From Vallitalea guaymasensis (lineage in GTDB: Bacteria; Bacillota; Clostridia; Lachnospirales; Vallitaleaceae), in assembly GCF_018141425.1 (NCBI RefSeq), contig NZ_CP058561.1, positions 3,844,001 to 3,908,000 on the forward strand: DNA of 64,000 bases, in the 5' to 3' direction. Shown here piece by piece: positions 1 to 64,000 of this stretch (its first letter is position 1; every line of letters starts with the position of its first letter). Both the position numbers and the translations under genes were made by a program. The notes under the pieces were generated by a model. The model saw only the letters and a program-made list of their open reading frames with translations, had not been told where the DNA came from and ran no database searches.

Positions 1-2
1 CT

Positions 3-488
3 CTATTGAAAGCTCGTGCAGAGGAAAAGGCATCAAAATATCTGAAGACTTCACAAATGTTATATGATTATTACGCTAAATTGGACAATAAGATTGAAGA
101 AATATGTTTAGGCAAAAAATACTGTGGTAAATGTGATAGAGATAAATGTATAGTAGGTTACACAAAATCCTTGATGGAACAGGTTAAGATAAATAATGAT
201 TATGATACAATTATAGAATTTGACGAAAATTTCATTAGTGTAATCAATGATTCAAAAAGAGATAGGGTAATAGAAGCATTAAGTACTGTTATCACTATTC
301 TTAATAATGATAATATCAGTGAAAAAGATAAAGAGAATGTAAATAAAATCAGAAGAAATTTTGAAAGGATTCTATTTAAAAAGAGTATCAATGAATTTGA
401 TAGCTGGACAAGATATATCGAAATTGTCAAGGATTTGGACAAAAAGATTGCTGAAAGACTAAGTAGCGATTTATGTATTAATAGATAA
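3..488 (+). CDS. Hypothetical Cys-cluster protein (5' end outside window)
   Basis: The reading frame is open to the left edge, so the true start may lie outside the window; an in-frame TTG at 6 is only the first possible start seen. About 160 residues are visible, mostly predicted helix and rich in Lys, Asp and Glu. The only distinctive feature is a cluster of four cysteines near residues 34-48 (CLGKKYCGKCDRDKC), spaced as in small metal-binding knuckles. No signal peptide or membrane segment is seen in the visible part. I do not recognise the family. It is followed by a stem-loop shared with the convergent gene at 578-799. Confidence 0.6.
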   Translation, partial: LLKARAEEKASKYLKTSQMLYDYYAKLDNKIEEICLGKKYCGKCDRDKCIVGYTKSLMEQVKINNDYDTIIEFDENFISVINDSKRDRVIEALSTVITILNNDNISEKDKENVNKIRRNFERILFKKSINEFDSWTRYIEIVKDLDKKIAERLSSDLCINR

Positions 489-494
489 ATACAT

Positions 495-548
495 AAGGGG
501 TGTCGTATAATACATTGTTTGAAGACTTATGTATTACGACAGCCCCTT
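495..548. terminator. Bidirectional stem-loop between convergent genes
   Basis: Left arm from 495 (aaggggtgtcgta) pairs with right arm ending at 548 (tacgacagcccctt), with small bulges and a short loop. It lies between two convergent reading frames and probably ends both transcripts. The T-tract is weak. Confidence 0.55.
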
Positions 549-577
549 AATAATTTCTATGCTTTTTTAAATGCTGA

Positions 578-799
578 TTAAGATTCTTGGTAGTTAGAAA
601 TAGTAGTATTTACGCTAGTTAATGCGTTGTTAACTGCATTAAGAGTATCTTGGATTCTCTTTTTGTTTTCTGGTTTTTCTACTGTGCTTATTGCTTGATT
701 CAAACAATTTTTAGCGCTTTCTAATTGTGATTGTACATCATGTACATGTTGAATAGCATTTTTGCCTTGTTGATTTTGATTATTCATTTGGTTATGCAT
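578..799 (-). CDS. Small helical hypothetical protein
   Basis: A 73-residue, Gln/Asn-rich, probably all-helical protein with no membrane segment. The ATG has a strong ribosome binding site (AGGAGG about 9 nt upstream), so the gene is likely real. The pattern of a short Asn/Gln-rich N-terminus followed by two amphipathic helices recalls small Firmicutes proteins of the DUF1657 type, but the resemblance is weak and I assign no function. It stands alone: the upstream neighbour on the same strand (GH30 gene) starts more than 2 kb away, and the downstream gene converges on it. Confidence 0.65.
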   Translation of the reverse strand: MHNQMNNQNQQGKNAIQHVHDVQSQLESAKNCLNQAISTVEKPENKKRIQDTLNAVNNALTSVNTTISNYQES

Positions 800-881
800 A
801 TATTTTTCCTCCTAATTGTATTAGTTATAATTTAACAATACTAGTATTTATTATTTTGCAAGAAAATATACTCCATTTTTT

Positions 882-2921
882 TCATTTATTGCAAATTATT
901 TGAACTTCATACAATGAATAGCCATAAGATTGATTTCGTTTAATACCTTTTAGCATTATGTACCTGCCAGAAACAGGTGTAAAATTAATAGTAGTAGGAT
1001 GCATACCATCTATCTCATAAATATCCATTTCATTACCCTTCACATGTTGAGCTGCTTCCCAATTTACTGAATCCTGGGACACTAGTATATCATATTCATT
1101 AGACCATCCGTTTTCCCATAGTAAATCAATACCTGTTATATCCTTTTCTTCACCAAGATCAAAGGTAATGTTTTCATCATCTTTCCAATCACTAGCCCAT
1201 CTTGTTTCAATATTGCCATCTATAGCTGATATTGGAGAGTAATCATGAATAGGACTATGTTCATAAGAAGATGCTGCAGCAGAGTGAATAGCTGTGTGAT
1301 AATCAGTATTTGCTGTTGGCTCTATGGAGAAAGTTAATAAAGTATAGGGGTTGATAGCTGTTGTAACATATCGTCCCCCTTCTCTAATAACACACTCTTG
1401 TATTTCACTAGAAATATTGCCTACAATCAATTTGATTTTACCTGTTTCCTTATCTTGAAAGGCAACTTCATGCAACCCTTTTGTAAATTCATAATCTTTA
1501 GCATCAAAAACTGTTATTACATCACCTTTCCTATATGTACGGGATGTACTTTCTGTATTAACTCTTACTTCATTAGGTCTTATAGTTCTACTCATATGTT
1601 TGAATACATAGTATGCCGGATTGTATATAATATCATTTGTTGCAGTATCAACCATAATAGGAGCATGACAATAATTGGTTTCACGGTGTAAAGGTCCACC
1701 ACATGTATTAAGAACCATATTCCAGTCAATCCATCCTGCTGTACCAACCTTAAAATCATTAATCATATCAAACACATATCTCTTTGCAGGTTCAATGGAA
1801 TTAAGCCAAGGTCCTTTCTCTTGACAACCTTCTGTTGCAATTAATAATTTTGTAGGATAATTATGATGAAAATAGGCAATATTTTTGAAGTCATCAACCG
1901 CCCAAGTAGGTCGCTTTACAATCTCATCAGCTATATCAAGAGGACCATACCAATGAAACCCAATACCATCAATATATTCAGCGGCACTAGATTGTAATAA
2001 AGTTTCATTGAAGGTAATAAAACCATCACCTTTACCAATAGCACCTTCTTGTTTATCCCAATCCCATACTAACAGATTAATATCTTTAAATCCCTCTTTA
2101 TCAAGGCTTGGACCTAGATGATTGGTTATGAAATTAATAGTAGAATCAATGGTCCAATAACAAGCTTCCCAATCTGGATTATTCTGAGCTTCATTTTGCA
2201 TAGAAATAGAATAAAAATCGATACCTTCTTTTTTATAGGCTTTTAGATACTCCGCAAAATATTTCGCATATAGAGGGTAATATTCAGGCAACATATGATT
2301 TGGAGTTGTAGAGACTGATCCAGCATTAATACCTCCCCCATCTCCATTACCATATCTTATACCACTATATTTCATCCACCCAGGAGGTGCCCAAGGAGCT
2401 GCAAATATTTTGATATCTCCGTTATAAGATAAAGCTTTTTTAATAGCTGGTATGATATCATCCTTATCTGGGTCAATGGAAAAATTAGAAAGATCAGTTG
2501 TTTGGGTTGGTGCATAGGAATATTCCCCTACAGAAAAATCACAAGACCCTATATGGGTTCTTACAATTGAATACTCAGCACCTGATTCATTATAATATGC
2601 ATCATATATCTCTTGCTGCTTATCACTAGGCAAACTATTAATAACAGATACAGCCGATTCTGTAAGTGCTCCCCCTATACCAATCATGGTTTGATCAGTT
2701 TCATGAGATAATACATTAATAACATTACCTTTTCCCCATGTACCGGACTTACTAAAATATAAGGAATCCATTTTCTTCAGTGCATATTTCTCTCCATCAC
2801 CAAAATAGCTCTCCCAAACCTTAATTTCATTAACTGTATCTTCTTCTGCTTGTACACATGGAATAGATAATAAGTTATAAAAAAGAAGAATTACCATAAT
2901 CAATGATATTTTTCTTTGCAT
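882..2921 (-). CDS. Secreted GH30 glycosidase (glucosylceramidase-like) with F5/8-type C domain
   Basis: A 679-residue exported glycoside hydrolase. The ATG at 2921 is preferred over one at 2930 because AAAGGA sits 9 nt upstream of it but abuts the other. Residues 1-25 form a signal peptide ending VQA. The (beta/alpha)8 GH30 domain follows: the likely acid/base Glu244 lies in SMQNEAQ and the likely nucleophile Glu364 in LLIATEGCQE, as expected for clan GH-A. A beta-side domain follows, then roughly 130 C-terminal residues resembling a discoidin/F5-8 type C (CBM32-like) module (SAIDGNIETRWASDW), which would bind carbohydrate. GH30 members include glucosylceramidases and beta-1,6-glucanases; the glucosylceramidase reading fits the neutral ceramidase elsewhere in the window, but the substrate is inferred. 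It is monocistronic. Confidence 0.88.
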   Translation of the reverse strand: MQRKISLIMVILLFYNLLSIPCVQAEEDTVNEIKVWESYFGDGEKYALKKMDSLYFSKSGTWGKGNVINVLSHETDQTMIGIGGALTESAVSVINSLPSDKQQEIYDAYYNESGAEYSIVRTHIGSCDFSVGEYSYAPTQTTDLSNFSIDPDKDDIIPAIKKALSYNGDIKIFAAPWAPPGWMKYSGIRYGNGDGGGINAGSVSTTPNHMLPEYYPLYAKYFAEYLKAYKKEGIDFYSISMQNEAQNNPDWEACYWTIDSTINFITNHLGPSLDKEGFKDINLLVWDWDKQEGAIGKGDGFITFNETLLQSSAAEYIDGIGFHWYGPLDIADEIVKRPTWAVDDFKNIAYFHHNYPTKLLIATEGCQEKGPWLNSIEPAKRYVFDMINDFKVGTAGWIDWNMVLNTCGGPLHRETNYCHAPIMVDTATNDIIYNPAYYVFKHMSRTIRPNEVRVNTESTSRTYRKGDVITVFDAKDYEFTKGLHEVAFQDKETGKIKLIVGNISSEIQECVIREGGRYVTTAINPYTLLTFSIEPTANTDYHTAIHSAAASSYEHSPIHDYSPISAIDGNIETRWASDWKDDENITFDLGEEKDITGIDLLWENGWSNEYDILVSQDSVNWEAAQHVKGNEMDIYEIDGMHPTTINFTPVSGRYIMLKGIKRNQSYGYSLYEVQIICNK

Positions 2922-3104
2922 AAATAACATTCCTTTCTATAAGTATTTATTACTATAATATTATGACCAAGCACTAAAAATACAAAAATAGTAAAAATTA
3001 AGGATAGGCATATATATTTATTTTATAAGGATTTATAACTTGCAACTTGGCTAATCAATCTATAAAGTATATAATATTTTATATAAATAAAATGGAGAAT
3101 GACG

Positions 3105-3821
3105 ATGGAGATAAAAGAAACGGATTTATATGACCCTATATACAATTATTTTACGGATCTAGGATACAAAGTTAATGGCGAGGTCAAATCTATTGACGTA
3201 ACAGCAGTGAAAGATGATGAACTAATTGTCATTGAACTTAAGAAAGTTCTGAACATGAAACTGTTGATTCAAGGAACCAAAGGACAAAGACTAACTGATA
3301 GAGTATATCTTGCAATAGAACGACCTAAAAAAATGTTTTCTAGGCAATGGAAGGACAAGCTTTATCTAATCAGGAGATTAGAACTAGGACTGATATTTGT
3401 TTCATTCAAAGGCAACAAACCATTGGTTCAGGTGGTATATCACCCTAAACCTTTTGACAGAAATCAAAGCAAGAGATTATCATCTAAGAAGAAAAATAAT
3501 ATTATAGCTGAGATTGAAGGACGATACGGTAATTTCAATGTAGGAGGAAGCACTAAGACAAAGCTAATGACAGCATATAAGGAAAATTCAATACATATTG
3601 CCTGCTGCTTAGAAAAATACGGCAACTTATCACCAAAACAGCTAAGGGAACTAGGAACAGGTGATAAAACCACTTCCATACTATATAATAATTTTTACGA
3701 CTGGTTCACCAAAATAGATAGAGGCATCTATGGAATCAGCCCAAAAGGCATTGAAGCTATAAAACAGTATAAAGAATTAGCTGATTATTATTATAATCTA
3801 CTACCTAAGGATGAAGCATAG
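3105..3821 (+). CDS. DUF2161-like PD-(D/E)XK nuclease-fold protein
   Basis: About 238 residues. The ATG at 3105 is chosen over one at 3099 because GGAGA directly abuts the earlier codon. Residues 25-50 show the PD-(D/E)XK core: an Asp in SIDVTAVKDD followed by IVIELKK (ExK), typical of nuclease-fold proteins. The C-terminal half contains a winged-helix-like segment (YGNLSPKQLRELGTGDKT, then IDRGIYGISPKG). This matches the conserved family annotated as DUF2161 / putative PD-(D/E)XK phosphodiesterase; its substrate is unknown to me. Its last 17 bases overlap the end of the convergent AraC gene, so the two transcripts must overlap at their 3' ends. Confidence 0.7.
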   Translation: MEIKETDLYDPIYNYFTDLGYKVNGEVKSIDVTAVKDDELIVIELKKVLNMKLLIQGTKGQRLTDRVYLAIERPKKMFSRQWKDKLYLIRRLELGLIFVSFKGNKPLVQVVYHPKPFDRNQSKRLSSKKKNNIIAEIEGRYGNFNVGGSTKTKLMTAYKENSIHIACCLEKYGNLSPKQLRELGTGDKTTSILYNNFYDWFTKIDRGIYGISPKGIEAIKQYKELADYYYNLLPKDEA

Positions 3822-4713
3822 TATTATTATAATAATCAGTAGCGGTACATCCAGCATGTTGTTTAAACAATCTACTGAAATAATAAGGATTGTCAATACC
3901 TACAAGATAAGCTATTTCAGTAAACTTCATGTTGGTTGTAAGTATTAGCTCCTTAGCCTTACTGATTCTCAGCATATTGACATAATTAATGATTGTATGA
4001 CCTGTAAGCTGTTTGAAACATCTATTAAGATAATCATAATTAGAATCAAAATGTTCACCTATAATCTCACCAGTTAACTTATTGGTATACTCACTATTAA
4101 TATAATCTAGAACCTCCGTAGCTTTATGCAAAGGTTTACTTATCTGATTAGAAGAAGACTCTATAATATCCGAAGCAAATTCCCTAGAAATCCTAATGAG
4201 AAGATTAAGTAATTCCGTAGATATGATTTCCTTATAATTCTCAATCCGTATTTCATAATTATTAATACACTCTTTTAATTTATTAGAATAATAATCAATA
4301 TGCTCCAACGAATACTGCTTAGGTAAAAAACAAGTGGAATCATTAGGTAATTCACTAGACAAACAATTACTCGTAGTCGCAATATATCTCCTCCTACGCA
4401 ATTCATTAACCAAATCACTATCATTATTAAATTCCAATTCCTTCAATACTAAACTAGAAAAATGAATATGAAAATACTCACAAGATGCCGATTTATAACC
4501 ATTATGGACTTTACCAGGCTCAAAGAAAAAAATATCCTTCTTCCGTAAATGATACCGCACTCCATCTTCCTCTATATACATATCACCCTTCTTGATAACA
4601 TATACTATAAACTCATCAGCTTTCCTCTCAAAATGCTTCCACCCCTGATGATATGATATCTGCCCAATAAATCTTACAACAGGCAATACATTAGTTCTCA
4701 TCCTAAAAATCAC
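3805..4713 (-). CDS. AraC family transcriptional regulator (cupin sensor + HTH)
   Basis: A 302-residue regulator. It starts at GTG 4713, with GGGGAGTG about 8 nt upstream. Residues 1-110 are an AraC-type cupin sugar-binding domain (KGDMYIEEDGVRYHLRKKD, FFEPGKVHNGYKS). Residues 200-300 are the paired helix-turn-helix motifs (FNNDSNYDYLNRCFKQLTG-like first helix, then FTEIAYLVGIDNPYYFSRLFK). It is divergent from the binding-protein/permease/GH66 operon beginning at 5046 and is the obvious candidate to control it in response to an alpha-glucan oligosaccharide; that link is inferred from position only. The 3' end overlaps the convergent DUF2161-like gene by 17 bp. Confidence 0.88.
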   Translation of the reverse strand: MIFRMRTNVLPVVRFIGQISYHQGWKHFERKADEFIVYVIKKGDMYIEEDGVRYHLRKKDIFFFEPGKVHNGYKSASCEYFHIHFSSLVLKELEFNNDSDLVNELRRRRYIATTSNCLSSELPNDSTCFLPKQYSLEHIDYYSNKLKECINNYEIRIENYKEIISTELLNLLIRISREFASDIIESSSNQISKPLHKATEVLDYINSEYTNKLTGEIIGEHFDSNYDYLNRCFKQLTGHTIINYVNMLRISKAKELILTTNMKFTEIAYLVGIDNPYYFSRLFKQHAGCTATDYYNNTMLHP

Positions 4714-4772
4714 AAAATCACTCCCCTATAAAATATAATAATAAACAGTAACTACTTATATAGCAATGAAGA

Positions 4773-4844
4773 AGTGTAAAGGGTTAAAATTACGCAGACC
4801 GACCGCTTCTCAGGGTAAGGCAAGTGATTTTAACCCTTTACACT
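4773..4844. repeat. Hairpin element, AT stem with GC-rich core (copy 1)
   Basis: A perfect 18-bp inverted repeat (agtgtaaagggttaaaat at 4773-4790, its complement at 4827-4844) brackets a 36-base GC-rich core (4791-4826). The core contains, in order, GCAG, CCGA, GCTT, CTCAGG and GCAAGT. The same ordered blocks occur in the core of the element at 44821-44926, whose stem is unrelated. It lies in the 332-bp gap between the AraC gene and the sugar operon. Apart from it the gap shows only AT-rich sequence and the ribosome binding site AAGGGGG of the next gene. Confidence 0.75.
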
Positions 4845-5045
4845 GACAATCTTACAATATAAAAATACTAAAAAAATATATATTTATTCCCTAATTAAGT
4901 ATAATATCTCTTACCAACAATTATCAACCTATAAATTTTTAAAAAGTAGGTTTTGTATAAAGAAAGTCAGATTTAGTTATTTTATTATTATATCCAATGG
5001 CTATAATTATACATATACAGAATCTACTATTAAGGGGGTAATACA

Positions 5046-6356
5046 ATGAAAATTATAAGAAACATAATGATTGCAGTTTTAACCTTAGGGTTACTACTAA
5101 CTGGATGTGCTAAAGAAACCAAAGATGTAAAAGATAACCCAAACAACAATACAGATGGTAAAACAAATGAACAAACTCATACAGGTGAAGATAATAAGTC
5201 TAAGGAAAAAGTTAAAATAACTTTTTGGCATAACTATGGTGCCGACAAAGAAACTCCATTCTTCCAAGAAAAAATTATACCAATGTTCAATGAAAAATAT
5301 CCAAATATTGAAGTAGAAGTTGTAGCACAAGGTAATGATCAATACCGTGAACAAATTGTTATAAGTGCTGGAACCAATACAACACCAGATGTGGCTAGAC
5401 TTGATATAACTGATGTTTCTGGATTAGCCAAAATAGGAGCTTTAATGTCACTAGATGAAATGGAAGGTTTCAATGAACTAAAAGACAATCTATTTGAAGG
5501 ACCAATGTCTACTAATTATTATAATGGTAAATACTATGGATTACCACTAGATACAAATTGTAAAGCAGCAGTTTTCAATATGAACAAATTAAAAGAACTA
5601 GGATTTGAAGATGTTCCTAAAACAATGGAAGAATTCATCGACGCAAGTACCAAAAAAGGTGGATACACATTAAATGTTTCTAGTGCTGGAGAATGGGATT
5701 TCTTACCTTATTTCTGGTCATTCGGTGGCGTGTTGACTAATGAAGACTTCACTAAAGCTACAGGTTATATTGACAGCCAACAAAGCATTGATGCAGTGAA
5801 TAAATTAAAAGAACTTCATGAACAAGGAATGTTCACTATTAAAGAGATTGATGGTACCACAGATGCTTGGGATGGTATCAAATCAGGAGAATACGCTATG
5901 TTCCTTGAAGGACCTTGGTTCTTTGCTTTCACAGGTGATTGGAAAGAATTAGGTTTGAAACCTGCTTTAATCCCAACTTACAATAATGAATCAGGTTCAA
6001 TAGTTGGAGGTGAAAGTATCGGTATATTCAACAGCTGTGAACATCCAAAAGAAGCCTTCTTATTTATAAAGTTCCTACTATCAGAGGAAGTACAAGTACT
6101 TATGGGACAGGAAATGGGTCAAATGCCTGTTTTAAAATCAGCAGCTAAGAATCCAAAATTAACAAGTGATGAAGTCTGGTCAGTGTATCTTGAACAATTG
6201 AACAACGCCAGAACACGTATTCCATCACCTGAAAAAGCTACTATTGAAGAATATATCAAAGATGCGTTTGACAGTATACTCACTGGAGCAGCAACAACTG
6301 AAGATGGTTTGAAACAAGCAGCATCATTATTGGATGAAGTTCTTAGTCAAAATTAA
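5046..6356 (+). CDS. Sugar ABC transporter substrate-binding lipoprotein
   Basis: A 436-residue extracellular solute-binding protein of the MalE/UgpB type (family 1). A lipoprotein signal ends in LLLTGC, so Cys21 is the likely lipidated residue, followed by a flexible Asn/Asp/Thr-rich linker (residues 24-50). The mature part begins VKITFWHNYGAD, typical of these proteins. The start is supported by AAGGGGG upstream. It is the first gene of an operon with two permeases and a GH66 enzyme, so the ligand is probably an oligosaccharide derived from alpha-1,6-glucan; that is inferred. A hairpin after the gene probably makes its mRNA more abundant than the permease mRNA. Confidence 0.93.
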   Translation: MKIIRNIMIAVLTLGLLLTGCAKETKDVKDNPNNNTDGKTNEQTHTGEDNKSKEKVKITFWHNYGADKETPFFQEKIIPMFNEKYPNIEVEVVAQGNDQYREQIVISAGTNTTPDVARLDITDVSGLAKIGALMSLDEMEGFNELKDNLFEGPMSTNYYNGKYYGLPLDTNCKAAVFNMNKLKELGFEDVPKTMEEFIDASTKKGGYTLNVSSAGEWDFLPYFWSFGGVLTNEDFTKATGYIDSQQSIDAVNKLKELHEQGMFTIKEIDGTTDAWDGIKSGEYAMFLEGPWFFAFTGDWKELGLKPALIPTYNNESGSIVGGESIGIFNSCEHPKEAFLFIKFLLSEEVQVLMGQEMGQMPVLKSAAKNPKLTSDEVWSVYLEQLNNARTRIPSPEKATIEEYIKDAFDSILTGAATTEDGLKQAASLLDEVLSQN

Positions 6357-6375
6357 CATGAGATATAAAATTGAT

Positions 6376-6417
6376 AAGGGGCTATCTTAGAGTGCTATGT
6401 ATTCTAGGATAGACCTT
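6376..6417 (+). terminator. Intercistronic attenuator-like stem-loop
   Basis: The arm starting aaggggctatc (6376) pairs with the arm ending gatagacctt (6417), with one small internal mismatch, and is followed by a weak attatta stretch. It lies between the binding-protein gene and the first permease, where partial termination or mRNA stabilisation is usual. Confidence 0.55.
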
Positions 6418-6448
6418 ATTATTAACTTCATTGGAGGAGTCAAGGCGT

Positions 6449-7375
6449 ATGAAAACAAACCTAGTTAAGAAAAGGACACATACTAAGTCAAACAAAATAT
6501 ATAACAAATCTTGGCAAGCCATTATTTTTATATTACCAGGATTGATATTAGCCATTGCATTTATATTTTATCCTATGATCAAAAACATACAAATCAGTTT
6601 TTCAGATTATGACATAATGTCTGGTAAGTTAACTTTTACAGGGCTTAACAACTATAAAGAGTTATTTAATGAATCGCAGCAACGTTTTTTTACAGCTTAT
6701 AGAAACAACATCTTGTATGCTGTAGTCGTAACACCAATTACTTTGTTTTTGGGGCTTATCATTGCGGTAGCAATTAATTCTATTAAGAAATTTTCTGTTA
6801 CATTCAAGGTGATTTACTATTTACCAGTAATAACTTCATGGATTATTGCAGGATTAATGTTCAAATATCTTTTTAACCCTGGAATTCAAGGACCTATTAA
6901 TTATTTACTTGTCAATATCCTTCATATAATTCCACAACCTATAAATTGGTTGAAGACTGAATGGGGTGGAAATATATCAATCTGGATACTTGGAATATGG
7001 AAAAATATAGGTTATGCCATGTTATTATATTTGGCTGCATTGCAAGGAATCAACAAAAGTTATTATGAAGTTGCAGACATAGAAGGTGCTACAGGATTAC
7101 AGAAACTTAAGAAAGTGACCATACCGCTTATAAAACCAACTTCATTCTTTTTAACTATACAATTATTGATAGGGTCATTTAATGTATTTTTACAAGTGCT
7201 AGTATTAACAGGAGGCGACCCAAGAGGTAAGACCAGTGTATTACAATACTTACTATATACACGTACATTCAAGTTGTACAAATTCGGTGAAGGAGCGGCT
7301 ATTGGAATTCTTACAGCTGTCAGTATATTGATTGTTACTTTGATATTGAATAAAAAGATGAAAGTGGATTATTAA
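6449..7375 (+). CDS. Sugar ABC transporter permease (MalF/UgpA type)
   Basis: Inner-membrane permease of about 308 residues. The frame extends to a TTG at 6431, but that codon is immediately followed by the ribosome binding site GGAGGA, so the ATG at 6449 is the likely start. The basic N-terminus (KKRTHTKSNK) precedes about six membrane helices. The cytoplasmic EAA loop that contacts the ATPase is visible (ADIEGATGLQKLKKVTIPL). It pairs with the next gene to form the heterodimeric channel. No ATPase gene is in this operon, so a shared MsmK-type ATPase encoded elsewhere is likely (inference). Confidence 0.93.
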   Translation: MKTNLVKKRTHTKSNKIYNKSWQAIIFILPGLILAIAFIFYPMIKNIQISFSDYDIMSGKLTFTGLNNYKELFNESQQRFFTAYRNNILYAVVVTPITLFLGLIIAVAINSIKKFSVTFKVIYYLPVITSWIIAGLMFKYLFNPGIQGPINYLLVNILHIIPQPINWLKTEWGGNISIWILGIWKNIGYAMLLYLAALQGINKSYYEVADIEGATGLQKLKKVTIPLIKPTSFFLTIQLLIGSFNVFLQVLVLTGGDPRGKTSVLQYLLYTRTFKLYKFGEGAAIGILTAVSILIVTLILNKKMKVDY

Positions 7376-7392
7376 GAAGGAGATGAGTTATA

Positions 7393-8223
7393 TTGAGACG
7401 TTTTAGAAAGACATTCACATGGTTACTACTCATATTGGGAGCTATCATTTTTATGCTGCCATTTATAATTATGATTGGTAATTCATTTGAAACATTTACA
7501 TTTTCTTTACCTAATCCACCTAGACTTTTACCTAAGGAATTTACATTAGATAATTTTAAAGAAATTATAAATGTTTATCATATATTTAATTACTTTGGAA
7601 ACAGTGTTTTTATTACTTTTGTTACAACTATAATTGTCATATTCATTTCTGCCCTATCAGCTTATGCCTTTGCTAAGATACCTTTTAGAGGCAGAGAATT
7701 ATTATTCAAATTATATCTTTTTACATTAATGATTCCAGGAGTACTTAATATCATACCTCAATTCATGTTAATCAACGAATTAGGTATGATAGGTACAAGA
7801 AGAGGATTGATATTACTATATGTAGGTACTGGGATATGTGGAAATACCTTTTTCCTACGAGGATTTTTTGAGGCGATACCAAATGAGTTGATTGAATCTG
7901 TTGTAGTTGATGGAGGTTCGCATTTTACAATATTCAAGAAAATAGTTATGCCTCTGGCAAAACCAGCCATAGGTACTTTGGCAATACTTGTCTTATTGGG
8001 AACTTGGGATGATTTTTTGACTGCAAAGATAATATTAGGGGCAAAAGAAAGTCTATTGACATTACCAATTGTAATTCACAGAATCAATGGGCAGCACGCA
8101 ACCAAATATGGCTTGGTTTTTGCCGCATCAATAATTACCCTTATTCCAGTAATGCTTGTCTATACTATAAACCAAAAGTTCTTTGTAGTTGGTGGCATTG
8201 GCGAAGGTGCAATAAAAGAATAA
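7393..8223 (+). CDS. Sugar ABC transporter permease (MalG/UgpE type)
   Basis: A 276-residue permease starting at TTG 7393. AAGGAG lies 10 nt upstream, and the nearby ATG at 7384 is in a different, very short frame. About six membrane helices are visible, with the EAA motif near residues 175-200 (VVDGGSHFTIFKKIVMPL). The C-terminus ends KFFVVGGIGEGAIKE, matching the usual MalG-like terminus (Q..FV.G...GAVK). It follows the MalF-type partner by 17 bp and precedes the GH66 gene by 18 bp, so the four genes are almost certainly one operon. Confidence 0.93.
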   Translation: MRRFRKTFTWLLLILGAIIFMLPFIIMIGNSFETFTFSLPNPPRLLPKEFTLDNFKEIINVYHIFNYFGNSVFITFVTTIIVIFISALSAYAFAKIPFRGRELLFKLYLFTLMIPGVLNIIPQFMLINELGMIGTRRGLILLYVGTGICGNTFFLRGFFEAIPNELIESVVVDGGSHFTIFKKIVMPLAKPAIGTLAILVLLGTWDDFLTAKIILGAKESLLTLPIVIHRINGQHATKYGLVFAASIITLIPVMLVYTINQKFFVVGGIGEGAIKE

Positions 8224-8241
8224 AGCTTAGAGGTGAGAAGA

Positions 8242-9948
8242 ATGGAAAATACAGATACAACAAGAATCGAAATTATGGATGTATTTACTGATAAAGCAGT
8301 ATATAAGCTAAATGAAAAAGTAAAGATTAATGTAGAGATCAATAATAGAAATAAAGATAATAAACCTTATTATATTGGATGTAAGATATATCAGTTGGAT
8401 GAGATAATATCTAATACCAAAGAAATACACGTACTGAATGAAGGGCTAAATAAAATAGTAATTGAATATTTACCACCAGTTGTTGAAAATAGAGGTTATG
8501 GTGTTGAGATCAAGGTTCAAAATGAGTGTAAAGATACAGCTTTTGATGTGCTTGAACACTGGAAGGTCAGACCAAGATATGGATTCTTAAGTGATTTTTA
8601 TAAAGAAGATGAAAAGGACGAAGAAGATATCTCACAGATGTCTAAGTACCACATTAATGCTGTTCAATTTTATGATTGGATGTATAAACATGAAGATTTG
8701 ATACCTGGAGAACCTTATTTTATAGACCTATTAGATAGAAAGTTGTCAAAGGAAGCTATTTTGGGTAAAATAAAAAGCTGTCATGATTACAATATGGCTT
8801 CAATAGGTTATGGCTGTATATATGCCGCTTCCAAGGAATTCTATAATACTCATAAAGAATGGGCTCTTTATACTAACGAAGATAAACCCCAGAATCTAGG
8901 AGAATGGTTCTATATAATGAATATTGCAAGTTCTTCACCTTGGACCAAGCATATAATAGATCAATTCCAATTAGCTATTGATAAATTTGATTTTGACGGG
9001 ATTCATCTTGATACATATGGCTTTCCAAAAACAGCTTATTCCAAGCTAAATAATGAGAGAAAACTAGAAAAGCTGGATGAACAGTTTTTGCCTCTTATCA
9101 ATAGAACCTATGATAGACTAAGAGAAGTGAAGCCAGAAGTTGGTCTGATATTTAATGCTGTCAGCAACTGGGCAATAGAAGCTGTAGCACCTAGTGAACA
9201 AGCCGCTTGTTACATAGAGGTGTGGAATCCTCAATATAAATATAGACATTTGTATGAACTCATTCATAGAGCTAAGGAATTAAGCGGTAAGCAGGTTATT
9301 CTTGCAGCATATCTAAAATGTTTTGATAAGAAATATGATTGTAGTCCAGAAAGTTGTCTTAATAGTCTACTTCTAACAACTGCTGTTATTTCGGCTAGTG
9401 GAGGATTTCAATTATTGTTAGGTGAGAATAATGGGGTGTTATGTGATCCATATTATGTAAACTATGGTAAAATATTAGATGAACATACTAATAAGGTTAG
9501 GAATTATTATGATTTTATTGTTAGGTATGGTGACATACTATATGACATTAATGCTAAGGATATTTCTATGACTCATGCAAATGGCATTAATACAGAATAT
9601 ATATTTTCAGGTGGTGATTTTTCCTCATACCCTAAAGAACAATCAATATGGACACAGATAAGGGAAACTGATAATTGTAAGGTAATTCATCTAGTCAATA
9701 TGATGGGGATAGATAGTGATATATGGAATGAAGAAAAGAAAAACAAACCTAAAAAAGTAAAAGGGATTAAGATTCAAGCTTTGATAGATGAAGAGATATT
9801 GGGAGTATATTATGCTACGCCAGATGGTGAGATGGCTAGTAGCAAAACTTTAGAATATACAATGGAATCAATGGATCGTGGACGTTATATTTGTTTTGAA
9901 GTACCTACAGTTGAATTTTGGGGAATGGTTTATATCAAGGTTAGGTAA
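8242..9948 (+). CDS. Intracellular GH66 dextranase-like enzyme
   Basis: A 568-residue glycoside hydrolase without signal peptide. The ATG at 8242 is preferred to GTG 8233, which lies inside the ribosome binding site AGAGGTGAG. An N-terminal Ig-like beta domain (about residues 1-105) precedes the barrel, which begins RYGFLSDFYKEDEKDEED and continues HINAVQFYDWMYKHEDL; both are hallmark GH66 blocks. The likely nucleophile is Asp257 in FDGIHLDTYGFPKTA and the likely acid/base is Glu326 in CYIEVWNPQY. GH66 enzymes hydrolyse or cyclise alpha-1,6-glucans (dextran). Here the enzyme would cut imported isomalto-oligosaccharides in the cytoplasm; the import link comes from the operon and is inferred. 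No glucan-binding repeats are present, as expected for an intracellular form. Confidence 0.88.
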   Translation: MENTDTTRIEIMDVFTDKAVYKLNEKVKINVEINNRNKDNKPYYIGCKIYQLDEIISNTKEIHVLNEGLNKIVIEYLPPVVENRGYGVEIKVQNECKDTAFDVLEHWKVRPRYGFLSDFYKEDEKDEEDISQMSKYHINAVQFYDWMYKHEDLIPGEPYFIDLLDRKLSKEAILGKIKSCHDYNMASIGYGCIYAASKEFYNTHKEWALYTNEDKPQNLGEWFYIMNIASSSPWTKHIIDQFQLAIDKFDFDGIHLDTYGFPKTAYSKLNNERKLEKLDEQFLPLINRTYDRLREVKPEVGLIFNAVSNWAIEAVAPSEQAACYIEVWNPQYKYRHLYELIHRAKELSGKQVILAAYLKCFDKKYDCSPESCLNSLLLTTAVISASGGFQLLLGENNGVLCDPYYVNYGKILDEHTNKVRNYYDFIVRYGDILYDINAKDISMTHANGINTEYIFSGGDFSSYPKEQSIWTQIRETDNCKVIHLVNMMGIDSDIWNEEKKNKPKKVKGIKIQALIDEEILGVYYATPDGEMASSKTLEYTMESMDRGRYICFEVPTVEFWGMVYIKVR

Positions 9949-9992
9949 AAATGAATGCCATAACAGTAGATATTTTTATGTAATAATAGAAG

Positions 9993-10042
9993 AGTTATCC
10001 TCATATATTTAAAATCATATGGATTAATATATGAGGATAACT
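9993..10042. terminator. Bidirectional intrinsic terminator
   Basis: A perfect 17-bp stem (agttatcctcatatatt at 9993-10009 with its complement at 10026-10042) is followed by TTTTATTT on the plus strand. It separates the GH66 operon from the convergent gene at 10048-10476. Confidence 0.85.
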
Positions 10043-10047
10043 TTTAT

Positions 10048-10476
10048 TTAATTAGTGATTTCTTTTTTTTCTATACTGCTAATTATTATGTAGCCAAATA
10101 AAATTTGAAATAATGCAGATAATAAGAAAGTTTCATTCCTAATAAAATAATAGTGGATTATACCAAATACATATAGTATTTTTATTAGGCTTATTAATAA
10201 GCTAGGAATCCCCATGATAAGTAATCTTGTTGTATTCATCTTTAATTTGACGTGTTTACCTACTTTGGTCAATAGAGACTCTAATCCAATACTCATACCA
10301 AATAAGATTCTACCTATCATAGGTAGTAATAAAACTCTTATATAAAAATTACTGTTATGAAAATTATAATTAACAGGTTTATAATTAGCACTATATTTAA
10401 ATATTATATAATTTAGAGCACCAATTAATAATATAATCATATATGCTACAATATATGTGGAAGCATTCTTTTTCAT
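10048..10476 (-). CDS. Hypothetical four-helix membrane protein
   Basis: About 142 residues with four clear hydrophobic segments (near residues 8-27, 50-68, 85-105 and 115-132 from the ATG). The ATG at 10476 is chosen because GAAAGG lies 8-10 nt upstream; a GTG at 10485 overlaps that site. A short basic C-terminus follows (IEKKEITN). I do not recognise the family and see no catalytic motif. It is monocistronic and ends at the shared terminator with the GH66 operon. It marks the left border of the accessory island that follows. Confidence 0.65.
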   Translation of the reverse strand: MKKNASTYIVAYMIILLIGALNYIIFKYSANYKPVNYNFHNSNFYIRVLLLPMIGRILFGMSIGLESLLTKVGKHVKLKMNTTRLLIMGIPSLLISLIKILYVFGIIHYYFIRNETFLLSALFQILFGYIIISSIEKKEITN

Positions 10477-10607
10477 AGGCAACACCTTTCTATAGAATAA
10501 AATTTATTCTTAGGTTATATCAATCTACTGTTTTTTTACATTTCCATACTTAGTTATCACACTACCTAAAAATATGAATAGGACTATTATCCCTTTCTAT
10601 AATATTA

Positions 10608-11395
10608 TCTTATTATAGTTTATCAAATTGAAATAATTATAAAAATAGCACTTTAATACTATAATATCGCAAAGATTGGATTAATAATGTTAGATTATAA
10701 TTAGCGGTTTAGTTATATTAGTAGAAAAAAATAGCTGATATAAATAATATATAGCTATTTTAATTTTTAGAAATTAATTGGCAAAATAGTTATTCTTATT
10801 ATACATAAAGAGTAATAGTTGTTTTGAAAATGCATTTTATCCCATAAATCGTGTCGTTCGTCAGGATTTATTGTATTTAATTATAAAAAGATATAATATT
10901 GAATGATGATAGAAAGGAGCTATTTATGGGACAGACAAAATACAATTTGAATACTTTATCTGAAAAAGAAGATGACATAATAGAAATAACTAAAAGAATA
11001 GACTATATCTTTAATAGATTAAAAATGATTAAGAATTCTATTGACATTGATATTACTAGAAGGGATAATATAGATGACCAATTTAATACTTTGACAAATG
11101 ATTTTCAAAATATTATTGAAAGTACTTACAATTCAAGTCAAATTATTAATAAAGCAGTAATTGAATATAGCAATAGCGAACATCAAATACAAAATCTGCT
11201 AAACCAATTATTAGATACAAGTACTGATTCACATGATACAGATATGACAAAAACGGACCATGATGAAGTAAGTATAAGTGGTATTAGTCTTTTACAGAAT
11301 TGGTTTGAACGATTGTATAATCAATTGATAAGTAAAATAACTCATGTAAAGAAGTTTTTTAATGATAATGGAGTTCATATAAATAATAAAGATTA
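10608..11395 (+). repeat. Long direct repeat, copy A (promoter + effector 5' end)
   Basis: This 788-bp stretch recurs nearly base for base at 13603-14391. It covers 318 bp of non-coding sequence upstream of the effector gene, the ribosome binding site and the first 157 or so codons. Similarity stops abruptly after the codons for NNKDY. The gap 10477-10925 otherwise holds no gene; 10500-10607 shows nothing recognisable. Confidence 0.92.
10844..10897 (+). promoter_or_regulatory. Putative effector promoter/operator (copy A)
   Basis: Inverted repeat ATAAATC (10844-10850) / GATTTAT (10865-10871) encloses GTGTCGTTCGTCAG, the only GC-richer patch in the leader. TATAAT at 10892-10897 is a good -10 box; TTGTAT at 10871 is a possible -35 with a short 15-bp spacer. 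The identical arrangement is present before the second effector (13840-13893). Operator function is inferred. Confidence 0.4.
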
Positions 11396-12530
11396 TTTAA
11401 AGTCAGTAGTTGAAGATGACAATACATTGGAAAGCAATGTATTGGACGAATCAGCAATAGGTACATATAGCAAATCTGAGTCATATAGAATTTTTAGGAA
11501 GGCATCTGAAAAAGAAGGTTATTATTATGATAAGGAAAGAATAAAGAAATTACAACAGTATATTCGTGAAAAAGGATTAAATGTTGAGGTAACAGGTAAA
11601 TTAGATAGAGCTACTTTCCAAGCGGTACATATGATTGGGATTGATGAATTAAAGGAAAATGGGTTTATTGAGGAAGATAGTATAAACAATATAAATAATT
11701 ACTTTTATATAAATCATAATAATATTTTGCATATTGATACTAGTGGATATTACAATAAAGAAATTAATAATAATCTTAGAGATGAAACATATTTTACTAA
11801 TCCACCTAAACCTGATTCTAATGCTGTCAAGTTGGATCTAATGGCTGATATATATACTTTTACATATTTATATAAATATTTTACAAAAATTCCTATCGCA
11901 GATAGTAACTATATGGATTATACATATTTATATGATAATTTTAATACAGAATTAGTAGATAAAATAATTGAATCAGTTGGTAATACAAAATTTATTTACG
12001 AAATGTCTCAGCTAAAAAGTACAAATGATTTAGGACAATTTGTATTTGGTAAGACACTTGAAAAATATTCAAAGCGAGCAAATACACTGGCTGAGTGGAG
12101 TACATTTGCTAATAATCCAAATGCATTAATGCCTATTGCATTATTTGATATGGTTAAAAATGAATTTGAGGATAAAAAGAATCTCAAAAATCTTAAATAT
12201 ACTAGTGCAATAGATAATGACCCATTTAATATGTTTTTATTAAAAGGTTATAGAAATGAATTTATTAATGAATGGGAAACTATATCTAAAGATGTTTATG
12301 ATGAGTTTACTGATGTTTACGGTAAAAACCTAAATAACGATCAAGAGTACTTATTATATAAAATATCAAGTAAAATAGGTGAAATTATTGAAAAAAACAA
12401 GAATTATGAGCATAATATCAATAATTTAGAGGTGATATTTAAAGATATAGAAGATAAATATCACGAGGAGCAATTTAAGAAGACATGGTACTATAAAAAT
12501 TACATATTACCTCGGGAACAAGGGGTATAA
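10926..12530 (+). CDS. Putative polymorphic secreted effector A
   Basis: 534 residues. The ATG at 10926 has AAAGGAGC upstream and matches the start of its paralogue at 13922; a TTG at 10899 lies before the ribosome binding site. Residues 1-100 are a helical, Asn/Ile/Asp-rich domain without signal peptide, of the size and style of WXG100/LXG secretion domains (no classic WXG or LXG tripeptide is visible). A linker follows, then residues 115-157 (LLQNWFERLYNQLISKIT) shared with the paralogue. Beyond that the sequence is unique: residues 200-235 (IKKLQQYIREKGLNVEVTGK) resemble a peptidoglycan-binding-like fold, and the last 200 or so residues are an unrecognised, probably helical toxin-like domain. 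A conserved N-terminus with a variable C-terminus and a small neighbouring gene is the architecture of polymorphic toxins; activity is unproven. Confidence 0.65.
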   Translation: MGQTKYNLNTLSEKEDDIIEITKRIDYIFNRLKMIKNSIDIDITRRDNIDDQFNTLTNDFQNIIESTYNSSQIINKAVIEYSNSEHQIQNLLNQLLDTSTDSHDTDMTKTDHDEVSISGISLLQNWFERLYNQLISKITHVKKFFNDNGVHINNKDYLKSVVEDDNTLESNVLDESAIGTYSKSESYRIFRKASEKEGYYYDKERIKKLQQYIREKGLNVEVTGKLDRATFQAVHMIGIDELKENGFIEEDSINNINNYFYINHNNILHIDTSGYYNKEINNNLRDETYFTNPPKPDSNAVKLDLMADIYTFTYLYKYFTKIPIADSNYMDYTYLYDNFNTELVDKIIESVGNTKFIYEMSQLKSTNDLGQFVFGKTLEKYSKRANTLAEWSTFANNPNALMPIALFDMVKNEFEDKKNLKNLKYTSAIDNDPFNMFLLKGYRNEFINEWETISKDVYDEFTDVYGKNLNNDQEYLLYKISSKIGEIIEKNKNYEHNINNLEVIFKDIEDKYHEEQFKKTWYYKNYILPREQGV

Positions 12531-12553
12531 ATTAATATGAGAAAGGAATTAGT

Positions 12554-12991
12554 ATGACAAAAAAACAGAAGAAGATTATAACTATAACAAGTATAGCTAT
12601 GTTAATTATGATATATTTTATTTCAAATTTCGTTAGACTTAAAATAATTGAAATCAAATTTGATAAATACAATAACGAATTTACAGAAATATATAGTGAG
12701 TTAATAAATACTATTGATATAAAAAATCTAGATACTTCTTTAACAGAAGAAAATCTTGATAAAGTTGCAAAATTAGAGGAATTAATACCTAAAATGGATT
12801 CTTTAAGAACAGATAAGACTTTTTTTGAATTAGTAGCAGCAAAGAATTTTTATTTAGATATTAAAGACAGCTTCGAGAAAGCTAAGTATTGGGAAAATAT
12901 GAGTGATACTGAAAAGTTAGAAGTACAAATGATACTTATAGGTAATAAATCCATTATTAATATTTCTAATGGTTCAAAGCATAAGAAATAA
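12554..12991 (+). CDS. Small membrane-anchored protein, candidate immunity protein for effector A
   Basis: 145 residues, starting 23 bp after effector A with GAAAGGA upstream. One N-terminal membrane helix (residues 11-28) is followed by a helical, charged, probably extracellular domain. The tail contains AKYWENMSDTEKLEVQMI. Two downstream proteins (19210-19644 and 19776-20210) have the same length, topology and tail pattern (W-x-x-[LM]-[ST]-x-x-E-K/Q), so the three form a paralogous family. Position immediately behind an effector, small size and presence of orphan copies suggest an immunity role acting outside the membrane; this is inference. The family is otherwise unknown to me. Confidence 0.65.
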   Translation: MTKKQKKIITITSIAMLIMIYFISNFVRLKIIEIKFDKYNNEFTEIYSELINTIDIKNLDTSLTEENLDKVAKLEELIPKMDSLRTDKTFFELVAAKNFYLDIKDSFEKAKYWENMSDTEKLEVQMILIGNKSIINISNGSKHKK

Positions 12992-13061
12992 GATTAATGG
13001 GATTCAACAGTATTTGAATAATCAATAAGAGTATTGTTTTAAGGATAAATTAATATGTTTA

Positions 13062-13185
13062 ATGATCAAATCTGGATGGAAGTTTAAAGTTGGTTATTCT
13101 GTTTTGATAATTGCGGGTATATTATTAGCAATATGCTTCATAGGAAATAAATATTTAGATTATAAAGCAAAAAAGTACTGTGAGA
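13062..13185 (+). pseudogene. Truncated small membrane protein (relative of 17779-17961)
   Basis: The first 41 residues (WKFKVGYSVLIIAGILLA, then KAKKYCEK) match the intact 60-residue protein at 17779-17961 (WKSKISYLIYIIGGMFLA, then RAKKYCEK). Just after KYCEK the homology ends and the frame runs into transposase sequence. An overlapping ATG at 13053 opens only a 10-codon frame. The gene is therefore a remnant cut by, or fused to, an insertion-sequence remnant. Confidence 0.75.
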
Positions 13186-13513
13186 AAACTACCTCTTCTG
13201 GTAAGAAAATGAGTAAAGTTGTTGATGAAAAACAGGTTGTTTTCTATAGTGAGAAGTATGCTATAAAAGCTCGTAAAGATAGGGAAGCTACTCTTAAAAA
13301 GGAATCTTTCCGTGTGACTAAATCCGATTTGGAGGCTCGCCTTGTCTATGTTTCTAGACAGGACCACATACAAGCTTATGCTTTGTATCTTTGGTTATTG
13401 CTCGTATATTAGAATTGAATACCAAACACAAATATAGCATTAGAAAATTGCTCACTTTAGGAAAAATAAAAAAAATTTTAGGAAACACAAAAAAAGGAGT
13501 TGTTACACTATAA
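13186..13513 (+). mobile_element. IS1634/IS4-type transposase remnant
   Basis: Three collinear pieces of an IS1634-like transposase are visible. First, VVDEKQVVFYSEKYAIKARK in the frame of the truncated gene. Then SFRVTKSDLEARLVYVSRQD follows at once, so the middle of the protein is deleted. After a frameshift near 13375 the reading continues CFVSLVIARILEL and KYSIRKLL, and finally TLGKIKKILGNTKK, which looks like the family C-terminus, ending at TAA 13511-13513. At least two internal deletions and one frameshift make it inactive. It lies directly upstream of the second copy of the effector promoter repeat. Confidence 0.8.
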
Positions 13514-13532
13514 CTTTCTGACAAACAAGAAA

Positions 13533-13573
13533 AGCCGTATACCATTATATTTACTGGGGTAACGGCTATTTTT
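13533..13573 (+). terminator. Stem-loop after transposase remnant
   Basis: AGCCGT (13533-13538) pairs with ACGGCT (13562-13567), followed by ATTTTTAA. It may be the former end of the insertion sequence or a terminator insulating the second effector unit. No terminal inverted repeat of the element was found. Confidence 0.5.
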
Positions 13574-13602
13574 AATGGCTTTATACTGCAAAACTCAGGT
13601 TG

Positions 13603-14391
13603 TCTTATTATAGTTTATCAAATTGAAATAATTATAAAAATAGCACTTTAATACTATAATATCGTAAAGATTGGATTAAAATATAATATCATAATTAGCG
13701 GTTTAGGTATATTGATAGAATAAAAAGATAGCTGATATGAATAATATATATCTATTTAAAGTTTAGAAATTAATTGGCAAAATAGTTATTCTTATTATAC
13801 ATAAAGAGTAATATTTGTTTTGAAAATGCATTTTATCCCATAAATCGTGTCGTTCGTCAGGATTTATTGTATTTAATTATAAAAAGATATAATATTAAAT
13901 GATAATAGAAAGGAGCTATTTATGGGACAGACAAAATACAATTTGAATACTTTATCTGAAAAAGAAAATGACATAATAAAAATAACTAAAAGAATAGACT
14001 ATATTTTTAATAGATTCAAAATGATTAAGAATTCTATTGACATTGATATTACCAGAAGGGATAATATAGATGACCATTTTAATACTTTGACAAATGATTT
14101 TCAAAATATTATTGAAAGTACTTACAATTCAAGTCAAATTATTAATAAAGCAGTAATGGAATATAGCAATAGCGAACATCAAATACAAAATCTGCTTAAC
14201 CAATTATTAGATACAAGTACTGGTTCACATGATACAGATACGACAAAAACGGACCATGATGAAGTAAGTATAAGTGGTATTAGTCTTTTACAGAATTGGT
14301 TTGAACGATTGTATAATCAATTGATAAGTAAAATAACTCATGTAAAGAAGTTTTTTGAGGATAATGGAGTTCATATAAATAATAAAGATTA
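13603..14391 (+). repeat. Long direct repeat, copy B (promoter + effector 5' end)
   Basis: Second copy of the 788-bp repeat at 10608-11395, 2995 bp further on, with scattered point differences. It again spans about 319 bp of leader, the operator-like inverted repeat (13840-13867), TATAAT, the ribosome binding site AAAGGAGC and the effector N-terminal coding region, and ends at the codons for NNKDY. This repeat fills the gap between the transposase remnant and 13922. Confidence 0.92.
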
Positions 14392-15154
14392 CTCAGAACA
14401 CTCTGTAGGACAAATCAAAGAGAGTGCTGACTTACAGGATGCGGATATATTATCTTCTTCAGATTTAAATAATGTATATGCTTTAAAAACAACATATGCT
14501 TATTTATCTTCCAAAGAAAATAAAGATGATCAAATGCTTGCAATATTAAGAGCTATTGATATAATACGACAAAAAGATGAATATAATGGTTTATATTATT
14601 CACAAGATAAAGATGGAAATTATAAATCACAATATTATTATAAGAATAGTAGGATTCATTCAAAATTAAACATAATTCAAAATGATAAATACAGAATGGA
14701 AAAAGGATTTAATATTATGAATGCTATTTCTGGTATATTAGTATATCCAATAGGAGTAGTATCAGCATTAGGCTCAATAGCGCCAGAAGCAGGTACAAAT
14801 CTTTCTAATGATATAACTGATGAAAATACACCTGACATGCTTAATGTTACTTTGAATACAGTGGGATTATCCCCTAAACCTAAAAATTTAGGAACTTTCA
14901 TAACTTTCATATCAGCTATGAAAACTGATAAAGAATTGGAAAAAATAAAAGGATATTCCAGTGTTTCAGTGTCATTTGAGCATGAAGGTATAATTGAAAC
15001 TTTTAATTATGTTATGAATAAAAATAATACAATTGTTAGTGCTAGAAAACAAGAACCAATTAAAGTAACTATACCTGCACAATATAGTTATTTATATGAA
15101 AGACATCCTTCACCTGATTTAAAAATTAATAGGAATAAAATGTGGTTTGATTAA
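13922..15154 (+). CDS. Putative polymorphic secreted effector B
   Basis: 410 residues. The first 156 or so are almost identical to effector A (only scattered substitutions such as D to N and L to F); everything after NNKDY is unrelated. The unique C-terminus has a helical segment (residues 165-215, LKTTYAYLSSKENKDDQMLA), a Tyr-rich stretch (YYSQDKDGNYKSQYYYKNSR), a hydrophobic Gly/Ala-rich stretch near residues 262-290 (ISGILVYPIGVVSALGSIAP) and a beta-rich tail ending near MWFD. I recognise no known toxin domain. The hydrophobic stretch could be a membrane-inserting segment. The gene is followed 6 bp later by a zinc-ribbon membrane protein, the candidate immunity partner. Function as a toxin is inferred from architecture. 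Confidence 0.65.
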   Translation: MGQTKYNLNTLSEKENDIIKITKRIDYIFNRFKMIKNSIDIDITRRDNIDDHFNTLTNDFQNIIESTYNSSQIINKAVMEYSNSEHQIQNLLNQLLDTSTGSHDTDTTKTDHDEVSISGISLLQNWFERLYNQLISKITHVKKFFEDNGVHINNKDYSEHSVGQIKESADLQDADILSSSDLNNVYALKTTYAYLSSKENKDDQMLAILRAIDIIRQKDEYNGLYYSQDKDGNYKSQYYYKNSRIHSKLNIIQNDKYRMEKGFNIMNAISGILVYPIGVVSALGSIAPEAGTNLSNDITDENTPDMLNVTLNTVGLSPKPKNLGTFITFISAMKTDKELEKIKGYSSVSVSFEHEGIIETFNYVMNKNNTIVSARKQEPIKVTIPAQYSYLYERHPSPDLKINRNKMWFD

Positions 15155-15160
15155 GAGGAG

Positions 15161-15448
15161 TTGATTAAAATTAAAAAACATAAATGTCCACATTGCAAAT
15201 GTGAGATTTCTTTTCTGACAAAATTAAAAATGGACCCAAGATTTTCTCAAAAATGTAATATATGTGGAACAAGAATAGGAGAACCAATTTTTGTAAATAT
15301 ACCAATGATTATAACTTTTGTAGTATTACTAATTACTTTTAATACTTGGATAACTGAGCATCTAATAATAAGTATATTTATTTTGGCTTTATTACTTTTA
15401 ATAAATAGATTTATTTTAGCTATTTGTGCACCAGTAGTAGAAAAATAG
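15161..15448 (+). CDS. Zinc-ribbon two-helix membrane protein, candidate immunity protein for effector B
   Basis: About 95 residues: an N-terminal zinc ribbon (CPHCKC, then CNICGTRIGEP) and two C-terminal membrane helices (residues 48-63 and 69-89). A near-identical paralogue lies at 20831-21118. The start is uncertain. The TTG at 15161 directly abuts GAGGAG, leaving no normal spacing, and the same is true of the paralogue, so initiation may occur at a nearby non-standard codon (ATT) or with a poor spacing. Its position 6 bp after effector B and its orphan copy suggest an immunity role (inference); the family is unknown to me. Confidence 0.65.
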   Translation: MIKIKKHKCPHCKCEISFLTKLKMDPRFSQKCNICGTRIGEPIFVNIPMIITFVVLLITFNTWITEHLIISIFILALLLLINRFILAICAPVVEK

Positions 15449-15611
15449 ATTTTAACAATATCTTTTTACATGTAAAAAACTGAACATTTAATATTCAAGT
15501 TTGATATAAAGAGATTGATTGAATATGTTATGTTTTACATACAGATATATAAATATATTAAAGGTTAATAATTACAAGTTTCAACAAATAAACTAAGAAA
15601 GGACAACACCA

Positions 15612-17663
15612 ATGAAAAAATTACTAATAATATTGATAGGTATCATGACTCTAAATTTATCAGTAGTAGCATATGCAGAACAATCTACTGATAATGAAAA
15701 TTTGCAAAAAGAAGAGGTTATTGATTTTGAGAAAGTAATTAAAACAAGGTTAGAAAATTATGAGGCTATAAGCAAAGATACTACAGTGTATGATTATTCC
15801 ATGGATTCATTAGGTAATTTCTATACTGAAGTAAAGATAAAAGGAAAGGTTATGACACCTTCACATTCAGATGTTATGAAGTTCCAGCAATCTATTATGA
15901 AAAAGATAAAGAAAATAGATAAAGATATAAATGATTATTGTAAAGACGCATCTGAAAAAAATAAAATATATGCAAAGATAATTGAAATGTTTTCCAATAC
16001 CAAGACAATTTTTGAATATAGTAAAGAACCAGCAACCCTTAGAATGGAATCAAAATCTTTAAAGGAAGTGTTGGATGAAATAGATAGCTACTTCAGATGG
16101 GCTAAGAATATAGTTGAAAATGACAGAAAAGCATTAACAGCATTCAAGTATGACTTACCATCAATTGAATATAGGACTGAAATAGGGGAGTCAATACTAA
16201 ATGGAGAAGTACCAGAAAAATTTCAAAAAGAATTTGATAGAAATATAACAGTTGGAGAATACTCACAACTGGTTTATGAATCAATAAAAGATGATATATA
16301 TATTGACAGATTTATTATTAATGAACCAAGTATAAAAAGTACACATCCAGATTATGTGAAACTTGCTTATATATTTGGATTCATTGATAAATATAGTGAT
16401 TTGAATAAAATGTTAACTCGTGAAGAGATGGCACACATGATTGCTTCAATTAATGGTCATTATAGCAGATGTAATGCTATTGATTATAATGATGTAAATC
16501 CAGAATATCTTGAATATACAGGTAATTATGATATGAGTTATATTAATCATAGATTTGAACCTAAAGAATACTATAAACTAGAAAATGCTATTGTAGATGT
16601 TGATAATTACTTCTCTTGTTATAATTATTATTTGAGAGGCATATTTCCTAGTGAATATCTTATGAGTTCAGCTAAAATAACTTTAGATGGAAACTTAATA
16701 ATTCTAGAGGATATTAGGGACTTTGATTATATAAAAGATATTTTTACAAAAGAAATAGCTGATATAGACTTTAATCTAGCAGCTAAAATGATTGATTATG
16801 GTCCGTTTTATGTAAATATTGATGCGAAAAAGAGTAAAATAACAATTTTTGTTAAAGAAGGTTGTAGAATACATTTGAATAAAAACTTCAAGGATAAAAA
16901 TTATTACTATATAGATCATTCAATAATCAATAGATATGAACCAAAGCCAGTAGATAAAAATACTAGACTTGAAAAAACAGCTAAAGGTGACTCAGCTAAT
17001 CAAGAAGTTAGAAGAAGAGCAAAAGACATTATTAATAAAATAATTAATCCCAAGATGACTGATGAAGAGAAGGTAAAGACAATACATGATTATATTGCTA
17101 ATAATATAACATATAGTGGACAGCCAGATTATACTACTTCTAAAGTAGCTCTAGATGCATTAAACTCTGGTAAAGGGGTATGTGTTGCCTATGCTACATT
17201 ATTTTATTATTTGTGCGATGAAGCAGGGATATCCACATTGATACTATCTGATATATATACATTTGTAGGTTCACATTCATGGAATGCAGTTTATATTAAT
17301 GATAGATGGTATAATGTTGATGTAACATGTGACGATGCAAAGAAATCTATATCATATAAATATTTTTTGAAAACGCCACTTGAAGTTATGTCAACTCATG
17401 GATGGGACCAACTTGGAAGCATTCAACAAGGTAATTATCCAAATACAGACCCAATGAATATCCAGTCAACAGAAGAATTAAGATTATATCTTTTGGAATC
17501 AGTAGGTAAATTTGAAGTATATGGGTATTACTACGACATTAAGTTCAAATTAGCAAATAAAGATATTGATACGGATTTAGGATTCTTCAAGAAAAATAAG
17601 TTCAAATATGGCTTGTCATTAGATGAGAAAACAAATATCTATACTTTATATAGAATAAAATAA
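15612..17663 (+). CDS. Secreted transglutaminase-like protein
   Basis: 683 residues with a signal peptide (residues 1-22, cleavage after AYA). A long helical region (about 25-240) carries no recognised domain. Around residues 247-300 an S-layer-homology-like segment is visible (FGFIDKYSDLNKMLTREEMA, then AIDYNDVNPEYL), with the typical TREE block. The transglutaminase-like core is at 470-600. Its Cys-His-Asp triad is Cys524 (GKGVCVAYATLF), His555 (GSHSWNAVYI) and Asp570 (RWYNVDVTCDD), so the domain looks active, either as protease or cross-linker. It carries its own ribosome binding site (AAAGGA) after a 163-bp gap and ends in a strong terminator. Its link to the effector genes is positional only. 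Confidence 0.82.
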   Translation: MKKLLIILIGIMTLNLSVVAYAEQSTDNENLQKEEVIDFEKVIKTRLENYEAISKDTTVYDYSMDSLGNFYTEVKIKGKVMTPSHSDVMKFQQSIMKKIKKIDKDINDYCKDASEKNKIYAKIIEMFSNTKTIFEYSKEPATLRMESKSLKEVLDEIDSYFRWAKNIVENDRKALTAFKYDLPSIEYRTEIGESILNGEVPEKFQKEFDRNITVGEYSQLVYESIKDDIYIDRFIINEPSIKSTHPDYVKLAYIFGFIDKYSDLNKMLTREEMAHMIASINGHYSRCNAIDYNDVNPEYLEYTGNYDMSYINHRFEPKEYYKLENAIVDVDNYFSCYNYYLRGIFPSEYLMSSAKITLDGNLIILEDIRDFDYIKDIFTKEIADIDFNLAAKMIDYGPFYVNIDAKKSKITIFVKEGCRIHLNKNFKDKNYYYIDHSIINRYEPKPVDKNTRLEKTAKGDSANQEVRRRAKDIINKIINPKMTDEEKVKTIHDYIANNITYSGQPDYTTSKVALDALNSGKGVCVAYATLFYYLCDEAGISTLILSDIYTFVGSHSWNAVYINDRWYNVDVTCDDAKKSISYKYFLKTPLEVMSTHGWDQLGSIQQGNYPNTDPMNIQSTEELRLYLLESVGKFEVYGYYYDIKFKLANKDIDTDLGFFKKNKFKYGLSLDEKTNIYTLYRIK

Positions 17664-17679
17664 TAGGATAATAAATAAT

Positions 17680-17711
17680 ATGCCCCTGTTTATAAAGGGG
17701 GCATGTTTTTT
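17680..17711 (+). terminator. Intrinsic terminator after transglutaminase gene
   Basis: ATGCCCC (17680-17686) pairs with GGGGCAT (17698-17704), followed by GTTTTTTA. Confidence 0.88.
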
Positions 17712-17778
17712 AGCGCTAAATTATATGGATATGAAATCTAAACTGTAGTATTTATACTATTAAAAGGAAGTTTGATGA

Positions 17779-17961
17779 ATGATGTTGAGTGTACTATTTA
17801 GCCAACCATCATATGAGTGGAAGTCTAAAATTAGTTATTTAATTTATATTATTGGGGGAATGTTTTTAGCAGGATTCTTTTTATGGATGAAATATAAAGA
17901 ATATAGAGCAAAAAAATATTGTGAAAAACATGATATTAATATTAAAGATATTGAAGATTAA
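17779..17961 (+). CDS. Small single-helix membrane protein
   Basis: 60 residues with one hydrophobic helix (about 16-37, ISYLIYIIGGMFLAGFFLWM) and a basic tail with the block RAKKYCEK. ATG 17779 lies 8 nt after GGAAG. A truncated relative is present at 13062-13185 with the same order of helix and KAKKYCEK tail, so this is a recurring small gene of the island rather than a chance frame. It could be another orphan accessory or immunity gene; no function is known to me. The following 17962-18280 stretch (319 bp) has no gene. It is very AT-rich and contains only a 17-bp repeat (18148-18164) and the ribosome binding site of the next gene. Confidence 0.6.
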   Translation: MMLSVLFSQPSYEWKSKISYLIYIIGGMFLAGFFLWMKYKEYRAKKYCEKHDINIKDIED

Positions 17962-18147
17962 TAATTAATATAATATTATAGTTAGCAAAGAATCACTTGT
18001 TTATAATGATAAATTTGTTTTATTCTCTTTATTAAATTTAATATATAAAGATTATAAATTAAATAAAGTTACTAATATAGGAAGAAAACAAAATGATAAA
18101 AAAATATAAAAGATGGAGTTTAAAAAAAATGAACAATTAAAACAAAT

Positions 18148-18164
18148 TATAGTTAAAACAAAAT
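18148..18164 (+). repeat. 17-bp repeat tatagttaaaacaaaat (copy 1)
   Basis: The identical 17 bases occur at 20754-20770. Both copies lie roughly 75-135 bp upstream of TTG-initiated orphan genes that have AACAGGAGT as ribosome binding region. They may be remnants of a common leader left by duplication. Confidence 0.5.
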
Positions 18165-18280
18165 AAAAAGCGGAACTTATTTAAAAGAACGTATGAGAAT
18201 TGGAATAACTAAAAATAAAAATTTCTATTTCTATTAAACTACATAGTTGAACAATTCATCAATTAACAGGAGTATAGTAT

Positions 18281-19102
18281 TTGAAGATTAATAAGTTCAT
18301 AATTAGTTTATTAATAATCTTTTGCATTTTTATGTTTTCATCATGTGGTTTTATCGTTAATAATCCAAATAACAAAAATGTTAAAAAAGCAAAAGATAAT
18401 GAAACGGTAAGAGGACATACCTACCCAAAAGATAATAGTTTTACTGAATTAAATGATAATGTAGTAGTAAATGAAAAAAGTGGTACATTTTCAGATAAAT
18501 GGTATATAAAAGTTAATGGTTATGGCATTGCACCTAGTGAACTAATTAATAATGATATGGTTAGACCTAATGACAATACAGAGTGGATTAAATCACTTAA
18601 AATACGATATCCTCAAATATATAATTTAAAAAACAATGAAAAAGAAAAACTATTAAATAATATACTATTTAATGAGGTTATAAATTATCATGACATTTTA
18701 GATAATAGAGAGTATACAGAGTATAGTGTTGATTATAAAATAATGGAAGCAAATGATGAGATTATAAGCATTCTATTTGTAGGGGAAGTAAGTGACCATA
18801 ACATATCAAATGGATTTGCACATGCTATTACTGTTGATATTGCCAGTGAAAGAAAACTTGAATTAGAAGAATTTTTTGTTATAGACGAATCATTTATCAA
18901 AGATAATTTACATACTAAGTTTGAAATAATAGACAATAATTTTGAAGATATAGAAGAAAATACTACATTTATTAAAATATTTGTTGAATCCTACGCACAA
19001 TTTTCTCATGAGAATGATTTTTATATCATGGGTGATAATATTGGCATCATTGTTCCTACACAAAATAGTATGGGGTACATATTGATACAAGGTAAAATTT
19101 AA
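18281..19102 (+). CDS. Putative lipoprotein, DUF3298/RsiV-like fold possible
   Basis: 273 residues. The start is TTG 18281 with CAGGAG 8 nt upstream. The lipoprotein signal ends FMFSSC (Cys22), followed by an Asn/Lys-rich linker. The C-terminal half has the alternating pattern of DUF4163/DUF3298 proteins such as PdaC and RsiV: YSVDYKIMEANDEIISILF, HAITVDIASERKLELEEFF, then NDFYIMGDNIGIIVPT. The match is by pattern only and not certain. Such domains bind lysozyme or modify cell wall in other proteins, so a surface protective role would fit an island of secreted effectors, but that is speculation. It is flanked by small membrane proteins of the island. Confidence 0.6.
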   Translation: MKINKFIISLLIIFCIFMFSSCGFIVNNPNNKNVKKAKDNETVRGHTYPKDNSFTELNDNVVVNEKSGTFSDKWYIKVNGYGIAPSELINNDMVRPNDNTEWIKSLKIRYPQIYNLKNNEKEKLLNNILFNEVINYHDILDNREYTEYSVDYKIMEANDEIISILFVGEVSDHNISNGFAHAITVDIASERKLELEEFFVIDESFIKDNLHTKFEIIDNNFEDIEENTTFIKIFVESYAQFSHENDFYIMGDNIGIIVPTQNSMGYILIQGKI

Positions 19103-19209
19103 AATAATATATTTGTAAAGATGACAGTTAGGGTTGAAAAAAATTGACTGACTAGATAATATAGATATTACTTATACAAATACCATAAGATAAACAAGAG
19201 GAGTCGTGA

Positions 19210-19644
19210 ATGAGATTTACACAGATTAGTTTAAAACGTAAGGTAATAATAGGGATAGCATTAACAATTTTGTTGATTTCAATAGTATTTATATATAACT
19301 CAATCAAAAAAATAAAACATGAAAGATTTGTGAACGCTTTTGAAAATAATATGGCAAAGATAATGGTATCTATTGATATCTATGATATTAAAAACACTTT
19401 ATTAACCAACAATAACAAAGAAATTATGATTAAGGTAAAAAAAATTATAGAGGATACTAAGCTTTCAAAATCACAGAAAGATTCTTTTTCTTATATCTCT
19501 CGAAAAAAAGAGTATCAACTAATGGACAAGATTTTTGCAAAAGTATCTGATTGGGATAATCTAACCAGATTTGAAAAGAATCGAATAGTGGATCATATAA
19601 TAGGCCAACGGATTATGTATAAAGAATATTTGAGGAACAAATAA
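19210..19644 (+). CDS. Small membrane-anchored protein, orphan immunity-like paralogue 1
   Basis: 144 residues with a basic N-terminus and one membrane helix (residues 12-30, VIIGIALTILLISIVFIY), then a charged helical domain. The C-terminal block VSDWDNLTRFEKNRIVDHII matches the tail of the candidate immunity protein at 12554-12991 (W-x-N-M-S-x-x-E-K) and of the next gene. AGAGGAG lies a few nt upstream of the ATG. There is no effector gene next to it, so it looks like an orphan immunity gene retained to protect against a toxin no longer encoded here; this is inference. Sequence divergence from its relatives is high, as expected if each matches a different toxin. Confidence 0.6.
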   Translation: MRFTQISLKRKVIIGIALTILLISIVFIYNSIKKIKHERFVNAFENNMAKIMVSIDIYDIKNTLLTNNNKEIMIKVKKIIEDTKLSKSQKDSFSYISRKKEYQLMDKIFAKVSDWDNLTRFEKNRIVDHIIGQRIMYKEYLRNK

Positions 19645-19775
19645 AAAATTATATAGATAATTTTAATAATTGTTTTGATAAGATAATCATTATATTACTC
19701 TGTTTCATTAGGTTTTACTATAATGTAGATTATTGCATTGTAAGAAATTGATAAAGATATTAAGGAGAAATTGTA

Positions 19776-20210
19776 ATGAAAGAGTCAAATATTAAATCTA
19801 AATTCACATTCTTAATATTACTTTTTATACTAATCATTGGTATATATTTATTATATAGCAATCAATTAGCTAGTAATAATAAGGGTAAAATATTATATGC
19901 TGAATGTTATAATGAATATATGGATAAATATAATAAATTAACAGAGGGTATTGATGAAACAAATGCTTATGAAAAAGTACCTTTACTTTATAATGATGAT
20001 AATAAAAAACTTATAGAAGAGATGGGAGATAAACTTAACGAGTATGATGATAAATTAGTACGATATGAAGATTACTACATTGCATTCTTTGATTTTACAC
20101 AGCTATATGAAAATCTAAAAAATGATTTTTATCAATTAGAAAAATGGAATGAGTTAAGTTATATGGAACAAATTAAAATAACGACTTCATTTATATTAAG
20201 TAATTTTTAA
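19776..20210 (+). CDS. Small membrane-anchored protein, orphan immunity-like paralogue 2
   Basis: 144 residues: N-terminal membrane helix (residues 9-27, FTFLILLFILIIGIYLLY), then an acidic, Tyr-rich helical domain ending LEKWNELSYMEQIKITTSFI. The W-x-x-L-S-x-x-E block and total length match the proteins at 12554 and 19210. A clear AAGGAG precedes the ATG. Like its neighbour it has no adjacent effector. The acidic composition differs from the more basic relative at 19210, suggesting that the outward-facing surface has diversified. Function is unknown; an immunity role is inferred from the family context. Confidence 0.6.
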   Translation: MKESNIKSKFTFLILLFILIIGIYLLYSNQLASNNKGKILYAECYNEYMDKYNKLTEGIDETNAYEKVPLLYNDDNKKLIEEMGDKLNEYDDKLVRYEDYYIAFFDFTQLYENLKNDFYQLEKWNELSYMEQIKITTSFILSNF

Positions 20211-20369
20211 GAGTTAATTATTGTTATCTGATAATATAATGAATAATGACATAGGAAGGTTATCTATGCATGATTATTGGTAATAAATGGATTGTTAATA
20301 TTTCTTATGATTAAAAGTATAATAAACAGCTATATTTTGAATTGAAATTGATAACGAGGTATTGCAATA

Positions 20370-20684
20370 ATGTTTAATGAAAAAAAATTTAACCATAGAA
20401 GAGTAAGATGTACATTTATATCATTTTTGAGTGCATATTTGTTCTCAATATTAATTTACTATGATGATATTAACATTGGGTTTCTTTTCCCGTTTAAAGC
20501 ATCGTGTATGATTTTTACAATTGGAGGATATAGATATAGTGCAAAAAAGTACTTAGATTTTAATAGAAAAAAACATATATTTGGTCTGGAAATGTGTGGT
20601 TGGGCAATATTAGTTTATATAATATATTTATATATATTTCTTAAATTACTTAATCGACATCCAGAGTATATTTGGATTTTTTAA
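20370..20684 (+). CDS. Small hypothetical membrane protein
   Basis: 104 residues with a basic N-terminus (NEKKFNHRRVR) and about three hydrophobic segments (near 15-29, 38-53 and 74-95). The block RYSAKKYLDF is reminiscent of the KAKKYCEK/RAKKYCEK tail of the 60-residue proteins in this island, but too short to prove relation. Only a weak ribosome binding site (GAGGT) is visible. No function is proposed. It sits among orphan immunity-like genes. Confidence 0.45.
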   Translation: MFNEKKFNHRRVRCTFISFLSAYLFSILIYYDDINIGFLFPFKASCMIFTIGGYRYSAKKYLDFNRKKHIFGLEMCGWAILVYIIYLYIFLKLLNRHPEYIWIF

Positions 20685-20753
20685 AGTTAAAAGTAGTATC
20701 AACATTATTTGTTCCTTTAGTTAAAAAGGAGTAAATGATTTATCATGAAAAAC

Positions 20754-20770
20754 TATAGTTAAAACAAAAT
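20754..20770 (+). repeat. 17-bp repeat tatagttaaaacaaaat (copy 2)
   Basis: Identical to 18148-18164. It follows a five-codon frame (MKNYS) that has its own AAAGGAG, possibly the stub of a lost small gene. Confidence 0.5.
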
Positions 20771-20830
20771 CAATTGATGAATTCACTCTAACAGATTAAT
20801 AGAAATAAGATATAATTTGATTAACAGGAG

Positions 20831-21118
20831 TTGATTATAATAAAGAAATATAAATGCCCAGACTGCAACTGCGAAATTTCATTTATAACAAAATTTAAAA
20901 TGGACCCAAGATTTCCTCAAAGGTGTAATGTATGTGGAACTAAAATAGGAGAACCGATTTTTGTAAATATACCACTGATTATAATTTTTGTAGTATTATT
21001 AATCACATTTGACAAGTGGATATCTGACCATTTAGTAATATGTATATTTATATTAGCATTATTAATTTTAATGAATAGATTAATATTAGCTATTTGTGCA
21101 CCAATAGTAAAAAAATAA
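20831..21118 (+). CDS. Zinc-ribbon two-helix membrane protein, orphan paralogue of 15161-15448
   Basis: About 95 residues, very similar to the protein behind effector B throughout: CPDCNC and CNVCGTKIGEP zinc ribbon, block MDPRFPQRC, two membrane helices and the ending AICAPIVKK. The start context is also conserved, with GGAG running directly into TTGATTA, so the start codon is uncertain as in the relative. It lacks a neighbouring effector and is the clearest case of an orphan immunity-like copy in the island. It ends 50 bp before a stem-loop shared with the convergent MATE gene. Confidence 0.65.
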   Translation: MIIIKKYKCPDCNCEISFITKFKMDPRFPQRCNVCGTKIGEPIFVNIPLIIIFVVLLITFDKWISDHLVICIFILALLILMNRLILAICAPIVKK

Positions 21119-21167
21119 AAAGAATATATCATTTCCGATTATATTTAGAAAGAGACTAATTATTTAT

Positions 21168-21202
21168 CATCTCACCATAGGTTGTATCTATTTGGTGAGA
21201 TG
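21168..21202. terminator. Bidirectional stem-loop at right end of island
   Basis: A perfect 10-bp stem CATCTCACCA (21168-21177) / TGGTGAGATG (21193-21202) between convergent genes. The T-tract is weak in both directions. Confidence 0.6.
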
Positions 21203-21219
21203 AACTGTATTATCACAAA

Positions 21220-22572
21220 TTAATTTACCTCTAATTCTATAGAACAGTCGTTTTTCATCTCCAGCCTTCTAACTTTCTTATAAAAATAAACAGTCAAACA
21301 AAGACATAAACACTCGGATAAAGGTGTTGCAAGCCATACTCCTTTTAATCCCATAAGATAAGGAAGAGTCAAAACTAATACTATCTTAAATATGATGGAC
21401 CTGCTAAAAGAAATAATAGCCGAATATTTACCATTATTCAAAGCTGTAAAAAATCCTGAACCAAGAATATTGAACCCATTAATAAAAAATGTAAAACTAA
21501 ATATCTTAAAGGCTTCAGCAGTCATCTTAATCAATTCTGCATTCTTAGTTTCAAATAGTGAAATAAGCTGATATCTAAAAATATTGCATACGATGAAAGA
21601 AAAAGCACTTATAGTACCTATGATGATAACAGATATTTTTAGTAACTTATTAATGTTTTCAATAAGATTAGCACCAAAATTATAACTTATCAGAGGTTGA
21701 ATTCCTGTAGCTATGCCAATAAAGATTGAAGATAGCAAGAAGTTAATATATAGTATGATGGATATACTTGAAACACCCAACTCACCAACCAGATTCAATA
21801 GAACCATATTGAAAATGAAAGTAGTAATTCCAGCGGAAATACTTGAAACCATTTCAGATGAACCATTGACTAAAGATTCTCTAATAAAACCAAAATCAAT
21901 CTTAGTTAAACCAAAGCGGATTTTAGAAGATTTGAAAGCAAAATAAATAATACCAACTAACCCGTTAATAAAAGCACCAAGTATAGTTCCATATGCTGCC
22001 CCCTTAATGCCCATATCCAAAGAATAGATAAAAATATAATCAAATAAAATATTTACCAGTCCACCAGCTATAGTTGCAGCCAAAGACAAATTGAATTTTC
22101 CTTCTATTCTAAGAAAAACCTCAGTAAACAGTTTTCCAACAAAACAAAAAGACCCTACAAACAGGATAAATAAGTAATCCTTTGCATAAGGAATCATATC
22201 TCCTTTAGCGCCTAATAGTTTTACTATTTGGTTTGTAAAGAAAATCCCTATGAACAGATAAAAGAAGCAAATAAAAACTAGTACATATATCATGCTGCTA
22301 AAGTTTTTATTGGCTTTTTCTATATCCTCTGCTCCAAGATTGATTCCAATAATTGCTGATGCTCCAATAACAACCATAAAGATACTACCGAATATAAAGT
22401 TGAAGGCAGGTATAGTTATGTTAAGAGCGGCTAGAGCAGTACTTCCTAACCTATTAGACACAAAAATACCATCAGTCATAGTATATATGGATATGAATAC
22501 CATGGAAATAATAGTAGGAAAAACAAACTTTAAATAATTTTTTAAATCAATTTTAGTAAAATCTTTATTCAT
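21220..22572 (-). CDS. MATE family multidrug exporter
   Basis: 451 residues with about twelve membrane helices in two similar halves, typical of MATE (MepA/DinF-like) drug/cation antiporters. The start is ATG 22572, with AAAGGAG 8 nt upstream; the frame runs on to 22602, but that would overlap the promoter. Family blocks include FPTIISMVFISIYTMTDGIF near residues 15-35, AALNITIPAFNFIFGSIFM and GIQPLISYNFGA. It is divergent from a MerR regulator with a drug-sensing domain. The intergenic DNA contains a MerR-type promoter pointing at this gene, so expression is probably induced by a toxic cation or drug. Confidence 0.93.
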   Translation of the reverse strand: MNKDFTKIDLKNYLKFVFPTIISMVFISIYTMTDGIFVSNRLGSTALAALNITIPAFNFIFGSIFMVVIGASAIIGINLGAEDIEKANKNFSSMIYVLVFICFFYLFIGIFFTNQIVKLLGAKGDMIPYAKDYLFILFVGSFCFVGKLFTEVFLRIEGKFNLSLAATIAGGLVNILFDYIFIYSLDMGIKGAAYGTILGAFINGLVGIIYFAFKSSKIRFGLTKIDFGFIRESLVNGSSEMVSSISAGITTFIFNMVLLNLVGELGVSSISIILYINFLLSSIFIGIATGIQPLISYNFGANLIENINKLLKISVIIIGTISAFSFIVCNIFRYQLISLFETKNAELIKMTAEAFKIFSFTFFINGFNILGSGFFTALNNGKYSAIISFSRSIIFKIVLVLTLPYLMGLKGVWLATPLSECLCLCLTVYFYKKVRRLEMKNDCSIELEVN

Positions 22573-22595
22573 ATGTAATTCTCCTTTAGCGTTTA

Positions 22596-22638
22596 TTGAC
22601 AAGCTATAGTATAAACCTTATTATTACTATAAGGTCAA
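22596..22638. promoter_or_regulatory. Overlapping divergent promoters and MerR operator
   Basis: Minus strand (MATE): -35 TTGACC (22633-22638) and -10 TATACT (22608-22613) are separated by a 19-bp spacer, the stretched spacing used by MerR activators. The dyad ACCTTAT (22615-22621) / ATAAGGT (22629-22635) lies in that spacer. Plus strand (regulator): TTGACA (22596-22601), 17-bp spacer, TATTAT (22619-22624), a normal strong promoter covered by the same dyad. One operator can thus activate the pump and repress the regulator. Confidence 0.85.
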
Positions 22639-22685
22639 TGGTTAGTTATGCAAAAAATAAATTAAATGTGAGTAGGAGTGATAAT

Positions 22686-23522
22686 ATGAAGAAAAAATAT
22701 AGAATTGGAGAAGTAGCCAAAATAAAAGATATTGATGCCCAAACACTGAGATATTATGATAAATTAGGATTGTTATCACCAGAGATAATAGATAAAACAA
22801 ATGGATATAGATATTATAGTATAGAGCAATTCATGGATGTGGATTGCATAAAATTTTTCAGAATGATTGGGTTTTCATTAAAAGAAATGAAGGAGTTCAA
22901 GGAAATTACAGATATAGATGAATCATTAAATATATTAAAAAGCAAAAAAGATATATTCAAAGAAGAAATAAGAAGAAAACAAGCAATACTAAAGAACATG
23001 GAAATAATCATACAAGGTATTGAAGATAAAAGGAACTTATATAAAATCAATGGCAGTAATATAGAGATAAAAGAGTGTGAGGATATATATGGTGTAATTG
23101 GAGAATGTAAAACAGCAAATGATTGGTTTGAATTTGAGAAAAAATTAGGTGAACTCACCAAGAGATATCCTAAGTATTCAGAGATAGGGCATAATAAAGA
23201 TATTCTATTGATTTATAATTATGATTTTCTGAATAGAACAAATCAAGAGGAGATGGAATTCGCTGAAAAAATCTTATTACCTATAGATAAAAATTTTATG
23301 GAAGATGAAAATGTTGAAAAATATCCATTAGGAAAATGTTTAGTTGCCTATCACAAAGGTTCTCATAAATCAGAAGGAGATTTATTTAAAAGAATCGTAG
23401 AGTTCATTAGTGATAACAGAATAAATATAAGAGGTGATATAGTAATTACTACAATAATAGATGAATTTATTATAAATAATCCAGATGAGTTTTTAATTGA
23501 AATAAAAGTACCAATTATCTAA
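22686..23522 (+). CDS. MerR family regulator with GyrI-like effector domain
   Basis: 278 residues from ATG 22686 (TAGGAGTG upstream); the longer frame from 22596 would start inside the promoter. Residues 1-75 are the MerR winged helix (YRIGEVAKIKDIDAQTLRYY, NGYRYYSIEQFMDVD), then a coiled-coil dimerisation helix (about 80-120). The C-terminal 150 or so residues resemble the BmrR/GyrI-like drug-binding domain (KCLVAYHKGSHKSEGDLFKR). It is divergent from the MATE exporter and probably twists the 19-bp-spacer promoter in response to a ligand. A terminator follows. Confidence 0.9.
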   Translation: MKKKYRIGEVAKIKDIDAQTLRYYDKLGLLSPEIIDKTNGYRYYSIEQFMDVDCIKFFRMIGFSLKEMKEFKEITDIDESLNILKSKKDIFKEEIRRKQAILKNMEIIIQGIEDKRNLYKINGSNIEIKECEDIYGVIGECKTANDWFEFEKKLGELTKRYPKYSEIGHNKDILLIYNYDFLNRTNQEEMEFAEKILLPIDKNFMEDENVEKYPLGKCLVAYHKGSHKSEGDLFKRIVEFISDNRINIRGDIVITTIIDEFIINNPDEFLIEIKVPII

Positions 23523-23571
23523 TCTTATTTCTTTAGAGGATTGAATTTTTTTGACACTTGTAAAAAACAAG

Positions 23572-23613
23572 ACCTTATAAACCTTTTCAAATAAAGGGAT
23601 ATAAGGTTTTTTT
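23572..23613 (+). terminator. Intrinsic terminator after merR-type gene
   Basis: ACCTTATA (23572-23579) pairs with TATAAGGT (23600-23607), followed by TTTTTTTAA. Confidence 0.85.
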
Positions 23614-23783
23614 AATACCAATTATTTAATGATAACAGGAAAAAAGTTCATTTATTAACAGTAATGTTAACAAAAAAAACACATTTTCTAGATAATAAAT
23701 AGATATTGAATATGTATAATCACCTTATAAAAATAAAAAATAAAAATTTGACCTAGATAAAATTAACTAATAGGAGTGATAAA

Positions 23784-25709
23784 ATGATTAAAATAAGAGG
23801 TATTACGAAGATTTATAATCCTGAAAAGCAAAAACCTCTTACAGCTTTGAAGGATATTAATCTTGAGTTTGGAGCAGGTGAATTTGTATGTATACTTGGA
23901 AAATCTGGATCAGGTAAATCTACACTGTTAAATATTATTGCTGGTCTTGATAAGCCCACAGCAGGTTCTGTTTTCATTGATAATGAAGATATGGCAAGCT
24001 TTTCAGACCTGAAACTGGCAGATTGCAGAAAGGATAAGATAGGTTTTGTCTTTCAAGATTTTCAATTGATGGAGCATTTGACTGTACTTGAAAATGTTGA
24101 ACTTGGGTTATCTATGAATGCTGTTGACAGTAAAGAAAAACGAAGAAGAGCAAAATCAATACTTACTAACATTGGACTTTATGAACATCTTAATCATAAG
24201 CCTAGTGAATTATCAGGAGGACAAAAACAAAGAGTATCCATAGCAAGAGCTTTAGTCAAGAATCCAGATATAATTATTGCTGATGAACCAACAGGTGCAC
24301 TTGACAGCAAAACATCAATTGAAATGTTAAATATATTAAAAGATATTGCTGATTCTGGCAAACTTGTAATCGTTGTAACCCATGATTATGAAGTAAAAGA
24401 TTATTCAACAAGAATAGTTGAATTAAAAGATGGTCAAGTAATAAAAGATGAAATCAAACAAAAGTTTGTACAGAACAATGAAAAATCAATAGTCCAAAAA
24501 CGTAGTTTTGATATTAAAGCAGCTTTTAGATTATCATGGAAAAGACTGGTAGAAAGAAAATGGAGGTATTTACTTGTATCAGTGAGTTTGATAATAGGTA
24601 TATGTAGTTTAGCAATAGCATTTGGTATAAGCAATGGTATTAAAAGCTATTCGGAATACGCCAATAAACGTATTATTGATAATAAAAAGCTTACATTTAT
24701 TAAAAAAGATGCTTTAACAAGCGAAGATTATTTTGCATTAAAGAAAAATAAAAAAATCAGATTATTACAAGATGAATATGTCTTAAACGCCAAACATGAA
24801 CTTGATAATAAAGAAGAAATAACTTTTAAAGTGAAATCAATCATTCAAAAAGAGTATCAAAAAGATTATACTACACCAGAAATATTTCATGGAAGATTAC
24901 CTGAGGATAATAAAAAAGAAATAGCTTTATCCTATAACATTGCAATGAAGTTGGCTGATAATGGTAATATCGAGAACCTGATAGGCAAGAAAATAGAAGC
25001 AAAATTCTTGGCAGTAGATGATTTGAATAATTATCCCTCACGTTGGGATAAACAATCTCTTAACATAGTAGGCATAACTCAAAAGACCCTAATTGGTGAA
25101 GATTATGCATATTTACCCTATGAAACCCAAAAGACAATTGTAAGACGTTCCAGATTTCTAGGTAAGAATGAAGATATACCAACAAATAAAATGAGTGTTT
25201 ATTTAAAGGATAAAGGAAATATAGAGGAAATATATAATTCTTATGTTAAATCATATGACATCACAAGACCAGAAGATGTATTAAAAGGATTAACAAAAGT
25301 ATTTAAGAATTTTAACCTTATCATTTTAGGGGCAGCACTTTTAATACTGTTTATTTCAGCTTTAATGATAGGTATCATATTATTTATAAGTGTACTTGAA
25401 AGACAAAGAGAAATAGGTTTGCTTATATCAATTGGTGGAACAAAAAAAGATATTAAGAAGATATTTGTTACAGAAGGATTATTATTAGGAACATTAGCTT
25501 CAACTGCAGGAGTTATATTGTCGATAGTAATGTTTTTGGTAATCAACCCAATGGCAATGAAGTATATGAATTATCCAATCTATAATCCTAACATATTTAC
25601 ATTGGTTATTGCTTTAACCGTTGGTATAGTTGTGAGTTTAGCATCTAGTATCATACCAGCAGTAAAAGCATCAAAATTATCACCTATTGAGTTGCTTAGA
25701 AGAAATTAA
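23784..25709 (+). CDS. MacB-like ABC transporter, ATPase fused to FtsX-type permease
   Basis: 641 residues. Residues 1-225 are an ABC ATPase of the MacB/LolD class: Walker A GKSGSGKST, Q-loop VFQDFQL, signature LSGGQKQR, Walker B IIIADEPTGALDS, H-loop VVTHD. A first membrane helix (about 264-285) precedes an extracytoplasmic region (about 285-500), and three C-terminal helices form the FtsX domain (ERQREIGLLISIGGTKKDIK; ending KASKLSPIELLRRN). Most Gram-positive versions are split into two proteins; here both are in one chain. The adjacent metalloprotease-like lipoprotein and two-component genes suggest extrusion of, or resistance to, peptides. The substrate is unknown. Confidence 0.9.
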   Translation: MIKIRGITKIYNPEKQKPLTALKDINLEFGAGEFVCILGKSGSGKSTLLNIIAGLDKPTAGSVFIDNEDMASFSDLKLADCRKDKIGFVFQDFQLMEHLTVLENVELGLSMNAVDSKEKRRRAKSILTNIGLYEHLNHKPSELSGGQKQRVSIARALVKNPDIIIADEPTGALDSKTSIEMLNILKDIADSGKLVIVVTHDYEVKDYSTRIVELKDGQVIKDEIKQKFVQNNEKSIVQKRSFDIKAAFRLSWKRLVERKWRYLLVSVSLIIGICSLAIAFGISNGIKSYSEYANKRIIDNKKLTFIKKDALTSEDYFALKKNKKIRLLQDEYVLNAKHELDNKEEITFKVKSIIQKEYQKDYTTPEIFHGRLPEDNKKEIALSYNIAMKLADNGNIENLIGKKIEAKFLAVDDLNNYPSRWDKQSLNIVGITQKTLIGEDYAYLPYETQKTIVRRSRFLGKNEDIPTNKMSVYLKDKGNIEEIYNSYVKSYDITRPEDVLKGLTKVFKNFNLIILGAALLILFISALMIGIILFISVLERQREIGLLISIGGTKKDIKKIFVTEGLLLGTLASTAGVILSIVMFLVINPMAMKYMNYPIYNPNIFTLVIALTVGIVVSLASSIIPAVKASKLSPIELLRRN

Positions 25710-25748
25710 TATAAAGAGAACCCATAATAAATGAAGGAGATGTATATA

Positions 25749-27557
25749 ATGAAAAGAATTTTTGTAGTATTATTAATTAGTATACTGATGATTAACCTAA
25801 TCGGTTGTCAAATAAAGAAAGAAAACAAATCACAATCAAGTAATCAAACTTCCAAATCTAAGGTGGATAGTAGTGAAAAAGATATACAAGATAAAGAAGA
25901 TATCGAGGATGCCCAAAATGACAATTCTTTTAATGGGAAAGTTGTTCTTCTGGGAGAGGGTATGGAAATTCCTGAAGGAGCAGAAAAGGTGCAAGTTGAT
26001 GGAGTGACAGGAAATACAATATTGTTACCAGAAGGTGTTCCTGTTCCAGAAGGGGCAAAGGTATTATTTGATTCTAATACTTCAGAAACATCAACGGATT
26101 TAGAAGAAGATGGTTATGAAATTATTATTACAAAAGAACAAAAGGACAAATTAAGAGAAGTATTTCCACAGCTTTGTAGAGAAACAAAAGAAATTCTAAT
26201 TGATAATGCTCATCTAATTGATTCAAAGTTTGATATGAAGAAGATTCAAATTCTTTTAATAAGCAATGCTCTACATACAGCTTACTTAATCAATAGTCAG
26301 GACAAAAAATATGGTGAAAAAGATGAACTAATAGAATACTCCACAGATACCTTTAAAGATAAAAGTATTCTTGTACAGAGCTATAATATTGTTGAGTTCA
26401 ATAATGAACCAACTTATATCGTAAGGGTTGATGATATGATAGGTGTATCACCTAATCATGACTCCATGAAAACTTCAATCTTAAAATTTATTGTACATGA
26501 AGCTGTTCATCTTGTGCTACAAAAAGCAAAAGACAAGAATATAATAACAATGGAAGAAGTAATGGGTACTAGAGCAGTAAAATATCCAATAGAATATCAA
26601 TCTCGTATATATAGAAATCAAATGATTTATTTTTATAACCAAGCTTTATTTACTTCTGACGAGCAAGAAAAAATAAGTAATATTAAAAAGGCTAATTATT
26701 TTTACAAGAAATATTTAGAACAAAATGGAGACAATAAAGCAAAGAGTGGTTTTGATAAAATAGAAGGTGAAGCAAGAATTGCAGAATATAAAGCATTAGC
26801 TATATTAGAAGGCAATAAAACAGTTGAGGATGTTAATAAAAATGCTGTGAAATTATTAATTAAAGATATTGATTTAACTAATTCAGGAACTAATGAAAAT
26901 TTAGAATACTATATTATAGGTTCAACAGCGTATGGGCTAATTTATGATTTGGGTATTGAGAATGACTTGGATTATAATAATCCTGTCAAATATTTATTAG
27001 ATAAATACGGTGTCATGGAAAATGAAGGAAATAAAGAGTTAACTACGAATATAACCAATGAATTTGAAGAATATAATAAAAATATAAAAGCTAGAGTCGA
27101 AGATATTTCAAATAAACTACAAAGCAATGATTATATTAAAATTGTAATACCTGTACATAGTAAATATACTGAAAATCAAAGTGTAGCCTTTGATAAAGAA
27201 TCAATTCAATATGAATATAAAAATAAGAAAGTTACAATCAATAGTATGTCAAAAGAAATACGTTTAGGAAATGGTAGAATATTATTAAAAAGTGCTCAAG
27301 TATTAAGTGAATCACCAGATTTTGAGCAATTAAATCTAATGAACGAAAAAGTAATAGAAGGTAATGAATCAGATAAAGAACAAGAAATGCTAAGTAACGT
27401 ACCTGATGACTTCGTAATGGAACAAATTTATGTAATGATTCCTAAAAAAGAAGTCGATATTGATAATGATAGATTATCAGTTCAGACAAAGCAAGTACAA
27501 ATATATGATGCAAAATTCATTGAAAAAGATGGTATGTATTATTTAGAAGATAAATAG
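25749..27557 (+). CDS. Lipoprotein with HExxH zinc-protease motif
   Basis: 602 residues. The ATG at 25749 has GAAGGAGA 8 nt upstream; an earlier in-frame ATG at 25731 lies before that site. The lipoprotein signal ends LIGC, followed by a Ser/Lys/Asp-rich tether (residues 22-65). A repeat-like segment contains two similar IPEGAEKV/VPEGAKV blocks (about 75-115). The zinc-binding motif is HEAVH at 250-254 in FIVHEAVHLVLQ, followed by an Arg/Tyr-rich helical region with EGEARIAEYKA that could supply the third ligand. I do not recognise the peptidase family. It is cotranscribed with a MacB-like exporter (39-bp gap) and a response regulator (8-bp gap), so it probably acts on the cell surface together with them. 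Confidence 0.7.
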   Translation: MKRIFVVLLISILMINLIGCQIKKENKSQSSNQTSKSKVDSSEKDIQDKEDIEDAQNDNSFNGKVVLLGEGMEIPEGAEKVQVDGVTGNTILLPEGVPVPEGAKVLFDSNTSETSTDLEEDGYEIIITKEQKDKLREVFPQLCRETKEILIDNAHLIDSKFDMKKIQILLISNALHTAYLINSQDKKYGEKDELIEYSTDTFKDKSILVQSYNIVEFNNEPTYIVRVDDMIGVSPNHDSMKTSILKFIVHEAVHLVLQKAKDKNIITMEEVMGTRAVKYPIEYQSRIYRNQMIYFYNQALFTSDEQEKISNIKKANYFYKKYLEQNGDNKAKSGFDKIEGEARIAEYKALAILEGNKTVEDVNKNAVKLLIKDIDLTNSGTNENLEYYIIGSTAYGLIYDLGIENDLDYNNPVKYLLDKYGVMENEGNKELTTNITNEFEEYNKNIKARVEDISNKLQSNDYIKIVIPVHSKYTENQSVAFDKESIQYEYKNKKVTINSMSKEIRLGNGRILLKSAQVLSESPDFEQLNLMNEKVIEGNESDKEQEMLSNVPDDFVMEQIYVMIPKKEVDIDNDRLSVQTKQVQIYDAKFIEKDGMYYLEDK

Positions 27558-27565
27558 GTGAGAAT

Positions 27566-28243
27566 ATGTATAAAGTGTTAATAATAGAAGATGATTATAG
27601 AATTGGCTCATTAATGAAAGATTATTTTATTAGGGAGAAGTTTGATGCATTATTAAAAGATGATGGAATTGAAGGCTATATAGCTTTCAATTCCGATTCT
27701 TTTGATTTGGTTATTTTGGATGTCATGTTACCGGGAATAGATGGTTTTGAAATAGCAAGCCGTATTAGAAAGATGTCCAATGTGCCTATTATCATGGTGA
27801 CAGCTAGAGGTGATGATGAAGACCAAATAAAAGGATATTCTTATAAAATTGATGACTATATAACTAAGCCTTTTAATCCTGATATACTTCTTATGAAAGC
27901 TAAAATCCTCTTGGAAAGAGTTAATACTAATACAATTGAAAATACTGAACAAATCATTAATATACAAGGACTTATAATAGATTATAACAAAAGAAAAGTA
28001 TTCGTTGATGGGGAACACATAATATTAGAGCCAAAACAGTTCAATATATTAAAATATCTAGTTAATAATAAAGAACGAGTGGTGTCAAGAGAAGAGTTGC
28101 TTAATAAAATATGGGGATATGATTACTTTGGAAGTGACAGAGTAGTGGATACCCAAATAAGAAAATTAAGAAAGAATTTGCAGCATAAGGCATATCTGAT
28201 TAAAACTGTTTTTTCAGTAGGTTATTCTTTTGAGGAGGACTAG
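27566..28243 (+). CDS. OmpR-family response regulator
   Basis: 225 residues. The receiver domain (1-115) has the phospho-acceptor Asp52 (LVILDVMLPGIDG), the Thr/Ser switch in IIMVTAR and Lys in ITKPFNP. The winged-helix DNA-binding domain (about 130-225) ends in RVVDTQIRKLRKNL and IKTVFSVGYSFEED. It starts 8 bp after the metalloprotease-like gene and its stop abuts the kinase start codon, so the pair is translationally coupled. It probably controls the upstream exporter operon; this is inference. Confidence 0.95.
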   Translation: MYKVLIIEDDYRIGSLMKDYFIREKFDALLKDDGIEGYIAFNSDSFDLVILDVMLPGIDGFEIASRIRKMSNVPIIMVTARGDDEDQIKGYSYKIDDYITKPFNPDILLMKAKILLERVNTNTIENTEQIINIQGLIIDYNKRKVFVDGEHIILEPKQFNILKYLVNNKERVVSREELLNKIWGYDYFGSDRVVDTQIRKLRKNLQHKAYLIKTVFSVGYSFEED

Positions 28244-29956
28244 ATGAAAAGAAATAGATTAAGAAATAAATTATTATTAATAAATATATGTATTTTCGGT
28301 TTAGTATTCTTCTGCCAATTCATTTTTCAAAATTTCTTTTTCAAGTTCTATTATCAAAAATATCAAGGAGATATATTGAATAAAAAAATAAATCAGTTGG
28401 AAATAGAAATAAACAAAGATAATATCAATGATGAACTAGTGAACGAATTAACTAAAGATAATATATTAGTAGCTTACTTGGATAATAAGTTAATGCCCAA
28501 ATCAGGAAATTTATTTAATGAAGATTCTATTACTATAAAGACAGATAATAATGAAATTATGACAGTGTATCTTATGGTAGGTAATATTGATTCCATATTT
28601 GAAATAGGTAGTCAGGTTAAGGCAACTCTTTTTAGAATTAATGGTGATGATAAATACTATATCAGCTCTCTTGTGGTTGCGGACAAACAAGAAAGTGATT
28701 CCATAGCTGTGAGCAGTCAAATAATTTCGGAAGATTTTATAGATATACCTATTCAGAATAAAACTGATATAACTAGTATTCATGGAGAGATTATTAAATA
28801 TACGAATAATAATCATATCAGTTTTGATCATCAAACTATCATAAGTAATTATTTGTTTAATAATAAAGAACTAACTGATGGTTTGAAAAAAATTAATGAC
28901 AACAAAAATGACTATCTATTAGGAATTAAAAAAATAAATGATGGTTATTTAATTGCTTCAATATCTCTTGAACAGTATCAAGAGATTATATTGATACTTA
29001 ATGATTTTAATAGATATATTATTTTATTCACTATTATTCTAGTTACATTAATTATATTAAATTATTCAAGGAGTATAATCAATCCTATATTGAAGATGAA
29101 AAAATGTGCTCAAGCTATAGCTGTTCAGGATTTTGATAATAAAGTACATTTACATTCAAAAGATGAATTGCAAGAACTAGGGGAAGCTTTGAATGATATA
29201 TCCAGGAATCTTGAAAATAAGATTGTATCATTAGAGAATATGAATAATAAATTAAAAACAGAATATGAAGAAAGATTGGAGATTGAACAACATCAAAAGA
29301 ATTTATTGATGAATATATCCCATGACTTGAAAACACCATTGACAGTTATTAAAGGATATCTAAAAGCCATAAAAGATGGAATGTATAGTAAGGAACAATA
29401 TATTGATTATACAATAGATAGCGTGGACCAGATAAGTAATTCATTAAATGAAATGCTTGAACTAACAAAGTTCCAATCAAAGTCATATAATCTATCGTTA
29501 GAAAAAATTGACTTAACAAGATTAATTTATAAAACATTAAATAATATAATATACCTTAGTAAACAAAAGAAACAAGATATAGAACTAGATCTATTAGATG
29601 ATGTATTTATTACAGTTGATGAAGAAGCGATGAGAAAAGTCATTCAAAATCTATTGAGCAATGCAATCAAATATTCCCCAGAATGCAATCAAATATTCAT
29701 TAGATTGATTGAACAAGAAAAACATTATTTGCTTTCCATAGAAAACACAGGTGTTCATATACCAGAAAATGATCTCAAGCATGTTTTTGATGAGTTTTAT
29801 AGAGTAGATAAAGCAAGAAATAAAAATGTTAAAGGGAATGGACTGGGGCTTGGAATAGTTAAAATAATTCTAGATAGACATGGATTAAAATATTCAATTG
29901 GAAATACTTCAAAAGGTGTTATTTTTATTATTGATTTTAAAGAAAAATGTTCTTGA
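28244..29956 (+). CDS. Sensor histidine kinase (HAMP, HisKA, HATPase)
   Basis: 570 residues. A first membrane helix (about 11-30) and a second (about 252-272) enclose a roughly 220-residue extracytoplasmic sensor of no recognised family. A HAMP-like linker follows, then the HisKA box with His360 (MNISHDLKTPLTVIKGYLKA), and the ATP-binding domain with the N box (NLLSNAIKYS) and G box (GNGLGLGIVK). It starts at the base after the response regulator stop. Its last codons overlap the -35 box of the next gene's promoter. The ligand is unknown. Confidence 0.93.
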   Translation: MKRNRLRNKLLLINICIFGLVFFCQFIFQNFFFKFYYQKYQGDILNKKINQLEIEINKDNINDELVNELTKDNILVAYLDNKLMPKSGNLFNEDSITIKTDNNEIMTVYLMVGNIDSIFEIGSQVKATLFRINGDDKYYISSLVVADKQESDSIAVSSQIISEDFIDIPIQNKTDITSIHGEIIKYTNNNHISFDHQTIISNYLFNNKELTDGLKKINDNKNDYLLGIKKINDGYLIASISLEQYQEIILILNDFNRYIILFTIILVTLIILNYSRSIINPILKMKKCAQAIAVQDFDNKVHLHSKDELQELGEALNDISRNLENKIVSLENMNNKLKTEYEERLEIEQHQKNLLMNISHDLKTPLTVIKGYLKAIKDGMYSKEQYIDYTIDSVDQISNSLNEMLELTKFQSKSYNLSLEKIDLTRLIYKTLNNIIYLSKQKKQDIELDLLDDVFITVDEEAMRKVIQNLLSNAIKYSPECNQIFIRLIEQEKHYLLSIENTGVHIPENDLKHVFDEFYRVDKARNKNVKGNGLGLGIVKIILDRHGLKYSIGNTSKGVIFIIDFKEKCS

Positions 29957-30015
29957 CTAATATGTCGGCAACTGATATAATTATGTCATCGAACGATATG
30001 TCGTCAGACGACATA
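29953..30015 (+). promoter_or_regulatory. padR promoter and ATGT/ACAT operator
   Basis: A strong promoter TTGACT (29953-29958), 17-bp spacer, TATAAT (29976-29981) straddles the kinase stop codon. The 19-bp perfect palindrome tatgtcgtcagacgacata lies at 29997-30015, with further TATGTC half-sites at 29961 and 29982. The ATGT...ACAT form is that of PadR operators. Occupancy would block transcription from this promoter, giving autoregulation. Confidence 0.82.
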
Positions 30016-30045
30016 AAATTATTAGATATATATGGAGGTATCATC

Positions 30046-30381
30046 GTGCCAGAAAGTAATGAAAGAATGGCTCTAACTGAAGCTGTATTCTATATTTTAC
30101 TAACATTAAAAACGCCTCTTCATGGTTATGGTATTATGCAGCATATTAGTGAAATCAGTAATGGAAGTGTTCAATTAGGTAGTGGTACCCTCTATGGTGC
30201 TATCAATACTTTGCTAAAAAAAGGCTGGATAAAAATATATCACCAAGAAGGTACTAGCCGTAAGAAAAAAGAATACGTAATAACAGAACAAGGCTTACAT
30301 ATAGCTAATCAAGAATTACTACGTTTACAACATCTAACCAAATTGGGTGAAGACATTTTAGGAGGTAATAATAATGACTAA
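30046..30381 (+). CDS. PadR family transcriptional regulator
   Basis: 111 residues from GTG 30046, which has TGGAGG upstream; the longer frame from 29947 would run through the promoter and operator and is rejected. Residues 8-90 form the PadR winged helix (EAVFYILLTLKTPLHGYGIM, GSGTLYGAINTLLKKGWI, RKKKEYVITEQG), with a short C-terminal dimerisation helix. The next gene overlaps by 8 bp. It probably represses its own two-gene operon through the palindrome upstream. Confidence 0.92.
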   Translation: MPESNERMALTEAVFYILLTLKTPLHGYGIMQHISEISNGSVQLGSGTLYGAINTLLKKGWIKIYHQEGTSRKKKEYVITEQGLHIANQELLRLQHLTKLGEDILGGNNND

Positions 30382-30907
30382 GTTAGCTTTTAGGTATTTT
30401 ATCGATTATGAAAAAGAAGAAAAATGGCTTAATGAAATGGAAAGTAAAGGATACCATTTTCTTCGATATTGTCTTTTATTTTATATATTCACAATTGGGG
30501 AACCTAATACTTATACTTATAGAATTGAATTACTGGAAAATATGACAAGCAATCATGAAAGTAGAAATTACTTGGATTTCCTAGCTGATACAGACATAGA
30601 GAATGTAGCATCATGGGGAAGATGGGTATATCTGAGAAAGGAAAAAGACAAAGGTCCTTTTGAACTTTTTACTGATTTGGATAGTAAATTAAAGCACTTT
30701 AAACGTGTTTTTTATCTATATCTAGCTTTATCACCTTTACTAATCAGTACTTCCATTAATTTTATTAATATGGCATTGGATGGTGGTGCTTTCTTAAAAA
30801 TTGTTAGTGGATTATATGTAATGCTGATAATATTTGTGATTATACATGGTGTAAAGACGTATTTGAAAATGAATAGTATACAAAAACACATGAATCTACA
30901 TGAATAA
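30374..30907 (+). CDS. DUF2812-like membrane protein
   Basis: 177 residues overlapping the end of the padR gene by 8 bp (translational coupling). The N-terminal 110 or so residues are soluble (FRYFIDYEKEEKWLNEMESK, ASWGRWVYLRKEKDKGPFEL), a pattern typical of DUF2812 proteins, which are commonly paired with PadR regulators. Two membrane helices follow (about 114-132 and 140-163). The molecular role of the family is unknown to me; the pairing suggests that PadR controls its level in response to membrane or envelope stress. Confidence 0.8.
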   Translation: MTKLAFRYFIDYEKEEKWLNEMESKGYHFLRYCLLFYIFTIGEPNTYTYRIELLENMTSNHESRNYLDFLADTDIENVASWGRWVYLRKEKDKGPFELFTDLDSKLKHFKRVFYLYLALSPLLISTSINFINMALDGGAFLKIVSGLYVMLIIFVIIHGVKTYLKMNSIQKHMNLHE

Positions 30908-30914
30908 CTGGATA

Positions 30915-30970
30915 AGGCTGATGGATAATACAAACTTGTAGCCAATAAAAAATGTATTATACCACAGCCT
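30915..30970. terminator. Stem-loop between convergent DUF2812 and sulfatase genes
   Basis: AGGCTG...ATAATACA (30915-30932) pairs with TGTATTAT...CAGCCT (30953-30970) with a small internal mismatch; likely bidirectional. Confidence 0.6.
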
Positions 30971-30982
30971 CATTTTAGTATA

Positions 30983-32383
30983 TTAATCTTTATAAGCTGC
31001 TGGAATCTTAGCTTCCATTTTGAATCTCCATTTTTCCAGTTTGTCTTTCAATAAAGATACCTTTTCAGGTAATTCATCTATTAGATTATGTTCTTCGCTT
31101 ACATCTTTAGTTAAGTCATATAATTCACATTTACCAGTTTCGAAAAACTCAATTAATTTATAGTTACCCATCCTAATTGAAGAACCAGGGGTTCCGCCTT
31201 GATTGCCGTAATGTGGATAATGCCAGTAAAGAGCTTCACGTTCAATTTTATCTCTACCTTCTAGAAGTGGTAAGATACTAACACCATCTTGATGTTGCTC
31301 TGGCATCAGTGGACTGTTGGAAGCTTCTAATAGTGTAGGGTAGAAATCAGGACTGGTAACAGGTTCATTGCATACAGTTCCAGGTGATATGACATTAGGC
31401 CATCTTACCAATAAAGGTACTCTTACACCACCTTCATACATCCATCCTTTACCTTCGTTTAGTGGAGCATTACATGTAGGTGAACCTTCAGCTGTAGATA
31501 GACCACCATTATCTGATGTGAAAATGATTAAAGTATCTTCATCGATGCCTGTCTCTTTTAGAGTAGACAATAAACGGCCAACATTCCAATCAAGATTTTC
31601 TATCATAGCAGCATAACTGGCATCTCCTTGAATTATTCTTCTTGTTACATGTTCATCTCTTTTATGATAGCAAGGAAAATGTTCTCCAACTATTAACTCC
31701 TTTTCCTTATCTATACCTAATGCTATCCTTTTTTGTTCGTATTTATGTATTTGATTCTCCTTTGCTTGTATAGGTGTATGAACTGCATAATAGCAAAGAT
31801 TAAGATAAAAGGGACTAGAGGTATCTCTATTTTTAATTAGTTTTATAGTTTCATCAGTTAGTCGATCTGTAAGATACTCACCTTCTGGACCATTCTCAAG
31901 TGTAGGGATGTCATAAGGGCTGAAATAACCATTATAGGGATTGCCGTAATGACAACCACCAATATTGACTTGAAATCCATGTTTTTCAGGGTAATAAGAT
32001 TCTTTGCCAAGATGCCATTTACCAACATGCCAAGTTTGATAGCTTTGATTGCTTAGAGCTTTAGCAATACTGATTTCCTCGAGAGGCAAGTGGTCGATGT
32101 ATGGTGCATCAACTAAAATACCATGAGCGGGATGACACTTTTTACTATGATCGATCCAATCGGTTACACCAATGTTAGCTGGGTATTTACCTGACATGAT
32201 ACTAGCTCTAGAAGGTGAACATACGGGGCAAGATGCATAACCATCAGTAAATAACATTCCTTCGTGAGCCAATGAATCAATAAACGGTGTTTCATAGAAT
32301 GTGCTTTCATAACAGCTTAGATCTTTATAGCCCATATCATCAATGAGTATAAAGATTATATTAGGTTTACTTGTTGTTGTCAT
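30983..32383 (-). CDS. Type I sulfatase (S1 family)
   Basis: 466 residues from ATG 32383, with AAGGAGTG about 8 nt upstream; the frame extends to 32428 without a better start. Cys55 in VCSPSRASIMSGKYP is the residue converted to formylglycine in the CxPxR-type sulfatases. Metal-binding blocks are FILIDDMGY near the N-terminus and FTSDNGG (about residue 285). GKWHLGKE is another hallmark. There is no signal peptide, so it should be cytoplasmic and act on an imported sulfated sugar or ester. It is divergent from an AraC regulator. The substrate cannot be told from sequence here; a cerebroside- or glycan-sulfate is possible. Confidence 0.93.
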   Translation of the reverse strand: MTTTSKPNIIFILIDDMGYKDLSCYESTFYETPFIDSLAHEGMLFTDGYASCPVCSPSRASIMSGKYPANIGVTDWIDHSKKCHPAHGILVDAPYIDHLPLEEISIAKALSNQSYQTWHVGKWHLGKESYYPEKHGFQVNIGGCHYGNPYNGYFSPYDIPTLENGPEGEYLTDRLTDETIKLIKNRDTSSPFYLNLCYYAVHTPIQAKENQIHKYEQKRIALGIDKEKELIVGEHFPCYHKRDEHVTRRIIQGDASYAAMIENLDWNVGRLLSTLKETGIDEDTLIIFTSDNGGLSTAEGSPTCNAPLNEGKGWMYEGGVRVPLLVRWPNVISPGTVCNEPVTSPDFYPTLLEASNSPLMPEQHQDGVSILPLLEGRDKIEREALYWHYPHYGNQGGTPGSSIRMGNYKLIEFFETGKCELYDLTKDVSEEHNLIDELPEKVSLLKDKLEKWRFKMEAKIPAAYKD

Positions 32384-32528
32384 ATTGAATTCACTCCTTA
32401 TTATTAGTATAATAGATATAGGAAACAATGGTAAAAAGTAATACCTTTTTTATCTGGATATTATAAATATAAGTAGTGCAATTATAGCATTATAATACAT
32501 TGATTAACATGTTAAAAGGTGATATAGG

Positions 32529-33401
32529 ATGTCAAAAAGTAATAGTGATTATAAAAATTTAAGTAGGTTATTGAATAATATGCTAGATGAATATATGAAT
32601 GATTATCATATGCAGATAAATGCATGTAATGATTTTAGGCTTCCTATAGATTGGGATTTCAATAATAGGGTCAATCCAGACTTCCATCTTGCTTATGTGA
32701 GAAGAGGTTCAGGGAGTTACAATTATGGACTAGATAATTACAAAGATGTAATGAAAACAGGTAAAATATATTTTTTCTCTACAGGATATCGCCATAGCAG
32801 AACTCTTAATAAACAGGATTTACCTCATATGATACTCATGAGGTTTAATATGATCAATAACAATACTAATGAGCCTATAGAGGTAAAAGAACCTTTTGGT
32901 TTTTCAATTCCAGATAATCATAGTATATTGCATAATTACCTGACAGTTTTAATTAACAATTATCATAACCCTACTAAATCATATGGCAAGAAGATTGCTA
33001 TGTCCATTCTAGAACAGATATTATATGAATTAGCTGAGAATATCATGTCATTACAGACCCCCAGAAATATAGATAAGAGATTAAGGAAAACGGTAGAATA
33101 TATACAGCTTAATATTCACAGACACATACCACTTGATGAACTATGTCATATAGCAGGGCTTAGCAAGAATTATTTTAGAAAGCTGTTTAAAGCAGAATAT
33201 GGACTATATCCAAAAGCCTATATGATTAATATGCGTCTTGAGCAAGCAGAACGCCTTCTCATGAAGACAGAATACACTATCAAGGAAATATCACAATTAT
33301 TAGGATATAGTGATCCCTATAGTTTCTCCAAACAGTATAAAGAGAAGAGAGGGTATCCACCATCCTTATATAGATTGCATGGAAAAAATGCACTTATCTA
33401 A
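32529..33401 (+). CDS. AraC family transcriptional regulator
   Basis: 290 residues. The N-terminal half is a cupin-like sensor (NPDFHLAYVRRGSGSYNYGL). Residues 185-285 carry the AraC helix-turn-helix pair (IPLDELCHIAGLSKNYFRKL, TIKEISQLLGYSDPYSFSKQ). AAAGGTG precedes the ATG. It is divergent from the sulfatase (145-bp intergenic) and upstream of the ribose-type transporter operon at 33582. It could control either, linking sulfatase activity to uptake of its substrate; this is inference. Confidence 0.9.
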   Translation: MSKSNSDYKNLSRLLNNMLDEYMNDYHMQINACNDFRLPIDWDFNNRVNPDFHLAYVRRGSGSYNYGLDNYKDVMKTGKIYFFSTGYRHSRTLNKQDLPHMILMRFNMINNNTNEPIEVKEPFGFSIPDNHSILHNYLTVLINNYHNPTKSYGKKIAMSILEQILYELAENIMSLQTPRNIDKRLRKTVEYIQLNIHRHIPLDELCHIAGLSKNYFRKLFKAEYGLYPKAYMINMRLEQAERLLMKTEYTIKEISQLLGYSDPYSFSKQYKEKRGYPPSLYRLHGKNALI

Positions 33402-33581
33402 AAAATAGCATATTTCACATTTATAGCATTTTTTTAAAATACTTTCATGAAGATTAAGTAGCAAAAAATTATTAGATTAAAAATATACTATGTTTATTAA
33501 AAATAAATCCCTCAAATACTATAGTTATTATTATATAATTCTTTATGTAATAAAAAATACTATTCCAAGGGGGAATTTTTT

Positions 33582-34586
33582 ATGAAGAAAATTATAACTG
33601 TACTCTTAGTCATTGCTATGGTATTATCTTTTACTGGTTGTAAAGAAGAAAAAAAAGAAGAATCAGGTACAAATGTAGCTTCAAATGAAGAACAAAAAAG
33701 TTATGAAGATCAATTGTATATTGAAGTTTCAGCATTAGGTAATTTAGATTATTTTTATGACCATAAGATGGGTATGAAAAAAGCAGGAGAAGAATTAGGT
33801 GTAAGGACAGAATATGTTGGACCTGCTGAATATGACATGAATGCTATGGTGGCGGCTTTTGAACAAGCTATATCCAAGAAACCTAATGGTATTGTTGTTG
33901 TTGGTTTTGAACCATCTTTGAATTCAATAGTTGATAAAGCCATTGAAGAAGGTATACCAGTTGTTACAGTTGATGCGGATCTTCCAGATTCAAAAAGATT
34001 AGCATTTGTTGGAACAGGTAATATAAATGCTGGTATGACTGGAGGAAATTACTTAGCAGAAGAAATAGGCAAAAAGGGTAAGATTGCTATTATGACTAAA
34101 CCAGGTCAATCCAATCTGGAAGAACGTGTTGAAGGTTATAAGAGAGCATTTGAACAATATTCAGATATTGAGGTGGTTCAGATAGCAGATACACAATCTG
34201 ACCCAGTAGTGGCAGCTCAAGCAGCAGCAACATTATTACAAAAATATCCTGATCTGGCAGGTATCGCATGCGTAGAGGCAGCTGGTGGTTCTGGAGCGGC
34301 AACAGCTGTTAGAGAAGCAGGTCTACAAGGAAAAGTTAAAATAATTGCTATGGATAGAGGTAACGAAGTATTAGAAGCAATTGAGGAAGGTGTTATTACA
34401 GCATCTGTAGCTCAACAAACAGCATTAATGCCTTACTATGCAACTCAACTATTATTCAATTTAAATAATAGTAATGTAGAAATCACTAGTGACAATAATG
34501 CTGCAGGAGTACTTGGTGTACCAACAATGGTTGATACTGGAGTTGTTATTGTAGACAAAGAGAACTATAAATATTTTATGAGGTAA
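33582..34586 (+). CDS. Ribose-type ABC transporter substrate-binding lipoprotein
   Basis: 334 residues. The lipoprotein signal ends SFTGC (Cys21). The mature protein is a type I periplasmic-binding fold of the RbsB/LacI class (AFEQAISKKPNGIVVVGFEP, GIPVVTVDADLPDSKRLAFV, then IIAMDRGNEVLEAIEEG). AAGGGGG precedes the ATG. It is the first gene of an operon with an RbsA-like ATPase, an RbsC-like permease and a uroporphyrinogen-decarboxylase-like protein. The ligand is probably a pentose, polyol or related small molecule; the exact one is not readable. A hairpin follows the gene. Confidence 0.92.
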   Translation: MKKIITVLLVIAMVLSFTGCKEEKKEESGTNVASNEEQKSYEDQLYIEVSALGNLDYFYDHKMGMKKAGEELGVRTEYVGPAEYDMNAMVAAFEQAISKKPNGIVVVGFEPSLNSIVDKAIEEGIPVVTVDADLPDSKRLAFVGTGNINAGMTGGNYLAEEIGKKGKIAIMTKPGQSNLEERVEGYKRAFEQYSDIEVVQIADTQSDPVVAAQAAATLLQKYPDLAGIACVEAAGGSGAATAVREAGLQGKVKIIAMDRGNEVLEAIEEGVITASVAQQTALMPYYATQLLFNLNNSNVEITSDNNAAGVLGVPTMVDTGVVIVDKENYKYFMR

Positions 34587-34621
34587 TACACTAATTAACA
34601 GTTTTATATATAATATGCCAT

Positions 34622-34659
34622 TGGGGCTGTCTCAAAATACATTTTGAATGACAGCCCCA
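34622..34659 (+). terminator. Intercistronic stem-loop after binding-protein gene
   Basis: TGGGGCTGT pairs with ACAGCCCCA and TCAAAAT with ATTTTGA inside it. No T-tract follows, so it more likely stabilises the upstream mRNA or attenuates than fully terminates. Confidence 0.6.
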
Positions 34660-34683
34660 TATAAATAGAAAGTTGGTGAAATA

Positions 34684-36186
34684 TTGCTTAAATATATTTT
34701 AGAAACCAAGGGAATCGTTAAAGATTTTCCAGGAGTCAGAGCTTTGGAGCAAGTAGATTTGAAGATTAAAAAAGGCGAAGTTCATGCTTTGGTAGGTGAA
34801 AATGGAGCTGGAAAAAGTACTTTGATGCTTACGTTAGGTGGTATTCACAAGCCAGATGAAGGTGAGATTCTAATAGAAGGTGAAAGAGTCCACTTTGAGT
34901 CTGCTCATGATGCCAATTCAAAAGGAATCAGTGTAGTATATCAGGAATTGAGTTTAGTACCTAATTTAAGTGTTGCAGAAAATATCTTTGCTAATCGTCA
35001 ACCTGTGGGTAAGTTGAACATAATCAAGAAACAGGATCTTATACAAAAAACTAAAGAGATGTTAAAACTATTCAACATTGATTATATAGATCCAATGATG
35101 TTAGTAAAAAACTTATCTATAGCTAACCAGCAGGTCGTTGAAATATTGAAAGCTATTTCTTTTAATCCCAAGATATTGATTTTAGATGAACCTACTTCTT
35201 CACTAACGGAAATAGAAGTAAAAAGATTATTTGATAATATACGTATGCTGAAGAAGAAAGGAATTTCATTCATATACATTTCCCATCATCTTCATGAAAT
35301 ATTTGAAATAGCTGATTCAGTAACCATATTAAGGGATGGAAAGTACATCTGTGATGCCGATGTAAAAGACATAGATGAGGATTTCTTAATAAGGAATATG
35401 GTAGGTAGAGAAATTGTCAATATGTATGGAGAGAGAAAAGAAAACCCAAAAATTGGAGATACCATATTTGAGGTTAAAGATATTTCGAAAAAAGATTCAT
35501 ACCATAATATCAATTTTTCAGTAAGACAAGGTGAGATTGTTGGATTTGCTGGTTTGGTTGGAGCTGGCCGTACTGAAGTAGGAAGAGGAATATTCGGTGC
35601 TGAACCAATTGATAGCGGTGAGATTTATCTGGAAGGAAAAAAATTGAAGATTAAATCACCAAGTGATGCCATAAAACATAAAATCAGTTATCTAACAGAA
35701 GATAGAAAAACACAGGGACTATATCTGGATTTTTCAATCAAATCTAATTTTATATCCAATAAATTAGATGATTTTACTTCAGGAATCTTTATCAAGGATA
35801 ATAAAGTCAATAGATCTGTAGAGGGGTACATAAAAGAGTTTGGTGTTGTAACACCTAGTGCAGACCGTAATGTATCTAATCTATCAGGAGGTAATCAACA
35901 AAAAGTTCTTTTGGGGATGTGGTTCGGTATCCATCCAAAAGTGTTGATTGTAGATGAACCTACAAGAGGTGTTGACGTTGGAGCAAAAAGTGAAATATAT
36001 GAATTACTAAGAGAATTAGCTAGTAAAGGAACAGCGGTCATAGTTATTTCTTCTGACTTGCCAGAAGTATTAGGCATTAGTGATAGGATAATTGTTATGA
36101 AAGAAGGTCATATCGTAGGCGAATTATCTAAAGAAGAAGCAGATGAAGAAAATGTAATAGCATTGGCTACAGGAGTAGATAAATAA
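34684..36186 (+). CDS. Ribose-type ABC transporter ATPase (two ABC domains)
   Basis: 500 residues, starting at TTG 34684 with a modest GGTGA upstream. Two ABC modules are fused as in RbsA/MglA. The first has Walker A GENGAGKSTL and Walker B ILILDEPTSSL. The second has a degenerate Walker A region (GLVGAGRTE), signature LSGGNQQKVLLG and Walker B LIVDEPTRGVDVGAKSEIY. Length and domain order are normal. It energises the permease encoded 18 bp downstream. Confidence 0.94.
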   Translation: MLKYILETKGIVKDFPGVRALEQVDLKIKKGEVHALVGENGAGKSTLMLTLGGIHKPDEGEILIEGERVHFESAHDANSKGISVVYQELSLVPNLSVAENIFANRQPVGKLNIIKKQDLIQKTKEMLKLFNIDYIDPMMLVKNLSIANQQVVEILKAISFNPKILILDEPTSSLTEIEVKRLFDNIRMLKKKGISFIYISHHLHEIFEIADSVTILRDGKYICDADVKDIDEDFLIRNMVGREIVNMYGERKENPKIGDTIFEVKDISKKDSYHNINFSVRQGEIVGFAGLVGAGRTEVGRGIFGAEPIDSGEIYLEGKKLKIKSPSDAIKHKISYLTEDRKTQGLYLDFSIKSNFISNKLDDFTSGIFIKDNKVNRSVEGYIKEFGVVTPSADRNVSNLSGGNQQKVLLGMWFGIHPKVLIVDEPTRGVDVGAKSEIYELLRELASKGTAVIVISSDLPEVLGISDRIIVMKEGHIVGELSKEEADEENVIALATGVDK

Positions 36187-36204
36187 ATTTGAAGGAGTGA
36201 GTTT

Positions 36205-37164
36205 ATGGAAGTCATAAAGAGAATAACAAAAATGAGAGAATTCATGATTTTTTCTATAGTATTTGTTATTTTTATAGTCATGAGTTTTGCGTCACCTTAT
36301 TTTTTGAGTACAGGTAATATATTGGCTCTTATGCTGGGCTTGTCACTGGAAACTATAATTGCGGTAGCAATGGCTAATCTAATGGTTAGTGGTGGCTTTG
36401 ATATGTCAGTTGGTTCTGTTGTAGGATTTGTAGGTGCTGTTGTAGCATTAACCATAAGAGCAGGTGTACCTGTTGTTTTAGCAGTACTAATAGGTCTTAT
36501 TATTGGAGGGGCAATAGGGTGTTTTAATGGATTTATAATTTCTAAGATAGGCATTAACCCTTTTGTTACAACATTAGCTAGTTTAAGTTTATTTAGAGGA
36601 CTGACACTAATCTTGACAAAAGGACAAAACATTACTGGGTTAGGTAGAACCTTCAAAGCTATAGGACAAAGTAAATTATTAGGTATACAGGCACCAATAT
36701 GGTACGCAATCATTCTTGTAATAATAGGAGATATCTTGCTTCGTAAATCTAGATTTTTTAGACAAAACTATTATATAGGTGGAAATGAAAAAGCAGCAAT
36801 ATTATCAGGAATCAAAGCAAGTAAGATGAAGATATTGAATTATTCCTTAACTGGTTTATTAGCTGGGTTTGCAGGAATAGTAATGGCATCCAGATTAGGA
36901 GCTGCGTCTGTAACAGCTGGTACAGGATTGGAACTAAGGGTTATAACGGCTGTAATAATCGGTGGAGCCAGTTTAAGTGGTGGTGAAGGAACAGTAGTCG
37001 GTGCATTTTTTGGTGCTGTTCTAATGGCTCTCATAACTAATGCTCTTACTTTACTTGGAGTTGATGTTTATTGGCAGACATTTGTCATCGGTGCAACATT
37101 ACTTATAGCAGTACTCATTGACCAAGCTGGGAAAGTGAGAAAAGAACGAAAAAAAGATAAATAA
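36205..37164 (+). CDS. Ribose-type ABC transporter permease
   Basis: 319 residues, about eight to ten membrane helices, of the RbsC/AraH type (MANLMVSGGFDMSVGSVVGF; NPFVTTLASLSLFRGLTLIL; GGASLSGGEGTVVGAFFGAV). GAAGGAG precedes the ATG. The C-terminus is short and basic (GKVRKERKKDK). It completes the transporter encoded by the two preceding genes and lies 18 bp before the methyltransferase-like gene. Confidence 0.94.
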   Translation: MEVIKRITKMREFMIFSIVFVIFIVMSFASPYFLSTGNILALMLGLSLETIIAVAMANLMVSGGFDMSVGSVVGFVGAVVALTIRAGVPVVLAVLIGLIIGGAIGCFNGFIISKIGINPFVTTLASLSLFRGLTLILTKGQNITGLGRTFKAIGQSKLLGIQAPIWYAIILVIIGDILLRKSRFFRQNYYIGGNEKAAILSGIKASKMKILNYSLTGLLAGFAGIVMASRLGAASVTAGTGLELRVITAVIIGGASLSGGEGTVVGAFFGAVLMALITNALTLLGVDVYWQTFVIGATLLIAVLIDQAGKVRKERKKDK

Positions 37165-37182
37165 CAATGAGGAGGTTATACT

Positions 37183-38349
37183 ATGTCATATACGAGTTTT
37201 GAAAGAATAAAAAGGACGTTGGAACATAAAGAACCAGATAGAATTCCTTTTGATATTGGTGGAAGTGTTTTAACAGGAATGAATAAGGTATGTTATTCCA
37301 ATTTGAGAGATTATCTGAAAATGCCTCACAAAGATATAGATATATTGGATGAAATGCAACAGCTTGCAAGAATAGATGAAGATATGAATAAAAGACTGAA
37401 GGTGGATGTGCGTTGTGTTGACCCGTTACCTCCAAATAAAATTGGATTATACAAGTCACCTGTAATAGATGGTAAGTATTATAAGAGAGTAGATGAATGG
37501 GGAATTGAGTGGAAAATGCCTATAAAACAAGGCTTATACTATGATATGGTAAAAGGTTCTCTAACTGATGCAAATTCCATCACAGATATTGAGAATTTCC
37601 CTTGGCCTGATCCAATAGATGAAGGTAGATTCAAGAACATGAAGGAAAAAGCAGATAGATATGTTTTTGAAGATAAAAAAGCCTACATCTTAGGTAGACA
37701 ATATGCTGGTATATGGGAAACTGCACTTTGGATGTCAGGCTATGAAAAATTCTTTGTGGATATGGCTATAAACGAAAAATATGCTCATGCTCTAATGAAT
37801 AAAATTACAGAATTAAAAATGCAGTATTGGGAGAGAGCATTAGACGAAGTTGGCGAGAACGTATTGATAGTATCTGAGGCTGATGATTTGGCTACACAGA
37901 ATAGTTTGCTTTGTTCAGTAGATATGTATAAAAGATTAGTACATCCATATCACAAGAAGTTATTTGATTTCATAAAGAAAAAGGCTAAGAATAAAGTCTA
38001 TATTTTTTATCATACATGTGGTGCGTGTAAACCTCTTATTCCATATTTAATAGATGAAGGGGTTGATATATTGAATCCAGTACAAGTCAACGCTAGTGAT
38101 ATGGATACCAAAGTGTTGAAAAGAGAATTTGGAAAAGATATCACTTTTTGGGGTGGTGGAGTCGATACTCAACAAGTACTGCCTTTTGGAACACCTGAAC
38201 AAGTTAGGGAGGAAGTCAAGAAACGAATAGATGATTTAGCAAAAGACGGAGGATTTGTATTTGCTGCGGTACATAATGTACAAGGTGATGTACCACCAGA
38301 AAATTTCATGGCTATGTGGGAAACATTACAAGAATATGGTAAGTATTAA
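37183..38349 (+). CDS. Uroporphyrinogen decarboxylase-family protein (MtaA/CmuA-like)
   Basis: 388 residues of the URO-D superfamily (COG0407-like). The N-terminus ERIKRTLEHKEPDRIPFDIG is typical. Around residue 280 the block FYHTCGACKPLIPYLIDEG provides the His/Cys residues that bind zinc in methylcobalamin-dependent methyltransferases, and GGGVDTQ follows. This favours a corrinoid or thiol methyltransferase over a haem-pathway enzyme. It is last in an operon with a ribose-type ABC transporter, suggesting that the imported compound is methylated or demethylated or that the protein has another catabolic role; no corrinoid protein is in the window. A terminator follows. Confidence 0.82.
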   Translation: MSYTSFERIKRTLEHKEPDRIPFDIGGSVLTGMNKVCYSNLRDYLKMPHKDIDILDEMQQLARIDEDMNKRLKVDVRCVDPLPPNKIGLYKSPVIDGKYYKRVDEWGIEWKMPIKQGLYYDMVKGSLTDANSITDIENFPWPDPIDEGRFKNMKEKADRYVFEDKKAYILGRQYAGIWETALWMSGYEKFFVDMAINEKYAHALMNKITELKMQYWERALDEVGENVLIVSEADDLATQNSLLCSVDMYKRLVHPYHKKLFDFIKKKAKNKVYIFYHTCGACKPLIPYLIDEGVDILNPVQVNASDMDTKVLKREFGKDITFWGGGVDTQQVLPFGTPEQVREEVKKRIDDLAKDGGFVFAAVHNVQGDVPPENFMAMWETLQEYGKY

Positions 38350-38420
38350 TTGAACTAAAATTATTAGTATCATAAAATAAATAGAATATGTTGATAGTAT
38401 ATGTATACGTTTTAACAATG

Positions 38421-38465
38421 AATAGAACAATTGTATGTAATTATAGTTTGTTCTATTTTTTGTTA
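38421..38465 (+). terminator. Intrinsic terminator of the ribose-type operon
   Basis: A perfect 10-bp stem AATAGAACAA (38421-38430) / TTGTTCTATT (38448-38457), followed by TTTTTGTT. The two-component genes downstream therefore need their own promoter. Confidence 0.85.
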
Positions 38466-38490
38466 ATAACCTAATATTTTTTCCCGTTCG

Positions 38491-38519
38491 TTGTATTTTA
38501 TAATAACCATTGATACAAT
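38491..38519 (+). promoter_or_regulatory. Putative promoter of the YesN/YesM-type genes
   Basis: TTGTAT (38491-38496), 17-bp spacer, TACAAT (38514-38519), about 30 bp upstream of the ribosome binding site of the gene at 38551. Confidence 0.6.
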
Positions 38520-38550
38520 ATATATATATAAATATTAGCGGGGTGAAACC

Positions 38551-38997
38551 ATGTTGACAGAAAGGTTTTTAGAATTTACGCATCATATATTGATTAATGC
38601 ATGTGAAATGAGCTATGTTGAAGAAGCTCATGGGACATTGGAGCTATTACAAAGATTAGATAGAATACTTAAATACTATGGCAATGATAAAGAATATGTA
38701 AGCCTTAATAAAGAAATAAATATATTGCAGGATTATATTTTTATCATGAAAATGAAACATGGTAATACTTGTGATCTGCGATTTTTAGGAACTGGTGAAG
38801 GTGAAGATATACAAATACATAGATTCAGTGTTATCAGTTATGTAGATAAGATTATACAAGAGCATAAAAATGATAGAGATAAATATACGACCTATCATAT
38901 TTCGGTAGAGTTTGATGAAACGATTACACTTCTAGTGGAATCACAAAGTAATGAAGAAATGAAAAGCTATAGATGTAAGCTGGACAAAGAGGTATAG
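38551..38997 (+). CDS. Kinase-dimerisation-like protein without ATPase domain
   Basis: 148 residues with no membrane helix. Residues 30-75 resemble the dimerisation block of LytS/YesM-type kinases: LQRLDRILKYYGNDKEYVSL, then EINILQDYIFIMKMKHGN, like the leLLRY...vtL..Ei..i..Yl.iq..Rf.. pattern in the kinase at 40609. The catalytic ATP-binding domain is absent and the phospho-accepting His-Phe-Leu-Phe-Asn motif is not present. It starts 4 bp before the response regulator gene, so it belongs to the same operon. It may be a degenerate kinase that tunes the real one; this is inference from pattern, and I am only moderately sure of the relationship. Confidence 0.6.
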   Translation: MLTERFLEFTHHILINACEMSYVEEAHGTLELLQRLDRILKYYGNDKEYVSLNKEINILQDYIFIMKMKHGNTCDLRFLGTGEGEDIQIHRFSVISYVDKIIQEHKNDRDKYTTYHISVEFDETITLLVESQSNEEMKSYRCKLDKEV

Positions 38998-39000
38998 ATT

Positions 39001-40590
39001 ATGTATAAAGTATTGATTGTAGACGATGAAATTTTATCTAGATATGCTCTTAGAACATTGATTTCCAAAAATTTTAATAATCTTGAGGTAGTAGGTGAAG
39101 CAGAGAGTGGGAAACAAGCCATTACATTATGTGAAAAATTCAACCCTGATATTGTGATAATGGATATAAAAATGCCGGGGATGGACGGATTAGAAGCTTC
39201 TCAGAAAATATTGTCCAAGATGCCTGATATCAATATACTTATACTTACGGCTTATGATTATTTTGAATATATTCAAAAAGCAATGGAGATTGGTATTGTC
39301 AATTATCTATTAAAGCCTATTGTTACAAATGATACGGTGTATAAAATCAATAAAGTCCTAGAAAGTATAGAATCCAGAGGAGATATACAAAAGAAAAGTT
39401 TAGAAGAAAAAATAGAATCCATTATACCTGTCATTGAAAAAGAATTGGTTAATGCTTTTATAGAAGGAACTATTGATTCCAATGAGATAAATCATTATAT
39501 GGAGGTTTTACAGTATCAGATATATAAAGGATATTTTATGTTGATATCCTTTCAGAATGATGATATGAAGCATATTAATAGTTCCATAATGAAAAGAAGA
39601 AATAGAGAAAAAATCATTAATACTGTTAAAAGATATCTACCGTTCATGACTTCTTTTATATTGGGAACTCCTATTGGGAATACAATAGTTCTTTTTATAT
39701 ATCAAAAAGAAAAAAACAATATAGACACAATAGAAGAATCTAAACTTATAGCAGCCAATCTAAGATATAAAATACGGATTATTGATAAATTAGATATATA
39801 CTTAGGGATTGGAAATTGTTATAAGGATCCTAATAACTTTGGAAAATCATACCAGGAAAGCTGGGAATCATTGCAAAGGGCAATTAAAGAAAGCACAATA
39901 TACCACTATTGCGATATGGAAAAATCCTATAAAGGACAAGTATTGTATCAATATCCAATCAAGTTAGAAAAAGAATTAACAGGAAAATTGAAAATAGGTT
40001 CCAAAGAGGAATGTTTACTTCTCTGTGAACAGATATTAGAGAATATATTTCATAATTGCTTTAATCTCAATATTTTAAAAGATTACTTATGCCAATTTAT
40101 CTATAGTCTCAAACATAAAATGATTGAATTGAATGTTAGAGATGATATGATTAATTTTACTAGCACCATATCTGCCTTATCATCGATTAAAGAATCTGAT
40201 GAAGTGAAAATATGGGTATATAATATTACAAATTATATACTAGATAAAATCTACGAAATGAAAAAACAAGATGAAACCCAAATTATTAAGGATATATATG
40301 ATTATATAAACACTAATTTCAAGAAAGATATTTCACTAAATCAAGTTGCAGATCTGGTTGAATTATCTCCTCAGTATGTCAGTAAGCTGTTCAAAGATAA
40401 ATTCAATGTGAATTTTATTGATTATATTATAGGACTTCGTTTAGAATCCTCAAAAGAATTACTGAAAAATACAAAACTCAAGATAAAAGAAATATCTAAA
40501 CGTGTAGGATATGAAGACTCCAATTATTTTTGCCGGATATTTAAAAAAAATATAGGCATGAGTCCAAAAGAATATAGACATAAAAGATAA
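39001..40590 (+). CDS. YesN-like response regulator (receiver + AraC HTH)
   Basis: 529 residues. Receiver domain 1-120 with Asp55 (IVIMDIKMPGMDGLEA) and Lys in YLLKPIV. A roughly 280-residue middle region of unknown fold follows, as is usual for the family. Residues 430-529 carry the AraC-type DNA-binding pair (DISLNQVADLVELSPQYVSK; KIKEISKRVGYEDSNYFCRI). It is followed 18 bp later by the cognate kinase. It probably controls the preceding transporter/methyltransferase operon. Confidence 0.93.
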   Translation: MYKVLIVDDEILSRYALRTLISKNFNNLEVVGEAESGKQAITLCEKFNPDIVIMDIKMPGMDGLEASQKILSKMPDINILILTAYDYFEYIQKAMEIGIVNYLLKPIVTNDTVYKINKVLESIESRGDIQKKSLEEKIESIIPVIEKELVNAFIEGTIDSNEINHYMEVLQYQIYKGYFMLISFQNDDMKHINSSIMKRRNREKIINTVKRYLPFMTSFILGTPIGNTIVLFIYQKEKNNIDTIEESKLIAANLRYKIRIIDKLDIYLGIGNCYKDPNNFGKSYQESWESLQRAIKESTIYHYCDMEKSYKGQVLYQYPIKLEKELTGKLKIGSKEECLLLCEQILENIFHNCFNLNILKDYLCQFIYSLKHKMIELNVRDDMINFTSTISALSSIKESDEVKIWVYNITNYILDKIYEMKKQDETQIIKDIYDYINTNFKKDISLNQVADLVELSPQYVSKLFKDKFNVNFIDYIIGLRLESSKELLKNTKLKIKEISKRVGYEDSNYFCRIFKKNIGMSPKEYRHKR

Positions 40591-40608
40591 TAGGTTAGGT
40601 GATATGAA

Positions 40609-42093
40609 ATGAAAAGAAATAACAATAAACTAACTTTTAGGAAAATATTAACCTTATATTCTCTAGGAATTATATTAGTCATGTTAGCCATTAATTTCAC
40701 ATCTCTAAGTAGTTTGAAAAATAATTACTTCAGTTTTAACATGCACTTAACGGATTTATCTCAAGTCCATAATTTGTATGTTGAGATAGATGAACTCTAT
40801 TCACATATTGATAATTATACATTAAGTGGAGACCATGACTATCTGGAAAAATATAATCACAAATTGAAAAATGTCATCAAAAAGATAGAAGATCATATGG
40901 AACGAACAACTGACAATGAGATCTATTACAAATATTATGATGCGAAAAATATGATAGCTACTTTTAGTTCCAGAAGTGATGCTATAATAAGAAATCATGA
41001 TGTTCAAATGGAGCAAATATATATTGATGAATTATTATCTGAGCTGGAAAGACTCAAAAGTTATATACAGGAAGAATTACAATCAATTATTACATTGAAA
41101 TTAAATGTAGTCAGTTCAATTTATTCTAATTTAAAAGGGGTAATACTTGATAAGGAAGGGCAGACGTTTTTATATACATTAATTATTACAATCGTTTGTT
41201 TCACAATAGCATACTTATTTTCCCAGCAATTATCCAAGCCAATACATCAATTGGTAATACAACTCAAAAAAGTAGCAAAAGGAAATTATGATACCACTGA
41301 GGTCAAAATAAGAGGACGTGGAGAATTACAGACCTTAATTGATTGTTTTAATTACATGATGGTTAAATTAAGAAAACAAATGGAACTGATAAACGAAAAG
41401 GCGGTCATGCAAAAAAAATTACAACAAGAAGAAATAAAGAATCTGGAAATGGCCAATTCATTAAAACAGTCCCAATTGAATTACTTGCAATCTCAGATTA
41501 ATCCCCACTTCCTTTTTAACACACTTAACTCAATTGGAACTTTAGCAGATATTGAAGATGCCAAGCAAACGAAGATGATGTTAGAAAGTTTAAGTGAACT
41601 ACTGAGATATAATCTAAAAAAAATTAATGATATCGTAACCCTTGAAGATGAATTCAACATAATAAAAAACTATATTTATATTCAAATGATCAGGTTTGGT
41701 AATAAGATTCAATATAATATTCATATGGATGAAAGTGTCAAAGATTTTATGGTACCCAGTATGATATTACAGCCTTTTGTTGAAAATGCAATGATTCATG
41801 GCTTGGAACAGAAAGAAGGAAAAGGACATCTAACTGTAGAAATAAAAGATGAGTCAGACCATATCAATATATTGATAAAAGACGATGGAATAGGTATGAC
41901 ACAGGAACAAGCAGAATCTCTATTAAAATATGAAGATGAAATAATACTAAATAAAAATTATACAAAAGGTATGGGCGTATGTAATGTTGTAAAAAGGCTG
42001 GTATTATATTTTGGTGAAAATATTGTATCTATAGAAAGCGGGATAGCTAAGGGTACAAGTACTACCATAAAAATTCCTAAGGAATCATTATAA
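40609..42093 (+). CDS. YesM-like sensor histidine kinase
   Basis: 494 residues: a membrane helix near 15-33, an extracytoplasmic helical sensor (about 34-185), a second helix (about 188-205), a HAMP domain (SKPIHQLVIQLKKVAKGNYD), then the His_kinase block with His300 (QSQINPHFLFNTLNSIG) and the ATP-binding domain (FVENAMIHGLE, DDGIGMT). The start at ATG 40609 has AGGTGAT upstream. Its partner is the AraC-type response regulator immediately before it. The ligand is likely an extracellular sugar-like molecule related to the adjacent ribose-type transporter (inference). Confidence 0.93.
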   Translation: MKRNNNKLTFRKILTLYSLGIILVMLAINFTSLSSLKNNYFSFNMHLTDLSQVHNLYVEIDELYSHIDNYTLSGDHDYLEKYNHKLKNVIKKIEDHMERTTDNEIYYKYYDAKNMIATFSSRSDAIIRNHDVQMEQIYIDELLSELERLKSYIQEELQSIITLKLNVVSSIYSNLKGVILDKEGQTFLYTLIITIVCFTIAYLFSQQLSKPIHQLVIQLKKVAKGNYDTTEVKIRGRGELQTLIDCFNYMMVKLRKQMELINEKAVMQKKLQQEEIKNLEMANSLKQSQLNYLQSQINPHFLFNTLNSIGTLADIEDAKQTKMMLESLSELLRYNLKKINDIVTLEDEFNIIKNYIYIQMIRFGNKIQYNIHMDESVKDFMVPSMILQPFVENAMIHGLEQKEGKGHLTVEIKDESDHINILIKDDGIGMTQEQAESLLKYEDEIILNKNYTKGMGVCNVVKRLVLYFGENIVSIESGIAKGTSTTIKIPKESL

Positions 42094-42110
42094 GTTATGA
42101 AATAAAATAA

Positions 42111-43160
42111 TTATCGAAGCTGTGCTCGCTTATCTATAAAAATTCTATCACTTTGCTTGACTACTAATTTAGGAATAATAGCAGTAATTAATTCTTTTTC
42201 ATAATTTTTTATCTTTAAAAGTGAATCTATGATTTCGGGAAGGGTATTTGCATTATTTCTTACCATACACCTAAGGAATTTATTGACTAAGACCAACATT
42301 TGTTCTTTAAGGTTTGTATATTCTACAATAATATTTTCTGCTTGACGGATATAGGAGTTTTCCTGCATATACTTAAGTCTTTTAACCATTAAAACTTTGT
42401 GGCTATAAATATTGTGAAGTGACCTATAATCAAACTCTTTTTTATGCCTATGTATATCCCATAAAAAATCCATAACCGTATCATATACTTCTAAGCCATA
42501 AGTTTCACCACGCCAAGGCATTCTATATGACCTAAATCTATCAGTGGTTTCCACACATTCAAGATATTCTATAAAAGAATCTCTAACAAGCTTGGTGTCA
42601 AAAGTATACTCTGCTGATTTGTCATAACTTAGTAATAAAACACCACCTTTGAAATCAAATACAAAATCCTTTTTTTCACTAATCATATCAATAGATTTGA
42701 TTAATGATTCATAGGGCACTTTTTCAAAAGAATACTTATTCTTGAAGGTAAAATCAGCAACATGAACAACCTCCTCAGAATCATCATATCCAAATATAAG
42801 GATATCATGAGGCAGTGAATCATAATCCAGAAAACACCCTTGTTCAACAACCATATAAATATAGTTGTCTTGATCAATGCATTTCTTTATAAATTCCAGG
42901 TAATCGTTACAGAAGGATTTAATTAATTTGCGTTTAATCAATTGGGTATATAATAAAGGACAGGTAAAAAAACTATCATCACCACGAGGTATAAAATCTA
43001 AGTTGCATGTATTGCTGAAAGAGTTGGCAACAAGCTGTATGTAATTACTATAGATCCAATCTACATTATTGCAATTTGCCTGCAATATAGAAAAAATGCC
43101 TGCTTGCCAAGTCCACGTGGCTATTGCAGGGTATTGCATTGGTAATATTTTTGACTTCAT
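42111..43160 (-). CDS. BtrH-like (C39-peptidase-like fold) hypothetical protein
   Basis: 349 residues from ATG 43160 (AAAGGTGG 9 nt upstream); the frame extends to 43181 before that site. The N-terminal 150 residues resemble the BtrH-type papain-like domain seen in natural-product and peptide-processing clusters (SFFTCPLLYTQL; YIYMVVEQGCFLDYDSLPHD; ILIFGYDDSEEVVHVADF). The C-terminal half is helical with no recognised motif. It stands alone, converging on the kinase gene with a 17-bp gap and no clear terminator. No biosynthetic genes are nearby, so the substrate is unknown. The family match is by pattern and moderately certain. Confidence 0.6.
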   Translation of the reverse strand: MKSKILPMQYPAIATWTWQAGIFSILQANCNNVDWIYSNYIQLVANSFSNTCNLDFIPRGDDSFFTCPLLYTQLIKRKLIKSFCNDYLEFIKKCIDQDNYIYMVVEQGCFLDYDSLPHDILIFGYDDSEEVVHVADFTFKNKYSFEKVPYESLIKSIDMISEKKDFVFDFKGGVLLLSYDKSAEYTFDTKLVRDSFIEYLECVETTDRFRSYRMPWRGETYGLEVYDTVMDFLWDIHRHKKEFDYRSLHNIYSHKVLMVKRLKYMQENSYIRQAENIIVEYTNLKEQMLVLVNKFLRCMVRNNANTLPEIIDSLLKIKNYEKELITAIIPKLVVKQSDRIFIDKRAQLR

Positions 43161-43388
43161 GTTCAAAATCCACCTTTCCATATAACTGTATTATTTATGT
43201 CAATGTTCAACATTAAGTTCTAGTTTATTATATTATTTTAGAAAAATACATCACACTTTATTATAGTATCTAATAATATTGTATAAAAAGGCTAGTGAAT
43301 TGTCAATAGTTTTTTTAATAATAGAAAAATACAATTTAAAAATACACATATAAAACATTTGACATTATAATATGGAAAAAATTACTAA

Positions 43389-44576
43389 CTATTTTGGTTT
43401 ATATTTACTATTTATCAAAGAAGCTCTTTTAACAGAATTGTAACCAAAACGGCCACGAAGCTCATCTACTAATTTATCAACTTGCTCTTTTTTTACTGTA
43501 TTTTTCTCGTTTTCAAAAAGAGATAACTGCCTATAATCTTGGTTGCCAAAATTCCCTATACCGACACCTAGTAATCTTACTGGTTTATCTAATGGTATAT
43601 GGTCTAGCAGATTACATGCCATACTATAAATTGTATCAGTTACATCCGTAGGTTCATCAATAGTTATACTTCTAGTTATGACATTAAAATCATTATACTT
43701 TATTTTAATCGATATGGTTTTACCCTTTGAAATGTGCTTTCGAAGTCTCCAACTAACTGAATCTGCTAATAGCAAAGCTTCCTTTTTAAGTTCATCCAAA
43801 TTACTTACATCCAAAGAAAAAGTAATCTCATTACTAATGCTTTTCATATCATTCTTTACATTAGGATTGATGATATCACTACCAATACCATTCGCAGAAT
43901 TATGGATTTCCACAGCATACTTGTTACCCACAATCGTCTCCAATACACTCATTGGACATCTAGCTAAATCCCCAATCGTAGATATATCCATTTTATTAAG
44001 TGCTACAGTAGTCTTCTTACCAACACCATATAATTCTCCCACTGGTAAATCCCATAACTTCTCTTCCACATCCTTTGGATAAATCTCTGTAATACCCAGA
44101 GGCTTCTTATAATCAGATGCCATCTTAGCTAGCAATTTATTTGATGATATTCCTACCGAACAAGGTATATCTAATTCACCTAATAATCGGTTTTGAATAG
44201 TTATAGCCACCTCATGGGGCGAACCAAAAAGATTCTCTGTCCCAGTCATGTCCAAAAAAGCCTCATCAATTGAAAGTTGCTGTTTCAGAGGAGTATACTC
44301 ATCAAAGATACCCATTATTTCTCTTGATATATTACTATAAAGATTATGAGTCGGCCTCACAACAGTAGCCTCGGGACATAACTTCACAGCCTGCCAAATA
44401 GGCATAGCCGTTTTAACCCCATAAGCTTTAGCATCATAACTAGCAGCTAATACAATACCACGTCTCTTCTGCGGATCTCCCCCCACAATTAAAGGTCCAT
44501 CCTTCAATCTTGGATCATTAGCCTGCTCACAAGAAGCAAAAAAAGAATTCATATCAATATGAAGTATTGTTCTCAT
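43389..44576 (-). CDS. dinB: DNA polymerase IV
   Basis: 395 residues, a Y-family polymerase. The palm residues are visible: Asp8 in HIDMNSFFAS and the pair in LSIDEAFLDMTG near residue 103. The helix-hairpin-helix thumb (LWDLPVGELYGVGKKT) and little-finger domain follow. The C-terminus does not end in a canonical clamp-binding peptide; LSLFENE near residue 366 (QLSLFE-like) probably serves that role. It carries out error-prone bypass synthesis during the SOS response. A LexA/DinR-type box lies about 50 bp upstream. It is monocistronic. Confidence 0.96.
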   Translation of the reverse strand: MRTILHIDMNSFFASCEQANDPRLKDGPLIVGGDPQKRRGIVLAASYDAKAYGVKTAMPIWQAVKLCPEATVVRPTHNLYSNISREIMGIFDEYTPLKQQLSIDEAFLDMTGTENLFGSPHEVAITIQNRLLGELDIPCSVGISSNKLLAKMASDYKKPLGITEIYPKDVEEKLWDLPVGELYGVGKKTTVALNKMDISTIGDLARCPMSVLETIVGNKYAVEIHNSANGIGSDIINPNVKNDMKSISNEITFSLDVSNLDELKKEALLLADSVSWRLRKHISKGKTISIKIKYNDFNVITRSITIDEPTDVTDTIYSMACNLLDHIPLDKPVRLLGVGIGNFGNQDYRQLSLFENEKNTVKKEQVDKLVDELRGRFGYNSVKRASLINSKYKPK

Positions 44577-44626
44577 AATTATCCCTCTTACTATATGGGT
44601 ATATAATTGTAAATTGATTACAAACC

Positions 44627-44640
44627 CGAATGTGTGTTCT
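44627..44640 (-). promoter_or_regulatory. LexA (DinR) box upstream of dinB
   Basis: Plus strand CGAATGTGTGTTCT, minus strand AGAACACACATTCG. This matches the Gram-positive consensus CGAACRNRYGTTYG with one change in each half. It lies 51-64 bp upstream of the dinB start codon, as expected for an SOS gene. Confidence 0.75.
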
Positions 44641-44820
44641 TTTATAATGATACCATAAAAATGGATTGGAATGAATATATTTTTGTATTTGTGGATATAA
44701 ATTATCGGAACTAGAAATCTTTTTTTCTTCTATTACATTCAAATATTAACTTTGAAATAGCCAAAAGTAGTTCACAGTAGAAGAAAAAGTTTTTTGTAAT
44801 CCTATTGAAGGTTACTTCAA

Positions 44821-44926
44821 GCAAAATAGTATATGTATATGTGAAGTAGTGAGGCAGGACGCCGAACCCAGCTTTTTGCTCAGGACGAGCAAGTAGCTGG
44901 CGAAACATATACATATACTATTTTGC
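44821..44926. repeat. Hairpin element, AT stem with GC-rich core (copy 2)
   Basis: A perfect 22-bp inverted repeat (44821-44842 with 44905-44926) brackets a 62-base GC-rich core. The core has the ordered blocks GCAG, CCGA, GCTT, CTCAGG and GCAAGT found in the element at 4773-4844, plus an inner hairpin (AGCTTTTTGCTC with GAGCAAGTAGCT). The stems of the two elements are unrelated. It sits in the 675-bp gap between dinB and the aminotransferase gene. The rest of that gap is AT-rich; I see only an imperfect palindrome (AGGAAAA/TTTTCCT, 45213-45228) before the next ribosome binding site. Confidence 0.78.
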
Positions 44927-45251
44927 AAACACCACGTCCGAACAAAACACTTTTTTCTGACCTACCTGTATAAATAAAATCTATAATTGATATTATATTG
45001 CATTTGCCTATCAATGAGTATATAATATACTTTAAATAATTTGCAAAATATGAATTTACTTAAGCTTTAACTTACTTATGTTAAGTGTTTCGAATTAAAC
45101 ACATTTATAAATTAAAAATACATTAGTAACAAGACATTTTTTATAGTTTTATGATATTATTAAAAATAAGACAGAATATATTCAAGTTATTAAAACTTAA
45201 GTATGAAATTATAGGAAAAAATTTTCCTTATATTAAGAAGGGGGCATTCAA

Positions 45252-46319
45252 ATGCTAAATATTAAATATGAATTGACCAAAGACCTAAAGCAAAAACCAG
45301 ATTTCAATAATCTTGGATTCGGAACAAAATTTACTGATCATATGTTTATCATGGATTATACTGAAGGAAAAGGATGGCATGACCCAAGAATCGTACCATA
45401 TCAACCAATCTCCCTAGATCCTTCCGCTATGGTTTTTCATTATGGACAAGAAATGTTTGAAGGAATGAAAGCATACAAAACTGAAGATGACAGAGTGCTT
45501 TTATTCAGACCTGAAAAAAACATTCACAGAACTAATGTAACTAATGAAAGACTATGTATTCCACAGATAGACGAAGACGATATGTTTCAAGCTATCAACG
45601 ATCTAATAAAAGTAGAAAAAGACTGGATTCCAACTCCAAAAGGAACATCTCTATATATTAGACCTTTTATCATAGCTACTGATCCTTTCTTAGGTGTAAG
45701 AGCATCCAATTCTTATATGTTCATGGTTATACTATGTCCAGTTGGTGCTTATTACAAAGAAGGAATTAATCCTGTAAAAATATGGGTTGAAACTGAGTAT
45801 GTTCGTGCAGTAAAAGGTGGTATTGGTTTCGCTAAGACAGGCGGAAACTATGCAGCTAGTATCAAAGCTCAAATGAAAGCTAAAGAAAGAGGATATTCTC
45901 AAGTATTATGGCTTGATGGAGTAGAAAGAAAATATGTTGAAGAAGTAGGAACTATGAACGTATTCTTCAAAATTGATGGAGAAGTTATTACACCATCCCT
46001 TGAAGGTAGTATATTAGCAGGTGTTACTAGAGATTCTGTTATTGAATTATTAAAATCTTGGAATATACCTGTTTCAGAAAGAAAACTCTCAATAGAAGAG
46101 ATTTATGCTGCTGCTGAAGAAGGAAAACTTGAAGAAGCTTTCGGAACTGGAACAGCTGCAGTTATCTCACCAATTGGAGAACTTAACTACGATGGTAGAG
46201 TAATCAGTATAAATGATGGAAAAATAGGTGAAGTATCCCAAAAGATTTATGATACAATCACTGGCATCCAAACAGGTCATGTAGAAGATACTTATGGATG
46301 GGCAAAAGAAATAAAATAA
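45252..46319 (+). CDS. ilvE: Branched-chain amino acid aminotransferase
   Basis: 355 residues, a fold-type IV PLP enzyme of the longer BCAT (eukaryote/Gram-positive type) class. Diagnostic blocks are HYGQEMFEGMKAY, RLCIPQ and GGIGFAKTGGNYAAS (the Lys here is the probable PLP-binding residue), EEVGTMNVFF, and EAFGTGTAAVISPIG near the C-terminus. It interconverts Val, Leu and Ile with their 2-oxoacids. It precedes, at some distance, a 2-oxoacid:ferredoxin oxidoreductase operon that could use the products. AAGAAGGGGG precedes the ATG, and a terminator follows. The gap 46320-46851 (532 bp) holds this terminator and otherwise nothing I can recognise. Confidence 0.95.
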   Translation: MLNIKYELTKDLKQKPDFNNLGFGTKFTDHMFIMDYTEGKGWHDPRIVPYQPISLDPSAMVFHYGQEMFEGMKAYKTEDDRVLLFRPEKNIHRTNVTNERLCIPQIDEDDMFQAINDLIKVEKDWIPTPKGTSLYIRPFIIATDPFLGVRASNSYMFMVILCPVGAYYKEGINPVKIWVETEYVRAVKGGIGFAKTGGNYAASIKAQMKAKERGYSQVLWLDGVERKYVEEVGTMNVFFKIDGEVITPSLEGSILAGVTRDSVIELLKSWNIPVSERKLSIEEIYAAAEEGKLEEAFGTGTAAVISPIGELNYDGRVISINDGKIGEVSQKIYDTITGIQTGHVEDTYGWAKEIK

Positions 46320-46347
46320 TTAGTATAATAAGATAAGAATTAACTAT

Positions 46348-46384
46348 AAAAAAGAGGGTTTTAATATAACCTTCTTTTTTTATG
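46348..46384 (+). terminator. Intrinsic terminator after ilvE
   Basis: AAAAAAGAGGGTT (46348-46360) pairs with AACCTTCTTTTTT (46368-46380) through one G-T pair, with the T-tract inside the 3' arm. Confidence 0.85.
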
Positions 46385-46851
46385 GTTGTCAATTACTGTC
46401 AAAATAATAATATTAAGATTAAATATTATTAATCAATTACATATGATGGATTTATATAATGATTATCTTTTGATAATTTTCTTTATTAACTAAATTCATG
46501 GAATAAGTTTGCTAGAAATCTTGTTTGTTATATTTATTAATGTTATTATTAATTAAAGTAGTATCAATATAGGGAATATTTTTCGATTTACCACATTAAT
46601 GTATTTGAGTGGTGGACTGATACAACATATTTGCTAATTGGTAAAAGTGCACAAAAATGATAATGAAAAATTGTTGCGTATTTACGACTTAATTCTCATT
46701 TTTTATTGGAAAATTAGTTTTGATATGTTATTATATAAGTATAAATGGTATAAATAACAAACTATTTATTGAAAACCTATAGTTATACTTAATATCTAAA
46801 TGTGTTTCTGACAAGGACATAATGAAATAAACTATAGCAAAGGAGCGTAAT

Positions 46852-47520
46852 ATGGTAAAGGGATTAAATATTTCTATTTTTACAGGGAATTTTGGCAGCG
46901 GTAAGACTGAAATGGCAATCAATTCAGCTCTAAGATCTGCTGAACAAGGAAAGAAAACGGTACTTGTAGATGTTGATGTGGTTAATCCTTTTTTTCGTTC
47001 TGCAGAAGTTAAACCTTTATTGGAAGAGAAAAATATTAAGGTGATAACCCCTAATTTTGCAACAACGAATCTGGATATACCATCTTTACCGGCATCTATC
47101 TATAGTGTTTTTAGTATGGAAAATACTAATGTTTTCTTTGATGTAGGAGGCGACGAAGACGGGGCAACCAGCCTTGGTCAATTCAAAAGTTATTTTGATT
47201 CTTGTGATTATAAAATGTATTTTGTAATTAACACAAGAAGACCTTTTACTAATAATGAAGAAGATATCATAGGGCTTATGAAACAAGTGGAATTAAGATC
47301 AAGATTAAAGATAACGGATCTAGTAAACAATACTAATCTGTCCTACGAAACAACAGAAGATATTATATTACAAGGTCAGAAAATTATTGACAACGTATCG
47401 GATATGACAGGCATACCCATAACTTATATAAATGCAAAGAAAGATATATCTATAGAATTACCAGAAAAACATAAAGGCAAATTATTTTATATGGATTTAT
47501 TTATGCAACCCAAATTTTAG
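46852..47520 (+). CDS. P-loop ATPase (CobQ/MinD-like) next to oxidoreductase operon
   Basis: 222 residues beginning with a glycine-rich P-loop, FTGNFGSGKTEMAIN (residues 9-23), followed by KTVLVDVDVVNPFFRSAEV, as in deviant-Walker MinD/CobQ-type ATPases. A second region (FFDVGGDEDGATSLGQF) is the likely Walker B/switch. AAAGGAG precedes the ATG. It is followed 150 bp later by the ferredoxin-like subunit gene. A role as assembly or regulatory factor for the iron-sulfur oxidoreductase is suggested only by position. No membrane segments are present. Confidence 0.75.
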   Translation: MVKGLNISIFTGNFGSGKTEMAINSALRSAEQGKKTVLVDVDVVNPFFRSAEVKPLLEEKNIKVITPNFATTNLDIPSLPASIYSVFSMENTNVFFDVGGDEDGATSLGQFKSYFDSCDYKMYFVINTRRPFTNNEEDIIGLMKQVELRSRLKITDLVNNTNLSYETTEDIILQGQKIIDNVSDMTGIPITYINAKKDISIELPEKHKGKLFYMDLFMQPKF

Positions 47521-47671
47521 GATAGAGTGATTATTCTTAATCACCTTCCTAAAGTATTTTGCTAGATTATGAAGTATTAATAATTATAGGAGCATTTAAA
47601 TATAACTTTATCCAAACTTACAAAAGATGAACTAATATTTAAGTGTTTCCTTAGGTGAAAGGAGATTACAT

Positions 47672-47878
47672 ATGGCAAAGGTAACTTTTAATGAGGAGTT
47701 ATGTAAGGGATGTGGGTTATGTACCACAGTATGTCCTAAAAAGATAGTGGTTTTATCAAAAGATAAGATTAATTCAAAAGGATATCATCCTGCCACTGTT
47801 ACAGACATGGATCAATGTATTGGTTGTGCATTTTGTGCTACCATTTGTCCTGATGTCGTCATTAAAGTAGAGAAATAA
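47672..47878 (+). CDS. 2-oxoacid:ferredoxin oxidoreductase delta subunit (2[4Fe-4S], VorD-type)
   Basis: 68 residues, a small ferredoxin-like subunit with two complete cluster motifs, CKGCGLCTTVCPKK and CIGCAFCATICPDV. It carries electrons from the TPP site to external ferredoxin. A clear AAAGGAG precedes the ATG. The next three genes follow at 26, 2 and 2 bp, so the four subunits form one operon in the order delta, alpha, beta, gamma. Confidence 0.93.
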   Translation: MAKVTFNEELCKGCGLCTTVCPKKIVVLSKDKINSKGYHPATVTDMDQCIGCAFCATICPDVVIKVEK

Positions 47879-47904
47879 TTAGAGTATAGAATGGAGGAGT
47901 AATA

Positions 47905-48969
47905 ATGGAAAAGGTTTTAATGAAGGGTAATGAAGCCATAGCAGAAGCTGCAATACAAGCTGGATGCAAATATTTTTTTGGTTATCCTATAACACCACAA
48001 AATGAAATTCCAGCATATATGGCTAAAAAATTACCTAAAATCGGAGGTGTTTTTTTACAAGCAGAATCCGAGGTTTCAGCCATAAATATGGTATACGGAG
48101 CAGCAGGAGCAGGAGCAAGAGTTATGACATCATCATCAAGTCCTGGAATAAGTCTAAAACAAGAGGGCATTTCATATATAGCAGGAGCAGGGTTACCATG
48201 TGTTATAGTTAACATAGTAAGAGGGGGCCCAGGTCTTGGAGGAATCCAACCAGCTCAGTCAGATTACTTCCAAGCTGTCAAAGGTGGAGGACATGGAGAT
48301 TATAATCTAATCGTTTATGCTCCATCAACTTTACAAGAGATGGTTAGTCTTACAATGGAAGCATTTGATATAGCTGATATGTACAGGAATCCAGTAATGA
48401 TTCTTGGAGACGGAATGCTTGGACAAATGATGGAACCAGTTGAATTCGTTAAACCACCTGCTAGAGATTTACCTGCGAAAGATTGGGCTACAACAGGCTG
48501 CGATGGAACTAGAAAACCTAATATTATTAATTCATTATATATAGACCCAGCTGAACTTGAAAAAGAAGTAGATAAGACATATAAAAAATATAAACTCATA
48601 GAGGAAAAAGAAGTAAGATATGAAAAATACAATTGTGATGATGCAGAAATAATCATAACTGCATATGGAACAACAGCAAGAATAGTAAAAAGTGTAATAG
48701 AAATGGCAAAAGAAGAAGGAATCAATGTAGGATTAATAAGACCTATAACATTATGGCCATTCCCTTATGAACCTGTTAGAGAATACGCTGACAAAGATCA
48801 TGTGAAAGCATTCATGAGTGTTGAAATGAGTAAAGGTCAAATGATAGAAGATATAAGACTTGGAGTGAACGGAAAAAAAGACGTATATTTTTATGGCAGA
48901 ACAGGTGGTATGGTACCAACTCCTGATGATATTATGGCAGAGATTAGAAAAATAGTGAAGGAGGTATAA
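47905..48969 (+). CDS. vorB: 2-oxoacid:ferredoxin oxidoreductase alpha subunit (VorB-type)
   Basis: 354 residues. The N-terminal pyrimidine-binding domain has [29 protein letters not shown]-type sequence (residues 6-31), typical of VorB/KorA subunits. [20 protein letters not shown] and GGPGLGG follow, and the C-terminal domain II contains [20 protein letters not shown]. It oxidatively decarboxylates 2-oxoacids to acyl-CoA with the other subunits. The assignment to 3-methyl-2-oxobutanoate (from valine) rather than 2-oxoglutarate is favoured by the nearby ilvE but not proven. Confidence 0.9.
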
Positions 48970-48971
48970 TA

Positions 48972-49709
48972 ATGAAAGTAGTATTTGATAAACCAAAGGC
49001 CCTAACTGAAACTCCTTTTCATTATTGCCCTGGTTGTACTCATGGAATAATACATCGTTTAGTTGCTGAAGCAATAGATGACCTTAATATACAAGATAAA
49101 GCTATAGGTGTAGCACCTGTAGGATGTTCTGTTTTTGCATACAAATATTTTGGCTGTGATATGCATGAAGCAGCTCATGGTCGTGCTCCTGCAGTTGCAA
49201 CAGGTATTAAAAGGGTTTTACCAGATAACATAGTTTTTACATATCAAGGTGACGGAGATTTAGCATCCATCGGAGCAGCTGAGATTGTTCATGCAGCAGC
49301 AAGAAATGAAAATATTACTGTAATTTTTGTTAATAATGCAATATATGGAATGACAGGTGGACAAATGGCACCAACAACATTAGTTGGTCAAGTAACAACT
49401 ACATCTCCTTATGGAAGAGATCCAAAACTTGCAGGATTACCTATAAAAGTATCAGAAATGTTGGCTACTTTGGATGGAGCATATTACATAGAAAGAGTAT
49501 CAGTTCATGACGTGAAACATATAAAACAAGCTAAAAAAGCTATTAAGAAAGCTTTCGAGAATCAAGTTAATAACAAAGGATTTTCATTAATTGAGGTGTT
49601 ATCAACTTGCCCTACCAATTGGGGAATGTCACCTTCTGAAGCACTTGAATGGGTTAAAGATAGCATGGTTCCAGTATATCCTTTGGGTGTTAAAAAGGAG
49701 GGGGAGTAA
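48972..49709 (+). CDS. 2-oxoacid:ferredoxin oxidoreductase beta subunit (TPP-binding)
   Basis: 245 residues. The start is the ATG two bases after the alpha-subunit stop. The TPP/magnesium motif is [20 protein letters not shown] with [11 protein letters not shown] (GDG...N form), and the N-terminal block [14 protein letters not shown] contains two conserved cysteines. This is the usual length for KorB/VorA subunits that lack their own cluster domain. It forms the active site with the alpha subunit. Confidence 0.92.
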
Positions 49710-49711
49710 CA

Positions 49712-50248
49712 ATGACTGAGCAACTAATTATTGCTGGATTTGGTGGTCAAGGTGTTATGTCTATTGGTCAAATACTAACATATGCAGGAATGACTGAAAA
49801 AAAAGAAGTGTCATGGTTACCATCCTATGGACCAGAAATGCGTGGCGGAACAGCAAACTGTAATGTAATTGTATCAGACAAACCAGTTGCATCACCTATA
49901 GTAACCAAAGCTACAGCAGGATTGATGTTAAACAAACCATCATTGATAAAATTTGAAAATAGTGTCAAGGAAGGCGGTAATCTATTAATTAATAGTTCTC
50001 TGATAGATATAAAAGCAACTAGAGATGATATAAATGTATATTATATCAAAGCTAATGAGATTGCAGTTGAACTTGGTAACACAAGAATAGCTAATATGGT
50101 AATGCTTGGTGCTTATTTGGAACTAACCAAAGTTGTAAGTATAGATTCAGTTATTGAAGCACTCAAGAAAGTATTAGGAAAATCAAAAGAACATCTTATT
50201 CCAATTAATATAAAAGCCATGGAACGTGGAGCTGAATGTGTTAAGTAA
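49712..50248 (+). CDS. 2-oxoacid:ferredoxin oxidoreductase gamma subunit
   Basis: 178 residues with the typical gamma-subunit start IIAGFGGQGVMSIGQILTYA and the block SWLPSYGPEMRGGTANCNVI. It likely binds CoA or assists subunit assembly. It starts two bases after the beta subunit and ends 9 bp before a strong terminator, so it is the last gene of the operon. Confidence 0.92.
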   Translation: MTEQLIIAGFGGQGVMSIGQILTYAGMTEKKEVSWLPSYGPEMRGGTANCNVIVSDKPVASPIVTKATAGLMLNKPSLIKFENSVKEGGNLLINSSLIDIKATRDDINVYYIKANEIAVELGNTRIANMVMLGAYLELTKVVSIDSVIEALKKVLGKSKEHLIPINIKAMERGAECVK

Positions 50249-50256
50249 TAAATTAT

Positions 50257-50285
50257 AAAGGAGCTTGAAAAAGCTCCTTTTTTCA
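50257..50285 (+). terminator. Intrinsic terminator of the oxidoreductase operon
   Basis: A perfect stem AAAGGAGCTT (50257-50266) / AAGCTCCTTT (50271-50280) with a GAAA loop, followed by TTTC. Confidence 0.9.
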
Positions 50286-50404
50286 ATACAATAGTTAACT
50301 GCAAATTGACATTATTCTAGTACATGTATATAATTTATATATAGCAATATGGAGATAAATACTTCATAAATAAGCTGAATTCAAAAAAGAGAGGGGTAAT
50401 AATA

Positions 50405-50935
50405 ATGTATGAAGGAAAAAAAATCAGGTTAAGAGAATATAAAAAATCGGATGTGGAAGCAGCACAAAACTATATTAATGACAAGGAAGTTAAAAAGAAC
50501 CTTAATCCAGGAATACCATTTCCCTATACGTTGCAAGATGAAGAAAAGTGGTTTGAAAGTAATACTGCATTGAAAGACACATATAATTTTGCTATTGAAA
50601 CTCTTGAAGATAATATATATATTGGCGGTTGTGGAATAAATCAAGTTGATTGGAAAAACAGTAACGTGGAAATAGGCATATTCATTGGAAACAAAGAGTA
50701 TTGGAATAAAGGATACGGAACTGATGCAATGAATGTACTTATAAGATTTATCTTCAACGAGATGAATATTAACAAAATAAAATTAAATGTATATTCATTC
50801 AACAAAAGAGCAATGAGATGTTATGAAAAATGTGGATTCATAACAGAAGGAGTTTTACGTAAAGAACTTTATAGAGAAGGAAATTATCATGATATCATAG
50901 TAATGGGATTACTGAAAGAAGAATTTGTAAAATAA
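50405..50935 (+). CDS. GNAT N-acetyltransferase (RimJ/RimL-like)
   Basis: 176 residues with the GNAT fold. IRLREYKKSDVEAAQNYIND starts the domain, and the acetyl-CoA loop is IFIGNKEYWNKGYGTDAMNV (residues 94-113). NKIKLNVYSFNKRAMRCYEK and CGFITEGVLRKELYREG are typical of RimJ/RimL/SpeG-like members. GAGAGGGG precedes the ATG at 50405. The acceptor (ribosomal N-terminus, polyamine or drug) cannot be told. It is monocistronic; a hairpin at 51117-51145 lies well downstream. Confidence 0.9.
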   Translation: MYEGKKIRLREYKKSDVEAAQNYINDKEVKKNLNPGIPFPYTLQDEEKWFESNTALKDTYNFAIETLEDNIYIGGCGINQVDWKNSNVEIGIFIGNKEYWNKGYGTDAMNVLIRFIFNEMNINKIKLNVYSFNKRAMRCYEKCGFITEGVLRKELYREGNYHDIIVMGLLKEEFVK

Positions 50936-51039
50936 ATATAAAAAACCAACGGGAATGCTGAACATGATTATTATGTAGTTGACAGCTGATAAAATTACAC
51001 GACCCAACTGAAAAATTATTCTTGTGGATTATTACTATC

Positions 51040-51067
51040 TTGACAAAATATAATATTGTGATACAAT
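51040..51067 (+). promoter_or_regulatory. Promoter of the purine operon
   Basis: TTGACA (51040-51045), 16-bp spacer, TACAAT (51062-51067), about 100 bp upstream of the riboswitch aptamer. A stem-loop (CTCAA...TTGAG, about 51117-51145) lies between promoter and aptamer. Confidence 0.65.
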
Positions 51068-51167
51068 ATTCTACAATCTATATCATAGATAAATTATTCA
51101 ACAATCAAATGAAAACTCAAACTAGTTATCTTAACTGGCTTGAGTATATTTTATAATAAAAATTAAT

Positions 51168-51240
51168 TGTTTCGTATAAATTCTCTAATATGGTGAGAAA
51201 GTCTCTACCCTGTAACCGTAAAATACAGGACTACGATTTT
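51168..51240 (+). ncRNA. Purine riboswitch aptamer (guanine type, C74)
   Basis: The conserved purine-aptamer core is present. P1 is TTCGTA/TACGA (51171-51176, 51232-51236). P2 is TTCTC/GAGAA (51181-51185, 51195-51199) with loop TAATATGGT. J2/3 is GTCTCTACC. P3 is CCTGTA/TACAGG with loop ACCGTAAAA. After P3 the ligand-pairing position reads A-C-T-A, so base 51231 is C, which selects guanine/hypoxanthine rather than adenine. It lies in the 586-bp leader of the adenine deaminase operon. Confidence 0.93.
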
Positions 51241-51301
51241 ATAGTATAATTAGTTAGTGCCAATTTATTATTTATAAATAGGTGCTTTATAGATTAAAGG
51301 A

Positions 51302-51334
51302 ATCAGTTACTCATAAACCAACTGATGTTTTTTT
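51302..51334 (+). terminator. First leader terminator candidate
   Basis: ATCAGTT (51302-51308) pairs with AACTGAT (51320-51326), followed by GTTTTTTTGG. It is downstream of the aptamer and may terminate part of the transcripts. Confidence 0.65.
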
Positions 51335-51376
51335 GGTCTTACTGAAATTTATGCAATGCATATCTACTATGAATCA

Positions 51377-51406
51377 AGAGACTTTCTAATAGAAAGTCTT
51401 TTTTTA
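51377..51406 (+). terminator. Second leader terminator with antiterminator partner in aptamer
   Basis: AGACTTTCT (51379-51387) / AGAAAGTCT (51391-51399) with a 3-base loop and a T7 tract. The 11-base 5' arm agagactttct (51377-51387) is perfectly complementary to agaaagtctct (51196-51206) in the aptamer P2/J2-3 strand. Aptamer folding and antitermination are therefore mutually exclusive, a ligand-off switch. Confidence 0.75.
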
Positions 51407-51521
51407 TATGTTCAAGGAAAAATCCTTACTTTCTATTTTAAAATACATACCAGACTACTTAATATGAAACTTCAAAAAACCAAATAAAATTATATATAAT
51501 CGTCATAAGGAGTCTTGTGTA

Positions 51522-53261
51522 ATGCTTGTAGATAGAATAAAAGCAGCAACAAAAGAAGTAAAAGCGGATTTAGTAATTAATAATGTCAATATCGTAGATG
51601 TATTTAATCTAGATACATATATATCAGATATAGCAATCAAAGATGGATATTTTGTTGGAATAGGTGAATACAAAGGGAAAGGTGAATTAGAAGTCGATGG
51701 AATTGGTAAAACCATCATTCCAGGCTTTGTAGATGGACACTTGCACATAGAATCCTCTATGGTTACGCCAATTCAATACTCTAATGCAATATTGCCTTTT
51801 GGAGTAACGACTATTATTGCTGATCCTCATGAAATAGCTAACGTAAGTGGAGTTGATGGAATAAAATACATGATGGATATGGCTAAACATGTGCCATTAG
51901 ATGTCAATATAATGCTTCCTTCATGTGTCCCAGCCACTAGTGTTGAGAGGGGTGGTGCAATTCTAAAGGCTAAAGACCTAAAACCACTATATGAAGAAGA
52001 GAGTGTTCTAGGGCTTGCAGAAGTTATGGATTTTCCAGCGGTAGTATCTTGCAATGAGGACATGATAGAAAAATTGGAAGACGCTAAAAACAAAAATCGT
52101 ATTATCGACGGTCACTGTGCAGGATTTGATATCAATAAGTTGAATGCTTATGCAACAGCAGGAATTAAAACTGACCATGAATCCACGACAGCTGAAGATT
52201 TAATAGAAAGAAACAGAAGAGGAATCCACACTTTGGTTAGATATGGTTCAGTATGTAAAGATCTACCTAATATTATACCAAGTGTCAATGAGAGAAACCA
52301 TAGGTTATTATGTTTTGCAACAGATGATAAACATCTTGACGAGCTAGTGACTATTGGTGGAGTCAATTATAATGTAAAACTAGCAATCAAGTCAGGTCTT
52401 GATCCAATTATAGCTATATCAATGGCAACTTATAATACTTGCCAATGTTATAAACTCCATGAAAAAGGAGCAATAGCTCCAGGGTATATTGCAGATTTTT
52501 CAATAGTAGATAATATTCAGGGCCTTAACATTATTGATGTATATAAAAATGGAAAATTAGTAGTAAAAGATAAAAAGCTGATAGATGAAGTTTCAACAAA
52601 TATATGTAAAAAACCAGAGAAACTGATAGCTTCCATAAATATACCTGAAATAAAAAAAGAAGATTTGATTATTGATATGAAAGATCATCAGAAAGCTAAT
52701 GTCATAGAAGTAATCAACAATGGAGTAGTAACTAAGAAATCTATTGAAAAGGTCACAACCAATGCTCAAGGACACTTTCAACCAGATATAGAAAAAGATC
52801 AGCAAAAAATTCTAGTAATTGAAAGACACAGGAAAACTGGCAACATAGGCAAAGGTATACTAAAAGGTCTAAAGCTGGAATCAGGAGCAATAGCAACTAC
52901 TATTTCTCACGACTCTCATAATCTAATTGTTGTTGGAACTAACGACAAGGATATAATGAAGGCGATTGAAGCTATAGAAGAGATGCAGGGTGGTATCGTT
53001 GTTGTAAATGATAATGAAGTACTGGCTAAGTTGAATCTTGAAATCTGTGGATTAATCACTACTAGGGACTCTGAAACAGTAATAAAAGATTTGGGAAAGC
53101 TTAATAAGATGATAAAGATAATTGCACCAAAAGTTGATATTAATCCATTATTGACACTTTCCTTCATGTCACTTGTAGTAATACCTGAAATCAAAGTTTG
53201 TGAAAAAGGTTTATTTGATTTTTCAACCTTCGATTTTATCGATATTTACGTGGAAGAATAA
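51522..53261 (+). CDS. ade: Adenine deaminase
   Basis: 579 residues, amidohydrolase superfamily. The metal-binding motif is VDGHLHIESSM (about residue 70), and the remaining blocks (FGVTTIIADPHEIANVSG, GHCAGFDINKLNAYATAGI, DHESTTAEDLIERN, FATDDKHLDELV) are those of bacterial Ade. It converts adenine to hypoxanthine and ammonia. AAGGAG lies 13 nt before the ATG. It is the first gene under the purine riboswitch, followed 45 bp later by an MtmB-like gene and then a purine permease. The C-terminal domain is of normal length. Confidence 0.95.
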   Translation: MLVDRIKAATKEVKADLVINNVNIVDVFNLDTYISDIAIKDGYFVGIGEYKGKGELEVDGIGKTIIPGFVDGHLHIESSMVTPIQYSNAILPFGVTTIIADPHEIANVSGVDGIKYMMDMAKHVPLDVNIMLPSCVPATSVERGGAILKAKDLKPLYEEESVLGLAEVMDFPAVVSCNEDMIEKLEDAKNKNRIIDGHCAGFDINKLNAYATAGIKTDHESTTAEDLIERNRRGIHTLVRYGSVCKDLPNIIPSVNERNHRLLCFATDDKHLDELVTIGGVNYNVKLAIKSGLDPIIAISMATYNTCQCYKLHEKGAIAPGYIADFSIVDNIQGLNIIDVYKNGKLVVKDKKLIDEVSTNICKKPEKLIASINIPEIKKEDLIIDMKDHQKANVIEVINNGVVTKKSIEKVTTNAQGHFQPDIEKDQQKILVIERHRKTGNIGKGILKGLKLESGAIATTISHDSHNLIVVGTNDKDIMKAIEAIEEMQGGIVVVNDNEVLAKLNLEICGLITTRDSETVIKDLGKLNKMIKIIAPKVDINPLLTLSFMSLVVIPEIKVCEKGLFDFSTFDFIDIYVEE

Positions 53262-53306
53262 TATTTTATACATAAAAACTATAACTAAATAAAAAGGAGT
53301 AATGAT

Positions 53307-54674
53307 ATGCATTATTTAGAACTATTAGAGAGAGCACACAATGGTGAAAAGATTGAAAAAGAACAATGGGATGTAGAGTACATAGTAATCAAGACAATGG
53401 AGTTAGTTTCAAAATATGATTTAAAATTTGATAGTAATACGATTATTCCAACAGATGATACTCTTATTGAAAATACATTTAAAGCAGCGAAAGAACTGAT
53501 TTCAGAAATTGGTGTATATTACTTGTCAGAAGGTAGACGAATATATCTTACTGAAGAAGAAATAGATGAAGCATTGAAAAATGCTAAACAAGAGATTCTA
53601 ATGGGAGAAGGAAAAGATGCTGTAACATTATATGCAAGAAAACCAGAAGATACAAGATATCCACTAGTTTGGGCTGGAAATCCAGGATGTCCAACTCCAG
53701 AAGATATTTTCAAGCCAACAGTAAAAAGCTGGGCGAAGGAAGAGGTTGTTGATCTTATCACATGTGGTTCATTAACTACAGTAGATGGTTATCCTGTAAG
53801 AAAACACGAAGCTTCCGAACTCTTGGCAGTTAGAAGAGAATTAGATTTATTACGTAGCGCTACAAGAGAAGTTGGTCGTCCAGGAATGGGTATGTTAGCA
53901 GCAGAAAGTGCAGTTTCAGAAATAGGTGATTTGGCGGCTGTAGGTTCTGACCGTTTAAGACCATGTGATAGTCACTTGACAGTTATGCTTAATGAATTGG
54001 TTATTGATAGAGATAATATGGTTCGTACTGCAAGCAGTATAGATTATGGTATGAGAAATGCAGGACTTACTTGTACAATGGTTGGTGGATTAGGTGGAGA
54101 TGCAGCAGGTTCAGCTCTCTTGATGATTGCATCTATTATGGCAGCTAATATCTTATGTAGAGCTGATTACCATCTTTGCCATCCAATTGACTTAAGACAT
54201 GTTGCAACTTCAACTCGTGGAAGTATGTATGTACATAGTATGGCTTGTCAAGCTTATGCAAATCATGCACCAAATATTATATTCTGTGACATATATCCAA
54301 AAAGTGGAGCCTTAACAAAAGAATTATTATATGAGGTAGCAGCTAATGCTATTACAGCAACTGTTTCTGGAGGTCATCTAGAAGGTGTTGGTGCTGCTGA
54401 TGGATTAGTTCCTCATGGTACTGGTTTAGAAGTGCGATTGATGGGTGAAGTAGGACGTGCTGTTGTAGATAATAGATTAACTCGTGAAACAGCCAATGAA
54501 ATAGTATTAAAATTATTAGATAAATATGAGCATGTATTTAGTTTAGAAGGTGGAAATCCAGGTAAACCATTTAACGAAGCATATGATATGGAAAAAATTG
54601 AACCAGTAGAAGAATGGGTCAACATGTATGAAGAAGTCAAGAAAGAATTAAATGAAATGGGATTTAATATTTAA
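53307..54674 (+). CDS. MtmB-family methyltransferase homologue without pyrrolysine
   Basis: 455 residues, about the length of methylamine:corrinoid methyltransferase MtmB, and alignable by eye over most of it: KEQWDVEYIVIKTMELVSKY, IIPTDDTLIEN, IGVYYLSEGRRIYLTEEEID, then the block GRPGMGMLAAESAVS. In archaeal MtmB the same place reads GRPGMGV-Pyl-GPETS. Here Leu197 replaces the amber-encoded pyrrolysine and no in-frame TAG occurs. LNELVID is kept, but the later Glu-rich active-site loop (GGYAGGIEE) is GGLGGDAAG here, so substrate and chemistry probably differ. The gene lies between adenine deaminase and a purine permease behind a guanine-type riboswitch, suggesting a purine-related substrate (inference). 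Confidence 0.85.
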   Translation: MHYLELLERAHNGEKIEKEQWDVEYIVIKTMELVSKYDLKFDSNTIIPTDDTLIENTFKAAKELISEIGVYYLSEGRRIYLTEEEIDEALKNAKQEILMGEGKDAVTLYARKPEDTRYPLVWAGNPGCPTPEDIFKPTVKSWAKEEVVDLITCGSLTTVDGYPVRKHEASELLAVRRELDLLRSATREVGRPGMGMLAAESAVSEIGDLAAVGSDRLRPCDSHLTVMLNELVIDRDNMVRTASSIDYGMRNAGLTCTMVGGLGGDAAGSALLMIASIMAANILCRADYHLCHPIDLRHVATSTRGSMYVHSMACQAYANHAPNIIFCDIYPKSGALTKELLYEVAANAITATVSGGHLEGVGAADGLVPHGTGLEVRLMGEVGRAVVDNRLTRETANEIVLKLLDKYEHVFSLEGGNPGKPFNEAYDMEKIEPVEEWVNMYEEVKKELNEMGFNI

Positions 54675-54719
54675 TTTTTCTATAAAGTCATTACAATAAC
54701 ATGAAAAGGAGACTACAAA

Positions 54720-56249
54720 GTGAAAGAGAGAAAATTACCTTTATTTAGAAGTGGTGACATTGGTGGTATTGCCTATACTTTAGCTGGCAATATAGTTAAC
54801 TACATCATTGTAATCGGTGTGTTGCTATACGTATTTGAATGGCCTGAGTATCTAGTATTTGGAAGAGTCATTCCAGGTATGTCCATTGGACTTATGGGTT
54901 CAGGTTTCTATTATGCATGGATGGCTAACAGACTGGCAAAAAATGAAGGACGATCAGATGTAACAGCACTTCCTTCAGGAGTATCTACTCCAGCAATGTT
55001 TGTTTACTTATGGGGAGTTATCGCACCCCTTAACTATGCTATCGGTGATCCAGAAAAAGTATGGATGGTAGCAGTTGCGGCAACATTTTTAGGAGGAGTA
55101 ATTGAAGCTTTAGGTAGTTTTGTTGGACCATGGCTAAGAAAGTTCTTGCCACGTGCGGCTTTACTTGGAACAGTTGGTGGTATTGCGCTAGTATGGATGA
55201 TCAACAAAGGATTCTATGATGTATATGCTGATCCAATCCTTGGAATGCCTGTATTGATAATTGCCATCATTGGATTAATTGGTGGATATGTATTTCCTAA
55301 AAAGATACCTGCGTTACTTGTAGCTGTTGTCGGAGGTATACTCTATGCTATTGTATTAGGTCGTGTAAAACCGGATGTAAGTGGTTTTGGATTTACGCTT
55401 ACTAATCCTGTAGATGGAGTAAAGGCGGTTATAAATGGTATGAAGCTTATAGGACCATACCTTGCAGTTATTATACCTATTCAAATATATAACTTCATAG
55501 AGACAATGGATAATGTTGAATCTGCAATAGCCGCAGGTGATAAATATAATGTCCGTGAAGCTCAGATTGCTGATGGTTCAATGACTATGTTATCAGCTAT
55601 TTTTGGTGGCGTTGTTCCTAACACTGTATGGCTTGGTCATCCTGGACTAAAAAAAGGTAAAGCAGGTTCTGGATATTCTTGGATATCTGGACTGATATTA
55701 GGAGCTGCTGGTATCTTTGGAGCTTATGCATTCATTAATTCTATAATGCCTCCTGTAATTGCAGCAATCACATTTGTTTGGTGTTCAATAACTATTATCG
55801 TACAGGCATTTAGAGAAGCTAGACCATTCAGACATGGTGCAGCAGTTGTTGTTGCATTCATACCACATATTGCTGATTACATATATACTGAGGTAACATT
55901 AGCGTTATCCTCCCAAGGTATTTATGAGGTTACACCAGAGATTGCTTCGGCTCTGACTAATGAAGGGGTAATGTGGGCAGGAGTAACAGAACTAAAATAT
56001 GGAGCTATTTTGACTGGTATGTTATGGGCGGCTATCACTGCTTTTATAATTGATAAACGCTTGGATAAAGCGGGTTATGTTGGATTGGTGGCAGCTGCAT
56101 TGGCTCTCGTTGGTTTTATTCATTCACCATCCTTGGGAATAAGCTTGAACCCTTATTTCTACGGTTACCTAATAATGGGTATCATATGTATTGTACTCAA
56201 TCTATTTAAAGGTAGTTTCACTGTGCCTGATGACTATGACTATATTTAA
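54720..56249 (+). CDS. NCS2-type purine/xanthine permease
   Basis: 509 residues with about 12-14 membrane helices, starting at GTG 54720 with AAAAGGAGA upstream. Blocks such as RSDVTALPSGVSTPAMFVYL, LPRAALLGTVGGIALVWMI, IYNFIETMDNVESAIAAGD and GVVPNTVWLGHPGLKK match nucleobase permeases of the xanthine/uracil and guanine/hypoxanthine type. Riboswitch control and the deaminase neighbour support a purine substrate. It follows the MtmB-like gene by 45 bp and is the last gene of the operon, with a terminator 60 bp downstream. Confidence 0.92.
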   Translation: MKERKLPLFRSGDIGGIAYTLAGNIVNYIIVIGVLLYVFEWPEYLVFGRVIPGMSIGLMGSGFYYAWMANRLAKNEGRSDVTALPSGVSTPAMFVYLWGVIAPLNYAIGDPEKVWMVAVAATFLGGVIEALGSFVGPWLRKFLPRAALLGTVGGIALVWMINKGFYDVYADPILGMPVLIIAIIGLIGGYVFPKKIPALLVAVVGGILYAIVLGRVKPDVSGFGFTLTNPVDGVKAVINGMKLIGPYLAVIIPIQIYNFIETMDNVESAIAAGDKYNVREAQIADGSMTMLSAIFGGVVPNTVWLGHPGLKKGKAGSGYSWISGLILGAAGIFGAYAFINSIMPPVIAAITFVWCSITIIVQAFREARPFRHGAAVVVAFIPHIADYIYTEVTLALSSQGIYEVTPEIASALTNEGVMWAGVTELKYGAILTGMLWAAITAFIIDKRLDKAGYVGLVAAALALVGFIHSPSLGISLNPYFYGYLIMGIICIVLNLFKGSFTVPDDYDYI

Positions 56250-56308
56250 TAATCAACAATTACATAAAGGATTACAACAATCACATAAATGACTATGATT
56301 AACATAAG

Positions 56309-56342
56309 AAGACTTGGGAATAAAATCTCCAAGTCTTTTTAT
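56309..56342 (+). terminator. Intrinsic terminator of the purine operon
   Basis: AAGACTTGG (56309-56317) pairs with CCAAGTCTT (56329-56337), followed by TTTATT. Confidence 0.88.
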
Positions 56343-56519
56343 TATGTAATAAATCACTAGGATACATTTGCTTTTTAAGGTAAGTGGAATTGATAGATAT
56401 ATTTATGGAATTATAAACTGAAATAAGTCATATTTTATTAACTCCTTGAATATAAGGTATATTCATAAAGAACAATATATATGAATATATTATATTACTA
56501 GGACAAGGAGGAGATTTAT

Positions 56520-58649
56520 ATGTTAAGAGGATTCAGAAAGTTTTTATGCCTATTATGCGCTATATCCTTGCTTGCAATACCTACACGTAATGTTACATAT
56601 GCACAAGACAATGCAAACTTTTATGTTGGGACAGGTATTTACGATATCACAGGACCAGCCGCAGAAGTAGTAATGATGGGTTATGCCAGCAATGAACAAA
56701 TAACAGAAGGGATTCATCTTAGACTTCGGTCAAGGGCATTTATAGTTGCTGATAACACCGATAATAAGAGAACTGTGTTTGTTAGTGCAGATTTGGGACA
56801 ACTTTTTCAGGGAGTCAAACAGGGCGTAATGAGGAAATTGCAGGAGACATATGGTGATTTATATAGAGATGAAAACGTTATGTTAAGTGCTACTCATACT
56901 CATTGTGGTCCAGCAGGTCATTCTCATTATGCTTTATATAATATTTCAGCATATGGTTACATTGAAGAAAATTATGACTGTATAGTAGATGGTGTATATA
57001 ATTCTATAGTAAGAGCTCATAATAACCTTGAAACAGGTTATATTGAGATTAATTCTTCTACTCTTAATGGGACAAGTATCAATAGGTCTATTGTAGCCTA
57101 TAATAACAATGATGAAGATGAGAGAAATATTTTTACAGATGATATTGATAGGGACATGGTAATGCTTAATTTCAAAAACAGTAATGGAGACTTATTGGGA
57201 ATAATAAATTGGTTCCCAATACATCCAACATCTATGGGTAATACAAATCATTATATATCCAGTGATAATAAAGGATATGCATCATATCTATATGAAAAAA
57301 CTATGGGTACTGATTATATGGCAGATAAAACATTTGTAGCTGCATTTGCCCAAAGTGATTGTGGTGATGTATCTCCGAATATTCATGGCGGAGAACTAGG
57401 ATATGGAGATAATGATTTTGAAAGTACGAAATTTGCAGGAGAACAGCAATACTTGAAGGGACTTGAACTAAGTAATTCTGCAAATACTATTGTAAGTGGT
57501 AACATTGATTATAGACATAAATACATAGATTTTTCCAACATAAGTGTAGCTCCAGAGTATACTAGTTATAAGTGCAATAGCGAACTGCCAAATGAAATAA
57601 CAGAATCAGACCATAAGTTGACCTATGATGCTGCTATAGGATATTCATTTGCTTGTGGAGCAGAGGATGGTCCTAGTAATATAGATATGTTCCATGAGGG
57701 AATGACTGCAGATGATTATCCAATAGATGAGGGATGCAACCTAGTAAAGACTGCTCAACATTTTTTGAATATAATTCCGGAAATCAATACTGTCAATGGA
57801 TTGAAATATCCAGAACTATGGGAACAGCACTATCCAAAACCAATACTTTTTGCCACTGGAAAAGGAGAACCTTATCCTTGGACTCCAGAAATATTGCCTA
57901 TACAGATTATGAAAATAGGTCAATTAATCTTAGTGGCAGTTCCAGCTGAATTCACCTCTATGTCTGGTAGAAGGCTAAAAAGAATAGTCAAGCAGACTAT
58001 GGACAAAGATTCTAATATAGACCATACCGTTGTTTTAGCAGGACTCTCCAATGCCTATAGTGGTTACGTAGCTACCCAGGAAGAATATGATGTACAGCAT
58101 TACGAAGGAGCGTCCACTCATTTTGGAAAATGGACATTACCAAGCTATTTACAAGAATTCCACAAAATAACTAATGACATGAAGAATAATGTAGCAACTG
58201 AACCAGGTCCTACACCTAGAGATTTGAAAGACGAACAAATGTGTTTTCAAACAGGAGTTGTACTGGATAATGTTCCTATAGGTAAGGATTTTGGAGAAGT
58301 TGAAGAAGACGTAAACTCTTCTTACAACATTGGTGATGATGTATCTGTTTCCTTCTGGACTGGTCATCCCAAGAATGATCTAAAAACTCAATCAACTTAT
58401 CTAGAAGTACAAAAACGAGTTGATAATCAATGGGTAACAATCGCTAATGATTGGGATTGGGAGACTAAATACAGATGGATAAGAAAAGATCCAGTATGGG
58501 GTAGTTCTCTAGCAAAAGTAGAATGGACAATACCTAACGATACTTTGCCAGGAACATACAGAATTCTTCACCATGGTGCATATAAAAATGGATGGACAGG
58601 TGATATCATACATTTTGATGGATTATCAAGTGAATTTCAAATAAATTAA
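56520..58649 (+). CDS. Secreted neutral ceramidase
   Basis: 709 residues. A signal peptide (residues 1-29, ending near TYA) precedes the ceramidase domain: FYVGTGIYDITGPAAEVVMM, the metal-binding block LSATHTHCGPAGHSH, and INRSIVAYNNN, which corresponds to the catalytic NRSP-x-AY-x-NN motif. Ser190 is therefore the probable nucleophile; the usual Pro after it is Ile here. The C-terminal roughly 150 residues form the Ig-like domain of the family (SVSFWTGHPKNDLK; WTIPNDTLPGTYRILHHGAY). It hydrolyses ceramide to sphingosine and fatty acid outside the cell. AAGGAGG precedes the ATG. It could complement the GH30 enzyme of this window in glycosphingolipid breakdown. Confidence 0.9.
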   Translation: MLRGFRKFLCLLCAISLLAIPTRNVTYAQDNANFYVGTGIYDITGPAAEVVMMGYASNEQITEGIHLRLRSRAFIVADNTDNKRTVFVSADLGQLFQGVKQGVMRKLQETYGDLYRDENVMLSATHTHCGPAGHSHYALYNISAYGYIEENYDCIVDGVYNSIVRAHNNLETGYIEINSSTLNGTSINRSIVAYNNNDEDERNIFTDDIDRDMVMLNFKNSNGDLLGIINWFPIHPTSMGNTNHYISSDNKGYASYLYEKTMGTDYMADKTFVAAFAQSDCGDVSPNIHGGELGYGDNDFESTKFAGEQQYLKGLELSNSANTIVSGNIDYRHKYIDFSNISVAPEYTSYKCNSELPNEITESDHKLTYDAAIGYSFACGAEDGPSNIDMFHEGMTADDYPIDEGCNLVKTAQHFLNIIPEINTVNGLKYPELWEQHYPKPILFATGKGEPYPWTPEILPIQIMKIGQLILVAVPAEFTSMSGRRLKRIVKQTMDKDSNIDHTVVLAGLSNAYSGYVATQEEYDVQHYEGASTHFGKWTLPSYLQEFHKITNDMKNNVATEPGPTPRDLKDEQMCFQTGVVLDNVPIGKDFGEVEEDVNSSYNIGDDVSVSFWTGHPKNDLKTQSTYLEVQKRVDNQWVTIANDWDWETKYRWIRKDPVWGSSLAKVEWTIPNDTLPGTYRILHHGAYKNGWTGDIIHFDGLSSEFQIN

Positions 58650-58662
58650 TAATAGAATATAT

Positions 58663-58693
58663 AAGATGTTGATATTTCAACATCTTTTTTTTA
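58663..58693 (+). terminator. Intrinsic terminator after ceramidase gene
   Basis: AAGATGTTGA (58663-58672) pairs with TCAACATCTT (58677-58686), followed by TTTTTTTA. Confidence 0.9.
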
Positions 58694-58768
58694 TGTAATA
58701 TATTTAATTCATTAATAAAGGCTTTTTGTTAATTTAATGAAAATTTAATTCAATTCTTAAAATTAATA

Positions 58769-58797
58769 TTGACTATCATTATCAATTGGATTATACT
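58769..58797 (+). promoter_or_regulatory. Promoter with overlapping Fur box
   Basis: TTGACT (58769-58774), 17-bp spacer, TATACT (58792-58797). TGACTATCATTATCA (58770-58784) matches the Gram-positive 7-1-7 Fur consensus TGATAATNATTATCA at 13 of the 14 defined positions or close to it (two changes in the left arm). The site covers the -35 box and spacer, so an iron-loaded Fur would block transcription. The rest of 58694-58994 is leader without visible structure. Confidence 0.78.
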
Positions 58798-58994
58798 GGT
58801 TATGATATATTCTAATTAATTAAACAAATAACTGCTATATCAAAATTTTCATTTTCGAAAAATAATATTCACAAATTAAGGAGGTATTTACGTAAAGATT
58901 CAATTAGATATATTATAAAAACTATTACACCTTTGTTTACAATCTATAGATTAGACACAAGTTATCTAAACAAATAAAAGATAGAGGGATATGA

Positions 58995-60797
58995 ATGAAG
59001 AAAAAAAATTGGTTAAGTATCGTTTCATTTTATGCAAAAGAATGCAAAGTAAAATTAGTAGTTTCGGTATTATTTGCCATCATAAGTGTATTTGGAGGAA
59101 TAGTTCCTTATATGGCAGTTTATCGTATTTTCATATTATTCTTTGATGGAGCTCAAACAGTGGATAACATAATATTCTGGTCGGGAATTGGATTAGCAGG
59201 ATATGTAGTAAAGGTTGCATTTCATGGATTCTCTACAGTTTTATCACACATATCTGCTTATAGGATATTGGAGAGTATCAGGCTATCTATATGTGATAAG
59301 TTAATGAAAGTACCATTAGGAGTAGTTCTCAATGAATCAGCAGGAAAAATAAAAAATACTATCGTTGATAGAGTTGAAACTATAGAACTTCCATTGGCAC
59401 ATATGATTCCAGAGAGCCTTTCCAATCTTGTATTATCCATATGTGTATTAATATATCTCATAATCATTGATTGGAGAATGGCATTGGCATCATTGATTTC
59501 TGTTTTCATTGGAGGTATCGCTTATGGAATAGTCATGAAAACATATAATGAAAAATACGATGATTACATGGAATCAAGTAATTATGTCAATGGTGTAATT
59601 GTAGAGTATATAGAAGGAATTCAAGTAATAAAAGCCTTCAATCAATCAGCAAAATCATATGAAAAATTTGAATCAGCAGTAAAAGAATTCAAAGATTATA
59701 CATTGGATTGGTTTCGAAGTACTTGGAAGTTAATTAATTTCGCCAGTTCTGCATTACCAACATCTCTACTTGGAACATTACCTATTGGTTTGTATTTATA
59801 TATAAAAGGTTCGCTAGGTCCAGCTGAATTGACAATGTGCTTATTACTGTCACTTGGAATAGTTGGCGCACTTACTAACTTTACTATACTTGTAAATGAT
59901 TTGAAAGCTATACAATTTGCTTTGAGAGACACCTATGAATATGTGGGTATAGATGAATTACCAAATGCTTCAAAAGAAATAAAATTGAATTCCTATAATA
60001 TTGAGTTCAATAATGTATCTTTTTCTTATAATGATGATGAAAAAGCTGATGTTGAGAACAAAAGTGCATTGACAGATATTAATCTTAATCTACGAGAGGG
60101 TCAATTTACAGCTTTTGTAGGAGCTTCTGGAAGTGGGAAATCCACAATAGCAAGAATGCTTGTAAGATTCTGGGATGTAACCAAAGGAGAAATAAAAATA
60201 GGCGGAGTTGATATTAAAGATATCCCAATAGATCAGTTGATGGATTCAATAAGCTATGTGACACAGGATAATTTCCTGTTCAACTGCTCTTTAATGGAAA
60301 ATATTAGATTAGGAAACATTAGTGCATCTGATGAAGAGGTAATTCGAGCATCAAAAGCAGCTTGTTGTCATGAATTCATTGAAAAACTTGATAACAAATA
60401 TGATACTACTGCTGGAGAAGCAGGAGGAAAACTTTCAGGTGGTGAAAAACAGAGAATAGCTATAGCTAGAGCAATACTTAAAAATTCCCCAATTATTATT
60501 CTTGATGAAGCTACAGCTTTCACTGATCCAGAAAATGAAGACAAAATACAAAAATCAATAGCGGAACTAACAAAAGGTAAAACACTTTTGGTTATTGCTC
60601 ATAGACTATCAACCATTAAGAATGCAGATAATATTGTTATTCTTGATAATGGTAAAATCAAAGAAATAGGTACCCATGAAGACCTATTGCATAAATCAAG
60701 TATGTACAAAAATATGTGGGATGCCCATATTGGAAGTAAACATTGGGCTGCAAGCAGTAGTAAATCAAATGATAGTGAGGTGCAATTAAGTGTTTAG
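58995..60797 (+). CDS. ABC transporter, exporter-fold siderophore importer subunit 1 (IrtA/YbtP-like)
   Basis: 600 residues: six membrane helices (about residues 15-300) followed by an ATPase domain with Walker A VGASGSGKSTIARML, signature KLSGGEKQRIAI, Walker B IIILDEATAFTDPENE and H-loop VIAHRLST. The D-loop reads ATAFTDP, as in YbtP/IrtA-type importers, instead of the usual ATSALD. The start is an ATG with weak GAGGGAT upstream. The next gene overlaps by 8 bp and encodes the partner half. The Fur-type promoter supports iron-siderophore or haem-related uptake (inference). Confidence 0.85.
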   Translation: MKKKNWLSIVSFYAKECKVKLVVSVLFAIISVFGGIVPYMAVYRIFILFFDGAQTVDNIIFWSGIGLAGYVVKVAFHGFSTVLSHISAYRILESIRLSICDKLMKVPLGVVLNESAGKIKNTIVDRVETIELPLAHMIPESLSNLVLSICVLIYLIIIDWRMALASLISVFIGGIAYGIVMKTYNEKYDDYMESSNYVNGVIVEYIEGIQVIKAFNQSAKSYEKFESAVKEFKDYTLDWFRSTWKLINFASSALPTSLLGTLPIGLYLYIKGSLGPAELTMCLLLSLGIVGALTNFTILVNDLKAIQFALRDTYEYVGIDELPNASKEIKLNSYNIEFNNVSFSYNDDEKADVENKSALTDINLNLREGQFTAFVGASGSGKSTIARMLVRFWDVTKGEIKIGGVDIKDIPIDQLMDSISYVTQDNFLFNCSLMENIRLGNISASDEEVIRASKAACCHEFIEKLDNKYDTTAGEAGGKLSGGEKQRIAIARAILKNSPIIILDEATAFTDPENEDKIQKSIAELTKGKTLLVIAHRLSTIKNADNIVILDNGKIKEIGTHEDLLHKSSMYKNMWDAHIGSKHWAASSSKSNDSEVQLSV

Positions 60798-62538
60798 ATC
60801 AATAAAAAGAATAATTAGATGGACAGGAAATAGAAAAAAACGTATATATAGAGGATTTGTATATTCTTTCTTCAATTCATTATTCATTGCAATGCCTATC
60901 ATGGGAACTGCCATTGGATTAAATCTTGTTATTGAAGATATGAATGGGACAAAAAAACTAACTACTGATTATGTTCTGTATCTACTAGGTTTCATGATTA
61001 TTGCTTTATTAGGTAGGTTCTTGTTTTCTTATCTAAAAGCAAAATCTCAGGAAAGTGTTGGTTATGAAGTTACTGCAGATCAAAGAATCGAGATAGGTAA
61101 TATATTGAAAAGAGTATCATTAGGATTCTTTGATACCCATAATGCTGGAGAAATAGCAGCATCAGTTACAACCGATCTTTCATTTGTAGAGATGTATGGA
61201 ATGAAAATGATAGATACTGTGGTTAATGGATATATTTGTGTTTTTACAATGATATTGTGCATGTTATTTTACAAGATCGAGATTGGTTTGATATGTCTTG
61301 CTGGAGTTTTGTTATCAGCTTTTTTCTTAAAATTGTTAGGCAATAAAAGTGATAAAAATGCACCAGAACACCAATTTGCTCAAGAATCAATGATTGCAGC
61401 TACAATTGAGTATATAAGAGGAATTCCCATTGTAAAAGCTTTCAAACAAGAAGGTGTATCAAGAAAAGGGATAGAAGATGCTTATAAAAAGAGTAAAGAT
61501 ATCAATATAAAGATAGAAAAGGAATTCACTGTATATAATAGTTTTCATGTAATATCTCTTAAAATAGCATCTATAGCTATAGTTTGTGTGGCTGCATTAA
61601 TGGCTAATAATGGAACAATGGATATGCCAACAATGCTTATGATGGTAATGTTCTCCTTTGTTATTTTTGGTAATGTTGAAGGTATCAATAATGCCACACA
61701 CGTATTGGAAATAATAGATGAGACAATGGATAAATTGGATAAAATAAATCATGCCGAGTATATTGATGAAGACGGTGTAAACAAAGAATTATCCTCATAT
61801 GATATAGAGTTTGACAATGTGATCTTTGCATATGACAAGAATGAGATATTGAAGAATGTATCTTTTCATATCCCTCAAAAATCCACTACAGCAATTATAG
61901 GAGCTTCTGGCAGCGGTAAAACAACAATATGTAATTTGATAGCTAGATTCTATGATGTAAACAAGGGGATAATAACCATAGGTGGACAAAATATCAAGGA
62001 TATGAAGTGTGAAAGTCTATTGAAAAACATCAGTATGGTGTTTCAAAATGTATATTTGTTCCACGATACAATCTATAACAATATTAAGTTCGGTAATCCT
62101 AGTGCAGGTAAAAAAGATATCATAAAAGCAGCTAAAAAAGCTAGATGCCATGATTTTATCATGAGTCTACCAGATAAATATGACACAATTATAGGGGATG
62201 CCGGTTCAACATTATCAGGTGGAGAGAAACAAAGGATTTCTATTGCTAGGGCCATATTGAAAGATGCTCCTATAGTAATCTTAGATGAAGCTACTGCAAG
62301 TGTCGATCCTGAAAATGAATATGAGATTCAGAGGGCGATAAGTTCACTTGTAGAAGGGAAAACCATGATAACAATAGCACACAGACTAGCTACTATCCAA
62401 AATGCAGATCAGATATTAGTTGTAGATAATGGCGAAATAGTACAAAAAGGAAGTCATGACAAGTTATTGGATGAGGAAGGTATCTATAAGAATTTCTTAT
62501 CCATACGTGAGAAAGCTGAAGGATGGAGTATAGTATAG
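60790..62538 (+). CDS. ABC transporter, exporter-fold siderophore importer subunit 2 (IrtB/YbtQ-like)
   Basis: 582 residues starting at GTG 60790 inside the end of the previous gene. Six membrane helices, then an ATPase domain with IGASGSGKTTICNLIARFYD, TLSGGEKQRISIARAILKDA and ILDEATASVDPENEYEIQRA. The ATASVDPENE D-loop is typical of the YbtQ/IrtB branch of type IV importers. It would form a heterodimer with the preceding protein. It is followed 16 bp later by an EcfT-like gene, so the four genes are one transcription unit. Confidence 0.86.
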   Translation: MFRSIKRIIRWTGNRKKRIYRGFVYSFFNSLFIAMPIMGTAIGLNLVIEDMNGTKKLTTDYVLYLLGFMIIALLGRFLFSYLKAKSQESVGYEVTADQRIEIGNILKRVSLGFFDTHNAGEIAASVTTDLSFVEMYGMKMIDTVVNGYICVFTMILCMLFYKIEIGLICLAGVLLSAFFLKLLGNKSDKNAPEHQFAQESMIAATIEYIRGIPIVKAFKQEGVSRKGIEDAYKKSKDINIKIEKEFTVYNSFHVISLKIASIAIVCVAALMANNGTMDMPTMLMMVMFSFVIFGNVEGINNATHVLEIIDETMDKLDKINHAEYIDEDGVNKELSSYDIEFDNVIFAYDKNEILKNVSFHIPQKSTTAIIGASGSGKTTICNLIARFYDVNKGIITIGGQNIKDMKCESLLKNISMVFQNVYLFHDTIYNNIKFGNPSAGKKDIIKAAKKARCHDFIMSLPDKYDTIIGDAGSTLSGGEKQRISIARAILKDAPIVILDEATASVDPENEYEIQRAISSLVEGKTMITIAHRLATIQNADQILVVDNGEIVQKGSHDKLLDEEGIYKNFLSIREKAEGWSIV

Positions 62539-62554
62539 ATGAAGGATAGATACA

Positions 62555-63280
62555 ATGAATAGAATGGACTTTAAAACATCAAAACCCGATCCTCGTGTAT
62601 TAATATTTTTGGTTATAGTGGTATCTGTATTAAGTTGTATGCTTTTTCAACTGGCTATGGTATATGTATTGTTTCTTATTTTAGACATATTGATGTTTAG
62701 TCAGAAGATGAAGAAAAAAGCCATCCATTTTTTTGTGGCTTATAATATATTAATTATTGCTAGAAGAGCTTTAACCCTTATACCAACCTATTCTATAAGT
62801 ATGGTTATATCAATGATAATTATTTTGCTGCTGCATGTAATACCTATATATATAGTTTGTTTCATCATGTTCAATAAGAACTATATGAATGAGATGATAA
62901 CTGCTCTAGAACATATGAAAATACCTAAGACATTTATTATTCCACTAGCTGTGGTGTATAGATATGCACCTACAATTACAGAAGAAATAAGTCTGGTCAG
63001 GATCAGTCTTAAAATGAGAGGGTTAAATACTTCTTTTATAGGATTTATAATGCACCCAATGAAAATGATTGAAAATTTTATGATGCCTTTATTAATAAGA
63101 AGTGCAAAAATAGCTGACGAGTTGTCAGCGGCTACACTTTGCAAGGGATTAGACCTTGATAATAATAGAACTTGCACCACAAAAGTGAGATTTCAACTTG
63201 TTGACGGGTGTTATTGTATTGCTTTTATATGTATAGCGGTTTTAATTATTTTTATTGACAAGAATTATATATTATTGTGA
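62555..63280 (+). CDS. Energy-coupling factor transmembrane protein (EcfT-like)
   Basis: 241 residues with four to five membrane helices and the cytoplasmic coupling region typical of EcfT: VYRYAPTITEEISLVRISLK followed by MRGLNT, with a later LSAATLCKGLD block (A-R-G-like coupling motif). AAGGATAG precedes the ATG. It pairs with the EcfA ATPase encoded next. The substrate-specific S component is not in the window. Association of an ECF module with IrtAB-like genes behind a Fur box suggests a second route for an iron-related substrate. Confidence 0.85.
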   Translation: MNRMDFKTSKPDPRVLIFLVIVVSVLSCMLFQLAMVYVLFLILDILMFSQKMKKKAIHFFVAYNILIIARRALTLIPTYSISMVISMIIILLLHVIPIYIVCFIMFNKNYMNEMITALEHMKIPKTFIIPLAVVYRYAPTITEEISLVRISLKMRGLNTSFIGFIMHPMKMIENFMMPLLIRSAKIADELSAATLCKGLDLDNNRTCTTKVRFQLVDGCYCIAFICIAVLIIFIDKNYILL

Positions 63281-63311
63281 TTGATAATAATGAATTATTA
63301 AGGAGTATATT

Positions 63312-64000
63312 ATGTTGGAAAAGAACCAGACAGTTATTGACTACAGACATTTATATTTTAAATACGAAGGAAGCGATGAACAAGCATTATCAGATATTAA
63401 TCTTTCTATAAAAAAAGGAGAATTTATTGTACTTACAGGAAAAAGCGGGTGTGGAAAAACTACTTTAACAAGATGTGTCAATGGATTAATTCCTAATTTC
63501 TATAATGGAGAATTTAGGGGGAAAGCTAAGGTCAAGAACTATGATTTAAGCAAAGATGGAATAAGAGAGATTTCACGTGAGGTAGGGTCTGTCTTTCAAG
63601 ACCCCCGTTCACAATTTTTTACTCTACATGTAAAGACTGAAATTCCATTTTCAAGTGAGAATTATGGAATTGATTCTGAAATCATTCAAGAGAATATAAT
63701 AAAATCTGTTGAAGACCTTAAGCTTAATAAACTAATAGATAAACAGCTTTTAAACTTATCCAGCGGAGAAAAACAAAAGATTGCTGTTGCTTCTGTATAT
63801 ACTCTTGGAGCGTTGATATATGTGTTGGATGAACCGTCCTCTAATCTGGATTCTGAGGGAACAAAACAACTAGGTGAAGTACTAAGAAAATTAAAAGAAA
63901 AGGGTCACACAATCATAATATCAGAGCATAGACTCAATTATCTAAAAGACCTGGCGGATAGAGTTGTGTATATGGAAAATGGGGGTATAAAAGAAATAAT
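63312..64000 (+). CDS. ECF transporter ATPase (EcfA), truncated by window edge
   Basis: At least 229 residues from ATG 63312 (AAGGAG upstream); the frame is open at 64000. Walker A GKSGCGKTTLTR, Q-loop VFQDPRSQFF, signature LSSGEKQK and Walker B LIYVLDEPSSNLDSEG are all present, with the H-loop IISEHRL. The VFQDPRSQFF form is characteristic of cobalt/ECF-type ATPases. It follows EcfT by 31 bp. Since many EcfA genes come in pairs or as fused doubles, the missing 3' part may include a second ABC domain. Confidence 0.88.
   Translation, partial: MLEKNQTVIDYRHLYFKYEGSDEQALSDINLSIKKGEFIVLTGKSGCGKTTLTRCVNGLIPNFYNGEFRGKAKVKNYDLSKDGIREISREVGSVFQDPRSQFFTLHVKTEIPFSSENYGIDSEIIQENIIKSVEDLKLNKLIDKQLLNLSSGEKQKIAVASVYTLGALIYVLDEPSSNLDSEGTKQLGEVLRKLKEKGHTIIISEHRLNYLKDLADRVVYMENGGIKEI

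Follow-up and report, generated by a model that had tools for sequence, protein, structure and literature searches.

In an anaerobic bacterium, a relative of the enzyme with which methanogens demethylate methylamine is encoded under a purine-sensing RNA switch, and its relatives elsewhere lie beside purine-handling genes, which suggests demethylation of methylated purines. This pyrrolysine-free MtmB homologue, found in the window (the whole stretch of 64,000 nucleotides analysed here), is taken to be a corrinoid-dependent methyltransferase demethylating N-methylated purines for salvage, with a probability of roughly 0.58; it is the gene context that provides the link to purines and points to the substrate and reaction. 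The operon and its leader comprise the following features:

51152..51253, + strand: purine riboswitch aptamer, guanine type (specificity-position C); Rfam RF00167, 80 bits
51196..51206, + strand: candidate anti-terminator arm within the aptamer, AGAAAGTCTCT; exactly complementary to 51377-51387 over 11 nt
51377..51405, + strand: terminator-like hairpin read from the sequence, with paired arms 51379-51387 / 51391-51399 and a run of T
51522..53261, + strand: ade, adenine deaminase, 579 aa; TIGR01178 equivalog, 586 bits (cut-off 472.5); PF01979, PF13382
53307..54674, + strand: MtmB-family protein without pyrrolysine, 455 aa; PF05369 and predicted fold; proposed methylpurine:corrinoid methyltransferase
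53895..53897, + strand: TTA codon of Leu197, which occupies the pyrrolysine position when aligned to 1l2q
54720..56249, + strand: permease, 509 aa, GTG start; no credible profile; SLC26/UraA/UapA-like predicted fold

Regarding the operon, the initial annotation had placed a guanine-type purine aptamer ahead of adenine deaminase, an MtmB homologue and a permease spaced by 45-bp gaps, and these elements were all recovered: the aptamer, well above the RF00167 gathering score of 37, is the sole Rfam match in the window to exceed a gathering score, with the specificity-position C read from GGACTACG (GACTA in the window aptamer), the first gene exceeds the adenine deaminase cut-off, and both gaps (53262-53306 and 54675-54719) measure 45 bp by coordinates. 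A C at this position of a purine riboswitch marks the guanine type. Assignment of the permease to NCS2 found no support from profiles or sequence matches: Pfam gave only a chance match at E 4, NCBIfam none and PDB sequences nothing credible; the AF2 model, with a pLDDT of only 67.6, gave SLC26 as the first Foldseek match and further matches to UraA (8oo1, E 1.2e-6) and UapA (5i6c, E 2.3e-5), a resemblance of fold that carries the low confidence of the model.

In the leader, the 5' arm of the hairpin is complementary to the aptamer and the fold z-score for 51160-51412 is -4.1; judged from the sequence, hairpin and aptamer may together form an OFF switch. The aptamer, the candidate anti-terminator strand and the GACTTTC/GAAAGTC pair with its T-run are also present in the leader of one congener (locus L004). 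The order ade, mtmB, permease, for which a survey had been proposed, was found in full only in the window and this congener, which counts against the methylpurine reading and led to rejection of the trio as a conserved unit, while the partial arrangements mtmB with permease and mtmB with ade do recur.

The membership of the second gene product in the MtmB family was confirmed by profile search (PF05369, 331 bits, E 1.4e-98, cut-off 25, residues 4-452 of 455) and by structural modelling, the AF2 model (pLDDT 95.2) matching Methanosarcina barkeri MtmB (1nth/1l2q) over the full length with a TM score of 0.96, an rmsd of 1.3 and 33% identity. As the initial annotation had stated, the pyrrolysine position, Pyl202 in M. 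barkeri, aligns with L197; the protein further has L224/L254/D328 in place of E/E/Q at M. barkeri positions 229/259/333, which we take to be the pyrrolysine contact residues. The gene ends in TAA and has no in-frame TAG, so that TAG read-through was rejected; the protein thus has neither the TAG-encoded pyrrolysine nor the contact residues of a monomethylamine MtmB. A degenerate pseudogene was likewise rejected, since the pocket residues L197, L224, L254, D328, D221, H223, H289 and H292 are invariant in 79/79 sequences of the clade described below.

Pyrrolysine-free MtmB homologues have been described before, and on this point the initial annotation went too far: MtqB of Methanococcoides, which demethylates tetramethylammonium and choline, is presented as the first such protein with a demonstrated function (PMC13044021). 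An activity of the window protein on a methylated purine is favoured by context. In the same source, a tree of 1,061 sequences contains enzymes of unknown function beyond the named clades. In a separate study of cells grown on dichloromethane, the largest fold change was that of an MtmB-superfamily protein without pyrrolysine (PMC9768040). No purine-linked MtmB branch was found in the literature searched.

Relatives of the window MtmB were sought by genome scans, of which one with a tight three-sequence alignment returned nothing, its patterns being N-terminal, and one with a five-sequence alignment returned 94; the best 80 of these, with 49-65% identity to the window protein, form the clade set. 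A transporter lies within 6.5 kb of mtmB in 67/80 loci according to our own HMMs and clusters, belonging to the window-permease family in 25, to a PnrA-like ABC type in 26 and to an ECF type in 16, the first two on the strand of mtmB and the last on either strand. Several counts weigh against the methylpurine reading: none of the three transporters lies within 6.5 kb in 13/80 relatives, some on short contigs; the one ECF locus tested has cobalt-type Pfam names and none for purines; and the permease family occurs in 16/398 genomes of the phylum, only five of which have MtmB. The purine-linked branch includes Lachnospiraceae (many from gut and rumen), Chloroflexi, Spirochaetes and Planctomycetes. 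PF05369 was detected in 3/295 genomes of the order, all of one genus, and in 3/391 of the class sample (the source genome and two with TAG), and no MtmB relatives were found in the viral contigs and plasmids searched.

Genes encoding adenine deaminase were detected in 8/80 clade loci, four of them from Blautia kin, and the six tested all exceed the TIGR01178 cut-off; 0.43 would be expected by chance in 1.28 Mb, assuming one ade per 3 Mb. In L210, MtxC, mtmB, ade and a xanthine dehydrogenase-type gene follow one another on one strand. In L221 (55.9 bits) and L240 (51.2 bits), a purine riboswitch lies immediately 5' of mtmB without an intervening ade, the aptamer match ending 85 and 64 nt, respectively, before the ATG; these aptamers and those of L136 and L137 have GACTA as in the window and are predicted to be of the guanine type. 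Against the methylpurine reading, a riboswitch was found in only 2/80 relatives, L221 and L240 (Rfam run on 12/80 loci together with covariance model R1, which found none apart from its own building set). Purine riboswitches often control ade and purine permeases. mtmB could be carried along as a passenger of such a salvage operon, with the riboswitch serving ade and permease and the role of mtmB unrelated or vanished, as the restriction of the exact trio to two genomes would allow. This is very improbable given that no other gene separates mtmB from the riboswitch in L221 and L240, that the pocket is invariant, and that genome G177 keeps mtmB and permease together without a riboswitch and without ade in the 19.9 kb seen, an arrangement which also counts against the methylpurine reading.

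Regarding the corrinoid partner, the initial annotation had suggested an activity possibly without corrinoid, and other purine chemistry, with the MtmB barrel catalysing for instance a rearrangement or a hydrolysis, would agree with the lack of a corrinoid gene in the window operon, with the presence of MtxC within the fetched stretch of only 12/80 clade loci, and with two genomes, G1073 with neither PF02607 nor RACo and G1061 with only a MetH-size PF02607 match. Both exceptions are metagenome-assembled, however, and among 36 of the clade genomes, hand-picked mostly for long contigs, a stand-alone corrinoid protein MtxC (PF02607, E 1e-3) was detected in 34 and RACo in 35. Within the genus, stand-alone MtxC is present in the three genomes with MtmB and absent from the three without it (RACo was rejected as a marker, since the latter three carry it too). 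The genes for MtxC and MtmB are neighbours in L197 and in a number of Chloroflexi loci. Chemistry without corrinoid is accordingly held to be quite unlikely. In the order, at least 35/193 genomes have MtxC, counted by eye among the matches listed for a protein query at E 1e-25 and including one contig-end fragment, so that query and taxa differ from those behind the clade count and the p-value calculated for this contrast should not be read literally.

The source genome has a cluster MtxC-MtxC-UroD-RACo-CobW at C1:1.14 Mb (both MtxC, UroD and RACo at G000:C1:1140.8-1146.1 kb), in which the second MtxC is 60% identical to that beside mtmB and permease in L197 and UroD 54-59% identical to those near mtmB in L049, L054, L057 and L059. 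Close MtxC homologues (69-80%) also occur in family members without MtmB (G048, G069, G115, G131, G139, G190), and this cluster therefore need not serve the window MtmB; the substrate enzyme of the cluster could be its own UroD, by analogy with CdmB, a substrate enzyme of the UroD family (PMC13222342).

Among more distant pyrrolysine-free MtmBs, a corrinoid protein was detected in 27/27 loci and purine-type genes in 15/27, compared with 4/14 MttB and 0/6 pyrrolysine MtmB controls (15/27 against 4/20, Fisher p 0.018, a comparison that leans to the test set as the HMMs were built from it, and in which some genomes or genera contribute more than one locus). Counting PucR as well, which is present in 0/20 controls, adds L048 and L058 (17/27). 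Curated names of representatives include 8-oxoguanine deaminase, YgeY, PucR, PnrA-like Bmp and Transp_cyt_pur, and L062 has genes encoding DHO_dh (UacX type), SsnA-like protein, carbamoyltransferase and YgeY beside mtmB-mtxC, a set that own HMMs also detected in L055. Purine-type genes were not found in 12/27 loci, some of them short, which again counts against the methylpurine reading. The fetched loci leave out short or split MtmB matches (G725, some of G712 and others). Row L015 was left out of the MtmB rows, and one MtmB tree left out the rows of 13 distant loci and two pyrrolysine MtmBs; L048 is placed differently, with weak support, in two trees.

The window protein might instead be a corrinoid methyltransferase for a quaternary amine or other non-purine N-methyl compound, with the purine context reflecting nitrogen or one-carbon economy. 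The substrates of MtqB, the only characterised non-pyrrolysine MtmB found (PMC13044021), the dichloromethane response (PMC9768040) and the ECF loci are in line with this. We consider it doubtful in view of the riboswitches directly 5' of mtmB in L221 and L240, the co-directional ade and xanthine dehydrogenase-type genes of L210, and the genes for 8-oxoguanine deaminase, PucR and the urate cluster that accompany other non-pyrrolysine MtmBs. That a pyrrolysine-free MtmB subfamily represents widespread, undescribed anaerobic N-methylpurine demethylation via a corrinoid protein, feeding salvage or degradation and riboswitch-controlled in some lineages, is favoured a shade less strongly than the reading of the window protein.

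In the methylpurine reading, the permease would import the methylated base, most likely methyladenine or methylguanine freed by RNA or DNA breakdown, and the MtmB-like protein, as the MTI component that binds the substrate in a corrinoid methyltransferase system, would hand its methyl group to a corrinoid protein in the Co(I) state. The gene for the latter lies outside the operon and is probably one of the two for MtxC at C1:1.14 Mb. Once demethylated, the base would enter salvage, adenine being converted to hypoxanthine through ade. High levels of guanine or hypoxanthine would turn the operon off through the riboswitch, the bound ligand presumably freeing the terminator arm. If true, methylated purines released by nucleic acid turnover or taken up with the diet could be recovered by anaerobes in the absence of oxygen, as a counterpart to the oxygenases demethylating methylxanthines and methylated bases, and the protein would show what becomes of the MtmB pocket once pyrrolysine is lost. 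For part of the MtmB tree without assigned function (PMC13044021), the purine-linked branch offers a concrete and cheap test.

Compared with known systems, the window protein shares its predicted fold over the full length with Methanosarcina MtmB (PF05369; 1l2q, 1nth), as well as GRPGMG before the pyrrolysine site and a Glu three residues after it (E200), but has Leu for pyrrolysine and L/L/D for E/E/Q, and its gene adjoins a purine riboswitch, ade and permease and no corrinoid gene. Both it and MtqB are MtmB homologues without pyrrolysine; compared by description, MtqB is archaeal, works with the corrinoid protein MtqC and takes quaternary amines (PMC13044021). Enzymes of the MttB superfamily such as MtgB are likewise barrel corrinoid methyltransferases without pyrrolysine, if the corrinoid reading of the window protein is right, and Foldseek matched its model to MttB (7xcn, E 3e-10) and MtgB (9yce, E 2.8e-8), but with TM scores by query length of just 0.50-0.58 and membership in PF05369 rather than PF06253. 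The gene set of L062 has the make-up of the reductive uric acid cluster, for which the available text names no methyltransferase (PMC12507026), and the window operon has none of that cluster's genes. Like the known guanine-sensing riboswitches (RF00167) of purine salvage genes, the window leader combines a guanine-type aptamer with a downstream terminator-like hairpin, but it precedes an operon with an MtmB-family gene, and its proposed anti-terminator is an inner strand of the aptamer.

The purine aptamer, the adenine deaminase gene (ade), the MtmB homologue and the 45-bp gaps described in the initial annotation are all present in the window. They belong to something larger, a pyrrolysine-free MtmB branch represented in several phyla, whose gene context ties it to the transport and deamination of purines and, in some cases, to control by riboswitches. 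The operon consists of:

51152-51253, + strand: purine aptamer (RF00167, 80 bits)
51522-53261, + strand: ade (TIGR01178, 586 bits)
53307-54674, + strand: MtmB-family gene (PF05369, E 1.4e-98)
54720-56249, + strand: permease gene

Both gaps between the three genes measure 45 bp. Profile searches did not back the assignment of the permease to NCS2, no NCS2 profile of Pfam or NCBIfam matching it; a low-confidence model (pLDDT 67.6) has likeness to SLC26 transporters, UraA and UapA. Regarding the flanks, three genes upstream (47905-50248), by eye a 2-oxoacid:ferredoxin oxidoreductase, also occur in the locus of the congener G170 (L004), which likewise encodes a homologue of the 709-aa secreted, by eye neutral ceramidase-like protein that follows the operon (56520-58649).

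Structural modelling agreed with the MtmB profile match: the AlphaFold2 model (pLDDT 95.2; 43 sequences) superimposes on 1nth and 1l2q with a TM score of 0.96 and an rmsd of 1.3 (Foldseek). Alignment to Methanosarcina barkeri MtmB bears out that the pyrrolysine position is occupied by Leu197 (codon TTA), and the gene has no in-frame TAG. This leucine is found in all 79 sequences of the clade of close relatives, and M. barkeri positions 229, 259 and 333, which we take to be pyrrolysine contacts although no paper on this was found in the accessible literature, are Leu, Leu and Asp in 79/79, while the pyrrolysine MtmBs examined have TAG (X), E, E and Q at these four positions in 5/5. D221, H223, Y288, H289 and H292 are likewise invariant in the clade. 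Because these residues do not vary across 79 sequences, the pocket looks fixed and different rather than decayed.

Among 295 genomes of the order, PF05369 was detected in three, which share a genus; within the genus, three of six genomes carry it. As to the gene order proposed for survey, G170 has riboswitch, ade, mtmB and permease in the same order as the window, but the congener G177 has mtmB (78% identical) and the permease (85%), with neither ade nor a riboswitch in the 19.9 kb seen.

A second genome scan gave 94 relatives, of which the best 80, at identities of 49-65%, were kept; 76 loci of sufficient length and the three genus members form a single branch of 79 rows (SH-aLRT 100). One of three transporter types, defined by our own HMMs and clusters, lies within 6.5 kb of mtmB in 67 of the 80 loci: the permease in 25 and a PnrA-like ABC transporter in 26, both on the mtmB strand, and an ECF transporter in 16, on either strand. 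Pfam, run on few loci, agreed (Bmp in L183 and L221; cobalt/ECF-type domains in L202). In L202, L209, L223, L229 and others (Chloroflexi, Spirochaete) a three-part ECF transporter follows mtmB, perhaps a sign that the substrate in these lineages is another heterocycle. Three Lachnospiraceae loci (L172, L175, L185) have none of the three transporters, and their mtmB lies, by eye, beside an aldo/keto-reductase-like gene, a MATE-type transporter and flagellar genes. The ade gene was detected in 8/80 clade loci, and TIGR01178 was passed by all six of the ade proteins tested from these. In four loci of Blautia kin it is upstream of mtmB and codirectional with it, separated by ABC genes, in L174, L225 and L226 it is on the opposite strand, and L210 has the run MtxC (corrinoid protein), mtmB, ade and a xanthine dehydrogenase-type gene.

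In a phylum sample, PF05369 matched in 28/398 genomes, and 27 stretches around TAG-free MtmBs were fetched, short and split matches being left out. All 27 contain a corrinoid protein gene, and purine-type genes (own HMMs) are present in 15/27, compared with 4/14 MttB and 0/6 pyrrolysine-MtmB stretches. In L043 and L065 the 8-oxoguanine deaminase match exceeds the cut-off of its model, and in L063 it falls slightly short; curated names in other loci include PucR (L044), PnrA-like Bmp (L045) and Transp_cyt_pur (L053). The permease family occurs in 16/398 genomes of this sample, five of them also with an MtmB match, and 15 of its loci that were examined include five with 8-oxoguanine deaminase/SsnA-type amidohydrolases and five with PucR. 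Since purine riboswitches precede permease homologues in L136 (7000-7101) and L137 (9520-9621), stretches in which no mtmB was found, the permease family is itself under purine control in places.

Regarding regulation, the aptamer of the window carries the C of the guanine type, and its strand 51196-51206 is the exact complement of 51377-51387. The latter makes up the 5' side of a terminator-like hairpin closing in a T-run. L004 repeats this aptamer strand and the GACTTTC/GAAAGTC hairpin with its T-run. We infer that the riboswitch acts as an OFF switch, the arm of the terminator being freed when ligand binds. Another hairpin of the window, near 51302, was by eye not found in L004. Purine riboswitches also lie directly 5' of mtmB in L221, followed by PnrA-like ABC genes, and in L240, followed by the permease; a covariance model (R1) built from these two and four others found no riboswitches beyond its source set.

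The host genome encodes a single PF05369 protein and no detected MttB. Its corrinoid proteins are two stand-alone forms and one MetH-size match (MetH by eye), and both stand-alone forms lie in a cluster MtxC-MtxC-UroD-RACo-CobW without MtmB or MttB (CobW by eye; RACo, reductive activase):

L009 9781-16072 (host genome C1:1140.8-1147.1 kb): methyltransferase cluster of two corrinoid proteins, UroD, RACo and CobW

The UroD of this cluster has a C-terminal extension, and a regulator of AraC type (by eye) stands ahead of it. Within the genus, stand-alone MtxC is present in 3/3 genomes with MtmB, those without it (3/3) have MetH-size matches only, and RACo is present in 6/6. In the 36 clade genomes checked, out of 80, 34 have stand-alone MtxC and 35 RACo (G1073 has neither; G1061 lacks a stand-alone MtxC). 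The UroD of the host cluster shares 54-59% identity with mtmB-proximal UroDs of L049, L054, L057 and L059, and host MtxC2 is 60% identical to the L197 MtxC adjoining a clade mtmB and permease. Against a pairing of this cluster with MtmB, MtxC occurs at 69-80% identity in six same-family genomes without MtmB, and UroD-family proteins can themselves be substrate enzymes (PMC13222342). A corrinoid partner for the window MtmB is thus likely, with the host cluster as a candidate source.

In the proposed pathway, the permease would import an N-methylated purine and MtmB would demethylate it, passing the methyl group to a corrinoid protein; the base would enter salvage, adenine being converted to hypoxanthine by ade, and a build-up of hypoxanthine would shut off the operon via the riboswitch. 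In the window, methyladenine is the favoured substrate because ade recurs, but the presence in other branches of 8-oxoguanine deaminase, of xanthine dehydrogenase-type genes and of urate genes suggests that substrates vary from branch to branch. Candidate methyl acceptors are tetrahydrofolate or a thiol. Other MtmB loci carry genes that are MtrH-like or, by a label we presume to apply, MtgA-like. For mlp-type UroD proteins, a role in methyl-sulfur or methyl-selenide metabolism has been proposed (PMC10418091).

The kinds of component that make up the reductive urate cluster (PMC12507026) are also found around mtmB-mtxC in L062. Here (4382-16479) and in L055, mtmB-mtxC lies inside an apparent reductive uric acid degradation cluster with these members:

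xanthine dehydrogenase-type gene (L062: best model XdhA, 548 bits, cut-off 780)
UacX-type DHO_dh (L062: with ferredoxin domains)
SsnA-like amidohydrolase (L062: 340 bits, cut-off 444)
carbamoyltransferase (L062: ornithine carbamoyltransferase best, 272 bits; YgeW 220; both below cut-offs)
YgeY (L062: over cut-off)

In cells grown on dichloromethane, a protein of the MtmB superfamily without pyrrolysine is reported to have the largest fold change (PMC9768040), and MtqB is presented as the first function reported for a non-pyrrolysine MtmB (PMC13044021). Among the titles and abstract openings listed from the accessible literature, mostly outside subscription journals, none described a link between MtmB or corrinoid proteins and purines. 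The MtmB family is known, and its purine-linked branch, for which a reaction is here only proposed, appears to be new.
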